Shown here piece after piece: positions 1 to 64,000 of a stretch of DNA of 64,000 bases. The stretch lies in the IMG/VR virus record IMGVR_UViG_3300045421_000501, positions 1-64,000 of that record; one strand, given 5' to 3'. How positions within the stretch are numbered: the first letter of the stretch is position 1; every line of letters starts with the position of its first letter. The notes under the pieces are model-generated. The model saw nothing but the letters and a program-made list of their open reading frames with translations. It was not told where the DNA came from and did no database searches. Both the position numbers and the translations under genes were made by a program. The stretch is from a virus.

Positions 1-897
1 GCATGGGTTCAAGCAAAAGTAACTTTAGCAACAGAAGGTATTCTTACTTGTGCAAATTATATGGCAGGTAAAGATCAAGAACTTGGTGAATCCATGAATA
101 TTGATGAAATTGCACCAGTAGTTGCTGGTGGATTATCTGTTGCAAGAATGGCAGCATCTCAAATAGCAAAAAATGCAATTAAAGGTGCAACAGAAAAAAC
201 AGTTGGTGCAGCTGCATCTGGTATCATAAACACCGCAGGAACACAAACTGCAAATACTTCTGCTCAACAAGCAGCCAAGCTTGCTATGCGTCCAGGATCA
301 TCTTCATATGTTTCAAATTTACCAATTGATCGTTCTGCTGCGACAGCACCAACAATTCCAAAACCACAAACACCATCATCTTCAAAACCACAAACACCAT
401 TACCAACAAATTCTTCTGGATCAACTTCGAATCAAATATCACCTAATGGTGTAAAAAATAAAACAAATGATTCTAAAATAAGAAAAAATATATCAAAATC
501 TATAGAAACATCAATATCAAATACTGCAAGTATTGCAAAAAAAGGTGTGGGTGGATATGTTGGTATGTTTACTCCAAAGGAAGAATTTTCTCAAAAATTA
601 TTATCATTCAAACAAATCAATGACATTATGGAAACTGCTGCATGGCAAAGAAAAGAAGGTAAAAATCCAGAAGGGGGATTGAATCAAAAAGGAATTGATT
701 CATATCGTAAAGAAAATCCCGGTTCAAAACTTTCAATGGCAGTTACTACACCACCTTCAAAGTTATCTCCAAATTCAAAAGCAGCAAAACGTAGAAAATC
801 TTTTTGTGCTCGTATGTCAGGAATGCCTGGTCCAATGAAAGATGAAAAAGGAAGACCAACAAGAAAAGCATTATCTCTGAGAAAGTGGAATTGTTGA
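1..897 (+). CDS. Cyanophage structural-region protein with C-terminal DUF6321-like module (5' partial)
   Basis: The frame is open from the first base of the window, so the protein starts upstream and the Met at 61 is probably internal. Residues after that Met are rich in Ala, Ser, Pro and Gln, with a low-complexity Pro/Ser/Thr/Lys linker around codons 95-140. The last 35 residues are a compact basic Cys-containing module beginning RRKSFCARMSGM and ending SLRKWNC, which resembles the small phage domain DUF6321 from memory. It lies 39 bp upstream of the large terminase, where T4 has gp16, but I see no gp16 features and do not call it small terminase. Function unknown. Confidence 0.75.
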   Translation, partial: AWVQAKVTLATEGILTCANYMAGKDQELGESMNIDEIAPVVAGGLSVARMAASQIAKNAIKGATEKTVGAAASGIINTAGTQTANTSAQQAAKLAMRPGSSSYVSNLPIDRSAATAPTIPKPQTPSSSKPQTPLPTNSSGSTSNQISPNGVKNKTNDSKIRKNISKSIETSISNTASIAKKGVGGYVGMFTPKEEFSQKLLSFKQINDIMETAAWQRKEGKNPEGGLNQKGIDSYRKENPGSKLSMAVTTPPSKLSPNSKAAKRRKSFCARMSGMPGPMKDEKGRPTRKALSLRKWNC

Positions 898-936
898 TAT
901 AAATGAATTGTTTAGGAAGAGATTAGTAGGTAACTT

Positions 937-2586
937 ATGGCTGCAGATATTTATCTCGGTAATCCAAATCTAAAAAAAGCAAATACTCAAATTGAGTTTA
1001 CTGAAGAAAATATTATTGAATTCATGAAATGTAAACAAGATCCTGTTTATTTTGCAAAAAAATATATCAAGATTGTTTCTCTTGATCATGGGCTTGTTTC
1101 ATTTAAAATGTATCCATTTCAAGAAAAATTGATTAAAAATTTCCATGCTCATAGATTTAATATTTGTAAAATGCCACGTCAAACTGGTAAATCAACAACT
1201 GCAGTATCATACATGTTGCATTATGCAGTATTTAATGACAATGTAAATATTGCAATTCTTGCAAATAAGGCTTCAACTGCAAGGGACTTGTTAAGTAGAT
1301 TGCAATTAGCATATGAAAATCTTCCTAAATGGATGCAGCAGGGCATCATAGCATGGAATAAAGGAAGCATGGAACTTGAGAATGGATCTAAAATTATGGC
1401 AGCATCTACATCAGCCTCAGCAATTCGTGGAGGATCTTATAATATTATTTTTTTGGATGAATTTGCATTTATTCCAAATCATATTGCAGAACAATTTTTT
1501 GCATCAGTATATCCCACAATTTCTTCGGGTCAAAATACAAAAGTAATTATGGTTTCTACGCCCCATGGCATGAATCATTTCTATAGATATTGGCACGATG
1601 CGGAAAGAGGAAAAAATGAATATATTCCAACAGAAGTGCATTGGTCAGAAGTACCAGGAAGGGATGCAAAATGGAAAGAACAAACAATTGCAAATACTTC
1701 GGAACAACAGTTTAAGGTTGAATTTGAATGTGAATTTTTGGGATCCGTAGATACATTGATTGCACCATCAAAATTAAAATCAATGGTATATGATGATCCT
1801 ATTAAAAGAAGTGGAGGACTTGATGTATATCACAATCCAGATTTAACAAGAGATTATATTATTACTGTAGATGTTTCTAGAGGAATTACTAAAGATTATT
1901 CTGCATTCGTAGTTTTTGACATTACAACATTTCCATATACAGTTGTTGCAAAATATAGAAATAATGAAATTAAACCAATGATTTTCCCTTCCGTTATAGA
2001 AGAGGTTGCCAAAGCATATAATAAAGCTTGGGTTCTGTGTGAAGTCAATGATATTGGTGATCAGGTTGCTTCAATTTTACATTTTGATTTAGAATATGAA
2101 AATATACTTATGGTTTCTATGAGAGGAAGAGCAGGGCAAATTGCTGGAGCAGGGTTTTCTGGAACTAAAACTCAACTAGGAATTAAAATGAGTGCAACAA
2201 CTAAAAAAATTGGTTGTTCAAACTTAAAAATTTTAGTAGAAGATGATAAATTAATAATTCAAGATTATGACATCATTAGCGAACTTACAACTTTTATTCA
2301 AAGAAAACAATCATTCGAGGCAGAAGAAGGTTGTAATGATGATCTTGCAATGTGTTTAGTTATATTTTCTTGGTTAGTTGCACAAGATTACTTCAAAGAA
2401 ATGACTGATCAAGATGTTCGCAAAAGAATTTATGATGGGCAAAGAGATCAAATTGAACAGGACATGTCTCCATTCGGATTCATTTTAGATGGAAGTGATT
2501 ATGAAGGCGAAATGGTTGATGAGAGTGGAGATAGATGGCATACTGATGAATATGGTGACGTTTCATACATGTGGGAATATAAGTAA
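937..2586 (+). CDS. 17: Terminase large subunit gp17
   Basis: ATPase-nuclease motor that packages DNA into the prohead and cuts the concatemer. The N-terminal ATPase shows Walker A RQTGKST (about residues 81-87), Walker B IIFLDEF (about 170-176) and the coupling motif VSTPHG (206-211). The C-terminal RNase H-like nuclease begins near YIITVDVSRG with an acidic residue at about 312; further acidic residues lie in CEVNDIG and CNDDLAM. Length 549 aa is near the size of T4 gp17 (610 aa), slightly shorter. A purine-rich AGGAAGAG precedes the start. It heads the gp17-18-19-20 virion block. Confidence 0.96.
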   Translation: MAADIYLGNPNLKKANTQIEFTEENIIEFMKCKQDPVYFAKKYIKIVSLDHGLVSFKMYPFQEKLIKNFHAHRFNICKMPRQTGKSTTAVSYMLHYAVFNDNVNIAILANKASTARDLLSRLQLAYENLPKWMQQGIIAWNKGSMELENGSKIMAASTSASAIRGGSYNIIFLDEFAFIPNHIAEQFFASVYPTISSGQNTKVIMVSTPHGMNHFYRYWHDAERGKNEYIPTEVHWSEVPGRDAKWKEQTIANTSEQQFKVEFECEFLGSVDTLIAPSKLKSMVYDDPIKRSGGLDVYHNPDLTRDYIITVDVSRGITKDYSAFVVFDITTFPYTVVAKYRNNEIKPMIFPSVIEEVAKAYNKAWVLCEVNDIGDQVASILHFDLEYENILMVSMRGRAGQIAGAGFSGTKTQLGIKMSATTKKIGCSNLKILVEDDKLIIQDYDIISELTTFIQRKQSFEAEEGCNDDLAMCLVIFSWLVAQDYFKEMTDQDVRKRIYDGQRDQIEQDMSPFGFILDGSDYEGEMVDESGDRWHTDEYGDVSYMWEYK

Positions 2587-2588
2587 TT

Positions 2589-2596
2589 TATAAATA
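2589..2596 (+). promoter_or_regulatory. T4-type late promoter TATAAATA upstream of gp18
   Basis: Exact TATAAATA just after the gp17 stop and about 40 bp before the gp18 start. This is the late-promoter core recognised by gp55-type sigma factors in T4-like phages. gp55 itself is encoded in this window. Confidence 0.75.
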
Positions 2597-2635
2597 CTTT
2601 CAGAATAAAATAGGGAATCTCTAGGGGAGTTTAGA

Positions 2636-4825
2636 ATGGCGATTCAGTTAGCATCTCCGGGCGTAAAAGTTAGAGAAGTTGATTTAACCAGAGGTGGTGT
2701 AAATGCAACATCAAATATTGCTGCAGGAATTGCAGCACCATTTCAAAAAGGTCCGGTAAATGAAATTAAAAGAATATCAAATGAGAAACAATTAGTTGAT
2801 ATTTTTGGACAACCAGGAGTTGGAACAACAGACTACCATTATGAATCTTGGTATGCTGCTTCAAATTTTCTTTCATATGGTGGAGAATTAGATGTAGTTA
2901 GAGCAGGTGGATCAAATCTTGTTAATTCAAATGCTGCTGTTGCAGTTGCATCGTCATCAAGTTTAAAAATTTATAACTTTGAGGATTTTAATAATAATAG
3001 GTATAATGATTCAAATTGGTATTTTGCATCAAAAAATCCTGGTTTTTGGGCAGAAAATATAAAGGTATGTATTATTGATAATGCAGCTGATCAAAGAATT
3101 TCAGGAATTTCTAGTTTAACAAGTAATTCTGATCAAATAAAAGTTGGATATGCGGTAACTCAAACATTGAGTGGAGTGAATATTGGAATTGGTACAACAT
3201 CAGATGCAAATGGATATCTGAAAGGACTAATTACTGGTGTTGGAGTTAGTCACGTTGATATAAAAATTACTTCGTATGTTTCTGGAATTGGAAATACAGA
3301 ATATTCAATTTCATATCAGCAAAATTCACTGTATGAATTTAAAACTGGAGCAGGGTATGTAATTGGTGTTTCATCAGAAGCAGGAAATGCTGGAATTTTA
3401 ACTGGATCCTTAATAAATCAAAATTGGTATGATACTCAAAATATTTTGACTTCTGCTGAAGATGGTGGAACCGATCCATTTACATTATCATGGAGATCTG
3501 TTTTAAACAAACCACAAGATAGTGCATATGTTACTCAAAGATCTGGTAAAAATGATTCTTTAAATCTAGTAGTAATTGATATAACTGGATCAATTAGTGG
3601 TTCTGTAGGAACAATTTTAGAAAAATTTGGAAATCTTTCTAAAGCTAAGGATACCGAAATTTCTCCACAAAAATCAACATATTATAAAGATTATATCGCA
3701 GAAAATTCAAATTATATTTTTGCAGGAACTTCTCCAGCAAGAAATGATTCATATTGGAATACTTCTGCAAAACCAGCAGGATTTTCTGCAGGAATTACTA
3801 CGGTATCAACAGCAGCTGGATCTTGGGGACAAAATGCTCAGGGAATAATTTTTAACTCTGTAGGAAATATTTCATATAAACTAACTGGTGGTAAAGATTA
3901 CATTGGAATTGGATTATTTGATTGTGATCTTGGTGATCTAATGACATCATATGATTATTTTAATGATCCAGTAAATAGTGATATTCGTTTTCTACTCCAA
4001 GGTGGTGCTCATAAAAGTAAAGAAGATGAGCAAGCAAAAGCTAAAAAATTAATTTCAATTTGCGAATTTAGAAAAGATTGTGTAACATTCATTTCTCCAA
4101 ATCGAGATAGTGTTGTAAATCTTACGAATCAATCAACACAATTATCAAATATTCTCTCATTCTTTTCTCCATTAACATCTTCTTCTTATGCAATTTTTGA
4201 TTCCGGATATCAATACGTATATGATAGGTGGAATAAAAAATATGTTTATATTCCAACATCAAATGATGTTGCCGGATTGTGCGTAAGAACAGACATAAAT
4301 CAATTTCCATGGTTCTCTCCTGCGGGAAGTAGTAGAGGAAATTTAAATTATGCTATCAAATTAGCATATAATCCTGGACAAGATCATAGAGATCGTCTTT
4401 ATTCAAATAGAATTAATCCAATAATTGCTTCTCCTGGAGCAGGAATTATTCTTTATGGTGATAAGACTGGACTTTCCTATGAAAGTTCTTTTGATCGAAT
4501 CAATGTTCGAAGATTGTTTATTACAATTGAAAAAGCAATTGCAAATGTTGCAGATGCACAATTATTTGAATTAAATGATGCAGGTACTCGATCTAATTTT
4601 GTAAATATTATAGAACCTTATTTGAGAGATATTAAAGCAAAAAGAGGAATTTATGATTATCAAATCATCTGTGATGATACAAATAATCCACCAGATGTTA
4701 TTGATAGAAGTGAATTTGTTGCTGACATTTATGTCAAACCAGCTAGATCAATTAATTTTATAGGTCTAACATTTGTATCAACCAGAACCGGAATTTCCTT
4801 TTCGGAAGTAATCGGAACAGTATAA
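2636..4825 (+). CDS. 18: Tail sheath protein gp18
   Basis: Contractile sheath subunit polymerised around the tail tube. The N-terminus (ASPGVKVREVDLT) is the characteristic sheath start and the C-terminal third carries the conserved ERINVRRLFITIEKAI-type region (here SFDRINVRRLFITIEKAI) with FVADIYVKPARSINFI after it. At 729 aa it is longer than T4 gp18 (659 aa); the extra length lies in the variable central domain, as in cyanophages. A strong AGGGGAG ribosome-binding site lies 6 bp before the ATG, fitting high late expression. gp19 follows after 15 bp. Confidence 0.96.
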   Translation: MAIQLASPGVKVREVDLTRGGVNATSNIAAGIAAPFQKGPVNEIKRISNEKQLVDIFGQPGVGTTDYHYESWYAASNFLSYGGELDVVRAGGSNLVNSNAAVAVASSSSLKIYNFEDFNNNRYNDSNWYFASKNPGFWAENIKVCIIDNAADQRISGISSLTSNSDQIKVGYAVTQTLSGVNIGIGTTSDANGYLKGLITGVGVSHVDIKITSYVSGIGNTEYSISYQQNSLYEFKTGAGYVIGVSSEAGNAGILTGSLINQNWYDTQNILTSAEDGGTDPFTLSWRSVLNKPQDSAYVTQRSGKNDSLNLVVIDITGSISGSVGTILEKFGNLSKAKDTEISPQKSTYYKDYIAENSNYIFAGTSPARNDSYWNTSAKPAGFSAGITTVSTAAGSWGQNAQGIIFNSVGNISYKLTGGKDYIGIGLFDCDLGDLMTSYDYFNDPVNSDIRFLLQGGAHKSKEDEQAKAKKLISICEFRKDCVTFISPNRDSVVNLTNQSTQLSNILSFFSPLTSSSYAIFDSGYQYVYDRWNKKYVYIPTSNDVAGLCVRTDINQFPWFSPAGSSRGNLNYAIKLAYNPGQDHRDRLYSNRINPIIASPGAGIILYGDKTGLSYESSFDRINVRRLFITIEKAIANVADAQLFELNDAGTRSNFVNIIEPYLRDIKAKRGIYDYQIICDDTNNPPDVIDRSEFVADIYVKPARSINFIGLTFVSTRTGISFSEVIGTV

Positions 4826-4840
4826 TAGGAGAAACTACCC

Positions 4841-5476
4841 ATGCCATTAGATAGAAACACAGCAGGTATTCTTAATAATACAAGAACGATTGATTCATTC
4901 AAGAGTCGATTGGTTCAGGGAGGTGCTCGTCCCAATTTATTTGAAGTCGAATTTGATTTTCCATCAACAATTAAAGCAGAGTTGGGAGATATTCCAACAG
5001 ACACTACATATAGAATGTTAATTAAAGGAGCACAACTTCCAGCATCAAATATCGCAGAAGTAATTGTTCCCTTTAGAGGAAGACAGCTAAAAGTGGCTGG
5101 AGATAGAAGATTTGATCCATGGACAATTACAGTTGTCAATGATGGTGATTTTAAACTAAAAGAAGCATTTGAAAAGTGGTCAAATTATATTACCAAAACT
5201 TCAGATGGTTCTGGTACAATAAGACCTCAAGATTATTTTGCAAATTGGATTGTTCATCAACTAGGAAGAGCATCTTATACTTCAGGATCAGCTTCTGCAA
5301 GTGGATCTACACTTCCAATTCTAAGAAGTTATAAGATGTATGGATGTTGGCCAAGCATTGTTTCTGGAATTGAACTATCGTATGATAGTGCAGACACCGT
5401 AGAAGAATTTCAAGTAACATTACAAGTTCAATGGTGGGAAGCATATAATAGCACAGGCGGCGATTCAATTGTTTGA
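4841..5476 (+). CDS. 19: Tail tube protein gp19
   Basis: Monomer of the inner tail tube. The 211-aa protein starts MPLDRNTAGILNN and has the tube-family signature RPNLFEVEFDFP, QLPASNIAEVIVPFRGRQLKVAGDR and DPWTITVVNDGDF in order, with the C-terminal VEEFQVTLQVQWW strand. Length is slightly above T4 gp19 (163 aa). It sits between sheath and portal, the invariant T4 order. GGAGAAA precedes the ATG. Confidence 0.95.
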   Translation: MPLDRNTAGILNNTRTIDSFKSRLVQGGARPNLFEVEFDFPSTIKAELGDIPTDTTYRMLIKGAQLPASNIAEVIVPFRGRQLKVAGDRRFDPWTITVVNDGDFKLKEAFEKWSNYITKTSDGSGTIRPQDYFANWIVHQLGRASYTSGSASASGSTLPILRSYKMYGCWPSIVSGIELSYDSADTVEEFQVTLQVQWWEAYNSTGGDSIV

Positions 5477-5501
5477 TAAATAGTGAAAATTACTTTACAC
5501 T

Positions 5502-7181
5502 ATGGCTGCCGGAAAAAAATTATTTGGATTTGCTCTTGAGGATGTTGATGATAAAAAATCACAAAGTGTAGTCAGCCCTGTTCCTCCAAATGATGAGGAT
5601 GGGGTTGATTATTATTTGTCTTCTGGATTTTATGGTCAATACGTAGATTTAGAAGGAGTTTTTAGAACCGAATTTGATATTGTAAAAAAATATCGTGATA
5701 TGGCATTGCATCCGGAATGTGATACTGCAATTGAACATGTTGTAAATGAGGCTATTGTTTCTGACTTAAACGATAGTCCAATTCAAATTGATTTGGATAA
5801 TTTGAATGCAAGTGATAATTTAAAATCTGTAATTCGCAATGAATTCAAATATATTAAAGATTTGATGCAATTTGATAAAAAAGCACATGAAATTTTTAGA
5901 AATTGGTATGTTGATGGAAGAATTTATTATCATAAAGTAATTGATATGAAAAAACCTGATGAAGGTATTCAAGATATCAGGTATATTGACGCACTAAAAA
6001 TAAAATTAATGAGAATTCGTCCTCAGGATAAAAGTCATGGGCAAACATTGAAAATTGATTTGGGAACAGATAATCCTTTGATACATCAACATGCAGATGC
6101 AGAAGTTGAAGAATTTTATATTTATTATCCCAAAGGAATGGTTGAAAAATATGGATCCATAACCGGAAAGGGAATTAAAATTGCAAAAGATTCAATTACT
6201 TTTGTTTCTTCCGGACTTGTGGATCGAAATAAGTATCTTACGCTTTCATATTTACATAAAGCTATTAAATCCCTCAATCAACTTCGTATGATTGAAGATT
6301 CTCTTGTAATTTATAGACTTTCAAGAGCACCAGAAAAAAGAATTTTTTATATTGATGTTGGAAATTTGCCAAAAGTAAAAGCAGAACAATATCTTCGTGA
6401 TGTGATGATGAGATACCGCAATCGAATGCATTACGATGCTCATACTGGAGAAGTTAAAGATGATAAAAAATTTGTAAGTATGTTGGAAGATTTTTGGCTT
6501 CCTCGTCGGGAAGGTGGAAGAGGAACTGAAATTGGAACTCTTCCTGGAGGACAAAATTTAGGAGAACTTCAAGACATTGAATATTTTCAAAAAAAACTTT
6601 TCAGATCATTGAATATTCCCGATAGTAGACTTGCAAGTGAGAGTGGATTTAATCTTGGTCGTTCTTCAGAAATTCTTCGTGATGAATTAATGTTTTCAAA
6701 ATTTGTCGGAAGAATGAGAAAAAGATTTAGTAATATTTTCATTGATATGCTAAAAACTCAATTAATTTTGAAAAATATTGTCACCCCAGAAGACTGGGAA
6801 AAAATGGCAGAGCATATTCAATTTGATTATTTGTACGACAATCATTTTTCTGAATTAAAAGAAACCGAATTGATGAACGAAAGATTAAATTTAATGGTTG
6901 CAATTGAACCTTATATTGGAACTTATTACTCTAGAGATTATGTTAAACGTAAAGTCTTGAGAATGACAGAAGAAGAAATTGAAGAAATGACTCGAGAAAT
7001 GGAAGAAGAAAATGAAACAGGTGTTGGTGTTCCATTAGATGTTCAAAATGAAATCGCGGTTGGAAAAAATCAATCTAATAATGATTTGGGAGAAAATCCA
7101 CCAGAACCAGATTTGGAAAATAATAAAAATTCTGGAGCAACAGAATCTCCAAAAATAAATATTAAAAAAGCTAAGATATAA
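5502..7181 (+). CDS. 20: Portal vertex protein gp20
   Basis: Dodecameric portal that nucleates the prohead and docks the terminase. At 559 aa it is slightly longer than T4 gp20 (524 aa). Typical portal stretches are present: DTAIEHVVNEAIV (about residues 78-90), the KAIKSLNQLRMIEDSLVIYR helix, and APEKRIFYIDVGNLPK. The C-terminal 60 residues are acidic and Asn/Glu-rich and look disordered. The stop codon lies inside a TATAAATA late promoter for the next gene. Confidence 0.96.
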   Translation: MAAGKKLFGFALEDVDDKKSQSVVSPVPPNDEDGVDYYLSSGFYGQYVDLEGVFRTEFDIVKKYRDMALHPECDTAIEHVVNEAIVSDLNDSPIQIDLDNLNASDNLKSVIRNEFKYIKDLMQFDKKAHEIFRNWYVDGRIYYHKVIDMKKPDEGIQDIRYIDALKIKLMRIRPQDKSHGQTLKIDLGTDNPLIHQHADAEVEEFYIYYPKGMVEKYGSITGKGIKIAKDSITFVSSGLVDRNKYLTLSYLHKAIKSLNQLRMIEDSLVIYRLSRAPEKRIFYIDVGNLPKVKAEQYLRDVMMRYRNRMHYDAHTGEVKDDKKFVSMLEDFWLPRREGGRGTEIGTLPGGQNLGELQDIEYFQKKLFRSLNIPDSRLASESGFNLGRSSEILRDELMFSKFVGRMRKRFSNIFIDMLKTQLILKNIVTPEDWEKMAEHIQFDYLYDNHFSELKETELMNERLNLMVAIEPYIGTYYSRDYVKRKVLRMTEEEIEEMTREMEEENETGVGVPLDVQNEIAVGKNQSNNDLGENPPEPDLENNKNSGATESPKINIKKAKI

Positions 7182-7184
7182 ATA
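7177..7184 (+). promoter_or_regulatory. Late promoter TATAAATA overlapping the gp20 stop
   Basis: Exact TATAAATA whose bases include the TAA stop of gp20 (7179-7181). It sits about 23 bp before the small acidic core-protein gene at 7207, so it can drive the prohead-core genes separately. Confidence 0.7.
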
Positions 7185-7206
7185 AATACAAGGCATATCT
7201 ATAACT

Positions 7207-7416
7207 ATGGAAACTTCAGAATTAGTAAATATGATTGCGGCAGATGCTAAACCATCAGATATTTCTGATTATATTAAAAATTTACTTTATGCAAAATCAG
7301 CGGAAAAAATTGACGATTTGAGACCATCTGTTTCTGCTAATTTATTTGGAGATGATCATGATGAATTCGAAGAAAATGATGATTCAGAAGAATTCGATTC
7401 AGAAGAGGTAGAATGA
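7207..7416 (+). CDS. Small acidic prohead core protein, gp67-like
   Basis: A 69-aa protein whose C-terminal half is almost entirely Glu, Asp and Ser. In T4 the gene directly after portal encodes gp67, a small acidic prohead core protein, and cyanophages keep a small acidic protein here. The call rests on position, size and charge rather than on sequence identity. It overlaps the next ORF by 4 bp (ATGA-type), indicating translational coupling. Confidence 0.6.
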   Translation: METSELVNMIAADAKPSDISDYIKNLLYAKSAEKIDDLRPSVSANLFGDDHDEFEENDDSEEFDSEEVE

Positions 7417-7979
7417 GCGCATCACAACCATTAAGTTTAGTAAAAGATTATGGATTACTTGATAGTAGTAACGATAGTATCAAAACTTCAAATCCCCAGA
7501 TTATAAAAACTGGTATTGTTTATGCATCTTGTAGTACTGAAAAAAAGGGTGGGAACATTGGAGTCTGCAATACAACAACTAGTTCTGGTATTGGTTCATT
7601 TCATATAAATCTTGGAACAGAACTTCTTTATCGTTATGGACATCCCGCTCAAGCAGTTATTACTGGAATACAAACAGGAACAAGTACAGTTCTAACATTA
7701 AATCATACAGATACCAAACTTAGAGTTGGTGATTATATTCAAGTTGTCGGAGCAGGAACAACATATGATAATAGTCTTTTTCATAAAGAAATTACGGAAA
7801 TTCAATTTCCTCAACAATGGAATAATTATCAAACAAAAATTACCATAAATGCAAATACAAATTCTGGGCATCATACTTTTGTTGGAGTTGCGACTGCAGC
7901 AAAATCAATTGTTTTTGTATTAAAACCAGAAACTAATCATGGGTGTACAGTACATTTACACGAGGTACAACTAGGATGA
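7413..7979 (+). CDS. Conserved cyanophage virion-block protein, function unknown
   Basis: A 188-aa protein inserted between the gp67-like gene and gp21, with ATGA overlaps at both ends. It is rich in Thr, Gly and beta-branched residues, with short repeated strand-like stretches such as VLTLNHTDTKLRVGDYI and KSIVFVLKPE, suggesting an all-beta structural protein. There is no enzyme motif. Its location in the head-assembly operon suggests a virion or assembly role (inference). Confidence 0.7.
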   Translation: MSASQPLSLVKDYGLLDSSNDSIKTSNPQIIKTGIVYASCSTEKKGGNIGVCNTTTSSGIGSFHINLGTELLYRYGHPAQAVITGIQTGTSTVLTLNHTDTKLRVGDYIQVVGAGTTYDNSLFHKEITEIQFPQQWNNYQTKITINANTNSGHHTFVGVATAAKSIVFVLKPETNHGCTVHLHEVQLG

Positions 7980-8623
7980 AATTAATTTCCGAAGAAATAG
8001 AATCAGTAGAAGTTTTTACTGAAGAAAAAAATGGTAAAAAAACTCTTTATATTCAAGGACCTTTTCTTCAAGCAGAAACTGTAAATCGTAATAAAAGATT
8101 TTATCCAATTTCAACTTTAGTTAAAGAAGTTGCAAGATATACTCAAGTATTTGTTGAAAATGGAAGAGCTCTTGGTGAGTTGGGACATCCAAATGGACCA
8201 ATTATCAACTTAGACAGAGTTTCTCACAAAATTGTAGAACTCAAACAAGACGGAAATAATTTTATAGGTAAAGCTCAAATTCTTTCAACACCAATGGGAA
8301 AAATTGCATCTTCACTTTTAGGTGAGGGTGTAAAATTAGGAGTTTCTTCTAGAGGAATGGGATCTCTTTTTCAAAAAGAAGGAATTAATTACGTTAGTGA
8401 AGATTTTATGCTTGCGACTGCTGCTGATATTGTAGCAGATCCTTCTGCTCCTGATGCTTTTGTAAATGGAATCATGGAAGGTAAAGAATGGATTTGGGAA
8501 GGAAATGTTCTTCGAGAAATTCAATGCACTGAAATCAAAAGAGAAATAAATACACTTGTTGATCAAGATTTGTTAGAATCAAATAAACTTCGTTTATTTG
8601 GAAAATTTTTATCAAATCTATAA
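7976..8623 (+). CDS. 21: Prohead core protease gp21
   Basis: Serine-type maturation protease that degrades the scaffold and trims head proteins at L/I-x-E sites. I chose the ATG at 7976 (MKLISEEIESVE), which overlaps the previous stop in ATGA, rather than the in-frame ATG 33 bp upstream that would add MYSTFTRGTTR. The 215-aa product has the family blocks NRNKRFYP, GELGHPNGP with candidate catalytic His 71, and KLGVSSRGMGSL with candidate nucleophile Ser 124 or 125. Length matches T4 gp21 (212 aa). Several window proteins carry possible substrate sites for it. Confidence 0.94.
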   Translation: MKLISEEIESVEVFTEEKNGKKTLYIQGPFLQAETVNRNKRFYPISTLVKEVARYTQVFVENGRALGELGHPNGPIINLDRVSHKIVELKQDGNNFIGKAQILSTPMGKIASSLLGEGVKLGVSSRGMGSLFQKEGINYVSEDFMLATAADIVADPSAPDAFVNGIMEGKEWIWEGNVLREIQCTEIKREINTLVDQDLLESNKLRLFGKFLSNL

Positions 8624-8625
8624 AT

Positions 8626-8633
8626 TATAAATA
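8626..8633 (+). promoter_or_regulatory. Late promoter TATAAATA upstream of gp22
   Basis: Exact TATAAATA immediately after the gp21 stop, about 30 bp before the scaffold gene. Confidence 0.75.
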
Positions 8634-8664
8634 ATAACAGAAAATATAGGAATTTGGTAGAAAG

Positions 8665-9759
8665 ATGACCGTTGGTAAAAATCTACAAGAAATGCAAAAT
8701 CAAGTAACAAAGGATGCCAAGCCTGCGGAACCAATGCCTAAGGCTGCAAACTATGTTCCTGATAATGATTCAATAGAAGTTTTAGGTGGTCCTACACCTC
8801 AAAATTCTAAGCCGGATGATGAGAGTAATAAACTCAAATCTCCTTCTGCAACATTTATTGCCAAAAGCAATCCTATAACAAAGGGATCTGCCGGTACTGT
8901 TCAAATGCCTGGACCACAAGGTGCTGTTGGTATGAAGGCAAGTGGATATGGTCGTGGGGCTAATGAAGAGGTTGAAGTTGAAGATGAGTCATTCCTAGAA
9001 GATGAAGAAGGTTCAAACTATGAAGAAGATGAATTTGAAGAAGAAGAAGAGTTAGATCTTGAAGATGATGTAAAGGCTCTTCTATCAGGTGAAGATCTTT
9101 CTGAAGAATTCCAAGAAAAAGCAAAAACAGTATTTGAAGCAGCTGTTCGTTCCAAGATTTCTTCTTTGAGGGAATCGATGGAACATAATTATGAATCTGC
9201 TCTAATTGAACAAGTAGAGCAGATTAAGTTTGATCTTACTGAACGTGTTGATTCATATTTAGAATATGTTGCAAATGAGTGGATCAACGAAAATGAATTA
9301 CAAATTGAATCAGGACTCAAAGGAGAATTATCCGAGTCCTTTATGACTGGTCTCAAAAATCTTTTTGAAGAACATTATGTAGAAATCCCTGAAGAAAAAT
9401 ATAATGTTGTTGAAGCTATGGTACAAAAACTTGATGAGATGGAAATAAAACTCAATGAGCAGATTACTACAAATATTAGCTTAAACAAGCGTTTGTCGGA
9501 GTCTGTCTCTAATAATATCATTGACGAAGTAAGTGAAGGTTTAGCTCTTTCCCAAAAGGAAAAACTTGCCGCTCTTGCCGAAAGTGTTGAGTTTGAAAGT
9601 GAAGGACAATACCGTGAAAAACTAAAGACGCTTCGTGAAGCATATTTTGCACCTAAATTAGCGTCAAATAATTCACAAGAAGTCATTTCTGAAGAAGTAA
9701 ATGAAGATTATGGACCTACAATGAATGCTTATCTTCATGCATTGACAAAGTTCAACTAA
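8665..9759 (+). CDS. 22: Prohead scaffold (core) protein gp22
   Basis: Internal scaffold around which the capsid forms; it is degraded by gp21. The 364-aa protein has a flexible Pro/Gly-rich N-terminal 90 residues, a run of Glu/Asp at about 105-135, then long heptad-like helices with many Glu and Leu (about 140-330). T4 gp22 is 269 aa; cyanophage versions are longer. Position between gp21 and gp23 is diagnostic. Confidence 0.9.
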   Translation: MTVGKNLQEMQNQVTKDAKPAEPMPKAANYVPDNDSIEVLGGPTPQNSKPDDESNKLKSPSATFIAKSNPITKGSAGTVQMPGPQGAVGMKASGYGRGANEEVEVEDESFLEDEEGSNYEEDEFEEEEELDLEDDVKALLSGEDLSEEFQEKAKTVFEAAVRSKISSLRESMEHNYESALIEQVEQIKFDLTERVDSYLEYVANEWINENELQIESGLKGELSESFMTGLKNLFEEHYVEIPEEKYNVVEAMVQKLDEMEIKLNEQITTNISLNKRLSESVSNNIIDEVSEGLALSQKEKLAALAESVEFESEGQYREKLKTLREAYFAPKLASNNSQEVISEEVNEDYGPTMNAYLHALTKFN

Positions 9760-9813
9760 ATTGATTTTTATATTATAACACACACACTTTTTTCAAGAAG
9801 GAGTTAATTTCAA

Positions 9814-11214
9814 ATGTATAACGCAACTCAGTTGCAGAGAAAGTGGGCTCCTCTTCTAGAGGCAGAGGGTCTAGATAAAATCTCAGATCCACATAGAAGA
9901 GCAGTTACCGCTCAACTGTTAGAAAATCAGGAGAATGATTTACGTGAAGGTAGATCATTCCTATCAGAAACTGCACCAACTTTCAATACCGATCCTGCAG
10001 GAACAGGAAATCCAGGATTTTCTGGATCAGCAACGACTCCAGTTGCAGGTTTTGATCCGGTTCTAATTAGTTTAATTAGACGTGCAATGCCTAACTTGGT
10101 CGCTTATGACTTAGCAGGTGTTCAACCAATGAATGGTCCTACTGGACTCATTTTTGCAATGAGAACTAAGTATGACAATCAAAGAGGAACTGAAGCGTTC
10201 TTCAATGAGCCAAATTCTGCATTCTCAGCACAAAACTCTTCTGCTAATCTTACTCAAGGAGATTATACTGGTGGTGTTGATGGAGACAGCACTGTAGGTT
10301 TCGGTACAACTGCACAATCCGGAACAAATCCATCCATTCTAAATGGTGGTGCATCAAATGCATATAATGTAGGTCAAGGTTTCAGAACTCAAGATCTAGA
10401 ATCTCTTGGAGATGGTCCTGCAAATAATTTCCGTGAAATGTCTTTCTCAATCGAGAAAGTTAGCGTAACTGCAAAGTCAAGAGCACTCAAAGCTGAGTAT
10501 TCATTAGAACTTGCACAAGATCTCAAGGCTATTCATGGTCTTGATGCGGAAGCAGAATTGGCAAATATTCTTTCTATAGAAATTCTTGCCGAAATCAACC
10601 GCGAAATCATTCGTACCATCTATAAAGTGGCTGAGCCTGGTGCTCAAACCAATACAGCAACTGCTGGTATATTTGACTTGGATATTGATTCCAATGGTCG
10701 TTGGATGGTTGAGAAGTTCAAAGGTATGATGTTCCAACTGGAGCGTGATGCTAATGCAATCGCTCAGAGAACTCGTAGAGGAAAGGGCAATATGATTCTT
10801 TGCTCTGCCGACGTTGCTTCTGCACTTCAAGCTGCAGGTCAACTTTCATACTCTGATGCTCTAAGCAATAATCTACAGGTTGATGATACCGGAAATACTT
10901 TTGCTGGTGTTCTAAATGGTCGCTATAAAGTTTATATCGATCCATTTGCTGCAAACCTAAGTGCAGATCAATACTATGTAATGGGATATAAGGGTACTTC
11001 ACCTTATGATGCAGGTCTTTTCTACTGCCCCTATGTGCCTCTACAGATGGTACGTGCTGTTGGACAGGATACATTCCAACCAAAAATTGGATTCAAGACT
11101 CGCTATGGTATGGTTGCAAATCCATTTGCAGAAGGAACCGATGTTGGTGCAGGTCGTATCACCAATGATACAAACCGTTACTACAGAAGAGTAAAAGTTC
11201 AAAATCTAATGTGA
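9814..11214 (+). CDS. 23: Major capsid protein gp23
   Basis: Hexameric capsid shell protein, 466 aa. The N-terminal propeptide starts with QLQRKWAPLLEAEGL, very like T4 gp23. FLSE at residues 49-52 matches the gp21 cleavage pattern L-x-E and aligns with the known T4 FLTE site, so mature protein probably starts at Thr 53. The HK97-fold region follows with RRAMPNLVAYDLAGVQPMN. A strong AAGGAG ribosome-binding site lies 9 bp upstream and a good terminator follows. Just after the predicted cleavage site is a motif also found in the 80-aa protein at 36603. Confidence 0.97.
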   Translation: MYNATQLQRKWAPLLEAEGLDKISDPHRRAVTAQLLENQENDLREGRSFLSETAPTFNTDPAGTGNPGFSGSATTPVAGFDPVLISLIRRAMPNLVAYDLAGVQPMNGPTGLIFAMRTKYDNQRGTEAFFNEPNSAFSAQNSSANLTQGDYTGGVDGDSTVGFGTTAQSGTNPSILNGGASNAYNVGQGFRTQDLESLGDGPANNFREMSFSIEKVSVTAKSRALKAEYSLELAQDLKAIHGLDAEAELANILSIEILAEINREIIRTIYKVAEPGAQTNTATAGIFDLDIDSNGRWMVEKFKGMMFQLERDANAIAQRTRRGKGNMILCSADVASALQAAGQLSYSDALSNNLQVDDTGNTFAGVLNGRYKVYIDPFAANLSADQYYVMGYKGTSPYDAGLFYCPYVPLQMVRAVGQDTFQPKIGFKTRYGMVANPFAEGTDVGAGRITNDTNRYYRRVKVQNLM

Positions 11215-11231
11215 TTTTGAAATTATATTTT

Positions 11232-11259
11232 GACCTCCTGATAAAGGAGGTCTTTTTTT
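11232..11259 (+). terminator. Rho-independent terminator after gp23
   Basis: Perfect 8-bp stem GACCTCCT/AGGAGGTC with a 5-nt loop (GATAA), followed by seven T. It is positioned 18 bp past the major capsid stop. Confidence 0.9.
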
Positions 11260-11271
11260 ATGCAAATCTGC

Positions 11272-11279
11272 TATAAATA
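11272..11279 (+). promoter_or_regulatory. Late promoter TATAAATA downstream of the gp23 terminator
   Basis: Exact TATAAATA in CTATAAATAA, 12 bp after the terminator T tract and 19 bp before the small ORF at 11298. It restarts late transcription for the small ORF and gp3. Confidence 0.75.
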
Positions 11280-11297
11280 ATAATATATTTTATTAAT

Positions 11298-11462
11298 ATG
11301 TCAAAAAATCAATTGTCAAGAGATGAAATTCGTTGTTGGGTTCAAAAACTTAAACATGAATTATATTCAGAACAACCAAATAATTACATCAAAGATCCTA
11401 AACAAATTGCTCACAGATATTTGGAAAGAGTTCTGAATAAGATCGATGAATATCGTTACTAA
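11298..11462 (+). CDS. Small conserved protein between gp23 and gp3
   Basis: A 54-aa ORF starting ATG (MSKNQLSRDEIRCWVQKLKH) and ending IDEYRY, directly downstream of a late promoter. It is charged and predicted helical. Codon use matches neighbours and it fills the gap between terminator and gp3. I recall small ORFs at this site in other cyanophages but no function. Confidence 0.65.
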   Translation: MSKNQLSRDEIRCWVQKLKHELYSEQPNNYIKDPKQIAHRYLERVLNKIDEYRY

Positions 11463-11486
11463 ATACAGTTAGCTTGGGAAGTTGAC

Positions 11487-12065
11487 TTGTCTGCAAATTA
11501 CACACAATCTCCATGCTCACTTCAGGGAGTATCGAATAAAAATTTTTTATCACTAATAGGATTTAAACTTATTATCAATCGATGCCCTAAAGTGAGTTTT
11601 TTATGCAATGCTGCGACTGTACCGGGACTGCAATTGGGAAATGCTAAACAGTCAACATACTTAAAAGATATTCCTATACCCGGAGATAAAATAATCTATG
11701 ACGATTTGCAAGTAAGATTTCTTGTAGATGAGGATATGGAAAATTATCTTCAACTTTATAAATGGATTACTGGATTGGGATATCCGGAAAGTTTAGATCA
11801 ATTTTCACAACTAAAAGAAAATGATAGATTCTTTCCAAGTAGTGATCCAAGAGATCCTTACAATGAAAGATCAGATGCTACTTTGCAAGTATTGAATAGT
11901 AATTTTAATTCTTCAGTTTCTTTTGGATTTAGGGATATGTACCCAACAAATTTATCTCCAATTCCTTTTGACGCAACTTTTGAATCTCAGACTTATTTTA
12001 CGGCAAGTTGTAATTTTAAGTACACTATATTTAATATTATTGATATAAATGGAAACAAAGTCTAG
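11487..12065 (+). CDS. 3: Tail completion / sheath-terminator protein, gp3-like (TTG start)
   Basis: 192-aa protein at the place where T4-like cyanophages carry gp3, the tail-tube terminator that caps the tail before head joining. The frame opens at the stop at 11460, so the first plausible start is TTG at 11487, with GGGAAG 5 bp upstream; no ATG exists near it. Motifs include NRCPKVSFLCNAATVPGLQLG and DIPIPGDKIIYDDLQVRF, which also resemble the tail-tube fold. That fold is shared by gp19, gp54 and gp3, so the exact homologue is uncertain; gp3 rests mainly on position. Confidence 0.7.
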   Translation: MSANYTQSPCSLQGVSNKNFLSLIGFKLIINRCPKVSFLCNAATVPGLQLGNAKQSTYLKDIPIPGDKIIYDDLQVRFLVDEDMENYLQLYKWITGLGYPESLDQFSQLKENDRFFPSSDPRDPYNERSDATLQVLNSNFNSSVSFGFRDMYPTNLSPIPFDATFESQTYFTASCNFKYTIFNIIDINGNKV

Positions 12066-12498
12066 TATTAATTTAGAAAAAATTCAACAAATGTGGGAAC
12101 TAGATTCTCAAATAGATCCTGATAATTTGCATAATGAATCATTAAAAATTCCAGTTTTACATTCAAAATATTATAATTTATATAATACATTATTACTATT
12201 AAAAAAAAATATAGAGATACAAAAAAATAATATTCTCATACAAAGAAAAAAATATTATACAGGAAAAGCTTCTACAGAAATCTATAAGGAAGAACCATTT
12301 CCATATAAAATTCGTGATAAAGAAGATTTAAATTTATATCTAGATGTTGATGAAAAACTTTCAAAAGTTAAATTAAAAATAGAATATTATGATGTTATGC
12401 TTAGATATATTGAAGAAATTCTTCGAATGATTACGAATCGTACTTATCAAATTAAAAACGCAATCGAATGGAATAAATTTCAAGCAGGTTATGGCTGA
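12049..12498 (+). CDS. uvsY: Recombination mediator UvsY
   Basis: Loads UvsX recombinase onto gp32-coated ssDNA. The 149-aa protein begins with LEKIQQMWELDSQID and LKIPVLHSKYYNLY, ending with the family NAIEWNKFQAGYG; T4 UvsY is 137 aa. It overlaps gp3 by 17 bp and uvsW by 8 bp. The order uvsY-uvsW matches T4. Lys-rich helices dominate the centre. Confidence 0.92.
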   Translation: METKSSINLEKIQQMWELDSQIDPDNLHNESLKIPVLHSKYYNLYNTLLLLKKNIEIQKNNILIQRKKYYTGKASTEIYKEEPFPYKIRDKEDLNLYLDVDEKLSKVKLKIEYYDVMLRYIEEILRMITNRTYQIKNAIEWNKFQAGYG

Positions 12499-13945
12499 TT
12501 TATCAATTCTAAAAAAGAACGAAGTATATTTGAAAATTCAATGCGAAGCACATATAAAATATGAACTTCAAGATCAATTTACATTTGAAATACCAAATGC
12601 AAAATTTATGCCTCAATACAGAAATAAGTATTGGGATGGAAAAATTCGTCTTTTTTGTATTGAGAAAGGTGAAATATATGTGGGACTTTTAGATAAATTA
12701 ATTGTTTTTTGTAAGAATCACGATTATACATTTGAATTTGAAAATAATAAATTTTACGGACTTCCATATGAAGAAAATGAAATGATCTCTGAGGAAGGAA
12801 TAAAAGATTATATGTCAAATATATGCAAATATAAACCAAGAGATTATCAATTAGATGGAGTTTTTGATGCCCTTAAAAAAAATCGAAGATTAATTATATC
12901 ACCAACTGGTTCAGGAAAATCTTTAATGATTTATTCTGTAATTCGATATCATGCAGAACAAGGAAGAAAAATTCTAATAGTTGTTCCAACTACATCTCTT
13001 GTAGAACAAATGTACAAAGATTTTGAAGATTATGGATGGGATAGCGAAAAATATTGTCATAAAATTTATTCAGGAAGAGAAAGAATTAGTGAGAAACAAG
13101 TTACTATAACAACTTGGCAATCAATCTATAAAATGGATCGAAAGTGGTTTGATCCATATGAAGTTATTGTTGGAGATGAAGCTCATCAATTTAAATCAAA
13201 ATCTTTAATTACTATAATGACTAAATTGGCAGATGCAAAATATCGTTATGGGTTTACTGGAACATTAGATGGAACTCAAACTCATAAGTGGGTCTTAGAA
13301 GGATTGTTTGGTCCATCATATAAAGTTATTAATACAAAAGAACTGCAAGATGCCGGATATTTGGCAAAATTGAGTATTAAAGTTTTACTTTTAAAACATG
13401 AACCTCAAATATTTGAAACTTATGAAGATGAAGTTCAATATCTAATTGGCAATGAAAAAAGAAATAAATTTATTCGCAATCTTATATTAGATCTAAAAGG
13501 AAATACTTTGGTTCTTTTTAGTAGAGTTCTAACTCATGGACAGATACTTTTTGATCTCATAAATAATGATAAGCGAAAAGTTTTTTTTATTCATGGTGGT
13601 GTAGACGTAGAAGAAAGAGAACAGGTTCGCAAAATAACTGAACAAGAGAATAATGCAATCATAATTGCATCTTTTGGAACTTTTAGTACTGGAATAAATA
13701 TAAAAAATTTACATAATGTAGTTTTTTCTTCACCTAGTAAATCTAGAATTAGAACTCTTCAATCAATTGGAAGAGTTCTGAGAAAAAGTGAAAATAAACT
13801 TAAAGCTGTTCTTTATGACATTGCAGACGATTGTAAAAAAGGTTCAAGATCTAATTATACTTTAAATCATCTTGTTGAGCGTATCAAATACTACAACGAG
13901 GAAAAATTTAATTATGAAATCATCCAAATCAACTTCCAAAAATAA
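12491..13945 (+). CDS. uvsW: UvsW RNA-DNA and recombination helicase
   Basis: Superfamily 2 helicase that removes R-loops at origins and drives branch migration. The N-terminal double-stranded-DNA binding domain of about 110 residues is followed by Walker A PTGSGKS (138-144), DEAH box GDEAHQ (228-233), GFTGT motif III and the C-terminal helicase domain with QSIGRVLRKSE (motif VI). Length 484 aa is close to T4 UvsW (503 aa). Its 3' end overlaps the next gene by 32 bp. Confidence 0.95.
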   Translation: MADLSILKKNEVYLKIQCEAHIKYELQDQFTFEIPNAKFMPQYRNKYWDGKIRLFCIEKGEIYVGLLDKLIVFCKNHDYTFEFENNKFYGLPYEENEMISEEGIKDYMSNICKYKPRDYQLDGVFDALKKNRRLIISPTGSGKSLMIYSVIRYHAEQGRKILIVVPTTSLVEQMYKDFEDYGWDSEKYCHKIYSGRERISEKQVTITTWQSIYKMDRKWFDPYEVIVGDEAHQFKSKSLITIMTKLADAKYRYGFTGTLDGTQTHKWVLEGLFGPSYKVINTKELQDAGYLAKLSIKVLLLKHEPQIFETYEDEVQYLIGNEKRNKFIRNLILDLKGNTLVLFSRVLTHGQILFDLINNDKRKVFFIHGGVDVEEREQVRKITEQENNAIIIASFGTFSTGINIKNLHNVVFSSPSKSRIRTLQSIGRVLRKSENKLKAVLYDIADDCKKGSRSNYTLNHLVERIKYYNEEKFNYEIIQINFQK

Positions 13946-14330
13946 TAACGATCAATTTTATGCATCAATTAAACTTGTAAGTGGCGAAGAAATACTTTCA
14001 TATGTTATTGTTGATGAGGTAAATGGAAATATTAAATTTTTATTAGATTCTCCAATCGTACTCAAAGATATTATAAATTTAAAAGATGGAACCAGTATTG
14101 GTTATCAATTTGAACCATGGATGAAAATACCTGAAGATGATATGTTTATTATTGATATGGAAAAAATAATTACAGTAAGTGAAATTACAAATAAAAAATT
14201 AATTGAACTTTATATAAATTTTGTTGCAAATGGTTATAGAGGTAAACATAATAAATTAACAAAGGAAATGGGATATATTTCTTCTGTTAATGAGGCTAGA
14301 TCTATATTAGAAAAACTTTATAATAATTAA
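13914..14330 (+). CDS. Sm-like fold protein, copy 1
   Basis: 138-aa protein. I prefer the ATG at 13914 over the upstream in-frame start, which would run inside uvsW for 74 bp. After a Ser/Lys/Asn tail, residues about 13-100 resemble an Sm/Hfq-like beta barrel: FYASIKLVSGEEILSYVIVD, FLLDSPIVL, a YQFEPWM stretch and a final ITVSEIT strand. The same order of elements occurs in the 87-aa protein at 24383. A structure of a cyanophage-derived Sm-like protein is known, which supports the idea. RNA binding is inferred only. Confidence 0.6.
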   Translation: MKSSKSTSKNNNDQFYASIKLVSGEEILSYVIVDEVNGNIKFLLDSPIVLKDIINLKDGTSIGYQFEPWMKIPEDDMFIIDMEKIITVSEITNKKLIELYINFVANGYRGKHNKLTKEMGYISSVNEARSILEKLYNN

Positions 14331-14382
14331 ACCTATTATATTTTTAACTCCGACAGAGTTATTATACTGATATTCCAAAGAC

Positions 14383-14412
14383 TTGTCAAGCCCTATACAA
14401 ATATGCTATAAT
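14383..14412 (+). promoter_or_regulatory. Host-type sigma-70 promoter for gp55
   Basis: TTGTCA (14383-14388), 18-bp spacer, TATAAT (14407-14412) with a TG element one base before the -10. Expected start is about 14419, 23 bp before gp55. It suggests early or middle expression of the late sigma factor. Confidence 0.7.
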
Positions 14413-14441
14413 GATTATTATGAAAAGTAAATTTATTAAAA

Positions 14442-14918
14442 ATGACTGTAATGGTAAAAAAGAGATCTGAACATTATGTAAATAATAAAGAATTTTTACA
14501 TGCCCTAATTGTCTATAGGAACAAAGTAAAAGAAGCAAAAGAAAATGGAAATACAAAACCAAGAATTACAAATTACCTTGGGGAATGTTTTTTGAAGATT
14601 GCGACTCATTTGTCATATAAACCAAATTTTGTAAATTATATGTTTAAGGATGATATGATTTGCGATGGAATTGAAAACTGTGTTCAATATATTCATAACT
14701 TTGATCCAGAAAAATCTTCAAATCCATTTGCATATTTTACTCAAGTTATTCATTATGCTTTTTTGAGAAGAATACAAAAGGAAAAGAAACAATTAGAAAT
14801 TAAACAAAAAATAATTGAAAGAACTGGATACGATGAAGTTTTTGTTGCCGATGAACATGGTGACACTACTAGCTATAATCAAATCAAAGATGCGATTCAA
14901 TACAGATCTAATCGATGA
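14442..14918 (+). CDS. 55: Late-transcription sigma factor gp55
   Basis: Small sigma-70-family factor directing host RNA polymerase to TATAAATA late promoters. The 158-aa protein has a region-2-like core: ITNYLGECFLKIATHLSYKPNF and FDPEKSSNPFAYFTQVIHYAFLRRIQKEKK, the last being the classic -10-binding helix. T4 gp55 is 185 aa. Starts at 14442 or 14451 are both possible; neither has a clear ribosome-binding site. It overlaps gp47 by 4 bp. Confidence 0.92.
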   Translation: MTVMVKKRSEHYVNNKEFLHALIVYRNKVKEAKENGNTKPRITNYLGECFLKIATHLSYKPNFVNYMFKDDMICDGIENCVQYIHNFDPEKSSNPFAYFTQVIHYAFLRRIQKEKKQLEIKQKIIERTGYDEVFVADEHGDTTSYNQIKDAIQYRSNR

Positions 14919-15955
14919 AAGTAGCAATCATAACAGATCAACATTTTGGATTCAAAAAGGGATCAAAACTTTATCATGATTATTTTCTTAAATTTTATAA
15001 TCAAGTTTTTTTTCCATATTTGGGAAAAAATAAAATTACTACTATTCTTGATTTGGGTGATACTTTTGATAGTCGTAAGACTATTGATTTTTATTCTCTC
15101 GACTGGGCAAAGAAAAATTATTTCGATGTTATTCGAGACAATAAAATACAGTTGTATAGTGTTGTGGGAAATCACACCGCATTTTATAAAAATACCAATG
15201 AAATTAATACTATCGACTTACTTTTACGAGAGTATGATAATATTACAGTTATTCATGAGACCACAGAAATAAAAATTGATAATTTAAACATTCTTTTTAT
15301 TCCATGGATAAATTCTGAAAACGAGCAAATTACAATTAAAAAAATAAATGAAACCAAATCTAAAGTCGCAATGGGACATTTAGAATTAAATGGATTTTAT
15401 TCACATATTGGACATGTAATGGAAGATGGAAATGATTCCACTCCATACGATAAATTTGATAGAGTATTTTCGGGGCATTATCATACTCGTTCAAACAATG
15501 GAAAAATTTTTTATTTGGGAAATCCATATCAGATGTTTTGGAATGATCTTTCCGATATTCGGGGATTTCATATTTTTGATACAGAAACTTATAACCTCGT
15601 TGCAGTAAATAATCCATTTGATTTATATAAAATTATTCACTATGATGATACTCCATATCAAATATTTAATTTTTCAGAATGCGAAGGTAAAATACTTAAG
15701 TTACTTGTAAAAAATAAGTCAGATAAAAATCAATATGAAAAATTTATAGAATGTATATTGAAAGCAAATCCAGCAGATTTGAAAATAGTAGAAAAAATAA
15801 ACTCAGTTTATCTTGAAGATGAATTTTTAGAACAGACAGAAGATACATTTACAATATTAGATAAGTATATTGAAGAATTAGATACAAATCTAAATAAAGC
15901 TAAGATGAAGAATCTAATAAAAGATATCTATCAACAAGCTTGCGAGGTAATGTAA
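14915..15955 (+). CDS. 47: Recombination endonuclease subunit gp47 (Mre11/SbcD-like)
   Basis: Nuclease half of the gp46/gp47 complex that resects DNA ends for recombination-dependent replication. Metallophosphoesterase motifs are all visible: DQHFG (8-12), GDTFD (48-52), GNH (85-87), a GHL and the late GHYHTRS. 346 aa against 339 in T4. One DUF3110 gene separates it from gp46. Confidence 0.95.
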   Translation: MKVAIITDQHFGFKKGSKLYHDYFLKFYNQVFFPYLGKNKITTILDLGDTFDSRKTIDFYSLDWAKKNYFDVIRDNKIQLYSVVGNHTAFYKNTNEINTIDLLLREYDNITVIHETTEIKIDNLNILFIPWINSENEQITIKKINETKSKVAMGHLELNGFYSHIGHVMEDGNDSTPYDKFDRVFSGHYHTRSNNGKIFYLGNPYQMFWNDLSDIRGFHIFDTETYNLVAVNNPFDLYKIIHYDDTPYQIFNFSECEGKILKLLVKNKSDKNQYEKFIECILKANPADLKIVEKINSVYLEDEFLEQTEDTFTILDKYIEELDTNLNKAKMKNLIKDIYQQACEVM

Positions 15956-16221
15956 TGTATATCATTTCAGTAGAAGGAATGGAGGATGGTGCATATGCAG
16001 TACAAAATGAAAATGGAGATAAAGTAGTTTTTTTCTTTGAGGAACTTGATGATGCAAAAAGATATGCTATGATGTTAGAAGAAGATCAACATCCTTCAAT
16101 GTGTGTTCTTGAGGTTAATTCAAAACGAGCAGTTGAAGTATGTGAAAAAACGGGAGTAAAATATACAATAATAACTGGAAATGACATCGTAATTCCACCA
16201 TCTGAAGATGATTACATTTAA
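15955..16221 (+). CDS. DUF3110-family small protein
   Basis: 88 aa from ATG 15955, which shares one base with the gp47 stop; the upstream in-frame ATG would add MRGNV. It resembles DUF3110 proteins of cyanobacteria and plastid-bearing plants: an N-terminal strand, then FFFEELDDAKRYAMMLEEDQ and a C-terminal strand pair. The function of this family is unknown to me. It overlaps gp46 by 14 bp, so it is probably co-translated with the gp47-gp46 nuclease and was likely acquired from a cyanobacterial host. Confidence 0.75.
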   Translation: MYIISVEGMEDGAYAVQNENGDKVVFFFEELDDAKRYAMMLEEDQHPSMCVLEVNSKRAVEVCEKTGVKYTIITGNDIVIPPSEDDYI

Positions 16222-17920
16222 AAAAATAAAGTATAAAAATTTCCTTTCATCCGGAAATATTTTTACATCAATAGATTTAAACAAAACAAATAATACTTTA
16301 ATTGTTGGTCAAAATGGATCGGGTAAAAGTACAATTTTAGATGCTCTTTGTTTTTGTTTATTCAATAAACCATTTCGAAAAATTAATAAAAATCAATTAA
16401 TAAATTCTATAAATGAAAAAGATTGTATTGCAGAAGTTGAATTTTCAATAAACGAATCCAATTATAAAATTATCAGAGGAATAAAACCAAATATATTTGA
16501 AATCTATGTAAATGGAGTTAAATTGAATGAAGATTCTTCTTCTGTTGATCAGCAAAAAATATTAGAACAAACTATTTTAAAACTAAATTATAAATCATTT
16601 ACTCAGATTGTAATTCTTGGAAGTGCTTCGTTTGTTCCTTTTATGCAACTCGCATCTTCACATCGAAGAGAAATAATTGAAGATTTACTTGATATTAAAG
16701 TATTTTCTGCAATGTTGGATATCATTAAAGTAAAAATAAAAGATTCTAAAGATACATTAAAAACTTTAGAATTAAAAAAAGAAAATGTTGCAGAAAAAAT
16801 TATTATGCAACAGGATTTTATTAAATCAATTGAAGAGAGTGGACAAAAAGATATTCAAGAAAAAAATAATAAGATAGTTGAATGTCAAAATGAAATCATT
16901 GAATATAATCAAAAGGTAGAAAATCTTTTATCTTTAGTCAAAGAAAAGCAAGAAGAAACTAAAAAATATTGTGATGCATCAGAAACGCTTCGTAAACTTG
17001 GAACATACAAAGAAAAAATATCAAATAAAAAACAAAACTCAAATGAAGATTTAAATTTTTTCAATAAAAATTCGGTTTGCCCTACATGCACACAAAATAT
17101 TGAAGAAGATTTCAGAGTAAATAGAATTAAAGAACTTCAAGAAATTCTTGATACATATGAAAAGAATCTTCATCAAATTGAAGAAACTCTTGAAAAAGAA
17201 GAATTTCGAGAAAAAACTTTTTCTGATCTTCAAGGAGAAATTACCAATTTACAAAATGAAATTTCAAAAATTAATATTAAAATTTCTAACTCAAATAAAT
17301 TACGAAATAATCTTGAACAAGAAATTCAAACTATTACCAATAGAATTGAAAACACAAATACTGAACATGAAAAATTAAGTGAATATAAAAAAAATTTGAA
17401 AGATATATTATCAGAACTGCAGAATATAAAAAATAATTATGATTATTATCTTCAAGTTAATTACCTACTAAAAGATGATGGAGTTAAAAGTAATATTATT
17501 CGCAAGTATCTTCCACTTATAAATCAGCAGGTAAATAAGTATTTGGAATTGATGGATTTTTACATCAATTTTAATTTGGATGAAGAATTCAATGAAAGAA
17601 TCGAAACTCCTATTCATGAAAAATTTTCATATGCATCTTTTTCTGAAGGTGAAAAAATGAGAATTGATTTATCTCTATTGTTTACTTGGAGAGAAATTGC
17701 AAAAATGAAAAATAGTGTAGTTACAAATTTATTAATTATGGATGAAGTATTTGATAGTTCATTGGATGGAATGGGAACAGATGAATTTATGAAAATTATT
17801 AAGTTTATTGTAAAGGATGCAAATATATTTGTAATTAGTCACAAGAATGAACTTCACGATAAGTTTGAAACAGTTTTAGAGTTTGAAAAAATTAAAGGAT
17901 TTTCTCAAATAAAAACTTGA
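16208..17920 (+). CDS. 46: Recombination endonuclease subunit gp46 (Rad50/SbcC-like)
   Basis: SMC-like ATPase partner of gp47. Walker A GQNGSGKST (34-42), Q-loop region, long coiled coils on both sides of a zinc hook CPTC (291-294), signature FSEGEKMRIDLS (about 478) and Walker B LLIMDEVFD (about 509). 570 aa against 560 in T4. The coiled-coil region is very AT-rich and Lys/Glu/Asn-rich. The -35 box of the hli promoter starts within its last codons. Confidence 0.96.
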   Translation: MITFKKIKYKNFLSSGNIFTSIDLNKTNNTLIVGQNGSGKSTILDALCFCLFNKPFRKINKNQLINSINEKDCIAEVEFSINESNYKIIRGIKPNIFEIYVNGVKLNEDSSSVDQQKILEQTILKLNYKSFTQIVILGSASFVPFMQLASSHRREIIEDLLDIKVFSAMLDIIKVKIKDSKDTLKTLELKKENVAEKIIMQQDFIKSIEESGQKDIQEKNNKIVECQNEIIEYNQKVENLLSLVKEKQEETKKYCDASETLRKLGTYKEKISNKKQNSNEDLNFFNKNSVCPTCTQNIEEDFRVNRIKELQEILDTYEKNLHQIEETLEKEEFREKTFSDLQGEITNLQNEISKINIKISNSNKLRNNLEQEIQTITNRIENTNTEHEKLSEYKKNLKDILSELQNIKNNYDYYLQVNYLLKDDGVKSNIIRKYLPLINQQVNKYLELMDFYINFNLDEEFNERIETPIHEKFSYASFSEGEKMRIDLSLLFTWREIAKMKNSVVTNLLIMDEVFDSSLDGMGTDEFMKIIKFIVKDANIFVISHKNELHDKFETVLEFEKIKGFSQIKT

Positions 17921-17945
17921 CATCTGTTTATTTTTTCTATATAAT
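17917..17945 (+). promoter_or_regulatory. Perfect-consensus sigma-70 promoter for hli
   Basis: TTGACA (17917-17922), 17-bp spacer, TATAAT (17940-17945). Expected start near 17952, 17 bp before hli. A full-consensus host promoter fits strong early expression. Confidence 0.88.
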
Positions 17946-17968
17946 GTGGTTGAAAATCTTCAAATATT

Positions 17969-18187
17969 ATGACAGTAACGACTGAAGATGGCGGACGCCA
18001 AAACATGTTCGCTAAAGAACCAAAAATGTACATCGATTCTGAGGTAAAAAATCAAATGGAAAACAATGTCTATGAAACTCATAACGAACGAGCAGAAAAA
18101 TTGAATGGAAGACTTGCAATGCTCGGCATAATTGCTGCTCTAGGAGCATATGAACTTACCGGACAACTTATTCCTGGTATTTGGTAA
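17969..18187 (+). CDS. hli: High-light-inducible protein (Hli/HLIP)
   Basis: Single-helix chlorophyll-binding family protein thought to protect photosystems of the infected cell. The 72-aa protein has a polar N-terminus and the HLIP helix with signature ERAEKLNGRLAMLGI, followed by IPGIW. It has its own perfect promoter and a terminator hairpin, so it is a monocistronic unit inside the replication block. Host-derived auxiliary metabolic gene. Confidence 0.95.
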   Translation: MTVTTEDGGRQNMFAKEPKMYIDSEVKNQMENNVYETHNERAEKLNGRLAMLGIIAALGAYELTGQLIPGIW

Positions 18188-18190
18188 TAT

Positions 18191-18214
18191 AAAGGGGATC
18201 TAATGATCCCCTTT
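18191..18214 (+). terminator. Terminator hairpin after hli
   Basis: Perfect 10-bp stem AAAGGGGATC/GATCCCCTTT with a 4-nt loop (TAAT). The downstream T tract is weak, so efficiency is uncertain. Confidence 0.75.
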
Positions 18215-18287
18215 ATCATTATTTACACCAATGACATTTTGGATCAATCATTAATATTATTTGAATGTGTTTTATTTATTTAAATAT

Positions 18288-18316
18288 TTGCGATTATCGA
18301 TATGATATGCTATAAT
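18288..18316 (+). promoter_or_regulatory. Sigma-70 promoter for the gp45 operon
   Basis: TTGCGA (18288-18293), 17-bp spacer, TATAAT (18311-18316) with TGC just before it. The predicted start at about 18323 excludes the TTG at 18322 as start codon for the following gene. Confidence 0.72.
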
Positions 18317-18333
18317 GCTGGTTGAACTTTATT

Positions 18334-18651
18334 ATGATGGATATGTCTAACAACGAGTTTTGGAAATATAATGAGGATTTAACACTGAAAATAATAGAAG
18401 AATATATTAAGGGAACATATAATTCTCATTATGCATCTGATAAATCTAAAGTTCAAGTTTTGGATATTATTGATGCTATTGGAGATGGAATTCCATTCTG
18501 CAGAACAAATTTAATTAAATATTCGGCTAGATTTGGTAAAAAGAATGGATTTTCAAAATTGGATGCAATGAAGATTATTCATTATGGCATTCTTCTTTAT
18601 CACTTTGCTGGATTTCACACTAATATTAAAAATAATAATGAAAATTTCTGA
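18334..18651 (+). CDS. DUF3310-like protein upstream of gp45
   Basis: About 105 aa; ATG 18334, 18337 and 18343 are all possible and none has a clear ribosome-binding site. The core contains SHYASDKSKVQVLDIIDAI, then FCRTNLIKYSARFGKKNG and a terminal amphipathic helix. This HY, FCR-N-IKY, R-GKK-G order resembles the phage family DUF3310 (related to T7 gp1.7 nucleotide kinase). Nothing shows kinase activity here. It overlaps gp45 by 14 bp. Confidence 0.6.
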   Translation: MMDMSNNEFWKYNEDLTLKIIEEYIKGTYNSHYASDKSKVQVLDIIDAIGDGIPFCRTNLIKYSARFGKKNGFSKLDAMKIIHYGILLYHFAGFHTNIKNNNENF

Positions 18652-19309
18652 TAAAACTCTTTCAATTCTTAAAAATTTTTCTCAAATCAATCAATCAATT
18701 TCCTTCAAAGAAGGTAAAAAATTAAAAACAATGTCTGTAATGAGAAATATTCTTGCAGAAGCAAATATTGAAGAATACATTCCAAAAGATTTTGCAATTT
18801 ACGATCTTCCTCAATTTTTGAATAGCATTTTTCTTCATGCGGATCCTGAAATTGATTTGAATGAAGAAAATTATATGACTATTCGAGATGGTAAAACTCG
18901 TAGGTCAAAATATTTTTTCTCAGATCCAAGTGTAATTGTTGCACCTCCAGATAAAGAAATTGATTTTCCTAGTCTAGACGTTTGTTTTATTTTACAACAG
19001 CAGCAATTAGATAAGATTATTAAAGCATCTAATATTCTACAACTTCCAGATTTATGTGTTATTGGAGAATCTGGAGTTGTAAAAATGATTGCTACCGATA
19101 AAAGAAATGAAACATCAAATAACTACTCCGTAATTGTTGGTGAAGCAGAAAATAATTTTTGCTTTAATTTTAAGTTTGAAAATATTAAAATTGTTCCGAG
19201 TACATATGAAGTAACGATTTCTAAAAAGGGAATTGCAAAATTTTTTTCAAACGACTATAATCTAACTTACTATATTGCTCTTGAACCAGATTCAATTTTT
19301 GAAGAATGA
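18638..19309 (+). CDS. 45: Sliding clamp gp45
   Basis: Trimeric DNA-polymerase processivity clamp and late-transcription activator. I use ATG 18638 (MKISDKTLSILKNFSQIN), the canonical start, giving 223 aa against 228 in T4; the upstream in-frame extension lies in the previous gene. Regions such as KIIKASNILQLPDLCV and the C-terminal YYIALEPDSIF match the family. It is followed by a 4-bp overlap. Confidence 0.94.
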   Translation: MKISDKTLSILKNFSQINQSISFKEGKKLKTMSVMRNILAEANIEEYIPKDFAIYDLPQFLNSIFLHADPEIDLNEENYMTIRDGKTRRSKYFFSDPSVIVAPPDKEIDFPSLDVCFILQQQQLDKIIKASNILQLPDLCVIGESGVVKMIATDKRNETSNNYSVIVGEAENNFCFNFKFENIKIVPSTYEVTISKKGIAKFFSNDYNLTYYIALEPDSIFEE

Positions 19310-19845
19310 ATATTTTCGTTGTAGATTCAAATCCAAGAGTTGCTGCTCAGCAACTTCCTGATAAGCATGTTGTAAAAATGCCTTTAGAAACTTGTCAAAT
19401 GGTTTCTATTATCTTTTCAAATTGGTATTGGAATTGGGGTAAAATTCATAAGATAGATGGAACTCCATACAGCACAGAAAAGGGTGCTTTTCGTAATCAT
19501 CCATGTACTGTGTGGGCTGCTTCAGATGTTGTTAATTTTGCTTGGTTACTTACTCATGGATTTGAACTCTGCGATGAATATACATATCGTTATGAAAAAA
19601 AACATTCTTGTCAAAATACTTTAGAAGAAGCAATGACAATTTTTCATGATGAAAGTCAAATACCAATTTCGGATTATCAAAATGTAAAAGAGTTTACTCG
19701 TGCAATGCCAGATGACTTGAAAAATAATACAGATATTGATACAATTACTGCATATCGTAAATATGTTGCTTCTAAACCTTGGGTAAAGGATAACTACTTA
19801 CGAAAACCTGAAAGAACTCCTGATTGGATGATTAATTATGCGTGA
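19306..19845 (+). CDS. Conserved phage protein between gp45 and gp44, possible pyrimidine-dimer glycosylase relative
   Basis: 179 aa, starting MNIFVVDSNPRVAAQQLPDK followed by HVVKMPLETCQM, then TVWAASDVVNFAWLLTHGFEL and a conserved C-terminal KPWVKDNYLRKPERTP block. The His-rich N-terminus and overall layout match phage proteins sometimes linked to the pyrimidine-dimer glycosylase superfamily; I cannot confirm catalytic residues. Overlaps of 4 bp with gp45 and 8 bp with gp44 place it in the clamp operon. Confidence 0.6.
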   Translation: MNIFVVDSNPRVAAQQLPDKHVVKMPLETCQMVSIIFSNWYWNWGKIHKIDGTPYSTEKGAFRNHPCTVWAASDVVNFAWLLTHGFELCDEYTYRYEKKHSCQNTLEEAMTIFHDESQIPISDYQNVKEFTRAMPDDLKNNTDIDTITAYRKYVASKPWVKDNYLRKPERTPDWMINYA

Positions 19846-20782
19846 TGATTTTTTGTGGGTAGAAAAGTATCGTCCAAAAACAGTCGAGGAATGCATACTT
19901 CCCATAGACATTAAGGATGCATTTGAAGGATTTTTGCAACAGGGAGAAATTCCAAATCTTCTTCTTTCCGGATCTGCTGGGTCTGGAAAAACTACTGTAG
20001 CAAAAGCAATTTGTGAACAATTGGGATGTGATTATATTTTAATAAATGGATCTGATGAAGGTCGATTTATAGACACTGTACGCAATACAATTAAAAATTA
20101 TGCTTCGACCGTTTCATTACAAACAACTTCTAAGCACAAAGTCATCATTATTGACGAAGCTGATAATACGACCAACGATGTTCAACTCTGTTTACGGGCG
20201 AACATTGAGGCGTTTCATGCAAATTGCAGATTTATATTCACCTGCAACTACAAAAATAAAATTATCGAACCCCTACATTCACGTTGTTCCTGCCTGGAGT
20301 TTGGAATTAAAGGAAATGAAAAAATCAGAATTGCTACAAAATTCTTTAGACGAGTATGCGAAATCTTGGTTGAGGAAAATATTAAATTCGATGAAAAAGT
20401 AGTTGCAGAATTAATTAATAAGTATTTCCCAGATTGGAGAAGACTTCTAAATGAACTTCAGAGGTATTCTTCAAATGGTGAAATAGGTGTGAGTATTCTT
20501 GTAGATAAAAATTCTTTTTCTACAAATGAACTTATAAAATCATTGAAAACTAAACAATTTTTGAATGTTCGCAAATGGATTGTTCAAAATTTAGATAGTG
20601 ATCCAAATGTTATTCTCAAAAATGTCTATAATTGTTTATATGATCATATGAAGGAAAACTCTATTCCCGAAGCAGTTTTAATTATTGCCAAATATCAATA
20701 TCAAACTGCATTTGTTGCAGATCATGAAATTAATCTTCTTGCTGCATTAACTGAACTTATGTGTAACTGTGAATTCAAATGA
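19838..20782 (+). CDS. 44: Clamp loader large subunit gp44
   Basis: AAA+ ATPase that loads gp45. Starts WVEKYRPKTVEECILP, Walker A GSAGSGKTT (45-53), Walker B VIIIDEADN (about 102-110) and the SRC arginine-finger motif HSRCSCLEF near 147-155. 314 aa against 319 in T4. The partner gp62 is displaced about 1.4 kb downstream by two inserted genes. Confidence 0.96.
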   Translation: MRDDFLWVEKYRPKTVEECILPIDIKDAFEGFLQQGEIPNLLLSGSAGSGKTTVAKAICEQLGCDYILINGSDEGRFIDTVRNTIKNYASTVSLQTTSKHKVIIIDEADNTTNDVQLCLRANIEAFHANCRFIFTCNYKNKIIEPLHSRCSCLEFGIKGNEKIRIATKFFRRVCEILVEENIKFDEKVVAELINKYFPDWRRLLNELQRYSSNGEIGVSILVDKNSFSTNELIKSLKTKQFLNVRKWIVQNLDSDPNVILKNVYNCLYDHMKENSIPEAVLIIAKYQYQTAFVADHEINLLAALTELMCNCEFK

Positions 20783-21399
20783 CTGGTATGATTCTTCGTC
20801 CATTCGGACCAACAATGTATCGAAATAAAATTTCTGATCGAATGCGTGATGAAATCAATGAGGCAGCACAAAATTCTCAAGTTGAAAATAACAATTTACT
20901 CGCAGGAAATATTGACAGAGAAGTTCAATATTTAATTAGTGAAGAAACTAATTTAGAATTGCGAGAATTTGTTTTAGATTATGTGGATCAAATGGCAAAA
21001 GTCGGTTCATATAATCCTCCTGTAGATCATGTTCTTTCCGGAATTGCTTTAGATAAACCTTGGGTGAATGTTCAAAAAAAGGGTGAATGGAATCCTCCTC
21101 ATATTCATGCAGGAGATTTTTCTTGTGTTGCTTATTCAAAAATTCCTGATGAATTGAAAGATGAATGGAAACATCCTACTCAAAGAGGAAGAAATCCAGT
21201 AGGAGGTAAAATTGAATGGCAATATGGAATGTGGGCACCACATAATCTTCATGCATTTGGACCTGTTGAACCTGAGGAGAAAGATATTTACTTTTTTCCC
21301 GCTTGGTTAATACATTATGTTTATCCATTCAATTCCGATGTAGAACGAATTAGTTTTTCTACTAATTTCTTTTTGAATTATTCGTATGAGCAAACTTAA
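20779..21399 (+). CDS. 2OG-Fe(II) oxygenase-like protein
   Basis: 206-aa putative dioxygenase. Iron-ligand-like residues: WNPPHIHAGDFSCVAY (His then Asp), a later HYVYPF His in YFFPAWLIHYVYPF, and an Arg in ERISFSTNFF for the 2-oxoglutarate carboxylate, in normal double-stranded beta-helix order. It resembles the family of putative 2OG oxygenases frequent in cyanophages; substrate unknown. It sits between gp44 and dam, overlapping gp44 by 4 bp. Confidence 0.78.
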   Translation: MTGMILRPFGPTMYRNKISDRMRDEINEAAQNSQVENNNLLAGNIDREVQYLISEETNLELREFVLDYVDQMAKVGSYNPPVDHVLSGIALDKPWVNVQKKGEWNPPHIHAGDFSCVAYSKIPDELKDEWKHPTQRGRNPVGGKIEWQYGMWAPHNLHAFGPVEPEEKDIYFFPAWLIHYVYPFNSDVERISFSTNFFLNYSYEQT

Positions 21400-22288
21400 A
21401 AGTCCATTAAGATATCCTGGAGGAAAAACCAGGGCAGTTGCAAAAATGCAACAGTATTTTCCTGATTTTCGAAATTACGATGAATTTCGTGAACCATTTG
21501 TTGGCGGAGGTTCTGTCGCTATTTACGTCACGCAACTATATCCTTATCTAAGTATTTGGGTAAATGATCTTTATGAACCTCTTACCAATTTTTGGAAAAC
21601 ACTTCAAAGTGATGGTAAGAAAATGGAAGAGGAGATTTCTCGAATTAAAAAACACTACAACACTCCAGATCGAGCAAAAATTGTTTTTCTTGAATCTAAG
21701 GAATGTCTAAATCACAAAAAATCAACTGATTTTGATCGAGCAATATCTTTTTATATTGTAAATAAATGTTCCTTTAGCGGTCTCACTGAAGCATCTAGTT
21801 TTTCTGCACAAGCATCAGATCATAACTTTACCGAAAGAAATATTGGATTTCTTTCTGAGTATTCTGAAATAATTCAAAATTGGAGAATTACAAATTTTCC
21901 TTATGAAAATATAATTTCAGATTGCTATGGTGGTGCTTTTGTTTATATGGATCCTCCCTATGACATTAAGGATAATCTTTATGGAAAAAAGGGAGAACTT
22001 CATAAATCTTTTGATCACGATAAGTTTGCTGAAGTATGCAATATAACTAATATGAACATGATGGTTAGTTATAATTCAGATCAACTTGTAACAAATCGTT
22101 TTGTGGGAAATCAATGGAAAGCATATGAATATGATCACACATATACAATGAGATCTGTTGGTGATTATATGAGCGATCAGAAAGAAAGAAAAGAACTTTT
22201 ATTATTGAACTATGACTTACGAATTGAAGGACTGGTTGAATTCAATCAATCAGACAAAAATCAATATAATGAACACAAACCAGGATAG
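21386..22288 (+). CDS. dam: DNA adenine N6-methyltransferase (Dam / D12 class)
   Basis: 300-aa SAM-dependent methylase. Motifs: SPLRYPGGKTRAV (4-16), SAM-binding REPFVGGGSVA (about 35-46), catalytic DPPY (189-192), and NKCSFSGLTEAS typical of GATC-type D12 enzymes. It may protect phage DNA or replace host methylation. It is inserted within the T4 gp44-gp62 pair and overlaps gp62 by 77 bp. Confidence 0.93.
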   Translation: MSKLKSPLRYPGGKTRAVAKMQQYFPDFRNYDEFREPFVGGGSVAIYVTQLYPYLSIWVNDLYEPLTNFWKTLQSDGKKMEEEISRIKKHYNTPDRAKIVFLESKECLNHKKSTDFDRAISFYIVNKCSFSGLTEASSFSAQASDHNFTERNIGFLSEYSEIIQNWRITNFPYENIISDCYGGAFVYMDPPYDIKDNLYGKKGELHKSFDHDKFAEVCNITNMNMMVSYNSDQLVTNRFVGNQWKAYEYDHTYTMRSVGDYMSDQKERKELLLLNYDLRIEGLVEFNQSDKNQYNEHKPG

Positions 22289-22598
22289 TGTCCATGATTA
22301 TGTACCTTATGTAATTAATAGATGTTTATCTGGACATATTGATGCAATTATGTTTGTGAATGAAATGAATATGAATCATCATTTGGATAAAAAACTTCAA
22401 TATGATTTTTTGCTAAATATCTTGAGGAAGAAGAAAAGATATTCTCCTTGGATAAAAAAGGAAGAAATTAAAAATTTGGAATCTGTAAAATCCTATTATG
22501 GATATAATACAGATAAAGCAAAACAAGCTCTTTCTTTGCTAACAAAATCTCAAATAAACTACATAAAAACAAAACTTGATACTGGAGGAATAAAATGA
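22212..22598 (+). CDS. 62: Clamp loader small subunit gp62
   Basis: 128 aa starting MTYELKDWLNSINQTK, a start I recognise from cyanophage gp62, so I keep the long form despite its 77-bp overlap with dam. The conserved core is YVINRCLSGHIDAIMFVNEM and KKKRYSPWIKKEE. It is shorter than T4 gp62 (187 aa), normal for cyanophages. It works with gp44 to open the clamp. Confidence 0.85.
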   Translation: MTYELKDWLNSINQTKINIMNTNQDSVHDYVPYVINRCLSGHIDAIMFVNEMNMNHHLDKKLQYDFLLNILRKKKRYSPWIKKEEIKNLESVKSYYGYNTDKAKQALSLLTKSQINYIKTKLDTGGIK

Positions 22599-23029
22599 GT
22601 ATCGTTCATGAGCCAGAAGTGAATTGGAGTGCTGATAAAATGGTTGAGGTAATTCTTGCCGAACCAGATGATTTTTTAAAGGTAAGAGAAACGCTTACAA
22701 GAATTGGAGTATCTTCTAGAAAAGAAAAAAAGTTATATCAATCTTGCCACATTTTGCATAAGCAAGGAAAATATTACATTGTTCATTTCAAAGAATTATT
22801 TGCTTTAGATGGTAAAAAAGCAAATCTAACTGTAAATGATGTTCAACGTAGAAATAGAATTACTCAGTTACTTGCTGATTGGGGACTAATTACTGTAATT
22901 AATGTAAATTTAATTACTGATATTGCACCTCTAAATCAAATTAAAGTCATTTCATATAAAGAAAAAGGTGAATGGATTTTAGAAACAAAGTATAATATTG
23001 GTAAAAAGAAAGTAGAAGAATCCGAATAA
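22595..23029 (+). CDS. regA: Translational repressor RegA
   Basis: RNA-binding protein that represses translation of early phage mRNAs by covering start regions. The 144-aa protein aligns well with T4 RegA: PDDFLKVRETLTRIGVSSRK, LYQSCHILHKQGKYYIVHF and VISYKEKGEWILETKYNIG. T4 RegA is 122 aa; the extra residues are at the N-terminus. Downstream of gp62 as in T4. Confidence 0.95.
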   Translation: MSIVHEPEVNWSADKMVEVILAEPDDFLKVRETLTRIGVSSRKEKKLYQSCHILHKQGKYYIVHFKELFALDGKKANLTVNDVQRRNRITQLLADWGLITVINVNLITDIAPLNQIKVISYKEKGEWILETKYNIGKKKVEESE

Positions 23030-23140
23030 AAACTTCGGAAAACAGTATTTCAATTTTTTGAAGATCTTGTATAATTAATATGTCGCCTTTATTTCAGGGG
23101 ACATATCTTAATAAATCAAGACGCTCAAGGAGGTCGTATC

Positions 23141-23581
23141 ATGTTTAATAGTAAGTCTTCAATTACATTGTCGGTTCCAGAAACTGCAAAATATCTGGAA
23201 AAAATTCGAAAAAATACAATAGGTATTGATGACATTTTTAATCAAATTGAACAATCCTTTGGATACAATACAAATTATCCATTGTATAATTTGGTAAAAG
23301 AAAATGAAACAAATTATAGGCTTGAAATTGCTCTTGCCGGATTTAAACGTGATGAAATTTCTGTATACACAGAAATAAATAAATTAGTCGTTGAATCTAA
23401 AAGTCAGAATGCAAACACTGAAGAATATATTCATAAAGGTGTTGCAACAAGATCATTTTCAAAAACTTGGACAATTTCTGAGGATATTCAAGTTTCTAAA
23501 GTTATTTTTGAGGATGGGTTATTGACAGTTAATTTAAATAAAATAATTCCAGAATCTCATATGAGAAAAGACTGGATGTAA
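23141..23581 (+). CDS. hsp20: Small heat shock protein Hsp20
   Basis: 146-aa alpha-crystallin-family chaperone. The domain includes RLEIALAGFKRDEISVYTE, LVVESK, GVATRSFSKTWTI and the closing FEDGLLTVNL, which is the family I/V-x-I/V-like end. A very strong AAGGAGG lies 7 bp before the ATG. A TATAAT at 23070-23075 gives a weak upstream promoter candidate. Common in cyanophages, often next to regA and gp43. Confidence 0.94.
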   Translation: MFNSKSSITLSVPETAKYLEKIRKNTIGIDDIFNQIEQSFGYNTNYPLYNLVKENETNYRLEIALAGFKRDEISVYTEINKLVVESKSQNANTEEYIHKGVATRSFSKTWTISEDIQVSKVIFEDGLLTVNLNKIIPESHMRKDWM

Positions 23582-23591
23582 TTTTTTGGAT

Positions 23592-23611
23592 GGGGAGGGT
23601 AAAACCTCCCC
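23592..23611 (+). terminator. Terminator-like hairpin after hsp20
   Basis: 7-bp GC-rich stem GGGGAGG/CCTCCCC with a short loop, 10 bp past the hsp20 stop. There is no good T tract, so it may instead stabilise the mRNA end. Confidence 0.55.
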
Positions 23612-23636
23612 TAAATATTATGAGGGATATTTGATA

Positions 23637-24386
23637 ATGTTGTATCTAAAAATAAAACATCACCTTTCAGCTAAAGACTATAGAAAACAAATTGATGAAA
23701 GTCTAAGTTTGAAATTTAGAGAAAATTTAAATTATATTTTTTGGAATAAAAATGTTCTAAAAAGTCAAATTCGACGAGCTCTTTTAAAGTTTGGAAACGC
23801 ATTTGCAGAATATGTTGGAATTGATACTCGAATCATAAAAGATATCTTACTTTTGGGTGGCAATGCTGGGTATAATTATACAAGTTATTCTGATTTAGAT
23901 GTCCATTTAGTCGTTGATCCAAACGATCTTCCTCAATGCAATTCTGAATTATTGCAAGATTATTTTAAAGATAAAAAAACTCTTTGGTCTTTAACTCATA
24001 ATGTAAAAATATATGGATCTGATGTTGAACCATATATTGAGCAACCTGGAATAATTCGAAAAAAAAGTCAAGGAGTTTATAGTTTAGTTAAAAATAAATG
24101 GATTCAAGAACCAGAAAAGTTTGAGGGTGATCTTGATGAACGAGAACTAGAAAAAAAAGTTAAAAATATGAAAGATCGTATTGATACTTTGATTTTAGGA
24201 AATAATGAAATTGGACTTAAAAATTTATTAAAAAAATTAAAAAATTCAAGAAAATCTTCAATCGATAAGTATGGAGAATATGGATTTGAAAATTTAGTAT
24301 TCAAAGAACTTAGAAATATTGGATACCTTGACAAAGTACGTAGGGCAGTGATAGAATTGAAGAACAAAAAACTATCTCTACCATGA
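23637..24386 (+). CDS. Nucleotidyltransferase-fold protein
   Basis: 249 aa from ATG 23637, preceded by GAGGG; the longer frame starting at 23586 would run through the terminator hairpin. The block LLGGNAGYNYTSYSDLDVHL carries the GG/GN, S-D-x-D pattern of the polymerase-beta nucleotidyltransferase superfamily, followed by a plausible third acidic residue in SDVEPYIEQ. The C-terminal 100 residues are Lys-rich helices. Substrate unknown; relatives occur near gp43 in cyanophages. It overlaps the next ORF by 4 bp. Confidence 0.68.
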   Translation: MLYLKIKHHLSAKDYRKQIDESLSLKFRENLNYIFWNKNVLKSQIRRALLKFGNAFAEYVGIDTRIIKDILLLGGNAGYNYTSYSDLDVHLVVDPNDLPQCNSELLQDYFKDKKTLWSLTHNVKIYGSDVEPYIEQPGIIRKKSQGVYSLVKNKWIQEPEKFEGDLDERELEKKVKNMKDRIDTLILGNNEIGLKNLLKKLKNSRKSSIDKYGEYGFENLVFKELRNIGYLDKVRRAVIELKNKKLSLP

Positions 24387-24646
24387 CTAAAGTTTTAATG
24401 CTAAAAACAGGAATTGTTTTAATTTCTAAAATTGATGAGCTTTCGTCTGAACTTGGAGAACCAGATTGTATGTTGAAGCAACCTTTTGAAATGATTATGA
24501 ATTCAATGACAGAAGAATATAATCTAAGACCTTGGCCTAGTTTTAGTAGACAGCAGGAAATAATGATTCATTCAGATAGCATACTTACTATAGTTGATCC
24601 AGAAGCTGAATATCTTGAAAAGTATCAAAAATTGATTTCTGAATGA
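24383..24646 (+). CDS. Sm-like fold protein, copy 2
   Basis: 87 aa. KVLMLKTGIVLISKIDEL, CMLKQPFEMI, YNLRPWPSF and SILTIVDP follow the same order as in the protein at 13914 (KLVSGEEILSY, LLDSPIVL, YQFEPWM, IITVSEIT), so the two look like divergent paralogues. This size fits the structurally solved cyanophage-type Sm-like protein. It sits between the nucleotidyltransferase and gp43 with 4-bp overlaps, so it is probably expressed with the polymerase. RNA binding is inferred. Confidence 0.65.
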   Translation: MTKVLMLKTGIVLISKIDELSSELGEPDCMLKQPFEMIMNSMTEEYNLRPWPSFSRQQEIMIHSDSILTIVDPEAEYLEKYQKLISE

Positions 24647-25914
24647 GATATTATACTAATGTTCAAATGGTGGGCAATGAATTTCTTGTCCGTGGATTTG
24701 ATCAAAATAAATCTTTTATTTTGAGAGAAACTTGGCAACCCACACTATTTGTTCCAAGCAATAAAAAAACAAAATATAAAACTCTAGATGATAAATGCGT
24801 TCAAGATATTCAACCAGGATCAGTTCGAGATTGTAGGGAATTTATTCGAAAGCATGAAGGAGTAGACGGATTTCAAATATATGGAAATACTAGGTATATC
24901 TATCAATATATTTCAGAAAAATATCCAGAAGATCATATTGAATTTGATCTAAAAAAACTAAAATTAATAACTTTAGATATTGAGGTTGCCGCAGAAAATG
25001 GATTTCCAACTGTTGCAAATTGTGATGAAGAAGTCTTATGTGTTACGTTGCAAAATTTTTCAAATAAGAAAATACTAACTTTTGGACGAGGAAAATTTAA
25101 TAATAAAAATTCGGATATTCAGTATGTTGAATGTACTGATGAGTATGATTTACTAACTAAATTTAGTGCATATTGGGAAGAAAATCCTCCGGAAGTGGTT
25201 ACTGGATGGAACTGCGAATTATATGATATTCCATATCTTGCAACTAGAATTGGTAAAATTCTTGGAGAAAAAAGATTGAAAAAACTTTCACCATGGAGTT
25301 TGGTGACTAGTGAAGAAGTTTTTATTTCGGGAAGAGGTCATCTTACATATGATATTGGTGGAATTACCGTACTTGATTATTTGGACTTATATAAAAAATT
25401 TACATATAAAACTCAACAATCATATCGCCTTGATTATATTGCCGAAGTTGAATTAGGATCTAAAAAACTAGATCATAGTGAGCATGAAACCTTTCGAGAA
25501 TTTTATACAAATGATTGGCAAAAGTTTGTTGAATATAATATTCAAGACGTTAAACTTGTTGATGGATTGGAAGAAAAACTTAGGTTAATCGAACTCGCAG
25601 TTACGATGGCATTTGATGCGAAAGTAAATTTTAATGATGTATTTTATCAGGTTCGAATGTGGGATGCCATTATTTATAATTATTTAAAGAAAAGAAATAT
25701 TGTTATTCCACCAAAGAAAAATGTTGAAAAAAGTGAAAAATATGCTGGTGCTTATGTAAAGGAACCTATTCCTGGAATGTATGATTACGTGGTAAGTTTT
25801 GATTTGAATTCACTTTATCCACATTTGATTATGCAATACGCAATTTCCCCAGAAACACTTGTTGAAAAAGATGAACTCAATAAAAGAATTGCTGAACTTG
25901 AAAGTATGCTATAA
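24643..25914 (+). CDS. 43A: DNA polymerase gp43, N-terminal part (gp43A)
   Basis: 423 aa carrying the N-terminal and 3'-5' exonuclease domains of family B polymerase: Exo I LDIEVA (about 110), Exo II TGWNCELYDIPY, Exo III YNIQDVKLVDGL, then palm motif A FDLNSLYPHLIMQ. The frame ends soon after motif A with DELNKRIAELESML and TAA. The remaining motifs are on the ORF at 26011. Both parts are intact and well conserved, so a two-subunit polymerase is more likely than a dead gene. Overlaps the upstream gene by 4 bp. Confidence 0.93.
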   Translation: MRYYTNVQMVGNEFLVRGFDQNKSFILRETWQPTLFVPSNKKTKYKTLDDKCVQDIQPGSVRDCREFIRKHEGVDGFQIYGNTRYIYQYISEKYPEDHIEFDLKKLKLITLDIEVAAENGFPTVANCDEEVLCVTLQNFSNKKILTFGRGKFNNKNSDIQYVECTDEYDLLTKFSAYWEENPPEVVTGWNCELYDIPYLATRIGKILGEKRLKKLSPWSLVTSEEVFISGRGHLTYDIGGITVLDYLDLYKKFTYKTQQSYRLDYIAEVELGSKKLDHSEHETFREFYTNDWQKFVEYNIQDVKLVDGLEEKLRLIELAVTMAFDAKVNFNDVFYQVRMWDAIIYNYLKKRNIVIPPKKNVEKSEKYAGAYVKEPIPGMYDYVVSFDLNSLYPHLIMQYAISPETLVEKDELNKRIAELESML

Positions 25915-26010
25915 TATAAATAAGCGAGCACTATAATTGTAGTGAGATTTTGATAAAGCAAAGATTGAAAGAGTTTGGTATTAAAAAAATTAAAATTATA
26001 GAGAATTCAA
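25915..26010 (+). other. Gap splitting gp43, with possible homing-endonuclease scar
   Basis: The two polymerase parts are in the same frame, but this gap holds in-frame stops at 25921, 25951, 25954, 25966 and 25999, besides the TAA at 25912 that ends 43A. Another frame is open from 25920 to 26030 and encodes 36 residues including EHYNCSEILIKQRLKEFGIK, which reads like the helix-turn-helix tail of phage HNH endonucleases. A TATAATATAAATA stretch (25910-25922) and a small CACTA/TAGTG hairpin (25930-25944) lie at its start. Confidence 0.7.
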
Positions 26011-27357
26011 ATGTGGAAAGATGTTCGTAAAATGACTCGTGAGGAAATTGTAGAAGAACTTGAGGTACTTAAACAGGTAAGAGAACTTTCCGTAAAGGTG
26101 AATGTAGATAAACTTCTCAAACAAGAGTTGGATTTGGAACCTTTGCAAAAGGTAAATCTCACTATGACTGCGAATGGAGCACTCTATCATAGGGTGAAAG
26201 GTATGCTTCCAGAGATCATGGAAAAAATGTATAGTGATCGAGTCATTTTTAAAAAGAAAATGCTCACTGCTAAACAGCAGTATGAAAAGACTCCAACCAA
26301 AGAATTAGAAAAGGAAATTGCCAGATGTAATAATATTCAGATGGCAAAAAAAATTCAATTGAATTCTGCTTATGGTGCAATTGGAAATAATTATTTTAGA
26401 TATTATAAATTGGAAAATGCTGAAGCAATTACTCTTTCTGGGCAAGTTTCAATTCGTTGGATTGAAAATAAGATGAATCTTTATATTAATAAAATTTTAA
26501 AAACCGATAATAATGATTATGTTATTGCTGCAGATACTGATTCCATTTATATTAATATGGGTCCTTTGGTTGAAAGTGTATTCAAGGGAAGAGAGAAAAC
26601 TACTGAAGTCATTGTCAAATTCCTTGATAAGATCTGTGAAGTGGAACTTGAAAAATATATTGAAAGTTCTTACCAAGAATTGGCAGATTATGTAAATGCA
26701 TATGCTCAAAAAATGCAAATGAAACGTGAAAATATTGCTGAACGTGGAATTTGGACTGGGAAAAAAAGATATGCATTAAATGTATGGGACTCTGAAGGTG
26801 TTCGTTATACTCAACCCAAACTTAAGATTATGGGAATTGAAGCTGTAAAATCTTCAACACCAGCACCAGTTCGAAGTAAAATTAAAGAATCTTTGGCAAT
26901 TATTCTAACAAAGACGGAAGATGATTTGATTGATTTTATTGAGAATTCAAAAAAACAATTTTGGAAATTGAGTCCGAGTGATATTTCTTTTCCTAGAAGT
27001 TGTAACAATATTGAAAAATATAAGAATTCAAATTCAATTTACCAAAAAGGAACCCCGATGCATGTAAGGGGTGCATTACTTTATAATTATTATATAAAAA
27101 AATTCAATTTGAGTAATAAATATAATGTTATCAATAATGGCGAAAAAATTAAATATTGTTATCTTAAAAAACCAAATCCAATTAACGAAAATGTAATTTC
27201 TTTTATTTCTGAATTTCCAAAAGAACTCGGATTAGAAAAGTATATTGATTATAATATGCAATTTGAAAAAGCATTTTTAGAACCGATCACAAGCATCCTA
27301 GATAAAATTGGGTGGGCAGCAGAAAAAACTTCAACGCTTGAATCATTTTTTATATGA
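26011..27357 (+). CDS. 43B: DNA polymerase gp43, C-terminal part (gp43B)
   Basis: 448 aa with the rest of the polymerase domain: fingers motif B KKIQLNSAYGAIGNNYFRYY (about 115), catalytic motif C AADTDSIYINMG (about 170), and the thumb ending AAEKTSTLESFF, which provides the clamp-binding C-terminus. The first 30 residues (MWKDVRKMTREE and following) are a charged helix absent from motif-conserved regions, possibly part of an interface with gp43A. Only a weak AGAG precedes the ATG. Confidence 0.92.
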   Translation: MWKDVRKMTREEIVEELEVLKQVRELSVKVNVDKLLKQELDLEPLQKVNLTMTANGALYHRVKGMLPEIMEKMYSDRVIFKKKMLTAKQQYEKTPTKELEKEIARCNNIQMAKKIQLNSAYGAIGNNYFRYYKLENAEAITLSGQVSIRWIENKMNLYINKILKTDNNDYVIAADTDSIYINMGPLVESVFKGREKTTEVIVKFLDKICEVELEKYIESSYQELADYVNAYAQKMQMKRENIAERGIWTGKKRYALNVWDSEGVRYTQPKLKIMGIEAVKSSTPAPVRSKIKESLAIILTKTEDDLIDFIENSKKQFWKLSPSDISFPRSCNNIEKYKNSNSIYQKGTPMHVRGALLYNYYIKKFNLSNKYNVINNGEKIKYCYLKKPNPINENVISFISEFPKELGLEKYIDYNMQFEKAFLEPITSILDKIGWAAEKTSTLESFFI

Positions 27358-27389
27358 TTGTGCCATAATACTAATCTACAATACATTTT

Positions 27390-27554
27390 ATGGACGTTCC
27401 AATTAATAGTAAAGAACTCGAAACAATTATCAATGCGTTATCTTTGGGTGGCGATGCTTCTTTATATCACAAGTTAAAATTATTTAAGGAATTGATAGAG
27501 CAAGGATTACCTGCTAAAAAAATTCTAAGAGAACAATACGGGATTGAAGCATGA
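27390..27554 (+). CDS. Small conserved protein upstream of uvsX
   Basis: 54-aa ORF (MDVPINSKELETIINALSLG, then DASLYHKLKLFKEL, ending YGIEA). It overlaps uvsX in an ATGATG arrangement, which argues for real translation. Predicted helical and charged. Function unknown. Confidence 0.65.
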   Translation: MDVPINSKELETIINALSLGGDASLYHKLKLFKELIEQGLPAKKILREQYGIEA

Positions 27555-28597
27555 TGGACTTTATTAAAGATATAGTTAAAGAAATTGGAGATGAATATAC
27601 TTCGTTAGCATCTGAAATTGATGAATCTGAAGAATATATTGATACAGGTTCTTATATTTTCAATGCACTTTGCAGTGGAAGTATTTTTGGTGGAATTTCA
27701 AATAAAAGAATTACTGCAATAGCTGGAGAAAGTTCTACTGGAAAAACTTTTTTTAGTTTATCTGTAGTCAAGCATTTTCTGACTACAAATGAAGATGCTT
27801 ATGTATTATATTTTGATACAGAATCTGCAATTACTAAAAAATTACTATCCGAAAAAGGAATTCCATTGGATCGAATAGTAGTTATAAATGTTGTTACCGT
27901 AGAAGATTTTCGTGCAAAAACACTGAAAGCCGTTGATATTTATTTGAAGAAAAAAGAATCTGATAGAAAACCTTGTTTATTTGTATTGGATTCTTTGGGA
28001 ATGCTCTCTACAAATAAAGAAATTGAAGATACACTAGCGGAAAAGACAACAAGAGACATGACTAAAGCATCTTTGATCAAGGGTGCTTTTAGAATGCTTA
28101 CTTTGAAACTTGGTCAAGCAAAAATTCCAATGATAGTAACTAATCATGTTTATCAAGAAGTTGGTGCATATGTTCCGACAAAAACCATGGGAGGTGGTTC
28201 TGGTCTCAAGTATGCTGCCAGTACTATTATTAGTCTCTCAAAAAGTAAGGAAAAGGAGGGAACAGAAGTTATCGGAAACATTATCAAGGCTAAGACTGAT
28301 AAATCGCGTCTAACTAAAGAACAAAAATCTGTTCAAATTCGTTTATTTTATGATGAAAGAGGTCTTGATCGATATTATGGATTGATTGAAATTGCCGAAA
28401 AGTATAATATTTTTAAAAAAATAGGAACTCGCTATGATGTAGATGGTACAATGGTATTTGAAAAATCAATCTACAAAAATCCCGAAAAATATTTCACTGA
28501 AGATATTTTGAATAAAATTGACGAATTTGCAAAATTGGAGTTTGGTTATGGAAGAAAAGATACCACTGACAGTTCTGAGAAATCTTCTGACGAATGA
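27551..28597 (+). CDS. uvsX: RecA-like recombinase UvsX
   Basis: Strand-exchange protein of T4-type recombination. Walker A GESSTGKT (59-66), Walker B PCLFVLDSLGML, an MSD-like DNA-binding loop with TNHVYQEVG and the GGGSGLKYAAS block. 348 aa against 391 in T4; cyanophage forms are shorter. The tail after about residue 330 is Asp/Ser/Lys-rich. gp41 starts inside its last 50 bp. Confidence 0.95.
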   Translation: MMDFIKDIVKEIGDEYTSLASEIDESEEYIDTGSYIFNALCSGSIFGGISNKRITAIAGESSTGKTFFSLSVVKHFLTTNEDAYVLYFDTESAITKKLLSEKGIPLDRIVVINVVTVEDFRAKTLKAVDIYLKKKESDRKPCLFVLDSLGMLSTNKEIEDTLAEKTTRDMTKASLIKGAFRMLTLKLGQAKIPMIVTNHVYQEVGAYVPTKTMGGGSGLKYAASTIISLSKSKEKEGTEVIGNIIKAKTDKSRLTKEQKSVQIRLFYDERGLDRYYGLIEIAEKYNIFKKIGTRYDVDGTMVFEKSIYKNPEKYFTEDILNKIDEFAKLEFGYGRKDTTDSSEKSSDE

Positions 28598-29924
28598 AAA
28601 ATATGCAAGAAAGGTAATTCCCTTCTTAGAACCAACATATTTTGAGGATCGTTCCTACAAAATTATATTTGAAGAAATTACATCATTTATTGTTGCATAT
28701 GAACAACTTCCTTCTAAAGAAGTTTTATATATTGAAACTGAAAAAAGAAAAGATATTAGTGAAAATGAATATAAAGAAATCAATAATCTAATTAAAAATT
28801 TAGATGAAAAGGATGTTGACTATGATTGGTTAGTAGATACTACCGAAGGTTGGTGTAAAGAACGTGCCATATATTTGGCATTGATGCAAAGCATTAAGAT
28901 TGCAGATGGGCAGGATGAAAAGAAAAGTCCAGATGCAATTCCAAAAATTTTATCGGATGCTTTGAGTGTTAGTTTTGATAGTCATATTGGACATGATTAT
29001 ATTGATGATTTCGAAAAGAGATATGACTTTTATCATCAGAAAGAAACTAAAATTTCTTTTGATCTGGAATACTTTAATAAAATCACTTCTGGTGGAATTT
29101 CAAATAAAACTTTGAATATTGCACTTGCTGGTACTGGAGTTGGAAAATCTTTATTCATGTGCCATTTTGCATCCAGCATTTTATTATCTGGTAAAAATGT
29201 TTTGTATATTACCTTGGAAATGTCTGAGGAAAAAATTGCTGAACGTATTGATGCAAATCTTTTGAATGTAAATATACGAGAAATTGTAGATCTTCCAAAA
29301 CCAATTTTTCAAAGAAAAATTGATTCTTTGATTGCAAAGACTCAAGGTAAACTAATTATTAAAGAATATCCAACTGCATCTGCACATGTGGGACATTTTA
29401 GAGGACTTCTAAATGAACTCAATCTTAAAAAATCATTTCGACCTGATATTATTTTCATTGACTACCTTAATATTTGTTCTTCCAGCAGATATCGGAGCAC
29501 TGTCAATGTCAATTCATATTCATATATTAAGGCAATTGCAGAAGAATTGCGAGGATTGGCTGTTGAATTCGATGTTCCAATTTTTTCTGCTACTCAGACT
29601 ACTCGTTCAGGTTTTGGCAACTCTGATCCTAATCTTACTGATACTTCTGAATCCTTTGGTCTCCCTGCTACTGCTGATCTTATGTTTGCCCTTATTAGCA
29701 CAGAAGAGCTAGAACAACTTGGGCAGATTATGGTAAAGCAACTGAAAAATAGATATAATGATCCAACTGTAAATAAAAGATTTGTAGTAGGAATTGATAG
29801 AGCAAAAATGAGACTTTATGATTGTGAACAAACTGCTCAGAATGATATTCTTGACAAAGGTGATGAAGAGGAGTATAATTATATCGAAGACAAAAAATTA
29901 AAATACCAAGGATTTAAATTCTAA
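28548..29924 (+). CDS. 41: Replicative DNA helicase gp41
   Basis: DnaB-family hexameric helicase. I choose ATG 28548 (MEEKIPLTVLRNLL) with TTGGAG 7 bp upstream, inside uvsX; an earlier in-frame start adds 10 residues. Walker A GTGVGKS is at 195-201; Walker B IIFIDYLNIC and the DnaB-type SATQTTRSG follow. 458 aa against 475 in T4. Confidence 0.94.
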   Translation: MEEKIPLTVLRNLLTNEKYARKVIPFLEPTYFEDRSYKIIFEEITSFIVAYEQLPSKEVLYIETEKRKDISENEYKEINNLIKNLDEKDVDYDWLVDTTEGWCKERAIYLALMQSIKIADGQDEKKSPDAIPKILSDALSVSFDSHIGHDYIDDFEKRYDFYHQKETKISFDLEYFNKITSGGISNKTLNIALAGTGVGKSLFMCHFASSILLSGKNVLYITLEMSEEKIAERIDANLLNVNIREIVDLPKPIFQRKIDSLIAKTQGKLIIKEYPTASAHVGHFRGLLNELNLKKSFRPDIIFIDYLNICSSSRYRSTVNVNSYSYIKAIAEELRGLAVEFDVPIFSATQTTRSGFGNSDPNLTDTSESFGLPATADLMFALISTEELEQLGQIMVKQLKNRYNDPTVNKRFVVGIDRAKMRLYDCEQTAQNDILDKGDEEEYNYIEDKKLKYQGFKF

Positions 29925-30326
29925 ATGTCACACTTTGAACTTTACAAAACTTTTGTGGATGAAGTCACTAGTAGTTCATCCAAGGATCATGTTTCATTTA
30001 CTCAACGATTAAATGGACTTTATTCTCAAGGATGCCCAATTGAACGATTGCTTACAGCATCTGTAGGAATGAGTGCAGAATCTGGAGAATTTATGGAAAT
30101 TGTTAAAAAAATTATTTTTCAAGGAAAACCTTGGGAAGAATCAAATATTGAACATTTAAAAATTGAACTTGGTGATATTCTTTGGTATGTTGCTCAGGCA
30201 TGTATTTCATTAGATATTACTATGGAGGAACTTTTGGATATGAATATTAAAAAGTTATCAAAAAGATATCCAGATGGAGCTTTCGATTCTTATTATTCTG
30301 AAAATAGAAGAGCAGACGATCTATAA
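29925..30326 (+). CDS. mazG: MazG nucleotide pyrophosphohydrolase
   Basis: 133-aa NTP pyrophosphatase found in nearly all T4-like cyanophages. It has been proposed to lower host ppGpp or to clear non-canonical nucleotides. The EExxE-type metal site is visible as AESGEFMEIVKK with the partner ELGDILWYVAQA. It begins right after the gp41 stop, and a terminator follows. Confidence 0.92.
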   Translation: MSHFELYKTFVDEVTSSSSKDHVSFTQRLNGLYSQGCPIERLLTASVGMSAESGEFMEIVKKIIFQGKPWEESNIEHLKIELGDILWYVAQACISLDITMEELLDMNIKKLSKRYPDGAFDSYYSENRRADDL

Positions 30327-30333
30327 AATAAAT

Positions 30334-30355
30334 ACCTCCATAAGGAGGTTTTTTT
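30334..30355 (+). terminator. Terminator whose 3' arm is the next gene's ribosome-binding site
   Basis: 6-bp stem ACCTCC/GGAGGT with loop ATAA and seven T. The 3' arm contains AAGGAGG (30342-30348), 7 bp before the ATG at 30356, so the same bases act as terminator arm and Shine-Dalgarno sequence. Confidence 0.82.
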
Positions 30356-31168
30356 ATGGCAATCGATAAGGGAAAGCAATTTGAATATGCTATGATGAAA
30401 GTAGCATATTCTAGGATTATTGATCCATCTTTAGATGAACTAAATCAACTTAAAAAATTGGAGATTCAAGCAATTGAAAACGAAGTTCAAGTTGCTGCAA
30501 ATAGAATGCTTGATAGCATTAAACCAAGCAATCCAGAACCTTTTTATAAATCTTTTAGGCAACTTGGTGGATCTAGTCCCGAACCCAAAACCGATGTTTC
30601 TTTTGTAAAAAATGGAATGAAATATAAGTGTTCTATGAAATGGGGAGATTCATATCAATTGTCCAGCGCAGGAATACAGGGGACAATAAATGTATTGAAT
30701 AATGTATTATTAAAAGTTGCTATGGCTAATTCAATGAATCCAAATTCAATAATTCAAATTGCACAAGTTTTAGATGAATTATCTGAGACTTTGGGAAGTG
30801 GACCAAAAAAACAAACACAACCAGTAATGAAAGCAATCTTAGATCAGGCAAAACGTTCTGGTGGATTGAATGATAAATTGCAAAATATTCTTGGTTCTAG
30901 AAGAAATCCAGAATCTGATAAATTATTTTTAACATTTAAGCGAGAAGTTGTCAGAGAATCTTTGACTGGGGAAATGCTTTTTGGGGCACATAGTGATAAG
31001 GCAGCAAATTATGTTTTAACTGATAGAGAACTAAAACCAATCAATAATGAATTAGTGAATCAAATTGCAGATAAAACATATATTGATATTCGTTTGAAGG
31101 GTAGAGGAAAAGATGCTTCCGGAGTTAGATTGAATGAAGCTGTTGTTCGAATCGAACCAATAACATGA
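30356..31168 (+). CDS. Cyanophage protein of unknown function, possible nuclease-like fold
   Basis: 270 aa with a very strong AAGGAGG ribosome-binding site. The N-terminal 60 residues are helical. Then comes GGSSPEPKTDVSFVKNG with YKCSMKWGDSYQLSSAG: a D...x-S/C-x-K arrangement that weakly recalls PD-(D/E)XK nucleases, but a firm catalytic set cannot be assigned. The C-terminus (SGVRLNEAVVRIEP) is beta. No TM segment or signal. It overlaps the next ORF in ATGA. Confidence 0.7.
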   Translation: MAIDKGKQFEYAMMKVAYSRIIDPSLDELNQLKKLEIQAIENEVQVAANRMLDSIKPSNPEPFYKSFRQLGGSSPEPKTDVSFVKNGMKYKCSMKWGDSYQLSSAGIQGTINVLNNVLLKVAMANSMNPNSIIQIAQVLDELSETLGSGPKKQTQPVMKAILDQAKRSGGLNDKLQNILGSRRNPESDKLFLTFKREVVRESLTGEMLFGAHSDKAANYVLTDRELKPINNELVNQIADKTYIDIRLKGRGKDASGVRLNEAVVRIEPIT

Positions 31169-31455
31169 ATGAAATTATAAAATTATATGCGTCTTCAATA
31201 AAACGCAATCAAATTATGAAAAAAGAAATTGAAGATTTTATGATATTTTATATTCATTTTTGCAAACAGTATAAAGACAAGAAGAATAAATACTTACAAT
31301 ATACGAAGGTTGGACTTATATTTATCCAACAAAATCAAAAATTAATATACGACAAGATTAATGAAGAGTTTTTATCAGTTCATCAGCGAAGCAAGAATAA
31401 CTCAAGCCTCGACTCAGGCAAAGCGTCTAGGGTTGGTAGGAAATGGACACGGTGA
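31165..31455 (+). CDS. Small Lys-rich protein overlapping the next gene
   Basis: 96-aa ORF starting in an ATGA overlap with the previous gene. The first 65 residues are Lys/Ile/Tyr-rich; the last 30 lie in the 95-bp overlap with the ORF at 31361 and read as low-complexity Ser/Lys, so the true functional part may be the first two thirds. Less certain than its neighbours; function unknown. Confidence 0.45.
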   Translation: MNEIIKLYASSIKRNQIMKKEIEDFMIFYIHFCKQYKDKKNKYLQYTKVGLIFIQQNQKLIYDKINEEFLSVHQRSKNNSSLDSGKASRVGRKWTR

Positions 31456-32242
31456 CTGGTATACAAGACAAGGAGAATTAAAAGCAAAAACTATAAATGG
31501 GAAATTGCATTTATATACTGCAAAAGAATTGCAGAAAAATTCTTTAGGACAAGAAACAAATTCCTCAAATATAACAAGTTCAAATGCAAGTGGAGCGAAA
31601 GGAAAACCTTCTCTACAAAGAAGAACGACTCTGATTGAACCACCACAAAAATCGAAAAAAAAATCAACAACTAAGAAAAAATCCTCAAATGAATTAATAG
31701 TAAAAAATACGAATAAACCATTGACTGTAGTATTTGATTCTTTTGATGATGATAATATAAGTAATAATATTATCAAAACAGTAAAGGATTTGGGTGGAGA
31801 GTTTTATATTTTTCCAAGTAGAAACTCAAATATTAAAGAATTGAAATTAAAATTTGATAAAAAAATAAGTGATAGAATAGTTGATAATAAAAATGCAGAA
31901 AACATTTATGATGTTCTTCAGAGTATTAACGATGCTGGAGTTGATTCTGTAAATATTGTCGTTCGTCAAAGTCGGATGAAAACTATTACGAATCTTTCCC
32001 AAGAACAAAATGGAGTTTTATATGATTATCAAATGATAAATATCATTCCTGTAGATGAAAGAAGTGTAAGAGAACAATATATTTCGGGAGACATATTTAC
32101 ATTAGGATCACTTATAGAATCAAATGGAATGATTGGTAAAATTGTGAGAAGAGGATCAAATCATTTAATTTGCACAACGAATGATGGAAATATGTTTAAG
32201 TCCTTTATAAATAATGCAAGTGAAATAAAAATAAATTTATGA
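31361..32242 (+). CDS. Candidate internal head protein with T4-type capsid-targeting sequence
   Basis: 293 aa beginning MKSFYQFISEA. T4 internal proteins IPI and IPIII begin MKTYQEFIAEA, the capsid-targeting sequence that gp21 cleaves after Glu 10. Length, Phe/Ile pattern and the I-x-E cleavage site all match, so this is likely packed in the head and trimmed to start at Ala 11. The mature part has LGLVGNGHGDWYTRQGEL (a block recurring in cyanophage proteins), a Lys/Ser-rich linker, and a C-terminal domain from about 115 with strand-helix repeats. A late-like AATAAATA lies at 31285-31292. Its activity is unknown. Confidence 0.75.
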   Translation: MKSFYQFISEARITQASTQAKRLGLVGNGHGDWYTRQGELKAKTINGKLHLYTAKELQKNSLGQETNSSNITSSNASGAKGKPSLQRRTTLIEPPQKSKKKSTTKKKSSNELIVKNTNKPLTVVFDSFDDDNISNNIIKTVKDLGGEFYIFPSRNSNIKELKLKFDKKISDRIVDNKNAENIYDVLQSINDAGVDSVNIVVRQSRMKTITNLSQEQNGVLYDYQMINIIPVDERSVREQYISGDIFTLGSLIESNGMIGKIVRRGSNHLICTTNDGNMFKSFINNASEIKINL

Positions 32243-32940
32243 CTAATTTAATTTTGACAAATGGAAAAGTTGAAAATACTTGGTTTAGGGATTTTTTTGA
32301 AAATAAAAAATATAAAAATATAGGGTTGAGATTATCAAGTGGAACAGATTCTGCTTTAGTATTATTTTTTCTTGCAAAATTTATTTTAGAAACTGAAAGT
32401 TTTGATATTAAAGTATTTCCTTTTCTTGGATTAAATTTAAATAATAAAAGTTATAATCCCGAACCAAAAGCAAAAAAAATTGTAGATATAATTCAAAAAT
32501 TATATTCAAAATCTAAAATTGAAGATTTAAAAGTATTTGAATATTCTCATTTAGACTCTTCTGTAAATAAAAATGTTTATATAGATATTGGAAAAAATGC
32601 ATATACTGAGGAAAAAAATATTGAACTTTGGTTGACAGGAGCGACATTAAATCCACCTAAAGCAATTCGTGACTTATATGATATAAATTCACAAAAAGTT
32701 GGGTTTAGGGATGATTCAGTTCAACATGCAAAATTTAATAATCCAGAAACTGCTCCTTGGTTGATGGTGAATAAAAAATTTATAGCACATCAGTATTATA
32801 AATATAATTTAATGGAAAATATATTTCCATTAACAGAATCTTGTATATCTCAAGTAAAACCGTTTCCATGTAAAAAATGCTTTTGGTGTGTTGAAAAATA
32901 TTGGGCATTTGGAATGTATGATAATTGTGACACTAAATAA
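32239..32940 (+). CDS. QueC-like PP-loop protein with C-x8-C-x2-C-x2-C zinc site
   Basis: 233-aa adenine-nucleotide alpha-hydrolase-like protein. LRLSSGTDSALVLFF holds the PP-loop (SGTDS, 34-38) and the C-terminus has Cys 202, 211, 214 and 217 in SCISQVKPFPCKKCFWC, like the zinc site of 7-cyano-7-deazaguanine synthase QueC. QueC makes preQ0, used in tRNA queuosine and, in some phages, in modified DNA. No QueD, QueE, FolE or Tgt partner is in this window. The middle region is divergent, so another amidotransferase- or ATP-dependent role is possible. Confidence 0.68.
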   Translation: MTNLILTNGKVENTWFRDFFENKKYKNIGLRLSSGTDSALVLFFLAKFILETESFDIKVFPFLGLNLNNKSYNPEPKAKKIVDIIQKLYSKSKIEDLKVFEYSHLDSSVNKNVYIDIGKNAYTEEKNIELWLTGATLNPPKAIRDLYDINSQKVGFRDDSVQHAKFNNPETAPWLMVNKKFIAHQYYKYNLMENIFPLTESCISQVKPFPCKKCFWCVEKYWAFGMYDNCDTK

Positions 32941-32965
32941 AGTATAGAAAACATTTACGAGTAAA

Positions 32966-34381
32966 ATGAGTAATCCTTGGGTAGAATCGTTCGAAGAACT
33001 CCGTAGACCATTTTTGTTTGAGGGTGAGGAAAAACTCAAGCAAAGAAATAAAAATGAGATGCTGCGTAAGGCAGGCAATCTTGCTCGTGAAGTAGTTTCT
33101 ACTCCTAACACTGAGAAAAATGCTGTAAAAAGAGGCGCAGCAATGGATAGAATGAGCAAACTTGTACGTGCGATTGCTGGTGATGACGAAAGAAAGAGAT
33201 TTGAACGTACTGGACAATCACCAGCACATAATCCAGGATATCGAGGTGAAGAAGTTGAAATGAAAGGAGAAGATCCCTGTTGGAAAGGGTATCAGATGGT
33301 CGGAACAAAGAAAAAAGGAAATCGTGAAGTTCCTAACTGTGTTCCTAAAAAAACTAATGAAGAAGTTAAAATGAAAGGAGAAGATCCCTGTTGGAAAGGG
33401 TATCAGATGGTCGGAACAAAGAAAAAAGGAAATCGTGAAGTTCCTAACTGTGTTCCTAAAAAAACTAATGAAGCCGTAGATCAGGACAACGATGGCGATA
33501 ACGATTTTGCCGACATTATGATTCGAAGAATGGTTAGTTCTGGAAAAATGTCGAAGGCACAAGCAATTGAAAAAACTAAAAATAAATCTTATAATAAAAA
33601 ATCAGGAATTAAAAAAGAACAGTATTCAAATTGGAGAAATGAATTAGAAGAATTTGAAAATATTATAGAGGCATTAGTTTCTTCTGGAGAACAAACCGAA
33701 AAAATTGAGGATAGAAGAAAGAGTGGAAATAAAAATAAAGTAGATATTAATCCCACTTTAAAATTAGAAGAAGATCAGTATGAAGATAATGAATTAAATG
33801 AAAAAACATTAACTGCTGCCGAAACTAAAAAAAAAGAACATATTGTAATGTCAATGAAATCTAAATTGAAAGATTTTGAACAAAGATATCCTGGTCGTGG
33901 AAAGGAAGTAATGTATGCAACAGCTACTAAAATGGCAAAAGAAAATTCTTTAGACTATTGGTTAGATGAGGCAAGAAATGAAACCTCGGCAGAACGTTAT
34001 GCAAGACTTCGTGCATCTGAAATGTCTTCTGTTGATAAAAATAGACAAAAAAAACAGAGAGAAAGGCAAACAAAATTAGAATCTGAAGCAGATAAAATTC
34101 TTGCTGGATTTAGTAAAAAAGGAACCGGAATTTCAAAAACAAAATCTCCAGAAAAACCAGAGACTCCAGAAGCAAATCGTAGATTAAAACCTGGAGAAAA
34201 AAAAGATACTCTTGCAACAAGAGCTTCTCAGGCAATGAAAGAAGAGGAAGAAAAAAATAATAAAAAACCAAAATACATGTATTCTAAAAATCCAAAATAT
34301 GCTCGTCCACAAAAAGATGATCCTTATGGTAGAGGTGGTGGGTCAAAAGTAAGAACTCACGATAAAGGATGGGACGAATAA
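32966..34381 (+). CDS. Low-complexity cyanophage protein with tandem Cys-containing repeats
   Basis: 471-aa, Lys/Glu-rich, largely disordered protein. It starts MSNPWVESFEELRRPFLFEG; LFE at 17-19 could be a gp21 cleavage site. Two nearly identical 37-residue repeats (about residues 96-169) each contain EDPCWKGYQMVGTKKKG and VPNCVPKKT, with paired Cys, a module that recurs in cyanophage virion proteins from memory. The rest has charged helices and a basic C-terminus (GRGGGSKVRTHDKG). The composition suggests a nucleic-acid- or head-associated protein; this is inference. Confidence 0.7.
   Translation: MSNPWVESFEELRRPFLFEGEEKLKQRNKNEMLRKAGNLAREVVSTPNTEKNAVKRGAAMDRMSKLVRAIAGDDERKRFERTGQSPAHNPGYRGEEVEMKGEDPCWKGYQMVGTKKKGNREVPNCVPKKTNEEVKMKGEDPCWKGYQMVGTKKKGNREVPNCVPKKTNEAVDQDNDGDNDFADIMIRRMVSSGKMSKAQAIEKTKNKSYNKKSGIKKEQYSNWRNELEEFENIIEALVSSGEQTEKIEDRRKSGNKNKVDINPTLKLEEDQYEDNELNEKTLTAAETKKKEHIVMSMKSKLKDFEQRYPGRGKEVMYATATKMAKENSLDYWLDEARNETSAERYARLRASEMSSVDKNRQKKQRERQTKLESEADKILAGFSKKGTGISKTKSPEKPETPEANRRLKPGEKKDTLATRASQAMKEEEEKNNKKPKYMYSKNPKYARPQKDDPYGRGGGSKVRTHDKGWDE
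33251..33472 (+). repeat. Tandem duplication, 2 x 111 bp
   Basis: Units 33251-33361 and 33362-33472 are the same length (37 codons) and differ at a single base (33257 G, 33368 A, changing Glu to Lys). Such identity at synonymous sites means a very recent duplication. Confidence 0.95.
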
Positions 34382-34383
34382 AT

Positions 34384-34391
34384 TATAAATA
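34384..34391 (+). promoter_or_regulatory. Late promoter TATAAATA upstream of the decayed gene
   Basis: Exact TATAAATA three bases after the stop of the preceding gene and 25 bp before the ATG at 34416. Confidence 0.7.
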
Positions 34392-34415
34392 AATAGCTAA
34401 AAAGTATTTAAAAAA

Positions 34416-35050
34416 ATGAATTTTCAGAAAAGAGCAGAGAAAGATGAAGAAAAATATGGTGATTCTATATATACACAATCAGTTGCACAACAATCAAGAG
34501 ACGCACTCAAACGTTATTTGAGGGCAGGTTATAGTAAGCATGGTGCTGGTGATGTGAGAGGAAGAGGTAATAGAGCAAGAAGAAGAGCAGCAACACTTCA
34601 AAGAAACCATTATGACCCTTATGATCTTATCTTCTCACACTTACTTGATGAAGGATATGTTGAAACACCAGAAGCAGCAGAAGTAATTATGGTGAATATG
34701 AGTGAAGAATGAATAGAGGCGTATGGCGTTGAATTGCATGAAATCTCACAAACGACAGCAACTAAAGAATATGCTGCAAGTTCAGCTGGTGAGTTTGGAG
34801 ATCAAAATTCTTAAAGAGATATAAACAGAACTGATAACCTTAGACAACATATTGAAAGAAAGTTTGGAAAAAAGCAGCAGAGCACGCAGATGCGGCTGTG
34901 GACGCTCAAACCTTTGGTCGTAAAGATAAAAGTGGAAGAAGACAACAAAGACCAGAACCAAGAATTCAAACGAGTGATTACAGAATCACTAAAGATGGTA
35001 AAATGCATAAGCAAGACCAGAGACAGTTAAAGACAAAGTTAGGTGGGTAG
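34416..35050 (+). pseudogene. Decayed cyanophage gene: one nonsense codon, a second stop and a frameshift
   Basis: The intact N-terminal part is 98 aa (MNFQKRAEKDEEKYGD and following), ending MVNMSEE at a TGA (34710-34712). In other cyanophage proteins as I remember them, MVNMSEEW continues, so TGA probably replaces TGG. The same frame continues (IEAYGVELHEISQTTATKEY) to a second stop at 34812-34814, and after a run of A near 34868-34873 a one-base shift restores a frame reading GKKAAEHADAAVDAQTFGRK to a TAG at 35048-35050. The start of this gene may still be translated. It probably belonged to the low-complexity family upstream. Confidence 0.75.
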
Positions 35051-35111
35051 ACTGAAATTATTTTCAAAAAATCAATATAATAAATAAAATTGAATACATA
35101 TAGAGGATAAT

Positions 35112-35303
35112 ATGACACCAGTAATTCTTTTTGCAGCAGCTTCTCAAATTTTTACAGCAGCAAATGTTCAGTTAGGATTGGGAATTCTTTTGGCAATATC
35201 TGAAGTTTTAGGGGCAGATTCTAGAATTAAAGCAAATGGAATTGTTTCATTTATTATAATTCAAGTTCAAAATTTAATCAAAACTCAAAAGACAAAAGTT
35301 TAA
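35112..35303 (+). CDS. Small hydrophobic protein
   Basis: 63 aa with AGAGGA before the ATG. Two hydrophobic stretches, PVILFAAASQIFTAANV and LGLGILLAISEVLG, then a polar break and IVSFIIIQVQNLI, ending in Lys residues. Likely membrane-associated or amphipathic. A terminator follows. Function unknown. Confidence 0.6.
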   Translation: MTPVILFAAASQIFTAANVQLGLGILLAISEVLGADSRIKANGIVSFIIIQVQNLIKTQKTKV

Positions 35304-35327
35304 TTTTAATTTCAAAATTCAAAAAAT

Positions 35328-35353
35328 GAGTCCTGAGAAAGGGCTCTTTTTTT
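35328..35353 (+). terminator. Rho-independent terminator
   Basis: 7-bp stem GAGTCCT/AGGGCTC (one G-T pair) with loop GAGAA and seven T. Confidence 0.82.
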
Positions 35354-35355
35354 AT

Positions 35356-35363
35356 TATAAATA
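35356..35363 (+). promoter_or_regulatory. Late promoter TATAAATA for the Ig-domain protein
   Basis: Exact TATAAATA immediately after the terminator T tract and 27 bp before the ATG at 35391, mirroring the terminator then late-promoter arrangement after gp23. Confidence 0.78.
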
Positions 35364-35390
35364 TTTAAACAAAAGTAGTAAAAATCTAAA

Positions 35391-36224
35391 ATGGCACTCT
35401 GGGGAAAATCTGATAGTCTTTACTCAACCGGAACAGTATCCGTAAATTATGCAACAAAAGTGATTACCGGTTCTGGTACTTCATTTACCGCTGCTGGTAT
35501 TTCCACTGGAGATGTTATTAGTATTGGTGTTGGAAAAACTTATGGTGAAGCAGTAATCAGAACGGTTGTTTCTAATACTCAAATTACAATTGCATCTACT
35601 CAATTTTTGAGTGGAAGTGCAATTTCTGGAATTGGATATACAATTTCAGAAAAACCATCATATACATTACATGATTCTGATCTTTCGGTATTGACTGCAC
35701 CAGCAACAACTCGAATTGTTGGTGTTGATACTACCGAAGTTCATTCTGCAGATCATTATGCTCATGCGGGATGGGTTGGAATTTTAACTTATATTGATCA
35801 GCATGGAAGATTGAGAAGGAAAAGTGAAGTTTTAGTTGCATTTTCTGGAATTACTACAGGAACTCCTTCTTATACTTCTTCTGGAGATGCTGATGGTGAT
35901 GATCAAATTGCACCAGATCGTAGAATTACAATTAATACACAACCATCCAGTGTAGGTGTTGGAACTACAGCAGTAGCAACATTTGTTGTGCTTGCATCAG
36001 TACTTCCATCTGCAGCACTAACATATCAATGGCAATACTCATCTAATGCTGGTATTGCTTATACAGCACTTTCAAATGGTGGAGCATATGCAGGAACGGG
36101 AACTACTACACTAACAGTAACTAATAGTAGTAATGCACTCAATGGATACTATTATCGCGCAGTTGTAACTTCTCCAGATGCAAATCCACAAACATCCAAT
36201 GCAGCTTTAATGACAGTTTCTTAA
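35391..36224 (+). CDS. Virion protein with C-terminal Ig-like domain
   Basis: 277 aa. The N-terminal 90 residues (MALWGKSDSLYSTGTVSV, then VITGSGTSFTAAGISTGDVI) form a Ser/Thr/Gly-rich beta module. Residues about 185-277 form an Ig-like domain: RRITINTQPSSVGVGTTA, ALTYQWQYSS, TTTLTVTNSSNALNGYYYRA. Ig-like domains decorate phage capsids and tails (T4 Hoc is an example) and may bind host surface sugars. Its own late promoter supports a structural role. Confidence 0.78.
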   Translation: MALWGKSDSLYSTGTVSVNYATKVITGSGTSFTAAGISTGDVISIGVGKTYGEAVIRTVVSNTQITIASTQFLSGSAISGIGYTISEKPSYTLHDSDLSVLTAPATTRIVGVDTTEVHSADHYAHAGWVGILTYIDQHGRLRRKSEVLVAFSGITTGTPSYTSSGDADGDDQIAPDRRITINTQPSSVGVGTTAVATFVVLASVLPSAALTYQWQYSSNAGIAYTALSNGGAYAGTGTTTLTVTNSSNALNGYYYRAVVTSPDANPQTSNAALMTVS

Positions 36225-36231
36225 TATAATA

Positions 36232-36603
36232 ATGAAGTTTGAACATCTGAATGAAGATAATTATCTTCTCTTTGCCATAAAATATTATGAAAATCCCTAT
36301 GGATCAACCATGGAGGATTTTGAAGAAGATTTGAGAAGATTTAAGTATATAAAAAGATTATTGAAAAAATATGCAACACAAAATGAATTGAAACATCATT
36401 TGATTTTGAATCATATTATTATTTGTTTTAATATTTTTGGAGATGCAACAATACCTCTTTTATTTTTTAAAATTGAAAAAGAATATTGGTCGATCTTAAA
36501 AACCTTTTTATTATTTCTAAATCGAATACCAGAATATCCAAAAAGTGAATTGAATGATATTCCAATAGATGAAAAATGCAATAATATTTTAAGTTCAATC
36601 TAA
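36232..36603 (+). CDS. Conserved T4-like cyanophage protein, helical
   Basis: 123 aa: MKFEHLNEDNYLLFAIKYYE, DFEEDLRRFKYIKRLLKKYA, then hydrophobic helices with HLILNHIIICFNIFGDAT. Conserved in my memory among T4-like phages but without assigned function. The last base of its stop overlaps the following ATG. All-alpha, no TM prediction with confidence. Confidence 0.65.
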   Translation: MKFEHLNEDNYLLFAIKYYENPYGSTMEDFEEDLRRFKYIKRLLKKYATQNELKHHLILNHIIICFNIFGDATIPLLFFKIEKEYWSILKTFLLFLNRIPEYPKSELNDIPIDEKCNNILSSI

Positions 36604-36845
36604 TGAATAATTCAAAGTTGGATCGTATAATAAATATTATTAGAGAAGATATGATGGTAACTGACCCAGCTAAGACAAATACGCCAGGATTTAGTGCTAG
36701 TGCAAATCAACCAGTTTCTGGATTTGATCCGATTATGGACCTTAGGCGTAAATATGGTAAAAAATTGAATCTTTTTTATCGTACACGTATCAAGGATATA
36801 AAAAATGCTGAACGGAGATCTAAAGGCACGAACCGCAGTGCTTGA
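36603..36845 (+). CDS. Small basic protein sharing the major-capsid N-terminal motif
   Basis: 80 aa. Residues about 20-45 read TDPAKTNTPGFSASANQPVS then GFDPIM, against TDPAGTGNPGFSGSATTPVA then GFDPVL just after the predicted cleavage site of gp23. The preceding IRE at about 13-15 fits the gp21 L/I-x-E cleavage rule. The C-terminal half is basic (RRKYGKKLNLFYRTRIK). Likely a small capsid-associated protein (inference). It overlaps the next gene by 41 bp. Confidence 0.6.
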   Translation: MNNSKLDRIINIIREDMMVTDPAKTNTPGFSASANQPVSGFDPIMDLRRKYGKKLNLFYRTRIKDIKNAERRSKGTNRSA

Positions 36846-37242
36846 ACAAAAAAGTTCAAATCAAGAAAAATTAATTGAAAAAGTTGACGCTGCAATTCAA
36901 GTAATGAAAGAAGTGGTGGAAAATGTTTCAAAAATGTTAGCTGTTCATAATGAAAGAATTGAACAATCTAGCAAAGCTGATAATATTATTATCAGTATGA
37001 TTAAGGAAATGAAAACAGAACTTGAAGCAGAAGATGTAGATCTTGGTGATAGAATAGACGAAATTAGTATAAAACTAGAAGATATGAAAAAAGTAAAGTG
37101 GATAACAGTGGGAGTAGGATTATTTACTGCTGTTACTGTAGGAGCTATTTCGACACTTGCTTCTGGATTATTGACACCTGGAGAATTAGGTGTTAGAATG
37201 GAGCATCGTTATGTTCCGAATCCAGAAAATATTAAAAAATGA
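36805..37242 (+). CDS. Coiled-coil protein with C-terminal transmembrane helix
   Basis: 145 aa. Residues 1-97 are a continuous charged coiled coil (LNGDLKARTAVLEQKSSNQE and following), then WITVGVGLFTAVTVGAISTL forms one TM helix, followed by a short tail. This layout resembles phage proteins of the DUF7201 kind and some holin or membrane-anchor proteins; no function is assigned. It overlaps gp61 by 4 bp. Confidence 0.6.
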   Translation: MLNGDLKARTAVLEQKSSNQEKLIEKVDAAIQVMKEVVENVSKMLAVHNERIEQSSKADNIIISMIKEMKTELEAEDVDLGDRIDEISIKLEDMKKVKWITVGVGLFTAVTVGAISTLASGLLTPGELGVRMEHRYVPNPENIKK

Positions 37243-38252
37243 TTTATGTTGATGTAAAATATATTGGACTAATTTCTTGCAGACTACAAAAATTTAGTAA
37301 AAAAAAGGAAAATCTTTATAATTTTAGATGCCCTTATTGTGGCGATTCTCAAAAAAATAAAAATCGTACAAGAGCATATTTTTATCAACGCAAATCTGAT
37401 TTTAATTTTAAGTGCCATAATTGTGGAATTTCAAAATCATTCACATATTTTTTGAAAGATTTGGATAGTCAAATCTATGATGAATATATTTTGGAAAGAT
37501 ATCGAGAAGGATTATCCGGAAAGGGAACAGTGTGTCCTGAACCCGAGTTCAAATTTAAAAAACCAGTTTTTGGTGCAAGTAAACCTGTAAATAAATTAAA
37601 TATTCCAACGATTGCAGATTTGGATAAACTTCATCCTGCAAGAGTATATTTGGAGAATAGAAAAATACCGGAAAAATTCTATTCCAAATTATACTATGCA
37701 GAAAAATTTAAGGAATGGACAAACACTCAAAAACACACATTCAATTCAATTGAGAAAGATGAGTCTCGAATTATTATTCCTCTTATAAATCATGGCGAAA
37801 TATTTGGATATCAGGGAAGAAGTTTGAATAAAGATTCAAATGTTAAGTATATTACAATTATTCTAAATGATAAACATCCTAAAATATTTGGATTAGATAA
37901 TCTAAATTATGAAAAACCAGTTTACATCGTAGAAGGTCCTTTTGATTCGATGTTTTTGAACAATTCAATAGCAATGGTTGGAGCGGATTTTGATAAAATG
38001 TTTTTTATTAGTAATTTTAATGTTGACTTTGTGATGGTTTATGATAATGAAAAACGTAATAAAGAAATTGTGAATCGAATTGAAACTGCAATTGATTATA
38101 AATTTCCCGTAGTAATTTGGCCAAATGATCTAAAGGAAAAAGATATTAATGATATGATACTAGCAGGTAAATGTCCTGAAAAAATAATTAGTGAAAATAC
38201 TTTTAGTGGTTTAGAAGCAAAAACAAAACTTATTGGATGGAAAAGAGTATGA
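37239..38252 (+). CDS. 61: DNA primase gp61
   Basis: Makes RNA primers with helicase gp41. Zinc-binding CPYC (31-34) and CHNC (59-62), followed by a TOPRIM core: IPLINHGEIFGYQGRS, VYIVEGPFDSMFLNN and the acidic MVYDNEKRN. 337 aa, as in T4 (342 aa). It overlaps nrdA in ATGA. Confidence 0.94.
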   Translation: MIYVDVKYIGLISCRLQKFSKKKENLYNFRCPYCGDSQKNKNRTRAYFYQRKSDFNFKCHNCGISKSFTYFLKDLDSQIYDEYILERYREGLSGKGTVCPEPEFKFKKPVFGASKPVNKLNIPTIADLDKLHPARVYLENRKIPEKFYSKLYYAEKFKEWTNTQKHTFNSIEKDESRIIIPLINHGEIFGYQGRSLNKDSNVKYITIILNDKHPKIFGLDNLNYEKPVYIVEGPFDSMFLNNSIAMVGADFDKMFFISNFNVDFVMVYDNEKRNKEIVNRIETAIDYKFPVVIWPNDLKEKDINDMILAGKCPEKIISENTFSGLEAKTKLIGWKRV

Positions 38253-40543
38253 CAAGTCAAATATCAGTAAAAAAAAGAGACGGAAGAATTGAACTTTTAA
38301 ATTTAGATAAAATACATGTGATGGTTGATGAAGCATGTAGAGATCTTGCAGGAGTATCTGCATCTCAAGTTGAAATGACATCAGGAATTCAATTTTATAA
38401 TGGTATTACTACAGCAGAAATACAAGAAATTTTGATTCGTTCTGCATCTGATTTAATTTCATTAGAAACACCAAATTATCAGTATGTTGCAGCAAGACTT
38501 TTATTATTTTCTCTTCGAAAGTCTTTGTATGGTAAAAAGAAAGAATTTCCTTCTTTTATAAATCATATAAAATTTTGTATCAATAAATTAGTTTATGATT
38601 CAGAAATTCTTGACTCCTATAGTGAAGATGAGATTGATATACTTGATAGACATATCAATCATGAACGGGATTTTATTTTTACTTATGCTGGCATTCGTCA
38701 GGTAGTTGATAAATATTTGGTTCAGGATAGAAGTTCTGGGCAGGTATATGAGACTCCACAGTTTGCTTATATGATGATTGCAGCTACAATATTTGCAAAA
38801 TATTCAAAAGAAACTCGAATTTCTTATGTAAAGAGGTACTATGATGCAATCTCAAAACACAAAATCAACATTCCAACTCCCATCATGGCAGGAGTGCGAA
38901 CACCACTTCGTCAATTTGCATCTTGTGTTCTGGTTGATATTGATGACTCCCTCGATAGCATCTTTAGTTCTGATATGGCTATTGGCAAATACGTCGCACA
39001 GAGGGCTGGTATTGGCATTAATGTTGGTAGAATCCGTGGTATCAACAGTAAAATCAGAGGAGGAGAAGTTAAGCACACTGGTGTTATTCCTTTCCTTAAA
39101 AAGTTTGAATCAACTGTACGATGCTGTACGCAAAATGGAATCCGTGGGGGATCAGCTACTGCCCATTTTCCAATTTGGCATAAAGAAATAGAAGATATTA
39201 TTGTATTAAAAAATAACAAGGGAACCGAAGATAATCGTGTTCGTAAATTAGATTATTCAATTCAAATTAGTAAAATATTTTATGAGAGGTTTATTCAAAA
39301 TGGTGAGATTACGCTTTTCTCCCCACATGATGTTCCTGGACTTTATGATTCTTTTGGAACAGACAAGTTTGACGATTTGTATGTTAAATATGAAAACGAT
39401 TCGTCCATTCCGGCGAAAACTATTAAGGCACAAGAACTTATTCTTGATATCATTAAAGAAAGGGCAGAAACGGGTCGCATCTATATTATGAATATAGATC
39501 ACTGCAATTCTCATTCTTCATTTTTAGATAAAATTGAGATGAGCAATTTATGTCAAGAAATTACACTTCCAACAAGACCAATTGAACATATAGATTCAAA
39601 GAAAGGTGAAATCGCATTATGCATTCTTTCTGCAATTAATGTTGGAAGAGTAAAATCAGATGATGAACTAGAAGATCTTTGTGATCTTTCTGTTCGTTCT
39701 TTGGATGAATTGATTGATCATCAAAAGTATCCTGTAGTATCTGCAGAAATTGCTACAAAGGCACGGAGATCTCTTGGAATCGGTTTTATTGGTCTTGCAC
39801 ATTATCTTGCTAAACTTGGATTTAAGTATGAATCACAGGGAGCCTGGGACGCAGTTCATGGACTTGCAGAATCTTTTCAATATTTTTTATTGAAATCATC
39901 TTGTAATTTGGCAAAAGAAAAGGGTGCTTGCGAATACTACAATCGAACAAAATATTCTTGTGGAATTCTTCCAATAGATACATATAAGAAGGACGTGGAT
40001 GAAATTTCAAATATTCCTCTTCAACACGATTGGGAGGATTTACGATCAAAAATAAAACAATATGGTATTAGGAATTCTACTTTATCGGCACAAATGCCAT
40101 CTGAAAGTAGTTCAGTAGTCTCCAATGCTACGAATGGAATAGAACCTCCCAGAGCTTATCTATCAGTTAAAAAAAGTAAAAAGGGTCCACTGAAACAAAT
40201 AGTTCCTCAATATCAAACACTAAAAAATAACTATACCCTATTATGGGACATGCTTGATAATTCTGGATATATTCGAATTGTTGCAGTCATGCAAAAATTC
40301 TTTGATCAGGCAATCTCGGGAAATTGGAGTTATAATCCAGAACACTATTCCGACAATGAAGTTCCAGTATCAGTAATGGTGCAGGACTTACTTATAACCT
40401 ACAAGTTCGGATGGAAGACTTCTTATTATCAGAATACTTATGACAATAAATCTGATGAAATTGAAGTTAAACCTGAACTGAAATCACTTATAACAGAAAT
40501 TCTAGATTCAAAGGAAGACGATTGTGAAAGCTGCAAAATTTAG
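38249..40543 (+). CDS. nrdA: Ribonucleotide reductase class Ia large subunit NrdA
   Basis: Reduces ribonucleotides to supply dNTPs. I use ATG 38249 (MTSQISVKKRDGRIE), overlapping the gp61 stop, with GAAAAGAG just upstream; the ATG at 38237 adds four residues. The ATP-cone N-terminus is present. Active-site blocks include NLCQEITLPT (thiyl radical Cys), NGIRGGSATAHFP and MPSESSSVVSNATNGIEPPR. The C-terminal CESC is the reductant-accepting pair. 764 aa, normal length. Confidence 0.96.
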   Translation: MTSQISVKKRDGRIELLNLDKIHVMVDEACRDLAGVSASQVEMTSGIQFYNGITTAEIQEILIRSASDLISLETPNYQYVAARLLLFSLRKSLYGKKKEFPSFINHIKFCINKLVYDSEILDSYSEDEIDILDRHINHERDFIFTYAGIRQVVDKYLVQDRSSGQVYETPQFAYMMIAATIFAKYSKETRISYVKRYYDAISKHKINIPTPIMAGVRTPLRQFASCVLVDIDDSLDSIFSSDMAIGKYVAQRAGIGINVGRIRGINSKIRGGEVKHTGVIPFLKKFESTVRCCTQNGIRGGSATAHFPIWHKEIEDIIVLKNNKGTEDNRVRKLDYSIQISKIFYERFIQNGEITLFSPHDVPGLYDSFGTDKFDDLYVKYENDSSIPAKTIKAQELILDIIKERAETGRIYIMNIDHCNSHSSFLDKIEMSNLCQEITLPTRPIEHIDSKKGEIALCILSAINVGRVKSDDELEDLCDLSVRSLDELIDHQKYPVVSAEIATKARRSLGIGFIGLAHYLAKLGFKYESQGAWDAVHGLAESFQYFLLKSSCNLAKEKGACEYYNRTKYSCGILPIDTYKKDVDEISNIPLQHDWEDLRSKIKQYGIRNSTLSAQMPSESSSVVSNATNGIEPPRAYLSVKKSKKGPLKQIVPQYQTLKNNYTLLWDMLDNSGYIRIVAVMQKFFDQAISGNWSYNPEHYSDNEVPVSVMVQDLLITYKFGWKTSYYQNTYDNKSDEIEVKPELKSLITEILDSKEDDCESCKI

Positions 40544-40592
40544 GAAGTCATCTAAAAGGACATCTAAAACAGTCAACTCGCAAAAAACAAAA

Positions 40593-41738
40593 ATGGCCAT
40601 AGACGGAATGACCGTTTTTAATGATGCTTATGTTGACACCAAAAAACAACCAATGTTTTTTGGAGCACCTTTAGGAATTCAGAGATACGATACCTATAAA
40701 TATCCAATTTTTGAAAAACTTACTCAACAACAACTGGGATATTTTTGGAGACCTGAAGAAATTTCTCTTCAAAAGGATAGGGGAGATTACGAAAGTCTTC
40801 GTCCGGAACAAAAGCATATTTTTACTTCAAATTTGAAGTATCAAATTATGCTTGATTCTATTCAAGGACGTGCTCCAGGAATGGCATTTTCCCCATATTG
40901 TTCACTTCCGGAATTGGAAGGATGTATGAAAGTTTGGGAATTTATGGAAATGATTCATTCTCGTTCATATACTTATATTATTAAAAACATTTATTCTGAT
41001 CCCTCAGAAGTATTTGATACAATTATTGATGATGATCGAATTATGTCGAGGGCGAAAAGTGTAACTCAATCATATAATGATTTTATTATTGCTGCTCAGG
41101 AATTTGGAAGTAGTAATCAATGGAAGCATTCTTTAGAGGGTGTATCAAGTGCAAAATCTACTTTATATGAACTCAAAAGAAAATTATATCGAGCAGTTGT
41201 AAATGTTAATATTTTAGAAGGAATACGTTTTTATGTAAGTTTTGCATGTAGTTTTGCATTTGGCGAAATTAAACTCATGGAAGGATCCGCAAAAATTATT
41301 TCTTTGATTGCAAGAGATGAAAATCAACATCTAGCTTTGACTCAAAATATTATAAACAAATGGGCAAGCGGAGATGATCCAGAAATGATACAAATTTCTC
41401 AAGAAGAAAATGAAAATGTAATGCAAATGTTTAGAACTGCAGTGGAACAAGAAAAAGAATGGGCAAATTATTTGTTTAAAGATGGTTCTATGATTGGTTT
41501 AAATGAAAAACTTCTTTCTTCTTATGTTGAATGGATTGCTAATCGCAGAATGAAATCGATTGGAATAAAACCAATTTACGATATCTCTTCAAAAACAAAT
41601 CCTCTACCATGGACGGAACATTGGATTTCTTCAAAGGGACTTCAAGTTGCTCCTCAAGAAACAGAGGTTGAAAGTTATTTGGTTGGCGGAATTAAACAAG
41701 ATTTAAAGACAGATAGTTTTGCTGGATTTAAACTATAA
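40593..41738 (+). CDS. nrdB: Ribonucleotide reductase class Ia small subunit NrdB
   Basis: Diiron-tyrosyl radical subunit. Ligand blocks: FWRPEEI (Glu), ELEGCMKVWEFMEMIHSRSY (Glu, His and the radical Tyr), and IARDENQHLALT (Glu, His). Start choice is open: ATG 40593 (MAIDGMTVFN) fits the family start; a GTG at 40524 with AAGGAAG 6 bp upstream would add a basic 23-residue extension overlapping nrdA. 381 aa from 40593. Confidence 0.95.
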   Translation: MAIDGMTVFNDAYVDTKKQPMFFGAPLGIQRYDTYKYPIFEKLTQQQLGYFWRPEEISLQKDRGDYESLRPEQKHIFTSNLKYQIMLDSIQGRAPGMAFSPYCSLPELEGCMKVWEFMEMIHSRSYTYIIKNIYSDPSEVFDTIIDDDRIMSRAKSVTQSYNDFIIAAQEFGSSNQWKHSLEGVSSAKSTLYELKRKLYRAVVNVNILEGIRFYVSFACSFAFGEIKLMEGSAKIISLIARDENQHLALTQNIINKWASGDDPEMIQISQEENENVMQMFRTAVEQEKEWANYLFKDGSMIGLNEKLLSSYVEWIANRRMKSIGIKPIYDISSKTNPLPWTEHWISSKGLQVAPQETEVESYLVGGIKQDLKTDSFAGFKL

Positions 41739-41746
41739 TTGTAAAT

Positions 41747-41782
41747 AAATACCTCAAGTGGCATCCCATTTGAGGTATTTTT
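41747..41782 (+). terminator. Long-stem terminator after nrdB, 3' arm carries the next ribosome-binding site
   Basis: 14-bp stem from AAATACCTCAAGTG to CATTTGAGGTATTT (one G-T pair) with loop GCATCC, then T residues. TTGAGG in the 3' arm lies 7 bp before the ATG at 41783. Confidence 0.82.
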
Positions 41783-42121
41783 ATGAATTCTCAATCTGCT
41801 AAAGCAAAGGGTCGTCGTCTACAACAGTGGGTTCGAGAAAAATTAATTGAGGCACTTGATATACATCCAGAAGATATTGAAAGTCGTAGCATGGGTGCTG
41901 GTGGAGAAGATCTCGTCATGGCTCGTGCTGCTAGATTAAAGTTTCCACATAGCATTGAATGCAAAAATGTAGAGAAACTAAATATATGGGATGCATATGA
42001 ACAGGCAAAGGCAAACAGCAATCAATATGAACCTTTATTAGTAATTAAAAAAAATCATAAAAATCCTTTAGTAGTAATTGATGCTGAATATTTTATAAAA
42101 TTATTTGGAGATAATAAATGA
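41783..42121 (+). CDS. Small PD-(D/E)XK-type endonuclease
   Basis: 112 aa. After AKAKGRRLQQWVREKLIEAL comes RSMGAGGEDLVMA and HSIECKNVEKLNIWDAYEQA: the G-x-D acidic residue followed by E-C-K is the PD-(D/E)XK core order, and the N-terminal Glu lies in the first helix. Similar small nucleases occur after nrdB in cyanophages and may resolve junctions or process DNA ends; this role is inferred. It overlaps the next gene by 4 bp. Confidence 0.72.
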   Translation: MNSQSAKAKGRRLQQWVREKLIEALDIHPEDIESRSMGAGGEDLVMARAARLKFPHSIECKNVEKLNIWDAYEQAKANSNQYEPLLVIKKNHKNPLVVIDAEYFIKLFGDNK

Positions 42122-42804
42122 AAATAGATTTACATAGTTTTTTTAAATTTTATGATGATAAAAATCCGAAACATGTTGCTGCAGTAGAACAACTTGAAAA
42201 GGAATTGAAAGATTCTCCTCTAATGGACGATACTTCAAATTGGGTGAGAATTTACCGAAGTAAAGTTGATCGTCCAAAATCATCCATTCGTTTGGATGTT
42301 CCTTATTATCCGCAAACAGATAATTATCGGGATGCTCCACGCACCTGTAATTCATCTTCTTGTGCGATGTGCCTTCAATACTTCAAACCAGGAACTCTTA
42401 AGGGTGTGACTGGTGATGATGCTTATATTCAAAAAGTATTTTCAATTGGCGATACCACAGATCATACAGTTCAAACAAAAGTATTACAATCTTATGGTGT
42501 TTCTTCTGAGTTTAGTTATAATCTTTCTTTTGAGATTCTGGATTCTGAACTTGCTGCGGATCGTCCTGTAGTTATCGGTATTCTTCACCGTGGTCCATTA
42601 TCTGCTCCTACAGGCGGGCATATGGTGGTTGTAATTGGTAAAACAGAATCTGGTGATTATGTTGTAAATGATCCTTATGGAAGTTTGAATGATGGTTACA
42701 CTGGAAATGTGATGAATGGTAAAGGTGCGATTTATAAGAAATCAGAACTTATGTCTAGATGGTGTCCAAATAAAAACGATGGATGGGGGAGAATTTTCAA
42801 ATGA
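42118..42804 (+). CDS. C39-like cysteine peptidase
   Basis: 228 aa papain-like peptidase: nucleophile Cys in [14 protein letters not shown] (about 77-90), His in [11 protein letters not shown] (about 166) and Asn/Asp in VVNDPYGSL. Family C39-like domains cleave peptides; in phages next to lysozymes they probably act on the cell wall or virion during lysis or entry. No signal peptide. ATGA overlap with the GH19 gene indicates joint translation. Confidence 0.82.
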
Positions 42805-43475
42805 CAAACATCAGATTTGCAGATGCTGTAAAATACAATAAAGATACTCCTGAGCAACAAAAGGCTTGGGAGTATCTTCAAAATAATGTCCCAGCAAATA
42901 TTCTTGATGAGTTTGCAAGACTTTATCGTCTCAAACCAGTTTATGGAATGCAGTTAGTTACAAAGGAACAACTGGCTCATATTTGGGGATGTAGCACCAA
43001 TTTAATTTTAAGTGAAGAAATAGTAGAATTGAATAAGTGTCTAAATCAATTTGGAATTATTACACCAGTTCGTATTCGTCATTTTCTTTCACAGATTTCT
43101 CATGAATCTGGTGGTGGAAGATATAAGCAAGAACTTGCTTCAGGGGATGATTATGAATGGAGAAGTGATCTGGGAAATAATCAATCTGGAGATGGTCCTA
43201 AGTATAAGGGTGCTGGATATATTCAATTGACTGGTCGTGCAAACTATCAAGATTTTGCAAATTATATGAAAGATCCTAGAATTATGGAAGGTGTTTCTTA
43301 TGTTGCTAAAAATTATCCCTTTACTAGTGCTGGATTCTGGTGGCACAATAACAAAATGAATCAACTCTGTGATGCAAATCCTTCAGTTGAACAAGTTACT
43401 CGCAGAGTAAATGGTGGATATAATGGTCTGGATGATCGTAAGATGTATTATAAAAGATGTTGTTCTGTAATTTAA
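42801..43475 (+). CDS. Glycoside hydrolase family 19 endolysin (chitinase/lysozyme-like)
   Basis: 224 aa from ATG 42801. The catalytic Glu is in [14 protein letters not shown], followed by [20 protein letters not shown] and the C-terminal [15 protein letters not shown]19 domains in phages cleave peptidoglycan or chitin-like bonds. An N-terminal 70-residue helical region precedes the catalytic domain. Likely the main cytoplasmic endolysin. Confidence 0.88.
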
Positions 43476-43489
43476 TTTTTTACTTTTGC

Positions 43490-43518
43490 TTGACAAATCC
43501 TAAATAATCACTTATAAT
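43490..43518 (+). promoter_or_regulatory. Perfect-consensus sigma-70 promoter
   Basis: TTGACA (43490-43495), 17-bp spacer, TATAAT (43513-43518), 15 bp past the GH19 stop. Predicted start near 43525, at the 5' edge of a hairpin. Confidence 0.88.
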
Positions 43519-43522
43519 GTTT

Positions 43523-43650
43523 AAGCAATTTTTAAAAAAAGATTGCTTTTTTATTATGAGATTTTGAGTGCGATTTAGAGCCGTGGAAAGTGCCCTTTGA
43601 GAAAAGGGTATACCCCCTTTCTATACGGATGTAGAGTTCTATTATTTTAA
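43523..43650 (+). promoter_or_regulatory. Structured 5' leader of the tail-lysozyme-like gene
   Basis: About 126 nt of untranslated leader. It begins with a hairpin AAGCAAT (43523-43529) / ATTGCTT (43542-43548) followed by T residues, resembling a terminator at the very transcript start. Further on, CCCTTT (43593-43598) can pair with AAAGGG (43603-43608) across a GAGA tetraloop, or the same AAAGGG can pair with CCCTTT (43615-43620). I do not recognise a known motif. Confidence 0.55.
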
Positions 43651-44310
43651 ATGCTATTTTCAACAATTACAGCCTTCTCAGTGTCTGCCTTAACTGCTTT
43701 CAATTCACCTTTATTACTTCCAGTGAATGAACCCCCAGCAGTTTCACAAGATAGTTTAGAGTTGACAATTCAAGACTATCTAAAAAGAGCAGAATCCAAA
43801 CCAGAAAAACCGAATATTGCAGAACAAGAAACAAAGGTCGAAAAAATAGAAAAGGTTTGGAAATGTAAAGGGTGTAATCATACCGAAACTTATACTTTGG
43901 AATACCTACAAAAACAAGGTATCAAAGATAAGAATGCTCTCGCCACCATTATGGGTAATATCAAACAAGAAAGTGATTTTATTCCAAACATTTGTGAAGG
44001 TGGTGCGATTACAAGATACGAATTTTGTAATGCTGGTTACGGATTAATTCAGTGGACTTCAAGTGACAGATATTACAGATTAGGTTCTGTTGCTCGTGCT
44101 GTTGGATTGAGTCCCTCATCATTGGAAGGTCAACTCAAACATATGTTGACTGAACCTCAATGGAAAGAGATTGAATATCAAATGAAATCTCCTGGAAGAT
44201 CTATTGACGGTTATATGAATGTTGCTTATCGTTGGATTGGTTGGGGCATTCATGGTGCTCGCACCAACTTTGCTTATCGATACGCAAATAAAATGTATCT
44301 CGATAGTTGA
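43651..44310 (+). CDS. Phage-tail-lysozyme-like peptidoglycan hydrolase
   Basis: 219 aa. The N-terminal ~32 residues are hydrophobic (MLFSTITAFSVSALTAFNS), like a signal or signal-anchor sequence. Then a Lys/Glu linker with CKGC, and from about 90 the lysozyme domain: DKNALATIMGNIKQESDF with likely catalytic Glu, then GYGLIQWTSSDRYY. This matches the Phage_lysozyme2 type. The hydrophobic start is odd for a virion-bound lysozyme and suggests export. Driven by a perfect host promoter through a structured leader. Confidence 0.78.
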   Translation: MLFSTITAFSVSALTAFNSPLLLPVNEPPAVSQDSLELTIQDYLKRAESKPEKPNIAEQETKVEKIEKVWKCKGCNHTETYTLEYLQKQGIKDKNALATIMGNIKQESDFIPNICEGGAITRYEFCNAGYGLIQWTSSDRYYRLGSVARAVGLSPSSLEGQLKHMLTEPQWKEIEYQMKSPGRSIDGYMNVAYRWIGWGIHGARTNFAYRYANKMYLDS

Positions 44311-44318
44311 ATAAATAT

Positions 44319-44345
44319 GGGAAGACTGGCCATCTTCCCTTTTTT
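44319..44345 (+). terminator. Rho-independent terminator
   Basis: 7-bp stem GGGAAGA/TCTTCCC, loop CTGGCCA, six T. It lies just after the lysozyme stop; the next gene's ATG (44346) follows directly after the T tract. Confidence 0.85.
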
Positions 44346-44756
44346 ATGAATTTTAACTTTGGAAAGAAATCAAAAAGTATTTTTCAATACGCAATTATTG
44401 GAATCGTCTTTACTTCAATTGTAACTGGAGTTTCTAGATGTACCAAGATTCCAGAAGAGCAACTTTATGATATTGTAGATGAAGTTCAAAGAAAACTTCC
44501 TGGAAAACCTTTGAATGATTATATAATCACAGATCCAGTTCTTTTGGATCGTAGAGTCAAAAGAGATGTAGACAGAGCAATTCGTGTCGTGGCACCAGAG
44601 TATGATCGGATTATTTCCGATTATGATAAAAAATATAAACAAAAATACGTAGAAGAAAAAAATGATGAAACATTATGCTATACTGATGAATGTAAAACAC
44701 TTGCTCCGCCAATGAGAATCTGTTCTCCATGGATTGACGATTGCTCTAAAGAATGA
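44346..44756 (+). CDS. Single-pass membrane protein next to lysis genes
   Basis: 136 aa from ATG 44346; the longer frame would run through the terminator. After NFGKKSKS comes one TM helix, IFQYAIIGIVFTSIVTGVS, then a charged helical domain and a C-terminal part with four Cys. A basic N-terminus, one TM and a soluble domain with Cys is a layout seen in spanin- or Rz-like proteins, but there is no sequence proof. The promoter of the tRNA array overlaps its 3' end. Confidence 0.6.
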   Translation: MNFNFGKKSKSIFQYAIIGIVFTSIVTGVSRCTKIPEEQLYDIVDEVQRKLPGKPLNDYIITDPVLLDRRVKRDVDRAIRVVAPEYDRIISDYDKKYKQKYVEEKNDETLCYTDECKTLAPPMRICSPWIDDCSKE

Positions 44757-44762
44757 TATACT
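44734..44762 (+). promoter_or_regulatory. Sigma-70 promoter of the first tRNA array
   Basis: TTGACG (44734-44739), 17-bp spacer, TATACT (44757-44762). Predicted start at about 44769, two bases before the first tRNA. The -35 is inside the preceding gene. Confidence 0.75.
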
Positions 44763-44770
44763 ATGTTCAT

Positions 44771-44844
44771 GTCTCAGTAACTCAGTGGACAAGAGTATCC
44801 GCCTTCTAAGCGGTTAGCCGTTGGTTCGAATCCAACCTGAGACG
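44771..44844 (+). tRNA. tRNA-Arg (UCU)
   Basis: Acceptor arms GTCTCAG (44771-44777) and CTGAGAC (44837-44843) pair perfectly; anticodon loop CTTCTAA with TCT at 44805-44807; TTCGAAT T-loop. The anticodon stem has only four clean pairs plus one T-T mismatch. CCA is not encoded. Reads AGA/AGG codons, common in this AT-rich genome. Confidence 0.9.
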
Positions 44845-44846
44845 TT

Positions 44847-44920
44847 CGGGCATTAGCGCAGTTTGGTAGCGCGTCCCGTTTGGGGCGGGAAGGTCAAAGG
44901 TTCAAATCCTTTATGCCCGA
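44847..44920 (+). tRNA. tRNA-Pro (UGG)
   Basis: Acceptor CGGGCAT/ATGCCCG; anticodon stem TCCCG/CGGGA with loop TTTGGGG, anticodon TGG at 44881-44883; T arm AAAGG TTCAAAT CCTTT. Only two bases separate it from tRNA-Arg. Confidence 0.95.
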
Positions 44921-44923
44921 CTT

Positions 44924-44996
44924 GGAACCATAGCTTAGTTGGTAGAGCATTCGACTGATAATCGAAAGGTCATTGGTTCAAATCCAATTGGTTTCA
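44924..44996 (+). tRNA. tRNA-Ile (GAU)
   Basis: Acceptor GGAACCA/TGGTTTC (one G-T); anticodon stem TTCGA/TCGAA, loop CTGATAA, anticodon GAT at 44957-44959; T arm ATTGG/CCAAT. Confidence 0.95.
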
Positions 44997-45005
44997 TCCT
45001 TTTTC

Positions 45006-45076
45006 GGGGAATTAGTTTAGTGGTAAAACAGATGCTTTGCAAGCATCAATCACCAGTTCGACTCTGGTATTCTCCA
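45006..45076 (+). tRNA. tRNA-Ala (UGC)
   Basis: Acceptor GGGGAAT/ATTCTCC; anticodon stem GATGC/GCATC, loop TTTGCAA, anticodon TGC at 45038-45040; T arm ACCAG/CTGGT. Confidence 0.95.
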
Positions 45077-45101
45077 TTGCTCATATAAATATTTTGAGCA
45101 A
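45077..45101 (+). other. Hairpin between tRNAs with a late-promoter core in its loop
   Basis: TTGCTCA/TGAGCAA stem (7 bp) directly after tRNA-Ala, with TATAAATA (45084-45091) forming most of the loop. It may be an RNA processing signal or a late promoter for the downstream tRNAs. Confidence 0.5.
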
Positions 45102-45141
45102 GTTTGTACATAAAATTGAAGTAGCAACTTCATTATTATAT

Positions 45142-45213
45142 TCCCTTGTAGCTCAGCGGTAGAGTCGTCGGCTGTTAACCGATTTGTCGCAAGTTCGAAT
45201 CTTGCCGGGGGAG
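45142..45213 (+). tRNA. tRNA-Asn (GUU)
   Basis: Acceptor TCCCTTG/CGGGGGA (two G-T); anticodon stem GTCGG/CCGAT, loop CTGTTAA, anticodon GTT at 45174-45176; T arm GCAAG/CTTGC. Confidence 0.94.
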
Positions 45214-45215
45214 TT

Positions 45216-45286
45216 GCCCTATAAGCATTGTGGTGATGCAGCAGTTTTGTAAACTGCAGAGGATGGTTCAATTCCGTCATGGGGCT
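45216..45286 (+). tRNA. tRNA-Thr (UGU)
   Basis: Acceptor GCCCTAT/ATGGGGC; anticodon stem GCAGT/ACTGC, loop TTTGTAA, anticodon TGT at 45248-45250. The T stem is weaker. Its final base is the first base of the next promoter's -35 box. Confidence 0.92.
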
Positions 45287-45314
45287 TGACAAAACAAATA
45301 ATACGTTTTATAAT
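45286..45314 (+). promoter_or_regulatory. Perfect-consensus sigma-70 promoter for the L,D-transpeptidase gene
   Basis: TTGACA (45286-45291), 17-bp spacer, TATAAT (45309-45314). It shares a base with tRNA-Thr. Predicted start near 45321. Confidence 0.87.
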
Positions 45315-45337
45315 TTGTTTATCCGTGTGAAGGAATG

Positions 45338-45706
45338 ATGCTTGATACAATATTGACAATCGTGATAAGTCTTTCTCAACAGAAACTTTATGCTCATACT
45401 AGTGATGGAAATATTGTATCTTTTCCAGTTTCAACTGGAAAGAAATCTACACCGACTCCTATTACTGAAGATAAAATTTCGATAAAACGTAAAGTTACTG
45501 ATTTTTATGGACCGGGATATTACATTAAGGATGTTCCTTATGTGATGTGTTTGGATAAGTATCCTTCACACTGTATTCATCCAAATCTTTCTAGCAGACC
45601 TTTGGGACATCCTTATTCTGGTGGATGTATTCGTATGAATGAAAAAGATGTTCAATGGGTTTTTGAAAGAACACCATTGAATACTCCAGTTAAAATTATA
45701 TCTTAA
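45338..45706 (+). CDS. L,D-transpeptidase (YkuD) domain protein
   Basis: 122 aa, almost only the catalytic domain. QQKLYAHTSDGNIVSFPVST is the usual YkuD start; HPNLSSRPLGHPYSGGCIRM holds the catalytic His and the S-G-G-C-I-R core with nucleophile Cys 97. Starts at 45335 and 45338 are both possible behind GAAGGA. The first 14 residues are mildly hydrophobic but there is no clear signal peptide. Such enzymes cross-link peptidoglycan or attach proteins to it; in a phage it may modify the wall during infection or virion entry. Its own perfect promoter suggests early expression. Confidence 0.85.
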   Translation: MLDTILTIVISLSQQKLYAHTSDGNIVSFPVSTGKKSTPTPITEDKISIKRKVTDFYGPGYYIKDVPYVMCLDKYPSHCIHPNLSSRPLGHPYSGGCIRMNEKDVQWVFERTPLNTPVKIIS

Positions 45707-45820
45707 TAAATATAAGTAAATATGATATTTTAGACTGTTCTAATTTTCTAGATGAAATAAAAATATGTAAAGAAACAGTTAGAGAATATTTTAGAAAAAA
45801 AAGAATAATTTTTTTATTTT
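45707..45820 (+). other. AT-rich spacer with a coding-like remnant
   Basis: No gene with a start is seen. One frame reads YDILDCSNFLDEIKICKETV followed by REYFRKKRIIFLF without a start codon and runs into tRNA-Gly, so it may be the remains of a gene displaced by tRNA insertion. Low certainty. Confidence 0.3.
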
Positions 45821-45892
45821 GCGGAATTAGTTCAGTGGTAGAACGCCATCCTTCCAAGTTGGATGTCACCGGTTCGAATCCGGTATTCCGCT
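45821..45892 (+). tRNA. tRNA-Gly (UCC)
   Basis: Acceptor GCGGAAT/ATTCCGC; loop CTTCCAA, anticodon TCC at 45853-45855; T arm ACCGG/CCGGT. The standard 7-nt-loop anticodon stem CCATC/GTTGG contains a T-T mismatch; an alternative CATCC/GGATG pairing gives a 9-nt loop. Confidence 0.88.
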
Positions 45893-45895
45893 TAT

Positions 45896-45975
45896 GCCCA
45901 AGTGGTGAAACTGGTATACACGCTTGACTTAGGATCAAGTGCTTCGGCGTGGAGGTTCGAGTCCTCTCTTGGGCA
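45896..45975 (+). tRNA. tRNA-Leu (UAG)
   Basis: Acceptor GCCCAAG/CTTGGGC; anticodon stem CTTGA/TCAAG, loop CTTAGGA, anticodon TAG at 45930-45932; a long variable arm (GTGCTTCGGCG region) as expected for class II tRNA. Confidence 0.94.
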
Positions 45976-46010
45976 TGTATAAAAACCATATATAAAAATA
46001 AATATCTGCA

Positions 46011-46598
46011 ATGAAAGAACTTTGTAAAAATTTATATACATGTCACTTAGGATTCGATTGGTGTACACCAGAAGAACTTTCAATTATTGAAAATAAACTT
46101 ATAATTGGACATCTATTTAGAAAAAAATATTATAATACACGTCAATATTCCTACCCCAATATTTTTGTAAATTCACGCATTGAACATCTAATTAAAATAA
46201 TAAAAACTAAAATATTTGAATGTTTTCCAAAAGTTATTTTGGAAAATGAAGAACCAAATAAATTTTTTTACATATCAAATTTAGATTGGGGAAAATGTGT
46301 GTTGCATCATCATTTAAATATTCCTAATCATTTGCGTAGTGTTGTTTGCGATCTGTCTAAATATGAGAAAGGAATAACCACAGTTTTTTATTTAAAAAAG
46401 CAAATAATAAATCAATACGATGGGGCATTTGCTTATCTATTGAATGATAGATGCTATATTCATCAAGGAATTGCTGGGGACTTATTAGTTTTGCCTTCGA
46501 ATGCATATCATGCACCATTATTAACTAAATCAAAGGAATATAGAATATCTTTGAATATTAATTTTAAAACTGTAAATAATATAAATGATTTTACATGA
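46011..46598 (+). CDS. Putative oxygenase-like beta-helix protein, function uncertain
   Basis: 195 aa. The second half reads like a double-stranded beta helix: KCVLHHHLNIPNHLRSVVCD, TTVFYLKKQ, then GDLLVLPSNAYHAPLL and YRISLNINF, where the His-rich start, late His and Arg could be the iron and 2OG ligands. Compare the clearer oxygenases at 20779 and 57324. The first 80 residues are Lys/Tyr-rich and unrecognised. Ends in a 4-bp overlap. Confidence 0.5.
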   Translation: MKELCKNLYTCHLGFDWCTPEELSIIENKLIIGHLFRKKYYNTRQYSYPNIFVNSRIEHLIKIIKTKIFECFPKVILENEEPNKFFYISNLDWGKCVLHHHLNIPNHLRSVVCDLSKYEKGITTVFYLKKQIINQYDGAFAYLLNDRCYIHQGIAGDLLVLPSNAYHAPLLTKSKEYRISLNINFKTVNNINDFT

Positions 46599-46789
46599 AA
46601 AAAACCAAATTTCAAAAATTAATTCAAAAACCATTAAGATTTCATCATCAAGATATTCACGAAGAAATTGATAACATAAAGGTACTATTATATGAACTTA
46701 ACAATCAGATGCAAGGTTTGCAATACAGAATTGACCAGCTCCTCCAAAAAACAGATTTGTGGATGCCAGAATATGATGACGTTGAATGA
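46595..46789 (+). CDS. Small coiled-coil protein
   Basis: 64 aa in ATGA overlap with the upstream gene. Basic start (MKKTKFQKLIQKPLRF), then a coiled-coil heptad stretch EIDNIKVLLYELNNQMQGLQ and an acidic end. Its 3' half overlaps the zinc-ribbon ORF by 98 bp in another frame. Function unknown. Confidence 0.5.
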   Translation: MKKTKFQKLIQKPLRFHHQDIHEEIDNIKVLLYELNNQMQGLQYRIDQLLQKTDLWMPEYDDVE

Positions 46790-46940
46790 TAATAAAATTT
46801 CTGCAGTTGACCTTTCTCAGGTGATTGTGGTAAAATCTATTAATTCATTTGAAGGAAAATATCTTTCGGATGAAGATCTTGAATATCAAGAATCTCGTAA
46901 GAAAAGAAAAGTTCGTAAAATGGAATTTGAAATTAAATAG
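46692..46940 (+). CDS. Small zinc-ribbon protein
   Basis: 82 aa. MNLTIRCKVCNTELTSSSKK followed by QICGCQNMMTL gives C-x2-C and C-x-C, a zinc-ribbon. The middle VDLSQVIVVKS is a beta strand and the C-terminus is basic (SRKKRKVRKMEFEIK). I recall near-identical small proteins in other cyanophages. The stop abuts tRNA-Ser, which starts at the next base. Confidence 0.7.
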   Translation: MNLTIRCKVCNTELTSSSKKQICGCQNMMTLNDNKISAVDLSQVIVVKSINSFEGKYLSDEDLEYQESRKKRKVRKMEFEIK

Positions 46941-47025
46941 GGAAAGGTGGCCGAGTGGTTTAAGGCAACAGTCTTGAAAACTGTCGAGGTGAAATCCTCC
47001 GTGAGTTCGAATCTCACTCTTTCCG
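46941..47025 (+). tRNA. tRNA-Ser (UGA)
   Basis: Acceptor GGAAAGG/TCTTTCC; anticodon stem ACAGT/ACTGT, loop CTTGAAA, anticodon TGA at 46975-46977; long variable arm; T arm GTGAG/CTCAC. Confidence 0.94.
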
Positions 47026-47032
47026 TTTGCTC

Positions 47033-47061
47033 TTGACAACCGAGAGCATTTTTGCTATAAT
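47033..47061 (+). promoter_or_regulatory. Perfect-consensus sigma-70 promoter with extended -10
   Basis: TTGACA (47033-47038), 17-bp spacer, TATAAT (47056-47061) preceded by TGC. Lies 7 bp after tRNA-Ser and 24 bp before the ORF at 47086. Confidence 0.88.
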
Positions 47062-47085
47062 ACACGAGTAAACAAATTTTTAAAA

Positions 47086-47313
47086 ATGTCCAGGAGTCCA
47101 TTTTTTTCAAAATTCAAAACTGATATTAAAAAACTTACTGCAGCAATTGAAGGAAACATCTATCTAGATGAAGAATATCCAAAATTATATGATAAACTTT
47201 ATAAGTATTATAAGTCTCGCGGAGTTTATTTTTATGATGATGCAGAAAAGGATTATAATGTAATTCTTGATAGTGTTGAATATGATTTGATGGATTCTGG
47301 TGTATTAGTCTAA
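47086..47313 (+). CDS. Small conserved cyanophage protein
   Basis: 75 aa: MSRSPFFSKFKTDIKKLTAA, then YDKLYKYYKSRGVYFYDDAE. Soluble, helical, acidic C-terminus. Strong early promoter upstream. I recall related small ORFs in cyanophages but no function. Confidence 0.62.
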   Translation: MSRSPFFSKFKTDIKKLTAAIEGNIYLDEEYPKLYDKLYKYYKSRGVYFYDDAEKDYNVILDSVEYDLMDSGVLV

Positions 47314-47357
47314 ATAAATAATTTTTGGAATAATGTACAAAAATCCAGCCTTCACTA

Positions 47358-47579
47358 ATGACAAAAACAAGTATTCTTCGTTACTTGGGTAATATTCTTC
47401 TTATATTTGGATATTACATTATGTTATGGGGAAGTTTTAAAAATGGATTATTAATAAAATGTGTAGGAGGAATTATGACGTTTCCTTTTGCACTTAAATA
47501 TAAATTGTGGGATATGGTATTTCTATGTGTATTTTTTTCTAGCATAGAAATATCTAAACTCATATGTCTATTTTCCTAG
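47358..47579 (+). CDS. Small membrane protein
   Basis: 73 aa with hydrophobic stretches ILRYLGNILLIFGYYIMLWG, LLIKCVGGIMTFPFAL and MVFLCVFFSSIEISKLICLF, so two or three TM helices. Located between an early gene and the wcaG-type RNA. Its stop lies inside the hairpin that starts the RNA element. Confidence 0.6.
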   Translation: MTKTSILRYLGNILLIFGYYIMLWGSFKNGLLIKCVGGIMTFPFALKYKLWDMVFLCVFFSSIEISKLICLFS

Positions 47580-47702
47580 TTTATAAAAACTAGGTGGTGG
47601 AGTCAAATCGACCCATGTGCTCGTCGGATGCACAATAAATTATGCCGACTGGTGTGGATGAGGTAATCCCGCTTAGTTTCTTATTTCTAATTAAAAAATA
47701 AG
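47575..47702 (+). ncRNA. wcaG-type structured RNA upstream of the GDP-mannose epimerase
   Basis: Closing helix: AAACTAGG (47587-47594) pairs with CTTAGTTT (47672-47679). Inside it, TGTGC (47616-47620)/GCACA (47630-47634) forms a hairpin whose loop GTCGG (47623-47627) pairs with CCGAC (47645-47649), a pseudoknot. The same AAACTAGG also pairs perfectly with the upstream CCTAGTTT (47575-47582), so two states exclude each other. A second hairpin CTTATTT/AAATAAG ends at 47702. Position directly before a wcaG-like gene in a cyanophage fits the described wcaG RNA motif; I cannot check the covariance model. Confidence 0.72.
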
Positions 47703-47762
47703 TGGCGAGCATAATTGCAATTAATTTATTATAATATGTACAAATAATTTTTATTAAATAGT

Positions 47763-48821
47763 ATGTCAAATTATACTAAAACTGCATTAGTTCTTGGTGC
47801 AGGTGGTTTTATTGGAAGCCATATGGTAAAAAGACTTCGTTCAGAAGGATATTGGGTTCGTGGGGTTGATCTAAAACAACCAGAATTTTCTGAAACCGGA
47901 GCAAATGAATTTATTGTTGGAGATCTTAGAAATGTAGAATTTGTTTCTAGATGTATAAGATTTAAAGGAGATCAGGGAAATTTTTATCATCCAGTTCCAC
48001 ATCGATATCATCAAGCATTTGATGAAATTTATCAATTTGCTGCCGATATGGGTGGAGCAGGATTTGTTTTTACTGGAGAAAATGATGCTGACATTATGCA
48101 TAATTCAGTATCAATTAATCTAAATGTTCTAGAAGAACAGAAAAAATTTAATGATCAACTTGGCATGAATTTCACTAAAATTTTTTATAGTGGATCCGCA
48201 TGTATGTATCCAGAACATAATCAGTTAGATCCTGATAATCCTGATTGTCGTGAACAATCTGCATACCCAGCAAATCCAGATTCTGAATATGGATGGGAAA
48301 AACTGTTCTCGGAACGTCTTTACTTTGCTTATCATCGCAACTATGGTATTCCTGTACGTGTTGCTCGATATCATAATATATTCGGGCCAGAAGGGACCTG
48401 GAAAGGCGGAAGGGAAAAAGCACCCGCAGCAATCTGCCGTAAGGTAGCAGAACTTCCAGTATGTGGTGGTACTATTGAGGTATGGGGTGACGGAAAACAA
48501 ACTCGTTCTTTCCTTTATATCGATGAGTGTATTGAAGCAACTCGTAGATTAATGGACTCTGACTTCATTGGACCAGTGAATATTGGTTCCGAAGAAATGG
48601 TGACTATCAATCAACTTGTCGATATTGCTGCAAAGGTTGCGGGTAAACCAGTGCAAAAAATGCACAAGTTGGATGCTCCTCTTGGAGTTCGTGGTCGTAA
48701 TTCAAATAATGATTTAATCCGACAAAAATTGGGATGGGATTATTCACAAACACTTGAAGAAGGAATTCGAAAAACATATAATTGGATTCAAAATCAAATC
48801 TTAAATAATGTTTTTGAATAA
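47763..48821 (+). CDS. GDP-mannose 3,5-epimerase-type NAD-dependent epimerase (WcaG-like)
   Basis: 352-aa extended SDR enzyme. NAD-binding GAGGFIGSH (about 12-20), catalytic Ser/Cys block YSGSACMYPE, and YGWEK with catalytic Tyr and Lys. FGPEGTWKGGREKAPAAICR is the signature typical of GDP-mannose 3,5-epimerase. It would convert GDP-mannose to GDP-L-galactose or GDP-gulose, feeding the downstream glycosyltransferases. A GDP-fucose synthase-like role is the alternative. First gene of the glycan cluster, after the structured RNA. Confidence 0.88.
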   Translation: MSNYTKTALVLGAGGFIGSHMVKRLRSEGYWVRGVDLKQPEFSETGANEFIVGDLRNVEFVSRCIRFKGDQGNFYHPVPHRYHQAFDEIYQFAADMGGAGFVFTGENDADIMHNSVSINLNVLEEQKKFNDQLGMNFTKIFYSGSACMYPEHNQLDPDNPDCREQSAYPANPDSEYGWEKLFSERLYFAYHRNYGIPVRVARYHNIFGPEGTWKGGREKAPAAICRKVAELPVCGGTIEVWGDGKQTRSFLYIDECIEATRRLMDSDFIGPVNIGSEEMVTINQLVDIAAKVAGKPVQKMHKLDAPLGVRGRNSNNDLIRQKLGWDYSQTLEEGIRKTYNWIQNQILNNVFE

Positions 48822-48847
48822 TTAGTTGCGGATATTAATTGAATCAA

Positions 48848-49504
48848 ATGAATACACAGTACAATTTTGAAACGGATAAACTAAAGAATTTATTCAAAGA
48901 TTCTGATAAAATTGAAAAAAATTTTTCACAGGCTTATCAGGACCTTTTTGTTCTCACAATGTTGAATGGAAAAACTTCAGGAAAATATATTGAAATTGGT
49001 GGAAATAATCCTGTAGTTATTAATAATACATATTTACTTGAAAGTCAATTTAAGTGGAAAGGATTTTCTTTAGATATTGATGATTCTATGGCAAAAATTT
49101 ATAATTTAGTTAGGGCAAACAAATGTGAATGTTTTGATGCTACAAAGTTTGATTATAATAAAAAAATAAAATCATTGAAATGGAAGACAAATCAAATTGA
49201 TTATCTATCAGTTGATTGTGAACCTGCAATGACTACTTTTGCAGCTCTCAAAAAAATTCCACATGATGAATATAGATTTTCTGTAATTACATATGAGACG
49301 GATGTATATAAAGATGGAAATCAAGCAAAAGAATTATCAAGAAATTTTTTACAAAAATTGGGATATCAATTGGTATCTGCAGATGTCTGCAATGGAGGAA
49401 ATCCATATGAAGATTGGTATGTAGATCCTCAAATAGTAAGTGAAAATATTTGGAAAAGTTTTGAAAGCAATGGTGCAGAAGCTAGAATATTATTTGTAAA
49501 ATGA
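48848..49504 (+). CDS. FkbM-like SAM-dependent methyltransferase, copy 1
   Basis: 218 aa from ATG 48848. SQAYQDLFVLTML precedes the SAM-binding GKYIEIGGNNP, then FKWKGFSLDID and IDYLSVDCEPAMTTFAALKK with FSVITYETD. This is the FkbM-type small-molecule or sugar O-methyltransferase layout. A diverged paralogue is at 53493. Probably methylates a sugar residue. Overlaps the next gene by 4 bp. Confidence 0.78.
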   Translation: MNTQYNFETDKLKNLFKDSDKIEKNFSQAYQDLFVLTMLNGKTSGKYIEIGGNNPVVINNTYLLESQFKWKGFSLDIDDSMAKIYNLVRANKCECFDATKFDYNKKIKSLKWKTNQIDYLSVDCEPAMTTFAALKKIPHDEYRFSVITYETDVYKDGNQAKELSRNFLQKLGYQLVSADVCNGGNPYEDWYVDPQIVSENIWKSFESNGAEARILFVK

Positions 49505-50280
49505 CACTTAAGATTTCTCATTGGTATGGTCGTCTTGGAAATAATATTCAACAATGTGCTGTTGGTATTATGGCTGCAGAATTGATTGGGGGAACATTTG
49601 AAAGTATAAATCATGATACAATTGATACAATTAATGTTTCTTTTGGTGATAATTCGCAAGATGCATTATCAAAATTTTTTTATTGGGAAGGATCAAATAA
49701 AGAAATCGATATTGATTCCGAATACGTTCGAAAAAATATACGAAGAATCTGCAAAAATCACATTTCAAAACGTCTTAAGATCCCTAAGCAAGAACTTTTT
49801 TCAGATAATACTATTGTTATTCATGTTCGTAGTGGCGATATTTTTAGCATTGAACATAAAGATGGTCATAATTACGTTCCTAATCCTTTGGATTATTATG
49901 AATCGTTAATTGATAAGTTTGATCAAGCAATTATTGTTACTGAAAATGATAATCACAATCCAATTGTAGAGATTTTGAAAAATAATTCAAAAGTAATAAT
50001 TCAGTCTTCTTCAATAGAAAATGATTTTGCAACTTTAATGTCGGCAAAGAATTTAGCTTCTTCTGGAGTAGGAACTTTTTGTGTTGCAGCAGCTTTGTGT
50101 TCAAATAATATTCGCAATTTTTATTGTACGGATTTAATGTTGACAGAACATTTAAATTATAGTATGATTGTTAATACTGATATAGAAGTATTTGTTTGCA
50201 ATTTGAAAAATTATATACCAATAGGTGAATGGAAAAACACAAATGAACAAAGAAAATTTATTTTGGAATATAAGATATGA
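49501..50280 (+). CDS. Fucosyltransferase-like glycosyltransferase (GT11-related, divergent)
   Basis: 259 aa. GRLGNNIQQCAVGIMAAELI parallels the GRLGNQ-x-FQ start of alpha-1,2-fucosyltransferases, and VIHVRSGDIF parallels HVRRGD, the GDP-fucose-binding motif. SSGVGTFCVAAALCS replaces the usual NSSFSWW region, so it is a diverged member. The clear GT11 is at 54846. Acts on GDP-sugars, in line with the first gene. Confidence 0.72.
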   Translation: MTLKISHWYGRLGNNIQQCAVGIMAAELIGGTFESINHDTIDTINVSFGDNSQDALSKFFYWEGSNKEIDIDSEYVRKNIRRICKNHISKRLKIPKQELFSDNTIVIHVRSGDIFSIEHKDGHNYVPNPLDYYESLIDKFDQAIIVTENDNHNPIVEILKNNSKVIIQSSSIENDFATLMSAKNLASSGVGTFCVAAALCSNNIRNFYCTDLMLTEHLNYSMIVNTDIEVFVCNLKNYIPIGEWKNTNEQRKFILEYKI

Positions 50281-51116
50281 AAATATTTGATTCTCTTCTT
50301 TTCTTCAATGAATTAGATTTATTGGAACTCAGAATGAATATTCTTGGGGATTATGTAGATTATTTTGTGATCAATGAAGCAAATGTTACATTTACTGGAA
50401 AAGAAAAACAATTATATTTTCAGGAAAATCGTCAAAGATTTAAAAAATGGGATGATAAAATAATACATAATGTGATTATAGATAATAATGATAATTTTGA
50501 AAATTATATTGACGGCAAATTATATCATCGACCATTGAAGGAAGATAACATATATAAACTTCCAATGCACTATCAAAGAGATGTTTTTCACAGAGACAGT
50601 TGCATCTATGGAATTTTGCAAGAAGCACAGGATGATGATATTATATTCACGAGTGATGCTGATGAAATTGCAAATCCGTTGGTTGTCGAAAGAATGGGTG
50701 ATTGGTTTGATCGAAGCAATCATTATGTAATGGTTGGCCCTTGTTATTATTATTACTTAAATGTTCAGGTAGAAGATAATTGGATGGGAACAAGAGTATG
50801 TACTTTAGAGCATCTTAAAACTACTAGTATAGATAAACTAAGGCAATCTCATAAAGATGCTTGGAAAATAATGAGTGGTGGGTGGCATTGGAGTTTTTTT
50901 GGTGGAGCTGATCGAGTTCGTGCTAAAATTGAAGCATACGCTCATCAAGAACATAATATAGAACAATTAAAAATGTCAATGGAAAGTAGAATCGAAAATA
51001 ATGAAGATCCTTGTGGTAGAGATTATTTTAAGCTAAGAACTGTTCCAATTGATAATAGTTTTCCGGAATATATTCAATATAATAAAAATAAACTTTTGCA
51101 ATATATTAAAAAATGA
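50277..51116 (+). CDS. Glycosyltransferase family 17-like
   Basis: 279 aa. KIFDSLLFFNELDLLELRMN, VDYFVINEANVTFTGKEKQL and the DxD-like FTSDADEIANP (about 125-135) match the GT17 family (bisecting N-acetylglucosaminyltransferases in eukaryotes). GGWHWSFFGG is conserved near the C-terminus. Likely adds GlcNAc or a similar sugar. Overlaps neighbours by 4 bp on both sides. Confidence 0.85.
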   Translation: MKIFDSLLFFNELDLLELRMNILGDYVDYFVINEANVTFTGKEKQLYFQENRQRFKKWDDKIIHNVIIDNNDNFENYIDGKLYHRPLKEDNIYKLPMHYQRDVFHRDSCIYGILQEAQDDDIIFTSDADEIANPLVVERMGDWFDRSNHYVMVGPCYYYYLNVQVEDNWMGTRVCTLEHLKTTSIDKLRQSHKDAWKIMSGGWHWSFFGGADRVRAKIEAYAHQEHNIEQLKMSMESRIENNEDPCGRDYFKLRTVPIDNSFPEYIQYNKNKLLQYIKK

Positions 51117-52054
51117 ATTTTATTGAAGGTGTAGCAGTTTCAAATCTGTGTGATTATTCATTTGGAGATCAGGCTGGATGTTTGGGAAGAGTTCCTGGAG
51201 CATTCATGAAACAAGCTGATTTAGTCAATCAAGAATTTATTTCAATTTGCAATCAAAATATTGCAAAAGGAAAAAATTTGATGACTCTTTTTATTGATAA
51301 TATTCGATTATATAAAAGACAAATTAAAGCTTCTAATGAAAGGGATCAGAAATGGATTGATGCATTGCATGAAACAAATGATCTTTTAGAACTTTGTGGA
51401 AAGATTGAGAAAATAAATTTTATCATCTTCACAAATCTTGAAGACACACCAATCGATGAAACAATTCATAAAATAATTCCAGACAATGTAATTTCCATAC
51501 ATGCTGTAAATGCAATTTCTTTTGGTAAAAAAGTAATTCCTTTTCCATATGGATTACAAAGAATTTTAAATAATAGTGATAATAGAATTCCGATTATTAG
51601 TAATTTGATCGAAAAGGAAGTAACACCTAAAAAATTAGTTTATATTAATCACACCAAAGATACCAATTTAAGTGAACGTGGAGATATTAAAAAAATTCTT
51701 GGTAAACACAATTATGTTACTGTGGATGATCGAATTCCATTTGAGCAATATTGCAAACAAATACAAAATCATAAATTTATGATTTGTCCACAAGGAAATG
51801 GTGTAGATTGTCATCGAAATTGGGAAGTTCTTTATTTAAAAAGAGTTCCAATTATGAAAAAAACTGAATATCTTATGGAACTTTATAAGGAATATCCTGT
51901 TCTTTGGGTAGATGATTATTCAAAAATTACTAAAACATTATTAATAAATAATGATCATCTTTATGTAAGAGCGAAAAATATAGAAAATAATTTACTCGAT
52001 TTGTATTCGTTATTTAATAGGATTGTAAGAGATGGAAAAGATAAAATTAAATGA
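51113..52054 (+). CDS. Exostosin/GT47-like glycosyltransferase
   Basis: 313 aa. The C-terminal half has LVYINHTKDTNLSERGDI, KFMICPQGNGVDCHRNWEVL and YPVLWVDDYS, the nucleotide-sugar binding order of GT-B exostosin-like enzymes (F-x-L-x-P-x-G-x-G-D-C...E). The N-terminal half is unrecognised. Sugar specificity unknown. Overlaps the next gene by 23 bp. Confidence 0.7.
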   Translation: MNFIEGVAVSNLCDYSFGDQAGCLGRVPGAFMKQADLVNQEFISICNQNIAKGKNLMTLFIDNIRLYKRQIKASNERDQKWIDALHETNDLLELCGKIEKINFIIFTNLEDTPIDETIHKIIPDNVISIHAVNAISFGKKVIPFPYGLQRILNNSDNRIPIISNLIEKEVTPKKLVYINHTKDTNLSERGDIKKILGKHNYVTVDDRIPFEQYCKQIQNHKFMICPQGNGVDCHRNWEVLYLKRVPIMKKTEYLMELYKEYPVLWVDDYSKITKTLLINNDHLYVRAKNIENNLLDLYSLFNRIVRDGKDKIK

Positions 52055-52712
52055 TGTGACTTTATGCTGCATCTCTTCCGTAAAATTAGAAGAAACTGTA
52101 TATGCTCTAATAAAAAGTTGTGAGGGATTAGAATTTGCAGAAGCAAAACTCATCGGACATCAAAAACCAGATAACCTTCCAGACTATATTAAGTTTGAAG
52201 AAACATATCAGATAAAAAGTATTGACGATTATAGTTATTATTGCATCTATAATCTTACAAATCATATTCAAACAAGTCATTGTCTTTTGATTCAATCTGA
52301 TGGATATGTAATTCGTCCTTGGTTATGGAATGATTCGTGGATGCAATATGATTATATTGGAGCTCCTTGGCCGGATCGTCAAAAACAACAAGATGCTTTT
52401 ATTGATCCTTGGGGAAAAGCTCATAGAGTTGGAAATGGTGGATTTACTCTTCGAAGTAAAAAATTATTAGATGTTCCCAAACAAGCACACATTCAATTTG
52501 ATGTGAATTGGGGTAGATTTTATAAACACATGGGAGCAAAACTTACTGCAGAAGATGGAAATATTTGTGTTCATAATCGACATATATATGAAGTACTTGG
52601 ATGCAAATTTGCTCCAGTAGAAGTTGCATCTAAATTTTCCAGAGAACAAACTTTACCTGATAGTGAAGAAGACACCTTCGGGTTTCATTATTATTTTCAA
52701 GATATAAAATGA
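52032..52712 (+). CDS. DUF5672-family glycosyltransferase-like protein
   Basis: 226 aa: LTNHIQTSHCLLIQSDGYVI, QYDYIGAPWPD, VGNGGFTLRSKKLLDVP and EDGNICVHNRHIYEVLG, which together mark the DUF5672 type found in glycan loci. The QSDG acidic residue could bind metal-nucleotide sugar. Function inferred from context. Confidence 0.8.
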   Translation: MEKIKLNDVTLCCISSVKLEETVYALIKSCEGLEFAEAKLIGHQKPDNLPDYIKFEETYQIKSIDDYSYYCIYNLTNHIQTSHCLLIQSDGYVIRPWLWNDSWMQYDYIGAPWPDRQKQQDAFIDPWGKAHRVGNGGFTLRSKKLLDVPKQAHIQFDVNWGRFYKHMGAKLTAEDGNICVHNRHIYEVLGCKFAPVEVASKFSREQTLPDSEEDTFGFHYYFQDIK

Positions 52713-53503
52713 AAGCATCAATTTATCAATTATGGTGGAATCCTTGGGGTGAAGAAGGATTAGATTTTAATAAAAACGTAAGTATATCTGTAGACAATCT
52801 TCAAAATAATTTTGATGCAGATTTAAAAATTTTATTTTTAGCAGAACCATATTCAATTGCACCTACAGTTAATGAAGGAGCATTAAATTCCTCAATATTT
52901 TTTGATAAAATATATACATTCAATCAAGCAATATTGAACGAATACCCTCAAGCAGAATTATTTCCTTGGGGATCTTCGTGGTTAGATTTTGACAATCTAA
53001 ATATTGAGAAGCAAGATGTAATAACATTTGTCACTAGTAATAAATCTCAAACATTGGGGCATAAACTTCGTTTAGATATTTTTGATTATTTGAATCCGAT
53101 AGATGAAATTAATGGAATGGAAATTTTTAGTCATATGTCTCCACCATTTCATCAAATTCGAAATGACTTTTTTTATAATGCAAAATTTCATATATGTGTA
53201 GAAAATTCGATTCAAAAAAATTATTTTACAGAAAAAATTATTGATTGTTTTGCAAGTAAAACTATTCCAATTTATTTTGGTTGCCCAAATTTAGGAGATT
53301 GGTTTAATATGAATGGAGTTTATCAATTTGAAAATCTAAAAGAATTAAATGATATTTTAGATTTATTGTCTCCAGATGTATATGAGAAAAAAATAAAAGC
53401 AATCGAAGAAAATTATGAAATTGCAAAACAATTTTATGGAGAAAATGACGTTGTACCCAGACTTACTAAAAAAATTACTGAATTTGTAAATCATGCCATT
53501 TAA
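52709..53503 (+). CDS. Glycosyltransferase family 10 (alpha-1,3-fucosyltransferase-like)
   Basis: 264 aa. The C-terminal GT10 core is clear: FHICVENSIQKNYFTEKIID followed by CFASKTIPIYFGCPNLGDWF. The family uses GDP-fucose. The N-terminal 150 residues form the acceptor-binding domain. It overlaps the next gene by 11 bp. With two GT11-like proteins, this cluster holds three potential fucosyltransferase-type enzymes. Confidence 0.86.
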   Translation: MKASIYQLWWNPWGEEGLDFNKNVSISVDNLQNNFDADLKILFLAEPYSIAPTVNEGALNSSIFFDKIYTFNQAILNEYPQAELFPWGSSWLDFDNLNIEKQDVITFVTSNKSQTLGHKLRLDIFDYLNPIDEINGMEIFSHMSPPFHQIRNDFFYNAKFHICVENSIQKNYFTEKIIDCFASKTIPIYFGCPNLGDWFNMNGVYQFENLKELNDILDLLSPDVYEKKIKAIEENYEIAKQFYGENDVVPRLTKKITEFVNHAI

Positions 53504-54170
53504 CGGATCAAATCAGACAAACTACATACAAAAAGATTATTCATTTCTAAGAATCAAACCCGAAGGAATGAAAAATTTAAAAACAAACTATTCACAAGTT
53601 TGGCAAGATATTTTTGCGTTGGTTGTAAATGATGCAAAACAAGAAGGTACGTTCATTGAAATTGGAGGAGGACAACCAAAAATTGGTAATAATACATGGC
53701 TTCTTGAAGAACAATATAATTGGAAAGGGTTTTCAATTGAACTTGATGATGAATTATGTTTGATGTGGGAAAATGCAGATCGAAAAAATACAAAAATATT
53801 TAAAGACAATGCACTTATTTTTGATTATGTCCATGCAGTTGAAGAATTAAAATTACCATACCATATGGATTATTTGTCATTTGATTTAGAACCACCAGAG
53901 ATAACATTGGAGTGTTTGAAAAAATTTCCTTTTGATAAATTGTCATTCAATTGTGTGACGTATGAGCATGATGCATATCGACAATGGGGAGATATTTATG
54001 CTCATCGAAATATATTTTTTGAAAATGGATATAGATTAGTTGGTGAAAATTTAAAGAATCGTGGATGTACTATGGAAGAATGGTTTCTTCATGAAGATGT
54101 TGATTCTCAAATTTATAGTAAACTGTATAGTGAAGATTGCGAAGCGTATGAATTGTTATTGGACTTATGA
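53493..54170 (+). CDS. FkbM-like SAM-dependent methyltransferase, copy 2
   Basis: 225 aa. SQVWQDIFALVV, GTFIEIGGGQPKIGNNTWLL, YNWKGFSIELD and MDYLSFDLEPPEITLECLKK parallel the protein at 48848 block by block (SQAYQDLFVL, YIEIGGNNP, FKWKGFSLDID, IDYLSVDCEP). Two divergent copies suggest two methylation sites or substrates in the same glycan. Confidence 0.76.
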   Translation: MPFNGSNQTNYIQKDYSFLRIKPEGMKNLKTNYSQVWQDIFALVVNDAKQEGTFIEIGGGQPKIGNNTWLLEEQYNWKGFSIELDDELCLMWENADRKNTKIFKDNALIFDYVHAVEELKLPYHMDYLSFDLEPPEITLECLKKFPFDKLSFNCVTYEHDAYRQWGDIYAHRNIFFENGYRLVGENLKNRGCTMEEWFLHEDVDSQIYSKLYSEDCEAYELLLDL

Positions 54171-54859
54171 CAAGAATCAGTTTTTGTATTCCTTGCTATG
54201 AAGCCCATGGTAAAGGATATAATTATCTACTTGATGTTTTTTATGCATTAAATAATCAAGTATTCAAGGACTTTAATGTATGGATTTCCGATCAAAGTAA
54301 AGACGATAAAGTATATCAAGCATGTGAAGAATATGCAGATTGCTTTGAAATTAATTATATTAAATATCAAGAAAATATTGGCAATGTTTCTGCAAATACA
54401 AATAATGCAATCAAGTATGCTGACGGCGAAATTTTAAAAATTCATTATCAAGATGATTTTATTCTTACAGAAAATCTTACTTTTGAACTTGACAAAGTAT
54501 TTGTTAATGATGTAGAATGGGCAGTAAGTTGTTTTGCACATTCTATTGATGATGGTAGAACACATTATAATGCTAAAACTCCATACTGGAATGATAAAAT
54601 TTTAGAAGGAGTGAATACATTTAGTTCTCCATCCATACTTGCAATGAGAAAAGATTTGAAAGTATATTTTGATCAAAATATTACATTACTTTTGGATTGT
54701 GATATGTTTTATCAGTTGTATATCAAATATGGAGAACCTATAATAATGACAGATGTTCATATTTCAAATCGTGAACATGCAAATCAAACACAAAGAAAAG
54801 TTGAACATTTATTATCAACCGAGATTGAATATTTAAAGAGGAAATATGATAGGATTTAA
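54167..54859 (+). CDS. Glycosyltransferase family 2
   Basis: 230 aa GT-A enzyme. RISFCIPCYEAHG start, ISDQSKDDKVYQ, NIGNVSANTNNAIKYADGEI and the acidic YQDDFIL in place of DxD. Inverting transferase using a nucleotide sugar; donor unknown. Overlaps both neighbours. Confidence 0.85.
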   Translation: MTRISFCIPCYEAHGKGYNYLLDVFYALNNQVFKDFNVWISDQSKDDKVYQACEEYADCFEINYIKYQENIGNVSANTNNAIKYADGEILKIHYQDDFILTENLTFELDKVFVNDVEWAVSCFAHSIDDGRTHYNAKTPYWNDKILEGVNTFSSPSILAMRKDLKVYFDQNITLLLDCDMFYQLYIKYGEPIIMTDVHISNREHANQTQRKVEHLLSTEIEYLKRKYDRI

Positions 54860-55628
54860 TCATCTAGGTCGTCATGGGAGACTTGGAAATCAAATGTTTC
54901 AGTACGCTGGACTCATGGGAATTGCAGATCATAATGATTATGAATTTGCAATTCCACCTAGTAATTTTCAAGATCCTTGGAATGATCATCAATTATTTGA
55001 GGCATTTAAACTTACAAGTTTAGTCAATATTAAATTTGTAGATGGTCCATATGTTCAGGAAAAAACATTTTCGTTTGATGAGGATTTATTTAATACTATT
55101 CCCGACAATCACAATGTTTTTGGATATCTTCAAACTGCGAAATATTTTTACCATATTCAAAGTGAAGTAAGAGAAAATTTTAAATTTAAAAATGATATTC
55201 TTGGACCATGTGAAGATATGATTCAAAGTGTAGAAAATCCAATTGCATTACACGTTCGTCGAGGAGATTATATTTCAAATTCGGACAATCATCCCCCTTG
55301 TCCGAAAGAGTATTATGATGAAGCATTAAAAAAATTTGATAATAATCGAAATGTGATTGTATTTTCTGATGATCCAGAATGGTGTAGTCGGGAATTTACT
55401 GAGGATAGATTTTTGATATCTGAGGGAGGAGACAATCTTGCAGATCTTTGTATGATGAGTTTATGTGAAGATTTTATTATTGCAAATTCATCATTTTCCT
55501 GGTGGGGATCATGGTTATCTGAAAATGAAAAGAAAAAAATTATTGCACCCAGTCGTTGGTTCGGTAGTGGTTACACTTCGTCTCACGACATTTCTGATCT
55601 CTATTGCTCAAATTGGGAGGTAATCTAA
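54846..55628 (+). CDS. Alpha-1,2-fucosyltransferase (GT11)
   Basis: 260 aa. All three family motifs are intact: GRLGNQMFQYA (11-21), ALHVRRGDY (about 136-144) and ANSSFSWWGSWLS (about 213-225). Transfers fucose (or another GDP-deoxyhexose) to galactose-type acceptors. GAGG lies upstream inside the GT2 gene. Confidence 0.93.
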   Translation: MIGFNHLGRHGRLGNQMFQYAGLMGIADHNDYEFAIPPSNFQDPWNDHQLFEAFKLTSLVNIKFVDGPYVQEKTFSFDEDLFNTIPDNHNVFGYLQTAKYFYHIQSEVRENFKFKNDILGPCEDMIQSVENPIALHVRRGDYISNSDNHPPCPKEYYDEALKKFDNNRNVIVFSDDPEWCSREFTEDRFLISEGGDNLADLCMMSLCEDFIIANSSFSWWGSWLSENEKKKIIAPSRWFGSGYTSSHDISDLYCSNWEVI

Positions 55629-56525
55629 ATGAAAAATAATGATCTTGAAATATTGGAACAAAACTGGATGCCCTTGGAAGATGTTACTTTTTTAATTCCA
55701 TTGAGAATTGAAAGTCAAGATAGAATGCGTAATATTATCACAACGATGATTTATTTGCTTCGAAATTTTAATACCAATGTCATGATAAAAGAATATGACA
55801 TGGAGCAAATCTTTATGCAATCTGCTTTTCCTACAATTGAAGATGCAGTTGGAGATAAAGTAAAAAATATTAATTATATTTTTGAGAAAACTGATGAATT
55901 TATTTTTCATCGAACACGACTTCTCAATGATATGATTCAAAATGCAGAAACTCCAATCGTAGTCAATTATGATAGTGATGTTCTTCTTCCAAAGGAGACA
56001 TATTTACATGCAAGGCATCTTATTTTGAATGGATATACTAATCCAGAACAACCAAATATAAAACCGGAACCAATTAAAGTTGTTTATCCGTATGGTTATG
56101 GAAATTTTCAGTTTCAAATAAGTGCCACAGATGAAGAAGTTACTAATTTTATAAACAGTAATTTTAATTTTACTGCATTTACAAGCATGAGGCAGTATGA
56201 TGCAAAGTTTGGATTCTGTCAATTTTTTGATCGAGAAGAATATATTCGATTTGGAATGGAAAATGAGAACTTTGTATCCTATGGATATGAAGATGATGAA
56301 AGATATAATCGATTTAATACACTTTCTCATGTTGCTCGAATCAATGATTATGTTTATCATTTGGAGCATGTAAGAACTCAAAATTCTTGGTTTAATAATC
56401 CACATATTGAATCAAATAGATTTCTTTGGGAAAAATTAAAAATTCTTCCCAAAGAAAATATAATTGAGTATTATAATAATCAGAAATATTTAATTGATAG
56501 GGGTGTTATTTGTGGACAAAAATAA
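55629..56525 (+). CDS. GT-A glycosyltransferase (GalNAc-transferase-like)
   Basis: 298 aa starting right after the GT11 stop. VTFLIPLRIESQDRMRNI start, then TPIVVNYDSDVLLPKETY with the DSD metal motif, and a C-terminal YEDDERYNRFNTLS block seen in GT27/GT2-type galactosyl- and GalNAc-transferases. Donor unknown. The next gene's GTG start lies within its last codons. Confidence 0.8.
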   Translation: MKNNDLEILEQNWMPLEDVTFLIPLRIESQDRMRNIITTMIYLLRNFNTNVMIKEYDMEQIFMQSAFPTIEDAVGDKVKNINYIFEKTDEFIFHRTRLLNDMIQNAETPIVVNYDSDVLLPKETYLHARHLILNGYTNPEQPNIKPEPIKVVYPYGYGNFQFQISATDEEVTNFINSNFNFTAFTSMRQYDAKFGFCQFFDREEYIRFGMENENFVSYGYEDDERYNRFNTLSHVARINDYVYHLEHVRTQNSWFNNPHIESNRFLWEKLKILPKENIIEYYNNQKYLIDRGVICGQK

Positions 56526-57327
56526 AGCATCCTACAAACTAAAAGGATTTCCAAAATGCTTATGGATTAATTTAAATCGTTGTGTTCAAAGAAAGGAATA
56601 CATGGAAAATCAATTCAAGTATTGGGAAATCTATGATCATGTAAGAATTTCTGGTATTGATGGTAAGGAAGATGATCCAACTTCATATTTAAAAGGAAGT
56701 GTACCTCACAATATGAATAACGGTGAAATTGGTTGTGTTTTATCTCATTTGAATGCAATTAAATATTTTGTTGAGAAAACAGATCTCAATGAAATCATGA
56801 TTATGGAAGATGATTTGGATATGAATACTGTTAAGTATTGGAATTTTACTTGGAGTGATGTAAGATCAAAATTACCAATTAATTTTGATACTTGTCAGTT
56901 TACAATTATCAATCCAAATGGAATAACATTGAAATTGCACCAACGGTTTATTAATGATTTTTCTGCTGCATGTTATTTAATTACAAGACATCATGCAATA
57001 AAAATAATGAAATTGCATAATAGAGGAAATCAATGGAAAATTGATCAAAACATTCGACCAAGAGCAGTATCCGAAGATCTAATTTTGGATAGTGGAAAGG
57101 GGTATTCTACTCCACTTTTTAACTATAGATTAGACTTAGGATCTGCAATTCACGAAGAGCATATTGATATTTTTCATAAGGATAGTGGAAATGCTTTAGA
57201 TGAATTTTGGAAAATGAATGGACAGGATCAAAACATTTCTCAAATTATGGAATTAGATGAATATTGTGGTAGAATACCACCACAGGTTTATATAAATCAA
57301 GCAAATTTAGAGAAACAAAACTCATGA
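56512..57327 (+). CDS. Glycosyltransferase family 25 (LPS-type), GTG start
   Basis: 271 aa. I choose GTG 56512 with AGGGG 8 bp upstream; there is no nearby ATG. CLWINLNRCVQRKEYMENQF, NNGEIGCVLSHLNAIKYFVE and MIMEDDLDMNT (metal-binding acidic residues) are the GT25 pattern. Family members add galactose or similar sugars to LPS cores. Overlaps neighbours. Confidence 0.86.
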   Translation: MDKNKASYKLKGFPKCLWINLNRCVQRKEYMENQFKYWEIYDHVRISGIDGKEDDPTSYLKGSVPHNMNNGEIGCVLSHLNAIKYFVEKTDLNEIMIMEDDLDMNTVKYWNFTWSDVRSKLPINFDTCQFTIINPNGITLKLHQRFINDFSAACYLITRHHAIKIMKLHNRGNQWKIDQNIRPRAVSEDLILDSGKGYSTPLFNYRLDLGSAIHEEHIDIFHKDSGNALDEFWKMNGQDQNISQIMELDEYCGRIPPQVYINQANLEKQNS

Positions 57328-58025
57328 AAATTATAGATCATATTGGAATATTTGAAAACTTTGCAAATGAAAACTTTTGCAAAGAACTAATTACTATTTT
57401 TGAATATTGGTTTGAACGAAAATATACATTACAGGAGAATGTAAATTCTCATATAACAGAAGAAAGAAAAGTGAGTTTATTTAATGAAGGTATTACTCAG
57501 TTTCCTGGGAAATCCCTTGGTAGAAAAGATGTTCAATTTTATTTGGAAACAATGGACATTCAAATGGCAATGAATGTTAATGGTATAGTTGGACAAGCCT
57601 TTGAGCAATACATTTCAGAATATCCAGGATTACTAAAAAATGCAGATCCAGTTTCATCCTGGACTACTAAAATACAAAAAACTAATTCTGGTGGAGGGTA
57701 TCATACATGGCATTGCGAGAATGGTGATTTTGGATATCGGGATAGAGTTTTGACTTGGATGATTTATCTAAATGATATTCCTCATGAAAATGGTGGAGCA
57801 ACAGAATTTTTTCATCAAAAACTATCCATTCAACCTAGTGTAGGAACACTAGTTCTTTGGCCTGCATGTTATACTCATATGCATCGAGGTGGATTTTTGA
57901 CTGGAGATATTTCTAAATATATTGCTACCGGATGGTTTCTTCGAGAACCGGGACAAGTTTTTAATAAAAGAATGGGAGAAGAATGTGGACAAATACAACC
58001 TCAAAAATTTGATTTGAATGAATAA
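57324..58025 (+). CDS. 2OG-Fe(II) oxygenase (prolyl-4-hydroxylase-like) in the glycan cluster
   Basis: 233 aa. Iron ligands in GGGYHTWHCENGDFGYRD (His...His-x-Glu), second His in THMHRGGF, and KYIATGWFL supplying the 2OG-binding basic residue. MIYLNDIPHENGGATEFF is the family strand before it. P4H-like phage enzymes may hydroxylate a sugar, a protein side chain or a lipid. Position between GT25 and a carbamoyltransferase suggests glycan decoration. Confidence 0.85.
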   Translation: MKIIDHIGIFENFANENFCKELITIFEYWFERKYTLQENVNSHITEERKVSLFNEGITQFPGKSLGRKDVQFYLETMDIQMAMNVNGIVGQAFEQYISEYPGLLKNADPVSSWTTKIQKTNSGGGYHTWHCENGDFGYRDRVLTWMIYLNDIPHENGGATEFFHQKLSIQPSVGTLVLWPACYTHMHRGGFLTGDISKYIATGWFLREPGQVFNKRMGEECGQIQPQKFDLNE

Positions 58026-59445
58026 TATTTTTGTAGGAATAGGTGATGCACTTCACGATACCAGTATTTGTGCATTGATTGATGGTGAATTTAAGTATCG
58101 AAAATCTGAAAGATACTTTGGAGTAAAGCATCACGAAGCTAAAAGTCAATGGTATGCAAATACTTTAAATGATTGGAATATAACCAAAGTTGATAAATTG
58201 GTTTACACTCATAAAGGTGGAATTGGAAGGGGTAGAAAACCATATGATGGAGAAGAATTTTTGGTCAACGAATCCTTCCCCCATATAAAATGCAATGATA
58301 CAATATGTTTAGATCACCATATTGCTCATATGTTTAGCACATTATCAAGTGCTAAACAACATGCGGTATTTGATGGAAAAGGATCTGGATCAAAGGCAAA
58401 AGGAAGATTTACTGGATTAATAAAAACTGAAACAAAATTTCAAAGATATAAAAAAATGGGTGCTGGAAGATATTTACAATATCTTGGAACAGTATTAAAT
58501 TTTTCTGGATTGGAAATAGATTTCCCCGGAAAAATTATGGGATTGCAATCATATGGAGTTCCTGATTTAAATCTGGCATCTCAAATTAACGAAGAGAATA
58601 TTCTTGATTTTATTGAACCTTGGGTAAGAAAAATACCAAAAAGTACTGATAAAGATTTTCAGAATTTTGTTGCAACTGTACATAAGGCATGTGAACTTCA
58701 GCAATTAGAATATTTTAAAGAGTTTGATTCGAATGAACTAATTGCATGTTCTGGTGGAGTAATGTTAAACACTGTAATTAATACGGAACTTCGAAAAAAA
58801 TATAATCTTTATATTCCACCACATGTATATGATGGAGGATTGTCAATTGGATGTCTTAATTATATTGTAAAGAATTTAAATATTCCAAACTTTCCTTTTA
58901 TTCAGGATGATGAAAGACCATTAGAAAATCCATCAGATGATACAATTGAATTCATTGCAGAAAAACTTGCACTTGGTAAAATTATTGGATGGTATCAGGG
59001 AAATGGTGAGATTGGACCAAGAGCACTTGGCAATCGTAGTATTTTGATGAGTCCTTTAGTTAAAAATGGAAAGGAAATTCTCAATCAAAAAGTAAAAAAA
59101 AGAGAATGGTGGAGACCTTTTGGTGCTTCGGTAATCAAAGAAAAAGCACATGAATATTTTGATATTGATAATAATCCATATATGCTATATAATAGTAAAG
59201 TATTAGTCGATGAACTATATTCAATTACTCATGTTGATGGTACTTGTAGACATCAAACAGTAACTTCCGATCATAAATTTTATTATAAACTCTTAGAAAA
59301 ATTTGAAGAAAAAACTGGTTTGCCAATACTGTTAAATACATCATTGAATATTGGGGGAAAACCAATTTCATCCAAACTGGAAAATGCACATGTTCCTGGA
59401 TTAGATATACTTTGTTGTGGTAATGAAATACATTCTTATAGCTAA
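58018..59445 (+). CDS. Carbamoyltransferase (NodU/CmcH family)
   Basis: 475 aa. N-terminal ASKHA-like domain with LDHHIAHMFSTLSSAKQHAV (metal and ATP-binding His) and a C-terminal YrdC-like part with GNGEIGPRALGNRSILMSPL and REWWRPFGASVI. Family members put a carbamoyl group from carbamoyl phosphate on sugar hydroxyls (nodulation factors, antibiotics). Somewhat short for the family (often 550-600 aa), so the linker is reduced. Confidence 0.85.
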   Translation: MNNIFVGIGDALHDTSICALIDGEFKYRKSERYFGVKHHEAKSQWYANTLNDWNITKVDKLVYTHKGGIGRGRKPYDGEEFLVNESFPHIKCNDTICLDHHIAHMFSTLSSAKQHAVFDGKGSGSKAKGRFTGLIKTETKFQRYKKMGAGRYLQYLGTVLNFSGLEIDFPGKIMGLQSYGVPDLNLASQINEENILDFIEPWVRKIPKSTDKDFQNFVATVHKACELQQLEYFKEFDSNELIACSGGVMLNTVINTELRKKYNLYIPPHVYDGGLSIGCLNYIVKNLNIPNFPFIQDDERPLENPSDDTIEFIAEKLALGKIIGWYQGNGEIGPRALGNRSILMSPLVKNGKEILNQKVKKREWWRPFGASVIKEKAHEYFDIDNNPYMLYNSKVLVDELYSITHVDGTCRHQTVTSDHKFYYKLLEKFEEKTGLPILLNTSLNIGGKPISSKLENAHVPGLDILCCGNEIHSYS

Positions 59446-59459
59446 ATGTAAAAAATTAT

Positions 59460-61133
59460 ATGATAATTTATAGTTGTATTACAAATCAGTATGATAATAT
59501 ATCGAATGATCATTATTATGATCCAGAAGTTCGTTATGTCATGTTTCATGATGGAACCATTGAAAAAAAAGGTTCATGGGAATTTATAGAACTTGATATT
59601 GATGAAAATTCACATACAAAAAAATCATATCATCCAAAACATCTACCACATTTATATTTTGACTATGGTGAATGCACTGTTTGGATTGATGGTTGCTATA
59701 TTATAACTGAAGATTTTGTAAATTTTTCAAAAAAAATATTTGAAACCCATAATTTAGTACTACAAAATCATCCATCAAAACGAACTTTAGTTGAAGAATT
59801 TGCAAAACTTTATTATCGTGGATTTGTAGATGAGGAGAAGTGTTATGAATTGGCTGAAAAAATTTATAACAGTGGATATAAATGTTGGATGTATGATCAA
59901 ACTATCAATTGTTGTGTATGGAGAAAAATAAATAAAGAAGTTATTGATTGGAATAATTCTTGGCATAAGTGGTTTATTTTCGGTGATATAAGAGATCAAA
60001 TAGCAAGTTCCTTGGCAGATTATGAAACATTTTCCAGCCATAAAATTGAATTAATTGTAGATTTAAATCATACAACTAGGAATAAAAAATATTCACAATC
60101 ATATGAACTATTAGAACATTCAGATCTTCAACACTTAAAAGTCTTTATTTCAAATATTTCAAATAAATTAGTTACTAATTCAAAATTATCTTTTCATTCA
60201 AATAAAGTTCTTGATGAGAATGAAAATAAATTATACAATTCAGAAATTAAAGTAGTTCCAATTGATAAAAATGAAAATAAATTATACAATTCAGAAATTG
60301 AAGTAGTTCCAATTAATAAAAATGAAATGATAATATACTCTTGTATTACAAATGGATATGATGAAATTCCAGATCATTATTATGATCCAGAAGTTCGTTA
60401 TGTCATGTTTCATGATGGAACGATTGAAAAAAAAGATCCATGGGAATTTATAGATATTCGAGATTATTGTGATCTAGAATGTCCTCTCAGATTATCTAAT
60501 TATCCCAAAACCAATCCACATTTATTTTTTGAAGAAGGATCTAATACAATTTGGATTGATGGTTGTTATGTAATGACAGAAGAATTTGTCAAAGTCTCTA
60601 AAAAAACTTTTCCATTTACAATTCTTAGGCATCCATTTAAATTTTCTTATTACGATGAAATGCTGGAAGGATTTTTATCTGCTTTTTTTTCTTTTGATGA
60701 TGGAATTGAGTTCACAAAATTATTATTCGATGATAACTATAACTTCAAGCAATATAGTAGTCCTTTGTGTACTATTGTTTATAGAACAACAAATTCAGAA
60801 AATCAAAAATTTAATGAGTGTTGGTGGAAATATTCACTCATAGGACCAAATCGAGATCAAGTTGCTTTTGATGCAGCTATTCAATTCACTAATGTCTTCC
60901 CAAATTATATTGAAAAGAGAAATGATTGTGGAATAATTTTAGGGTCTGGATCTAAAATTGGAAGAAAGAAAAAACATGAACAAAGAGGAAAAATTTCTCA
61001 GTGGAAAATGAAACAAAACTTTATTGATGAAATGCGGAAATATGCTAAATTACATCCACATTTTTATGCAAAACATGATCATTATGATATGATGATCAAT
61101 AATAATATTATATCTTCGGATAAATCATTATGA
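59460..61133 (+). CDS. Two-domain TOD1/DUF616-like glycosyltransferase
   Basis: 557 aa made of two copies of one domain. Domain 1 (about 1-205) starts MIIYSCITNQYDNISND, domain 2 (about 290-557) starts MIIYSCITNGYDEIPDH; both contain YDPEVRYVMFHDGTIEKK, a TVWIDGCY or TIWIDGCY acidic motif and a GxxRDQ element. The layout recalls DUF616/TOD1-type glycosyltransferase-like proteins. A linker of two 17-residue repeats joins the domains. The Met at 60327 is in a context identical to the start of the next gene, so domain 2 may once have been a separate gene. Confidence 0.68.
   Translation: MIIYSCITNQYDNISNDHYYDPEVRYVMFHDGTIEKKGSWEFIELDIDENSHTKKSYHPKHLPHLYFDYGECTVWIDGCYIITEDFVNFSKKIFETHNLVLQNHPSKRTLVEEFAKLYYRGFVDEEKCYELAEKIYNSGYKCWMYDQTINCCVWRKINKEVIDWNNSWHKWFIFGDIRDQIASSLADYETFSSHKIELIVDLNHTTRNKKYSQSYELLEHSDLQHLKVFISNISNKLVTNSKLSFHSNKVLDENENKLYNSEIKVVPIDKNENKLYNSEIEVVPINKNEMIIYSCITNGYDEIPDHYYDPEVRYVMFHDGTIEKKDPWEFIDIRDYCDLECPLRLSNYPKTNPHLFFEEGSNTIWIDGCYVMTEEFVKVSKKTFPFTILRHPFKFSYYDEMLEGFLSAFFSFDDGIEFTKLLFDDNYNFKQYSSPLCTIVYRTTNSENQKFNECWWKYSLIGPNRDQVAFDAAIQFTNVFPNYIEKRNDCGIILGSGSKIGRKKKHEQRGKISQWKMKQNFIDEMRKYAKLHPHFYAKHDHYDMMINNNIISSDKSL
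60219..60320 (+). repeat. Tandem repeat, 2 x 51 bp, in the interdomain linker
   Basis: Units 60219-60269 and 60270-60320 encode NENKLYNSEIKVVPIDK and NENKLYNSEIEVVPINK; two base differences. A third unit starts (AATGAAATG) and runs into the domain-2 Met. Confidence 0.93.
60327..60485 (+). repeat. Long direct repeat, left copy (partner 61130-61288)
   Basis: 159 bp identical to 61130-61288 except one base (60436 A, 61239 G). It covers the start codon and first 53 codons of the domain. Identity falls sharply downstream. Confidence 0.95.
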
Positions 61134-61957
61134 TAATATACTCTTGTATTACAAATGGATATGATGAAATTCCAGATCATTATTATGATCCAGAAGTTCG
61201 TTATGTCATGTTTCATGATGGAACGATTGAAAAAAAAGGTCCATGGGAATTTATAGATATTCGAGATTATTGTGATCTAGAATGTCCTAAAAGATTATCT
61301 TCTTATCCCAAAATCAATCCACATAAGTTTTTTTCTGAGGGTGAAGATACTGTTTGGATTGATGGTTGTTATGTTCAAACTCAAGAATGGGTAAATTTAT
61401 CAAAAGAAATATTTAAAAAAAATAAATTTACTCATATTCGACATCCTCTAAAATTTAACTTTATTGAAGAAGCGATTGAGAAATATGTGGGATCTTTTAG
61501 TACTAGAGAAGACATACTCGAAATTTGTAATTTATTGAAAGAAAAAAATTATAATTTTTATAAGTATTCTAGTCCAATTTTATGCTGCATTTGGAGAACA
61601 ATCACCGAAGAAATGAATATTTTTCATGATACTTGGTGGGAATATTCTTTAATTGGACTAAATCGAGATCAAATTTCTTTTGATTATGCTAAACAAAAAC
61701 ATAATTTGAATTGGCAAATTATTGAAGACTGGCTTTCTGTGGGAGTGGATTGGTCTCGTGTAACTGGGAAATTGGCAAGAAAAAAAATACATCCGCAAAA
61801 AGGAGATCTTGAGCAATATTTAAGAAAAGAAGAAATGCTTTCTGAAATATCTAAAATAACAAAAATGCCTTGGAAATTATATTTGAAACATGATTTTTCT
61901 ATATCTATTTATAGATGGGTAACTAATCCAGAACTTCCGAGATCAACTTCGAAGTAG
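61130..61957 (+). CDS. Single-domain TOD1/DUF616-like glycosyltransferase
   Basis: 275 aa, third copy of the domain in the two-domain protein upstream, overlapping it by 4 bp. Starts MIIYSCITNGYDEIPDHYYD, with TVWIDGCYVQTQEW, CCIWRTITEEM, WWEYSLIGLNRDQISF and a basic KLARKKIHPQKGD end. The first 159 bp equal 60327-60485 with one mismatch. Last gene of the glycan cluster. Acceptor and donor unknown. Confidence 0.7.
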   Translation: MIIYSCITNGYDEIPDHYYDPEVRYVMFHDGTIEKKGPWEFIDIRDYCDLECPKRLSSYPKINPHKFFSEGEDTVWIDGCYVQTQEWVNLSKEIFKKNKFTHIRHPLKFNFIEEAIEKYVGSFSTREDILEICNLLKEKNYNFYKYSSPILCCIWRTITEEMNIFHDTWWEYSLIGLNRDQISFDYAKQKHNLNWQIIEDWLSVGVDWSRVTGKLARKKIHPQKGDLEQYLRKEEMLSEISKITKMPWKLYLKHDFSISIYRWVTNPELPRSTSK

Positions 61958-61971
61958 AGTATTTATGCTTA

Positions 61972-62000
61972 TTGACATGTATTCCAAAATACATTATACT
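61972..62000 (+). promoter_or_regulatory. psbA promoter, sigma-70 type
   Basis: TTGACA (61972-61977), 17-bp spacer, TATACT (61995-62000). Start near 62007, about 150 nt before psbA. Confidence 0.85.
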
Positions 62001-62006
62001 AAATAT

Positions 62007-62156
62007 TGTTAAGAAATCAAAACATTTCTTACTCACTCCCGCTAACCGAGACCTATGGGAGTCTAAATACGTCCCTTATACCTATGCAGGAGGGTTGCAT
62101 AGGAATACTTGTACCGTTCAGCACCTCCTGGACTAATTTACTACCCATTTAATTAA
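62007..62156 (+). promoter_or_regulatory. Structured psbA leader RNA (PhotoRC-like position)
   Basis: The GGGA at 62057-62060 can pair upstream with CTCCC (62036-62040, as GGGAG) or downstream with TCCC (62072-62075). A strong hairpin CCTATGCA (62081-62088) / TGCATAGG (62096-62103) has loop GGAGGGT, whose GGAGG can pair with CCTCC at 62124-62128. PhotoRC RNAs are described upstream of psbA in marine cyanobacteria and cyanophages; location fits, consensus not checked. Confidence 0.65.
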
Positions 62157-62473
62157 ATGACTGCTACAATTGCTTTACAAAAACAATCTAATCCATGGAA
62201 TCAATTCTGCGATTGGATTACTTCTACCAATAACCGCCTTTATGTGGGTTGGTTTGGTACTCTGATGATTCCTACTCTTCTTGCAGCAACGATTTGTTTC
62301 ATCATCGCCTTCGTTGGCGCACCCCCGGTGGACATTGATGGTATTAGGGAACCAGTTGCTGGTTCTCTTATGTGGGGCAACAACATCATCTCTGGTGCTG
62401 TTGTTCCTTCTAGCAACGCAATCGGATTGCATCTATACAATATTTGGGATGCAGCAAGTCTTGATGAGTGGCT
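62157..62473 (+). CDS. psbA: Photosystem II D1 protein PsbA, exon 1
   Basis: Reaction-centre protein expressed by the phage to keep photosynthesis running. Exon 1 codes residues 1-105 and two bases of codon 106: [20 protein letters not shown] start, [51 protein letters not shown]. Translation without splicing would stop after WLYK at 62480-62482. Three residues near the exon end are unusual: Leu 93, Asn 95 and Asp 98, where D1 normally has Phe, Pro and Glu. Splice site derived from P1 pairing of the intron. Confidence 0.93.
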
Positions 62474-63290
62474 TTATAAATAATATTGGGTCACTTTAAA
62501 TCGGGTGAACTGCTGGAAAGCTAAGTTCTCTTATGAAACACAAACATCATCTTACTCCAAAATATCTTGGTGGGTCTGACGAACCACAAAATCTTGTAGA
62601 GGTTTCTCCAACACAACACGCTATGTTTCATTATTGCAACTGGCGTCTTTGGGAAAATAAAGAAGATATGATTGCTTGGAAAGCACTTGCAGGGTATTCT
62701 TCAAAAGAAGAAATAATCCAACAAGTTATTTCTCTTGCAGGTAAGAAGGGTGGTAAGGTTGCAAAAGAAAGCGGACAACTTCGTGCTGCTGCTCTTAAAC
62801 AACCTAAAAGTGTTAGGCAGAAAATTGGTAAAAACCTTATCAACTTTGCCTACAAAAATCCAAAAAATGCAACACAAGAAACTCTAACTAATAGAAAGTA
62901 TAAGAAAGTATTTCACATTTACGAAAAACTAACTGAACGGTCTATTGGTAAACATCTTGGAAATGTTGAGTTTAATCCAGAACAAGATAAAACACTTAAA
63001 ACTGTTTGTTCTATGATACTGGAAAAGTATGGGGTAAAAGTTTATCCTTCACATCTTAATAGTGTTGCTAACGGAAATAGACTTTTAACGAGTGGTATTT
63101 CTTGCAGTTGGGTTTTAGAGAATACGCCAATCAGCAGCCAAGCCACAGACGATACTTCTGTGGAAGGTTCAGAGACTAGTCGGTTCAACAAGCGTGTTGA
63201 GTAATACGACATTAGCGCCCGACACCTTATGAAGATAATAGGGTGAAGATATAGTCCAGTCCATATGGAAACATATGGTTCCCCCGACTG
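62474..63290 (+). mobile_element. Group I intron in psbA, 817 nt, with internal endonuclease gene
   Basis: Exon 1 ends AGTGGCT (62467-62473), which pairs over all 7 bases with GGTCACT at 62489-62495 (P1), with the required U-G wobble at the splice site. The intron ends in G (63290) after CCCCCGACTG. Joining 62473 to 63291 restores [24 protein letters not shown] at about 63246-63257 is the typical P7-region element of group I introns. The element carries an HNH gene at 62533-63204. Confidence 0.93.
62533..63204 (+). CDS. Intron-encoded HNH homing endonuclease
   Basis: 223 aa. The N-terminal MKHKHHLTPKYLGGSDEPQN with LVEV and TQHAMFHYCNW is an HNH motif (His 5/6, Asn 20, His 29, His 33). The middle is Lys/Gln-rich; the end SHLNSVANGNR followed by SGISCSWV resembles the DNA-binding modules of phage homing endonucleases. 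It probably cuts intronless psbA near the insertion site. Its 3' end overlaps the intron core. Cyanophage S-PM2 is known to carry a psbA intron with an associated endonuclease (F-CphI); whether this is its homologue I cannot tell. Confidence 0.85.
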   Translation: MKHKHHLTPKYLGGSDEPQNLVEVSPTQHAMFHYCNWRLWENKEDMIAWKALAGYSSKEEIIQQVISLAGKKGGKVAKESGQLRAAALKQPKSVRQKIGKNLINFAYKNPKNATQETLTNRKYKKVFHIYEKLTERSIGKHLGNVEFNPEQDKTLKTVCSMILEKYGVKVYPSHLNSVANGNRLLTSGISCSWVLENTPISSQATDDTSVEGSETSRFNKRVE

Positions 63291-64000
63291 CTATAATGGG
63301 GGTCCTTATCAACTCGTCGTCTTCCACTTTCTTATCGGCATCTTCTGCTATATGGGTCGTGAGTGGGAACTATCTTACCGACTGGGTATGAGACCCTGGA
63401 TTTGTGTTGCTTACTCTGCACCTGTTGCTGCTGCTAGTGCGGTATTCCTTGTTTATCCTTTCGGTCAGGGTTCCTTCTCAGACGGTATGCCCCTGGGCAT
63501 CTCCGGCACCTTCAATTACATGTTGGTGTTCCAGGCTGAGCACAACATTTTGATGCACCCCTTCCACATGCTTGGTGTGGCTGGTGTGTTCGGCGGCAGC
63601 CTGTTCTCCGCCATGCACGGTTCACTGGTTACCTCTTCCTTAGTGCGTGAAACCACCGAGAGCGAGAGCCAGAACTACGGCTACAAGTTCGGTCAAGAGG
63701 AAGAAACTTATAACATTGTTGCTGCTCACGGTTATTTTGGAAGACTTATTTTCCAATATGCATCATTCAACAACTCTCGTTCACTTCACTTCTTCCTTGC
63801 TGCTTGGCCTGTAGTTGGCATCTGGTTCACTGCTTTAGGTGTTTCTACAATGGCTTTTAATCTCAATGGACTGAATTTTAATCAGAGTATTCTGGATAAT
63901 CAGGGTCATGTTATTAAAACTTGGGCAGATATTTTAAATTCTGCTGGACTTGGGCTCGAAGTAATGCACGAAAGAAACGCACATAATTTTCCTTTGGATC
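63291..64000 (+). CDS. psbA: Photosystem II D1 protein PsbA, exon 2 (3' partial)
   Basis: Completes codon 106 and continues [20 protein letters not shown] to [12 protein letters not shown], where the window ends; about 17 residues are missing. Conserved ligands include His 118 (VFHFL), His 198 region ([10 protein letters not shown]), His 215 and His 272 regions. Residue 130 is Glu (MGREWEL), the form found in high-light D1. The first two thirds are GC-richer with C-ending codons, and the last third returns to phage-like AT-rich codons. Confidence 0.96.

Follow-up and report, generated by a model that had tools for sequence, protein, structure and literature searches.

The gp43 DNA polymerase of the virus studied here is most likely a two-subunit enzyme made by a mobile homing-endonuclease cassette (we put the probability of this reading at roughly 0.88), and the stretch of DNA that we analyzed holds a decayed copy of that cassette. 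This stretch, hereafter the window, comprises the first 64,000 nucleotides of a 114-kb virus record (G000; IMG/VR record IMGVR_UViG_3300045421_000501). Endonuclease-split gp43 genes were already known; new here are the site of the split in the palm, the interchangeable nucleases, and the evidence that the split moves with interface helices. A literature search found no report of a palm-site gp43 split in cyanophages.

A polymerase gene in two intact ORFs

The N-terminal half, gp43A (423 amino acids [aa]; positions 24643 to 25914, plus strand), encodes the 3′-5′ exonuclease and the start of the palm, including motif A, of a family-B DNA polymerase. The C-terminal half, gp43B (448 aa; positions 26011 to 27357, plus strand), has its own start codon and contributes motifs B and C, the fingers, and the thumb. 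Both ORFs are intact and in the same frame, 96 bp apart. Pfam (PF03104, E = 1.9e-19; PF00136) assigns the exonuclease domain and the beginning of the polymerase domain to gp43A, and gp43B matches the sequence of RB69 gp43 (E = 1.8e-67). Aligned to the 856 positions of phrog_262 (PHROGs), the halves cover 7 to 431 and 427 to 851, respectively, and no conserved piece of gp43 is missing except the cut itself. In translation, gp43A reads DIE, GWNxxxYDIPYL, YNxxDV, and DLNSLYPHL and gp43B reads LNSAYGAIGN, DTDSIY, and KKRY. With both exonuclease and polymerase domains and motifs A, B, and C, the gene belongs to the T4-type family-B DNA polymerases.

The first-pass annotation, made from the letters and a list of ORFs, had described gp43 as two ORFs, one with the exonuclease motifs and motif A and the other with motifs B and C, and the ORFs and motifs are confirmed. 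Our recount of the 96-bp gap also agrees with the five in-frame stops that it had reported beyond the gp43A terminator. It had further called the virus a cyanophage, and that label is sound, since the closest sequenced relatives of the window are the T4-like cyanophages P-TIM68, S-SCSM1, and S-CAM9 and the genome carries psbA.

The same split and two unrelated nucleases at 50 loci

The cut site, placed by the first-pass annotation just after palm motif A, recurs in 81 IMG/VR records, which represent 50 distinct loci including the window. The loci, all from metagenomic contigs, were gathered by protein search and by a DNA pattern for the start of gp43B. All of them share a short helix-forming tail at the end of gp43A (usually DELNNRIAELEKML or DELNKRIAELESML) and a gp43B that starts with MWKDVRKM or MWKDVRQM; because most loci came from the DNA pattern, conservation of the gp43B start is partly by construction.

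The gap contains a full-length HNH ORF at 36 of the 50 loci, a GIY-YIG-like ORF at 9, and no full-length nuclease gene at 5, namely, the window, L006 (171 bp, with an HNH remnant), L104 (108 bp, with an HNH remnant), and L138 and L142 (47 bp). The HNH ORF is about 188 aa long, and its HNH motif passes Pfam (PF01844 in the L008 copy, E = 5.6e-9, 36.4 bits against a cutoff of 21.4). The GIY-YIG-like ORF, about 175 aa long and unrelated to the HNH ORF, has a GIY-YIG-like N terminus (YVY..FYVGMGQGYR..H); by profile the assignment is weak (PF22945, 21.1 bits, E = 3.4e-4, below the cutoff of 27; PDB 9u75, E = 0.12). The model of the GIY-type nuclease (nine close relatives) has a mean pLDDT of 51 and is poor outside the C-terminal helix-turn-helix, which forms a confident three-helix fold (pLDDT of about 80 to 91). 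The C terminus of the GIY type and the N terminus of the HNH type have some 50 residues in common (∼42% identity). We infer from this likeness that a common binding domain, leading to a common target, would be the simplest reason why both nucleases occupy the same site.

The endonuclease ORFs are under purifying selection (dN/dS of 0.11), and their dS (0.67 to 0.81) is lower than that of gp43 (1.36 to 1.62). Several nucleases look freshly damaged; in the L010 copy the aspartate of HEVDHIIP is gone, a change also seen in the L006 remnant. In the phage records searched, the GIY-type nuclease had no match and the HNH type was matched over its catalytic domain only (38 to 57% identity). The gp43B head was not found in any phage of the INPHARED collection.

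The nuclease genes come with control signals of their own. The motif (T)ATAAATA lies right after the gp43A stop or in a hairpin loop at each of the 45 loci that have a complete nuclease gene, and it is also present in the window; the late promoter of cyanophages is NATAAATA (PMC2984593). At GIY-type loci, TATAAATA is followed by a hairpin whose paired region spans the nuclease start codon, and at HNH-type loci the promoter motif lies within the hairpin loop. A late promoter combined with a hairpin is the late-expression design of I-TevI and of Aeh1 mobE (PMC2988022).

Mobility of the split

Comparisons of near-identical alleles indicate that the split is a mobile trait. The split, GIY-bearing locus L099 and the unsplit locus L044 match at 98.8% identity over 2,059 bp on the left, up to a point 76 bp short of the gp43A stop, and at 96.3% identity over 1,969 bp on the right, from about nucleotide 190 of gp43B. 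Between these flanks lie 839 bp in L099 versus 143 bp in L044, and the ∼840-bp segment of L099 consists of the gp43A tail helix, the endonuclease, and the gp43B head helix and linker. That L099 gained the cassette relative to L044, rather than the reverse, rests on nesting among unsplit relatives. From the nuclease gene through the gp43B head, the L099 cassette is 93 to 100% identical to its counterpart in L156, an otherwise distant phage, whereas the upstream gp43A is only about 40 to 80% identical. Mosaics at lower identity include L120/L283 (94.5% and 93.8%), L084 and L107/L361 (about 89 to 90%), L171/L223 (91.5%, right side), and L156/L386 (91%, left side). In the less similar pairs, breakpoints coincide partly because very different linker types force alignments to end there. 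Near-identical alleles with and without the element, together with exchanged flanks, are what mobility requires, and L099/L044, L099/L156, L120/L283, and others provide them. Based on these sequence comparisons, the view that a cassette moves between viruses and turns an intact gp43 into two pieces is supported; nuclease cutting of the empty site is inferred.

In the window, the left arm of the putative cassette is the gp43A tail helix (about residues 409 to 423, ending in DELNKRIAELESML; positions 25867 to 25911, plus strand), which is kept in split loci and missing from short-linker unsplit gp43. The right arm corresponds to gp43B codons 1 to 63 (positions 26011 to 26199, plus strand), comprising the start MWKDVRKM, a head helix at residues 10 to 29, and a palm linker. 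Residues 30 to 63 side with split loci: at 41 of 41 loci, some other split locus is nearer than every short-linker unsplit gp43, with a mean excess of 0.37 in identity. Over the rest of gp43A and gp43B the excess is 0.01 to 0.15, and many loci are nearer to unsplit genes. In the gp43B tree, the split loci do not form one group, and the GIY label is as scattered as in shuffles, its 8 rows requiring 8 changes. Our reading is that this is a homing cassette that may carry its own interface helices, the copy in the window being one without its endonuclease. An S-CAM7-like unsplit gp43 is the likely origin, since the closest likeness to the cassette linker is the long helical linker of cultured S-CAM7 and of its unsplit IMG/VR relatives. 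No near-isogenic unsplit partner of the window was found; the best match to its gp43A is the unsplit L199, at 78%.

The order of events could have been the opposite, with an intercistronic sequence dividing gp43 first (the proposal for Aeromonas phage 44RR) and nuclease genes invading the ready gap later. We consider this unlikely. Such an order was considered possible for Aeromonas phage 25 (PMC2988022), and the 47-bp gaps of L138 and L142 have no endonuclease gene. These two gaps hold GTAGAATATCC, however, which is the start of the HNH-type leader, and they thus look like losses; moreover, L099 gained the helices, the nuclease gene, and the split together relative to L044.

Two polypeptides expected from separate starts

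Two polypeptides are expected, because both halves are constrained (median dN/dS across split loci of about 0.12 for gp43A and 0.13 for gp43B) and each has its own start. The ATG of gp43B is present in every split locus, mostly with a GGAG-like sequence upstream. This observation bears on the possibility that the halves are rejoined at the RNA or protein level, whether through splicing of a group I intron, through a split intein, or by ribosomes bypassing the gap in the manner of T4 gene 60. Two points invite the idea: the halves in the window share one frame, and other phage genes have a group I intron, including psbA of the same genome. Among relatives, however, the second half may lie in frame 0, 1, or 2 relative to the first, and the tails contain no intein sequence. 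A covariance-model search that detects the psbA intron matched no group I intron either in the window gap or in L008, L009, L099, or L120, and 96 bp is too short for such an intron. Together with the separate start of gp43B, this leaves rejoining very improbable.

Still less credible is a gp43 pseudogene or a sequencing or assembly error, as the metagenomic origin and the six stops in read-through might suggest: a second IMG/VR contig (L132, 63.5 kb) is identical to window positions 24480 to 31112 at 6,633 of 6,633 bases and the split recurs at 49 other distinct loci, which excludes local misassembly, and both halves are intact and selectively constrained with their catalytic motifs present.

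We modeled the window sequence read through the gap, with the stops set to glycine solely to make a linker. The model adopts an RB69-type polymerase fold (mean pLDDT of 87; match to 1ih7 with E = 1e-64 and a TM score of 0.81). The gp43A tail helix (residues 409 to 422) and the gp43B head helix (residues 10 to 29) are modeled with pLDDT values of about 94 and 96, respectively, and the artificial linker falls under 50. We infer that the tail and head helices pack together, although packing was not measured. Assembly of gp43A and gp43B into a working polymerase is likewise inferred and not demonstrated, as we have no activity or binding data. The 43A and 43B proteins of Aeromonas phage 25 copurify and are active (PMC2988022).

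An endonuclease remnant in the gap of the window

The gap of the window includes a frame, open from position 25920 to 26030 and distinct from the gp43 frame, that reads ISEHYNCSEILIKQRLKEFGIKKIKIIENSNVERCS before its stop. The first-pass annotation had noted these 36 residues and taken the gap for a homing-endonuclease scar, and both points hold: in relatives, the same gap contains full-length endonuclease genes, and the window frame is the tail of one. The gap does not match normal polymerase sequence, which would have refuted the scar. The remnant proper (positions 25920 to 26006, plus strand) encodes 29 aa that are 86% identical (E = 1.7e-14) to residues 146 to 174 of the intact GIY-YIG-type ORF at the same site, and on the strength of this match the frame is not a chance one. 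What remains is the C-terminal helix-turn-helix alone; the catalytic GIY-YIG domain is absent from the window.

The first-pass annotation had likened the tail to that of an HNH endonuclease, and this assignment needs correction. The helix-turn-helix at the N terminus of the HNH ORF does match the remnant (43%, E = 2e-5), but the GIY-type match is far better, the DNA is 95 to 96% identical to L009, and the leader, with TATAAATA immediately following the gp43A stop, is of the GIY type. We therefore reject an HNH origin, which is scarcely tenable.

Aligned with the nine intact GIY genes, the window retains the leader TATAAATA and ∼87 bp at the 3′ end of the gene; the ∼474 bp between them are missing relative to L009. 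Most of the surrounding gp43 is only about 50 to 78% identical to L009. Given the much higher identity of the remnant, either the loss or the arrival of the cassette was recent. The endonuclease gene has lost its stop, and the GGAG-like sequence ahead of gp43B is altered at the G, with unknown effect on gp43B translation. The leader (positions 25915 to 25922, plus strand) is a T4-type late-promoter motif retained from the lost gene. On its own the motif is weak evidence, because the window is AT rich (12 occurrences on the plus strand versus 6.5 expected); its weight lies in conservation at this position in relatives.

Comparison with known split genes

The gp43 genes of Aeromonas phages 44RR2.8t and 25, with IC-UTS and the endonuclease gene seg43(25), are likewise split into neighboring cistrons, 43A and 43B, which are separated by either a short intercistronic sequence or a homing endonuclease gene (PMC2988022). 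The window matches this description of an endonuclease-split gp43, with two adjacent intact cistrons, a remnant between them, and full-length genes in the gap at 45 of 50 loci. The cut in 44RR, however, lies in the fingers, ∼95 residues downstream of the cyanophage cut, and leaves a 43A of 498 aa. A shared insertion site is therefore rejected, and the cyanophage split is an independent event of the same kind. Other differences are that the Aeromonas genes have no palm linker cassette and a different endonuclease gene and that the cyanophage gene has no group I intron. The first-pass annotation had proposed a parallel of the Aeromonas event; it is indeed independent and of the same kind but not single, the window being one decayed allele of a widespread, mobile split whose position in gp43 is a different one.

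The nrdA/mobE system of Aeromonas phage Aeh1 is also alike in that a free-standing endonuclease gene with a late promoter and hairpin divides an essential gene into two cooperating polypeptides (PMC2988022). The host gene is a different one there, and the cyanophage gp43 adds two interchangeable nuclease types, many natural alleles, and evidence of transfer into unsplit genes. The control region of I-TevI combines a late promoter with a hairpin covering the start codon and resembles that of the GIY-type relatives of the window. I-TevI is intron-borne, whereas the gene in these relatives is free-standing within a split gene, and the window retains the promoter motif only. To judge from the title of a reference in PMC2988022, unrelated endonuclease genes can swap at one site, SegH and Hef replacing mobC and mobE in T4 relatives. 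That site lies between genes, unlike the cyanophage site, which is inside a split essential gene and is used by nucleases with a related helix-turn-helix. Among cultured phages, Synechococcus phage S-CAM7 (Mazuvirus) has a long helical linker at the very site of the split (DDLNIMIHNAQNDPSYDQEKLEAMLQVRQLSGKIN), 64% identical to the right arm of the cassette, but its gp43 is a continuous gene without an endonuclease.

Proposed history and significance

We propose that a free-standing endonuclease gene with its own late promoter and hairpin entered a gp43 with a long helical linker after motif A, as in S-CAM7, and would thereby have produced two cistrons; this step is inferred. The nuclease would then cut cassette-free gp43, and repair would copy the cassette in; the mosaics are observed, the cleavage presumed. 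As the copied tract would include the gp43A tail helix and the gp43B head helix and linker, the recipient may gain matched interface helices along with the cut. HNH and GIY-YIG-like nucleases with related helix-turn-helix domains appear, from their distribution, to have replaced each other at the site, with the shared target an inference. In the window phage, as the alignment shows, ∼474 bp of the GIY-YIG-like gene have been lost, and the late-promoter motif, the helix-turn-helix tail, and both polymerase cistrons are still there. We infer that gp43A and gp43B are translated independently, each from its own start, and would form a noncovalent, RB69-like assembly held partly by the tail and head helices.

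More broadly, we lean toward regarding the cassette as a self-contained mobile gene splitter, somewhat more confidently than an even chance would warrant. Homing would make a continuous polymerase two-subunit and bring its own docking helices and linker, and the essential enzyme would keep working; nucleases of unrelated families with related DNA-binding domains would alternate as the motor.

For the Aeromonas phages, it was left open whether the polymerase gene was split by the endonuclease gene or had already been split when that gene invaded (PMC2988022), as was how the pieces of a split polymerase find each other. The approximately 50 natural alleles cover every state (HNH, GIY-YIG-like, decayed, and gene lost), and together with near-identical split and unsplit genes they make both questions directly testable. 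The setting is a core replication gene of abundant aquatic phages, and surveys that use gp43 as a marker, as well as genome annotation, will run into “half” polymerases that probably work.

Variation among gp43 loci

The gp43 genes of some related phages are cut at a second site, the tip of the fingers, apparently at the same location as the split gp43 of Aeromonas phage 44RR. At these four loci from other IMG/VR viral contigs (L301, L302, L381, and L413), gp43A, the N-terminal half of the polymerase, is ∼491 aa long and has a C-terminal end of ..ELKRRKVDLNTP or similar. Other endonuclease ORFs sit between the halves, including a phrog_655 homing endonuclease in L301 and a nuclease-like ORF of 99 aa in L302 and L413.

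At loci split just after palm motif A, the HNH gene in the L010 gap encodes HEVYHIIP instead of HEVDHIIP, and the L006 gap contains a 171-bp remnant with the identical change. Judging from sequence, the two may represent a decay series in which an intact gene would become dead and then be deleted. Nine gaps (L001, L103, L107, L110, L124, L126, L133, L139, and L149) measure 773 to 1,092 bp and hold sequence additional to the HNH gene; the one in L001 includes an ORF of 54 aa with CxxC pairs (MTYEEEYQPRNREKSKQAKYGMIWCAYCDRDMVGDIGKCSYCGRF..).

The polymerase halves also vary in length. The C-terminal half, gp43B, is 1,482 bp in L148 and 1,383 bp in L104, L164, and L113, versus the usual 1,341 bp, and gp43A is 1,320 bp in L286, versus the usual 1,221 bp. 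On length alone, these would be further polymerase insertions. In L193, near position 3972, the frame of a gp43 with a long linker is interrupted directly after ISPET, at the palm split site, reflecting either a frameshift or a sequencing error.

RNA genes and the psbA intron

RNA genes in the window include nine clustered tRNA genes (44771-47025), a wcaG RNA (47615-47716), and a PhotoRC-II RNA (62023-62116), the last located upstream of psbA.

In psbA (62157-64000), a group I intron, which matches Rfam Intron_gpI at 62925-63278 (58.7 bits), breaks the coding sequence after ..SLDEWLY. An ORF within the intron (62533-63204), beginning MKHKHHLTPKYLGGSDEPQNLVEV.., appears HNH-like by eye. Besides gp43, a second core gene in the phage genome, psbA, therefore carries a mobile element.

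Follow-up and report, generated by a model that had tools for sequence, protein, structure and literature searches.

Locus and Gene Content

The gene at the centre of this study lies at positions 36603–36845 of the window (the whole 64,000-nucleotide stretch of viral DNA that was analysed) and specifies an 80-aa protein. The late block around it is conserved and has the following features.

35356..35363, + strand: match to a T4-type late promoter, TATAAATA, 35 bases 5' of the head protein gene
35391..36224, + strand: head protein encoded by the first gene of the block (PHROG match, 3086/613)
36232..36603, + strand: DUF7207 protein (Syn9 gp189), the fixed upstream neighbour (Pfam, 1.2e-51)
36603..36845, + strand: putative small head protein, 80 aa with a net charge of about +9, a short form in the Syn9 gp190 family (PHROG matches)
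36603..36647, + strand: N-terminal helical propeptide of the small protein, MNNSKLDRIINIIRE, proposed capsid-targeting segment (AF2 helix 3–19)
36639..36647, + strand: gp21-like site I-R-E of the small protein (L/I-x-E pattern, short relatives)
36660..36737, + strand: gp23 N-fist-like segment of the small protein, TDPAKTNTPGFSASANQPVSGFDPIM (alignment and profile matches)
36738..36842, + strand: basic helical C-terminal tail of the small protein, net +10 (composition, AF2 model)
36805..37242, + strand: DUF7201 coiled-coil protein (Syn9 gp191), the usual downstream neighbour (Pfam, 1.9e-25)
37239..38252, + strand: gp61 DNA primase (PHROG 47, 3.2e-85)

The promoter match has the form of the late promoters of S-PM2 and T4 (PMC2984593), and a terminator-like hairpin (35328–35346) lies directly 5' of it. 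T4-like cyanophages share the gene order head protein, DUF7207, gp190-family gene, usually DUF7201, then gp61 and nrdA; the window ORF likewise lies between DUF7207 and gp61, and its ATG overlaps the DUF7207 stop codon. The positional counterpart of the window's head protein, S-SZBM1_136, is a virion protein. Whether the ORF is translated, a point on which the sequence-only reading of this DNA depended, was checked by selection: dN/dS is 0.10–0.24 against four relatives, which rules out a spurious ORF and identifies a real gene under purifying selection. Its HMM matches are to PHROG 3286 (7.7e-9; annotated 'unknown') and PHROG 696 (6.1e-5; annotated 'major head protein'), and with the same locus and the same motif it is a member of the Syn9 gp190 family (PHROG 3286/696; T4-GC 131/426), the function of which was previously undescribed. 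Pfam gave no match to the 80-aa protein or to the longer members of the family, the HK97-fold body (PF07068) being absent, and neither PHROG nor Pfam gave a match relating the 80-aa protein to Hoc or Soc. The AF2 model consists of helices only, with the motif at low confidence.

A Segment Shared with the Major Capsid Protein

The major capsid protein is encoded elsewhere in the window, and its relevant features are:

9814..11214, + strand: gp23 major capsid protein (PF07068, 3.8e-147; PDB 6uzc, 1e-84)
9961..9969, + strand: predicted gp21 site of gp23, L-S-E (L50/E52 invariant in the alignment)
9988..10065, + strand: gp23 N-fist segment, TDPAGTGNPGFSGSATTPVAGFDPVL (alignment with the small protein)

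Residues 20–45 of the small protein (TDPAKTNTPGFSASANQPVSGFDPIM) align without gaps to residues 59–84 of gp23 (TDPAGTGNPGFSGSATTPVAGFDPVL), with 17 of 26 identical. This bears out the likeness to the gp23 cleavage-site region that was originally claimed, as well as the observation that both copies are preceded by a gp21-like site (LSE in gp23, IRE in the small protein). A profile of gp23 N-termini from 29 other genomes, searched against the 1724 six-frame ORFs of the window, found gp23 (2.8e-7) and ORF 36603–36845 (4.7e-6), the next match being at 5.8. Conversely, a profile of six short family members was searched in six frames against 24 complete cyanophage genomes; in 23 of these it hit the gp190-family locus and the gp23 N-terminus and no other place. 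The motif is therefore not random, as a search across cyanophages had been expected to decide, and the two profile searches exclude chance similarity. The exception was S-SZBM1, in which the GF..AGFDP motif core has been lost: its locus gene SSZBM1_134 (L236:6940-7311) starts with INEEAPTNSVGTG (INE-EAPTN) and keeps the C-terminal domain of long forms. The visible entries of the S-SZBM1 virion list do not include the product of this gene, a single case in which absence is weak evidence.

The shared segment, a copy of roughly the first 25 residues of mature gp23, maps to the N-fist and the beginning of the N-arm. In T4, gp21 takes 65 residues off gp23, leaving a new N-terminus that is disordered within the prohead and on expansion shifts to the outer surface to become the N-fist (residues 66–91), which touches four subunits in two capsomers; the N-fists that face the portal are disordered (PMC9958956; PMC7136217). 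The segment of the small protein has the same post-cut position and a related sequence but, unlike the N-fist of T4 gp23*, is carried on a separate small protein without an HK97 fold. No earlier report of gp23 N-fist mimicry was found in the openly accessible literature. The AF2 model of gp23 had a pLDDT of 34 and was left out of all inferences.

Family Forms and a Second Allele

The gp190 family includes short forms of 60–88 aa, such as the window protein, and long forms of about 125–297 aa; the N-terminal segment is common to both, and the long forms carry an extra C-terminal domain. A [hydrophobic]-[RK]-E site occurs in all 64 short members. Its first position is strictly L or I in 47, as the gp21 specificity of L/I-X-E (PMC9026906) would have it and as in the window protein (I-R-E, 36639–36647), and V or F in the other 17. 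Tails of the short relatives are basic, with a median charge of +9 and 39% K/R. In RefSeq, gp190 relatives (L098:2516-3040 and others) are labelled 'major head protein' though they lack the gp23 body. Since Pfam finds no gp23 fold in the long forms, the name appears to be due to the short segment alone, and the label has probably spread through it.

At the same locus there is a second allele, found in S-SM2, Bellamy and at least 128 contigs (L359:2501-2689; L363-L442), in which PTNNVGGGxIAGTxEAGDDPPV replaces the GF..AGFDP core while the helix and tail are kept. The S-SM2 form has no second place within the S-SM2 genome, and the gp23 of S-SM2 is ordinary, though its small protein has the second allele. 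The N-fist copy is thus not always required for the gene to function, and gp23 mimicry is common in the family but not obligatory. In three second-allele relatives the usual helix is replaced by a capsid-targeting sequence (CTS) of the T4 internal-protein (IP) type (MKTFLQFQEQA, MKSFYDFYEEA).

Co-variation with gp23

When every family segment was compared with every gp23 segment across 31 genomes, own-genome pairs scored 0.551 against 0.446 (permutation p 1e-5). Partial Mantel tests with gp23 body and gp189 distances controlled, which account for phylogeny imperfectly, gave r 0.34 (p 0.003) for 26 genomes and r 0.41 (p 0.002) for 21 dereplicated genomes. Variant sharing within genomes exceeds phylogenetic expectation. 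Inside the long-form clade alone co-variation was not significant (r 0.10, p 0.27), and a special match to the genome's own gp23 was absent in several genomes (AG-345-O18, S-CAM7, S-SM1 and S-RIM2).

Unusual variants common to both genes of a genome include TTGYTGGD (Syn9), GFTGAAAP (S-CREM2) and TDP (the window), and clear single cases of matching are S-T4 (GGGAMYRGSGREDSGSPTAGYDP vs GGGAYYRGSGQTDSGAPTGGFDP), Syn9, S-CREM2 and ACG-2014d. The variant YRGSG..DSG.PT is found in both genes of S-T4 and two other contigs, so that all three contigs of this type holding both genes show it in both, fully or nearly; because the three are related, this may represent one event. Among 2.9 million viral contigs the degenerate S-T4 pattern matched 30 stretches, 26 in gp23 and four in the gp190 family. 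The gene is also present in one of 16 contigs with a TDP-type gp23, as the second allele, and this case lends no support to co-variation. At identical residues the same codon was used in 38.8% of own-genome and 36.9% of cross-genome comparisons; codon identity no higher within than between genomes speaks against gene conversion, and a recent conversion between gp23 and the gp190-family gene is rejected.

Relatives in Virions

Evidence for virion presence comes from two relatives of the window protein. S-SCSM1_97, which has the motif, is annotated 'virion protein' in GenBank, and the virion proteome of S-SCSM1 has been reported (PMC9602691). S-CREM2 gp160, which contains GFTGAAAPEGPVAGYDP, was detected in virions with seven unique peptides and 13.1% coverage (PMC10665884, Table 3). 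The C-terminal part of gp160 matches PHROG 727, which indicates that the segment precedes different payloads.

Proposed Role and Alternatives

The reading we prefer, at a probability of roughly 0.55, is that the 80-aa protein is a minor component of the head, synthesised late in infection. The helix at its N-terminus would bring it into the prohead core, where gp21 would cleave the chain after I-R-E. The N-terminus exposed by this cut, being a gp23* N-fist copied in trans, would dock on the face that adjacent gp23* subunits present to the N-fist, anchoring the protein to the shell, and the basic tail would probably lie against DNA. The docking sites likely to be free are at the portal vertex, where the N-fists of T4 are disordered, and at pentamers. 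The data show a real, conserved gene, the segment in common with gp23, the co-variation and the presence of relatives in virions; from these we infer the targeting, the cut by gp21, the place of docking and the contact with DNA. An N-fist copy at the new N-terminus should dock where the gp23 N-fist docks, and a copy of the gp23 N-terminus that changes in step with gp23 suggests docking by imitation of the locking arm; the swap to a T4 IP-type CTS in second-allele relatives speaks for a function of the N-terminus in targeting. The earlier proposals that the protein binds the same capsid position and is processed in the prohead both fit the evidence, and we infer docking and cleavage themselves from the gp21-like site, the relatives in virions, the co-variation with gp23 and the match to the T4 N-fist. 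A decoration or cement role is possible.

The protein resembles T4 IPI–IPIII in being small, basic and late, with a gp21-like site at the end of its N-terminal propeptide, but its CTS sequence differs, T4-type sequences such as MKTFLQF and MKSFYDF being absent from the window protein, and imitation of gp23 has not been reported for the IPs. Encapsulin cargo-loading peptides, likewise short, attach cargo to shells built from HK97-fold subunits. The proposed docking is similar in kind, but these peptides, unlike the segment of the small protein, are not known to copy an arm of the shell protein. More tentatively, and with somewhat less than even odds, the trans N-fist could be a modular docking tag that brings different payloads to the shell (the basic tail, the PHROG 696 domain or, in S-CREM2, the PHROG 727 domain), co-evolving with the arm that the shell protein itself carries.

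The segment could instead be recognised during assembly by the scaffold gp22 or the protease gp21, and not by the mature shell, as a common passport for core entry and cutting. It does follow a gp21-like site in gp23 and most family members, and in some relatives, as in gp23, [QE]PTN comes after L-x-E. Against this, the segment is located after the cut and gp21 requires only L/I-X-E, it is found in no other ORF of the window or the 24 genomes, and many long forms begin at the motif without a propeptide, all of which make the passport unlikely. Less probable again is that the 5' end of gene 23 was partly copied long ago and the copy retained for an unrelated reason, the likeness reflecting descent only. 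In favour of it, the likeness in long forms reaches the PT[NM] start (MINEDAPTMSAGTGGFSG vs gp23 LTEAPTMAAGTGGFSG); a genome-specific match that goes beyond phylogeny and comes with no sharing of codons, together with the selection on the ORF, speaks against it. The protein could also be an assembly competitor, as was suggested early on, or a size regulator, in either case filling gp23 N-terminal sites in the prohead. Mimicry of the site would permit this, and T4 core proteins influence head shape (PMC9026906); two relatives stay in purified virions, which leaves it the most improbable of these explanations.

Docking through the N-fist copy would be a role open to experiment for a gene family that is widespread and carries either the annotation 'unknown' or the misleading one 'major head protein', and points to protein attachment on an HK97-type shell by imitation of the shell's own locking arm. 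It bears on vertex completion in cyanophages, which are without gp24, and would provide a short tag of natural origin with which proteins could be loaded into cyanophage heads.

Two other proteins of the window may be mentioned. A 293-aa protein (31361–32242) opens with MKSFYQFISEA, a capsid-targeting sequence of the T4 internal-protein type, and has a possible gp21 site. A 471-aa protein (32966–34381) contains a direct repeat (MKGEDPCWKGYQMVGTKKKGNREVPNCVPKKTNE, twice) and is related to PHROG 9737/727, so that it has PHROG 727 in common with the payload of S-CREM2 gp160.
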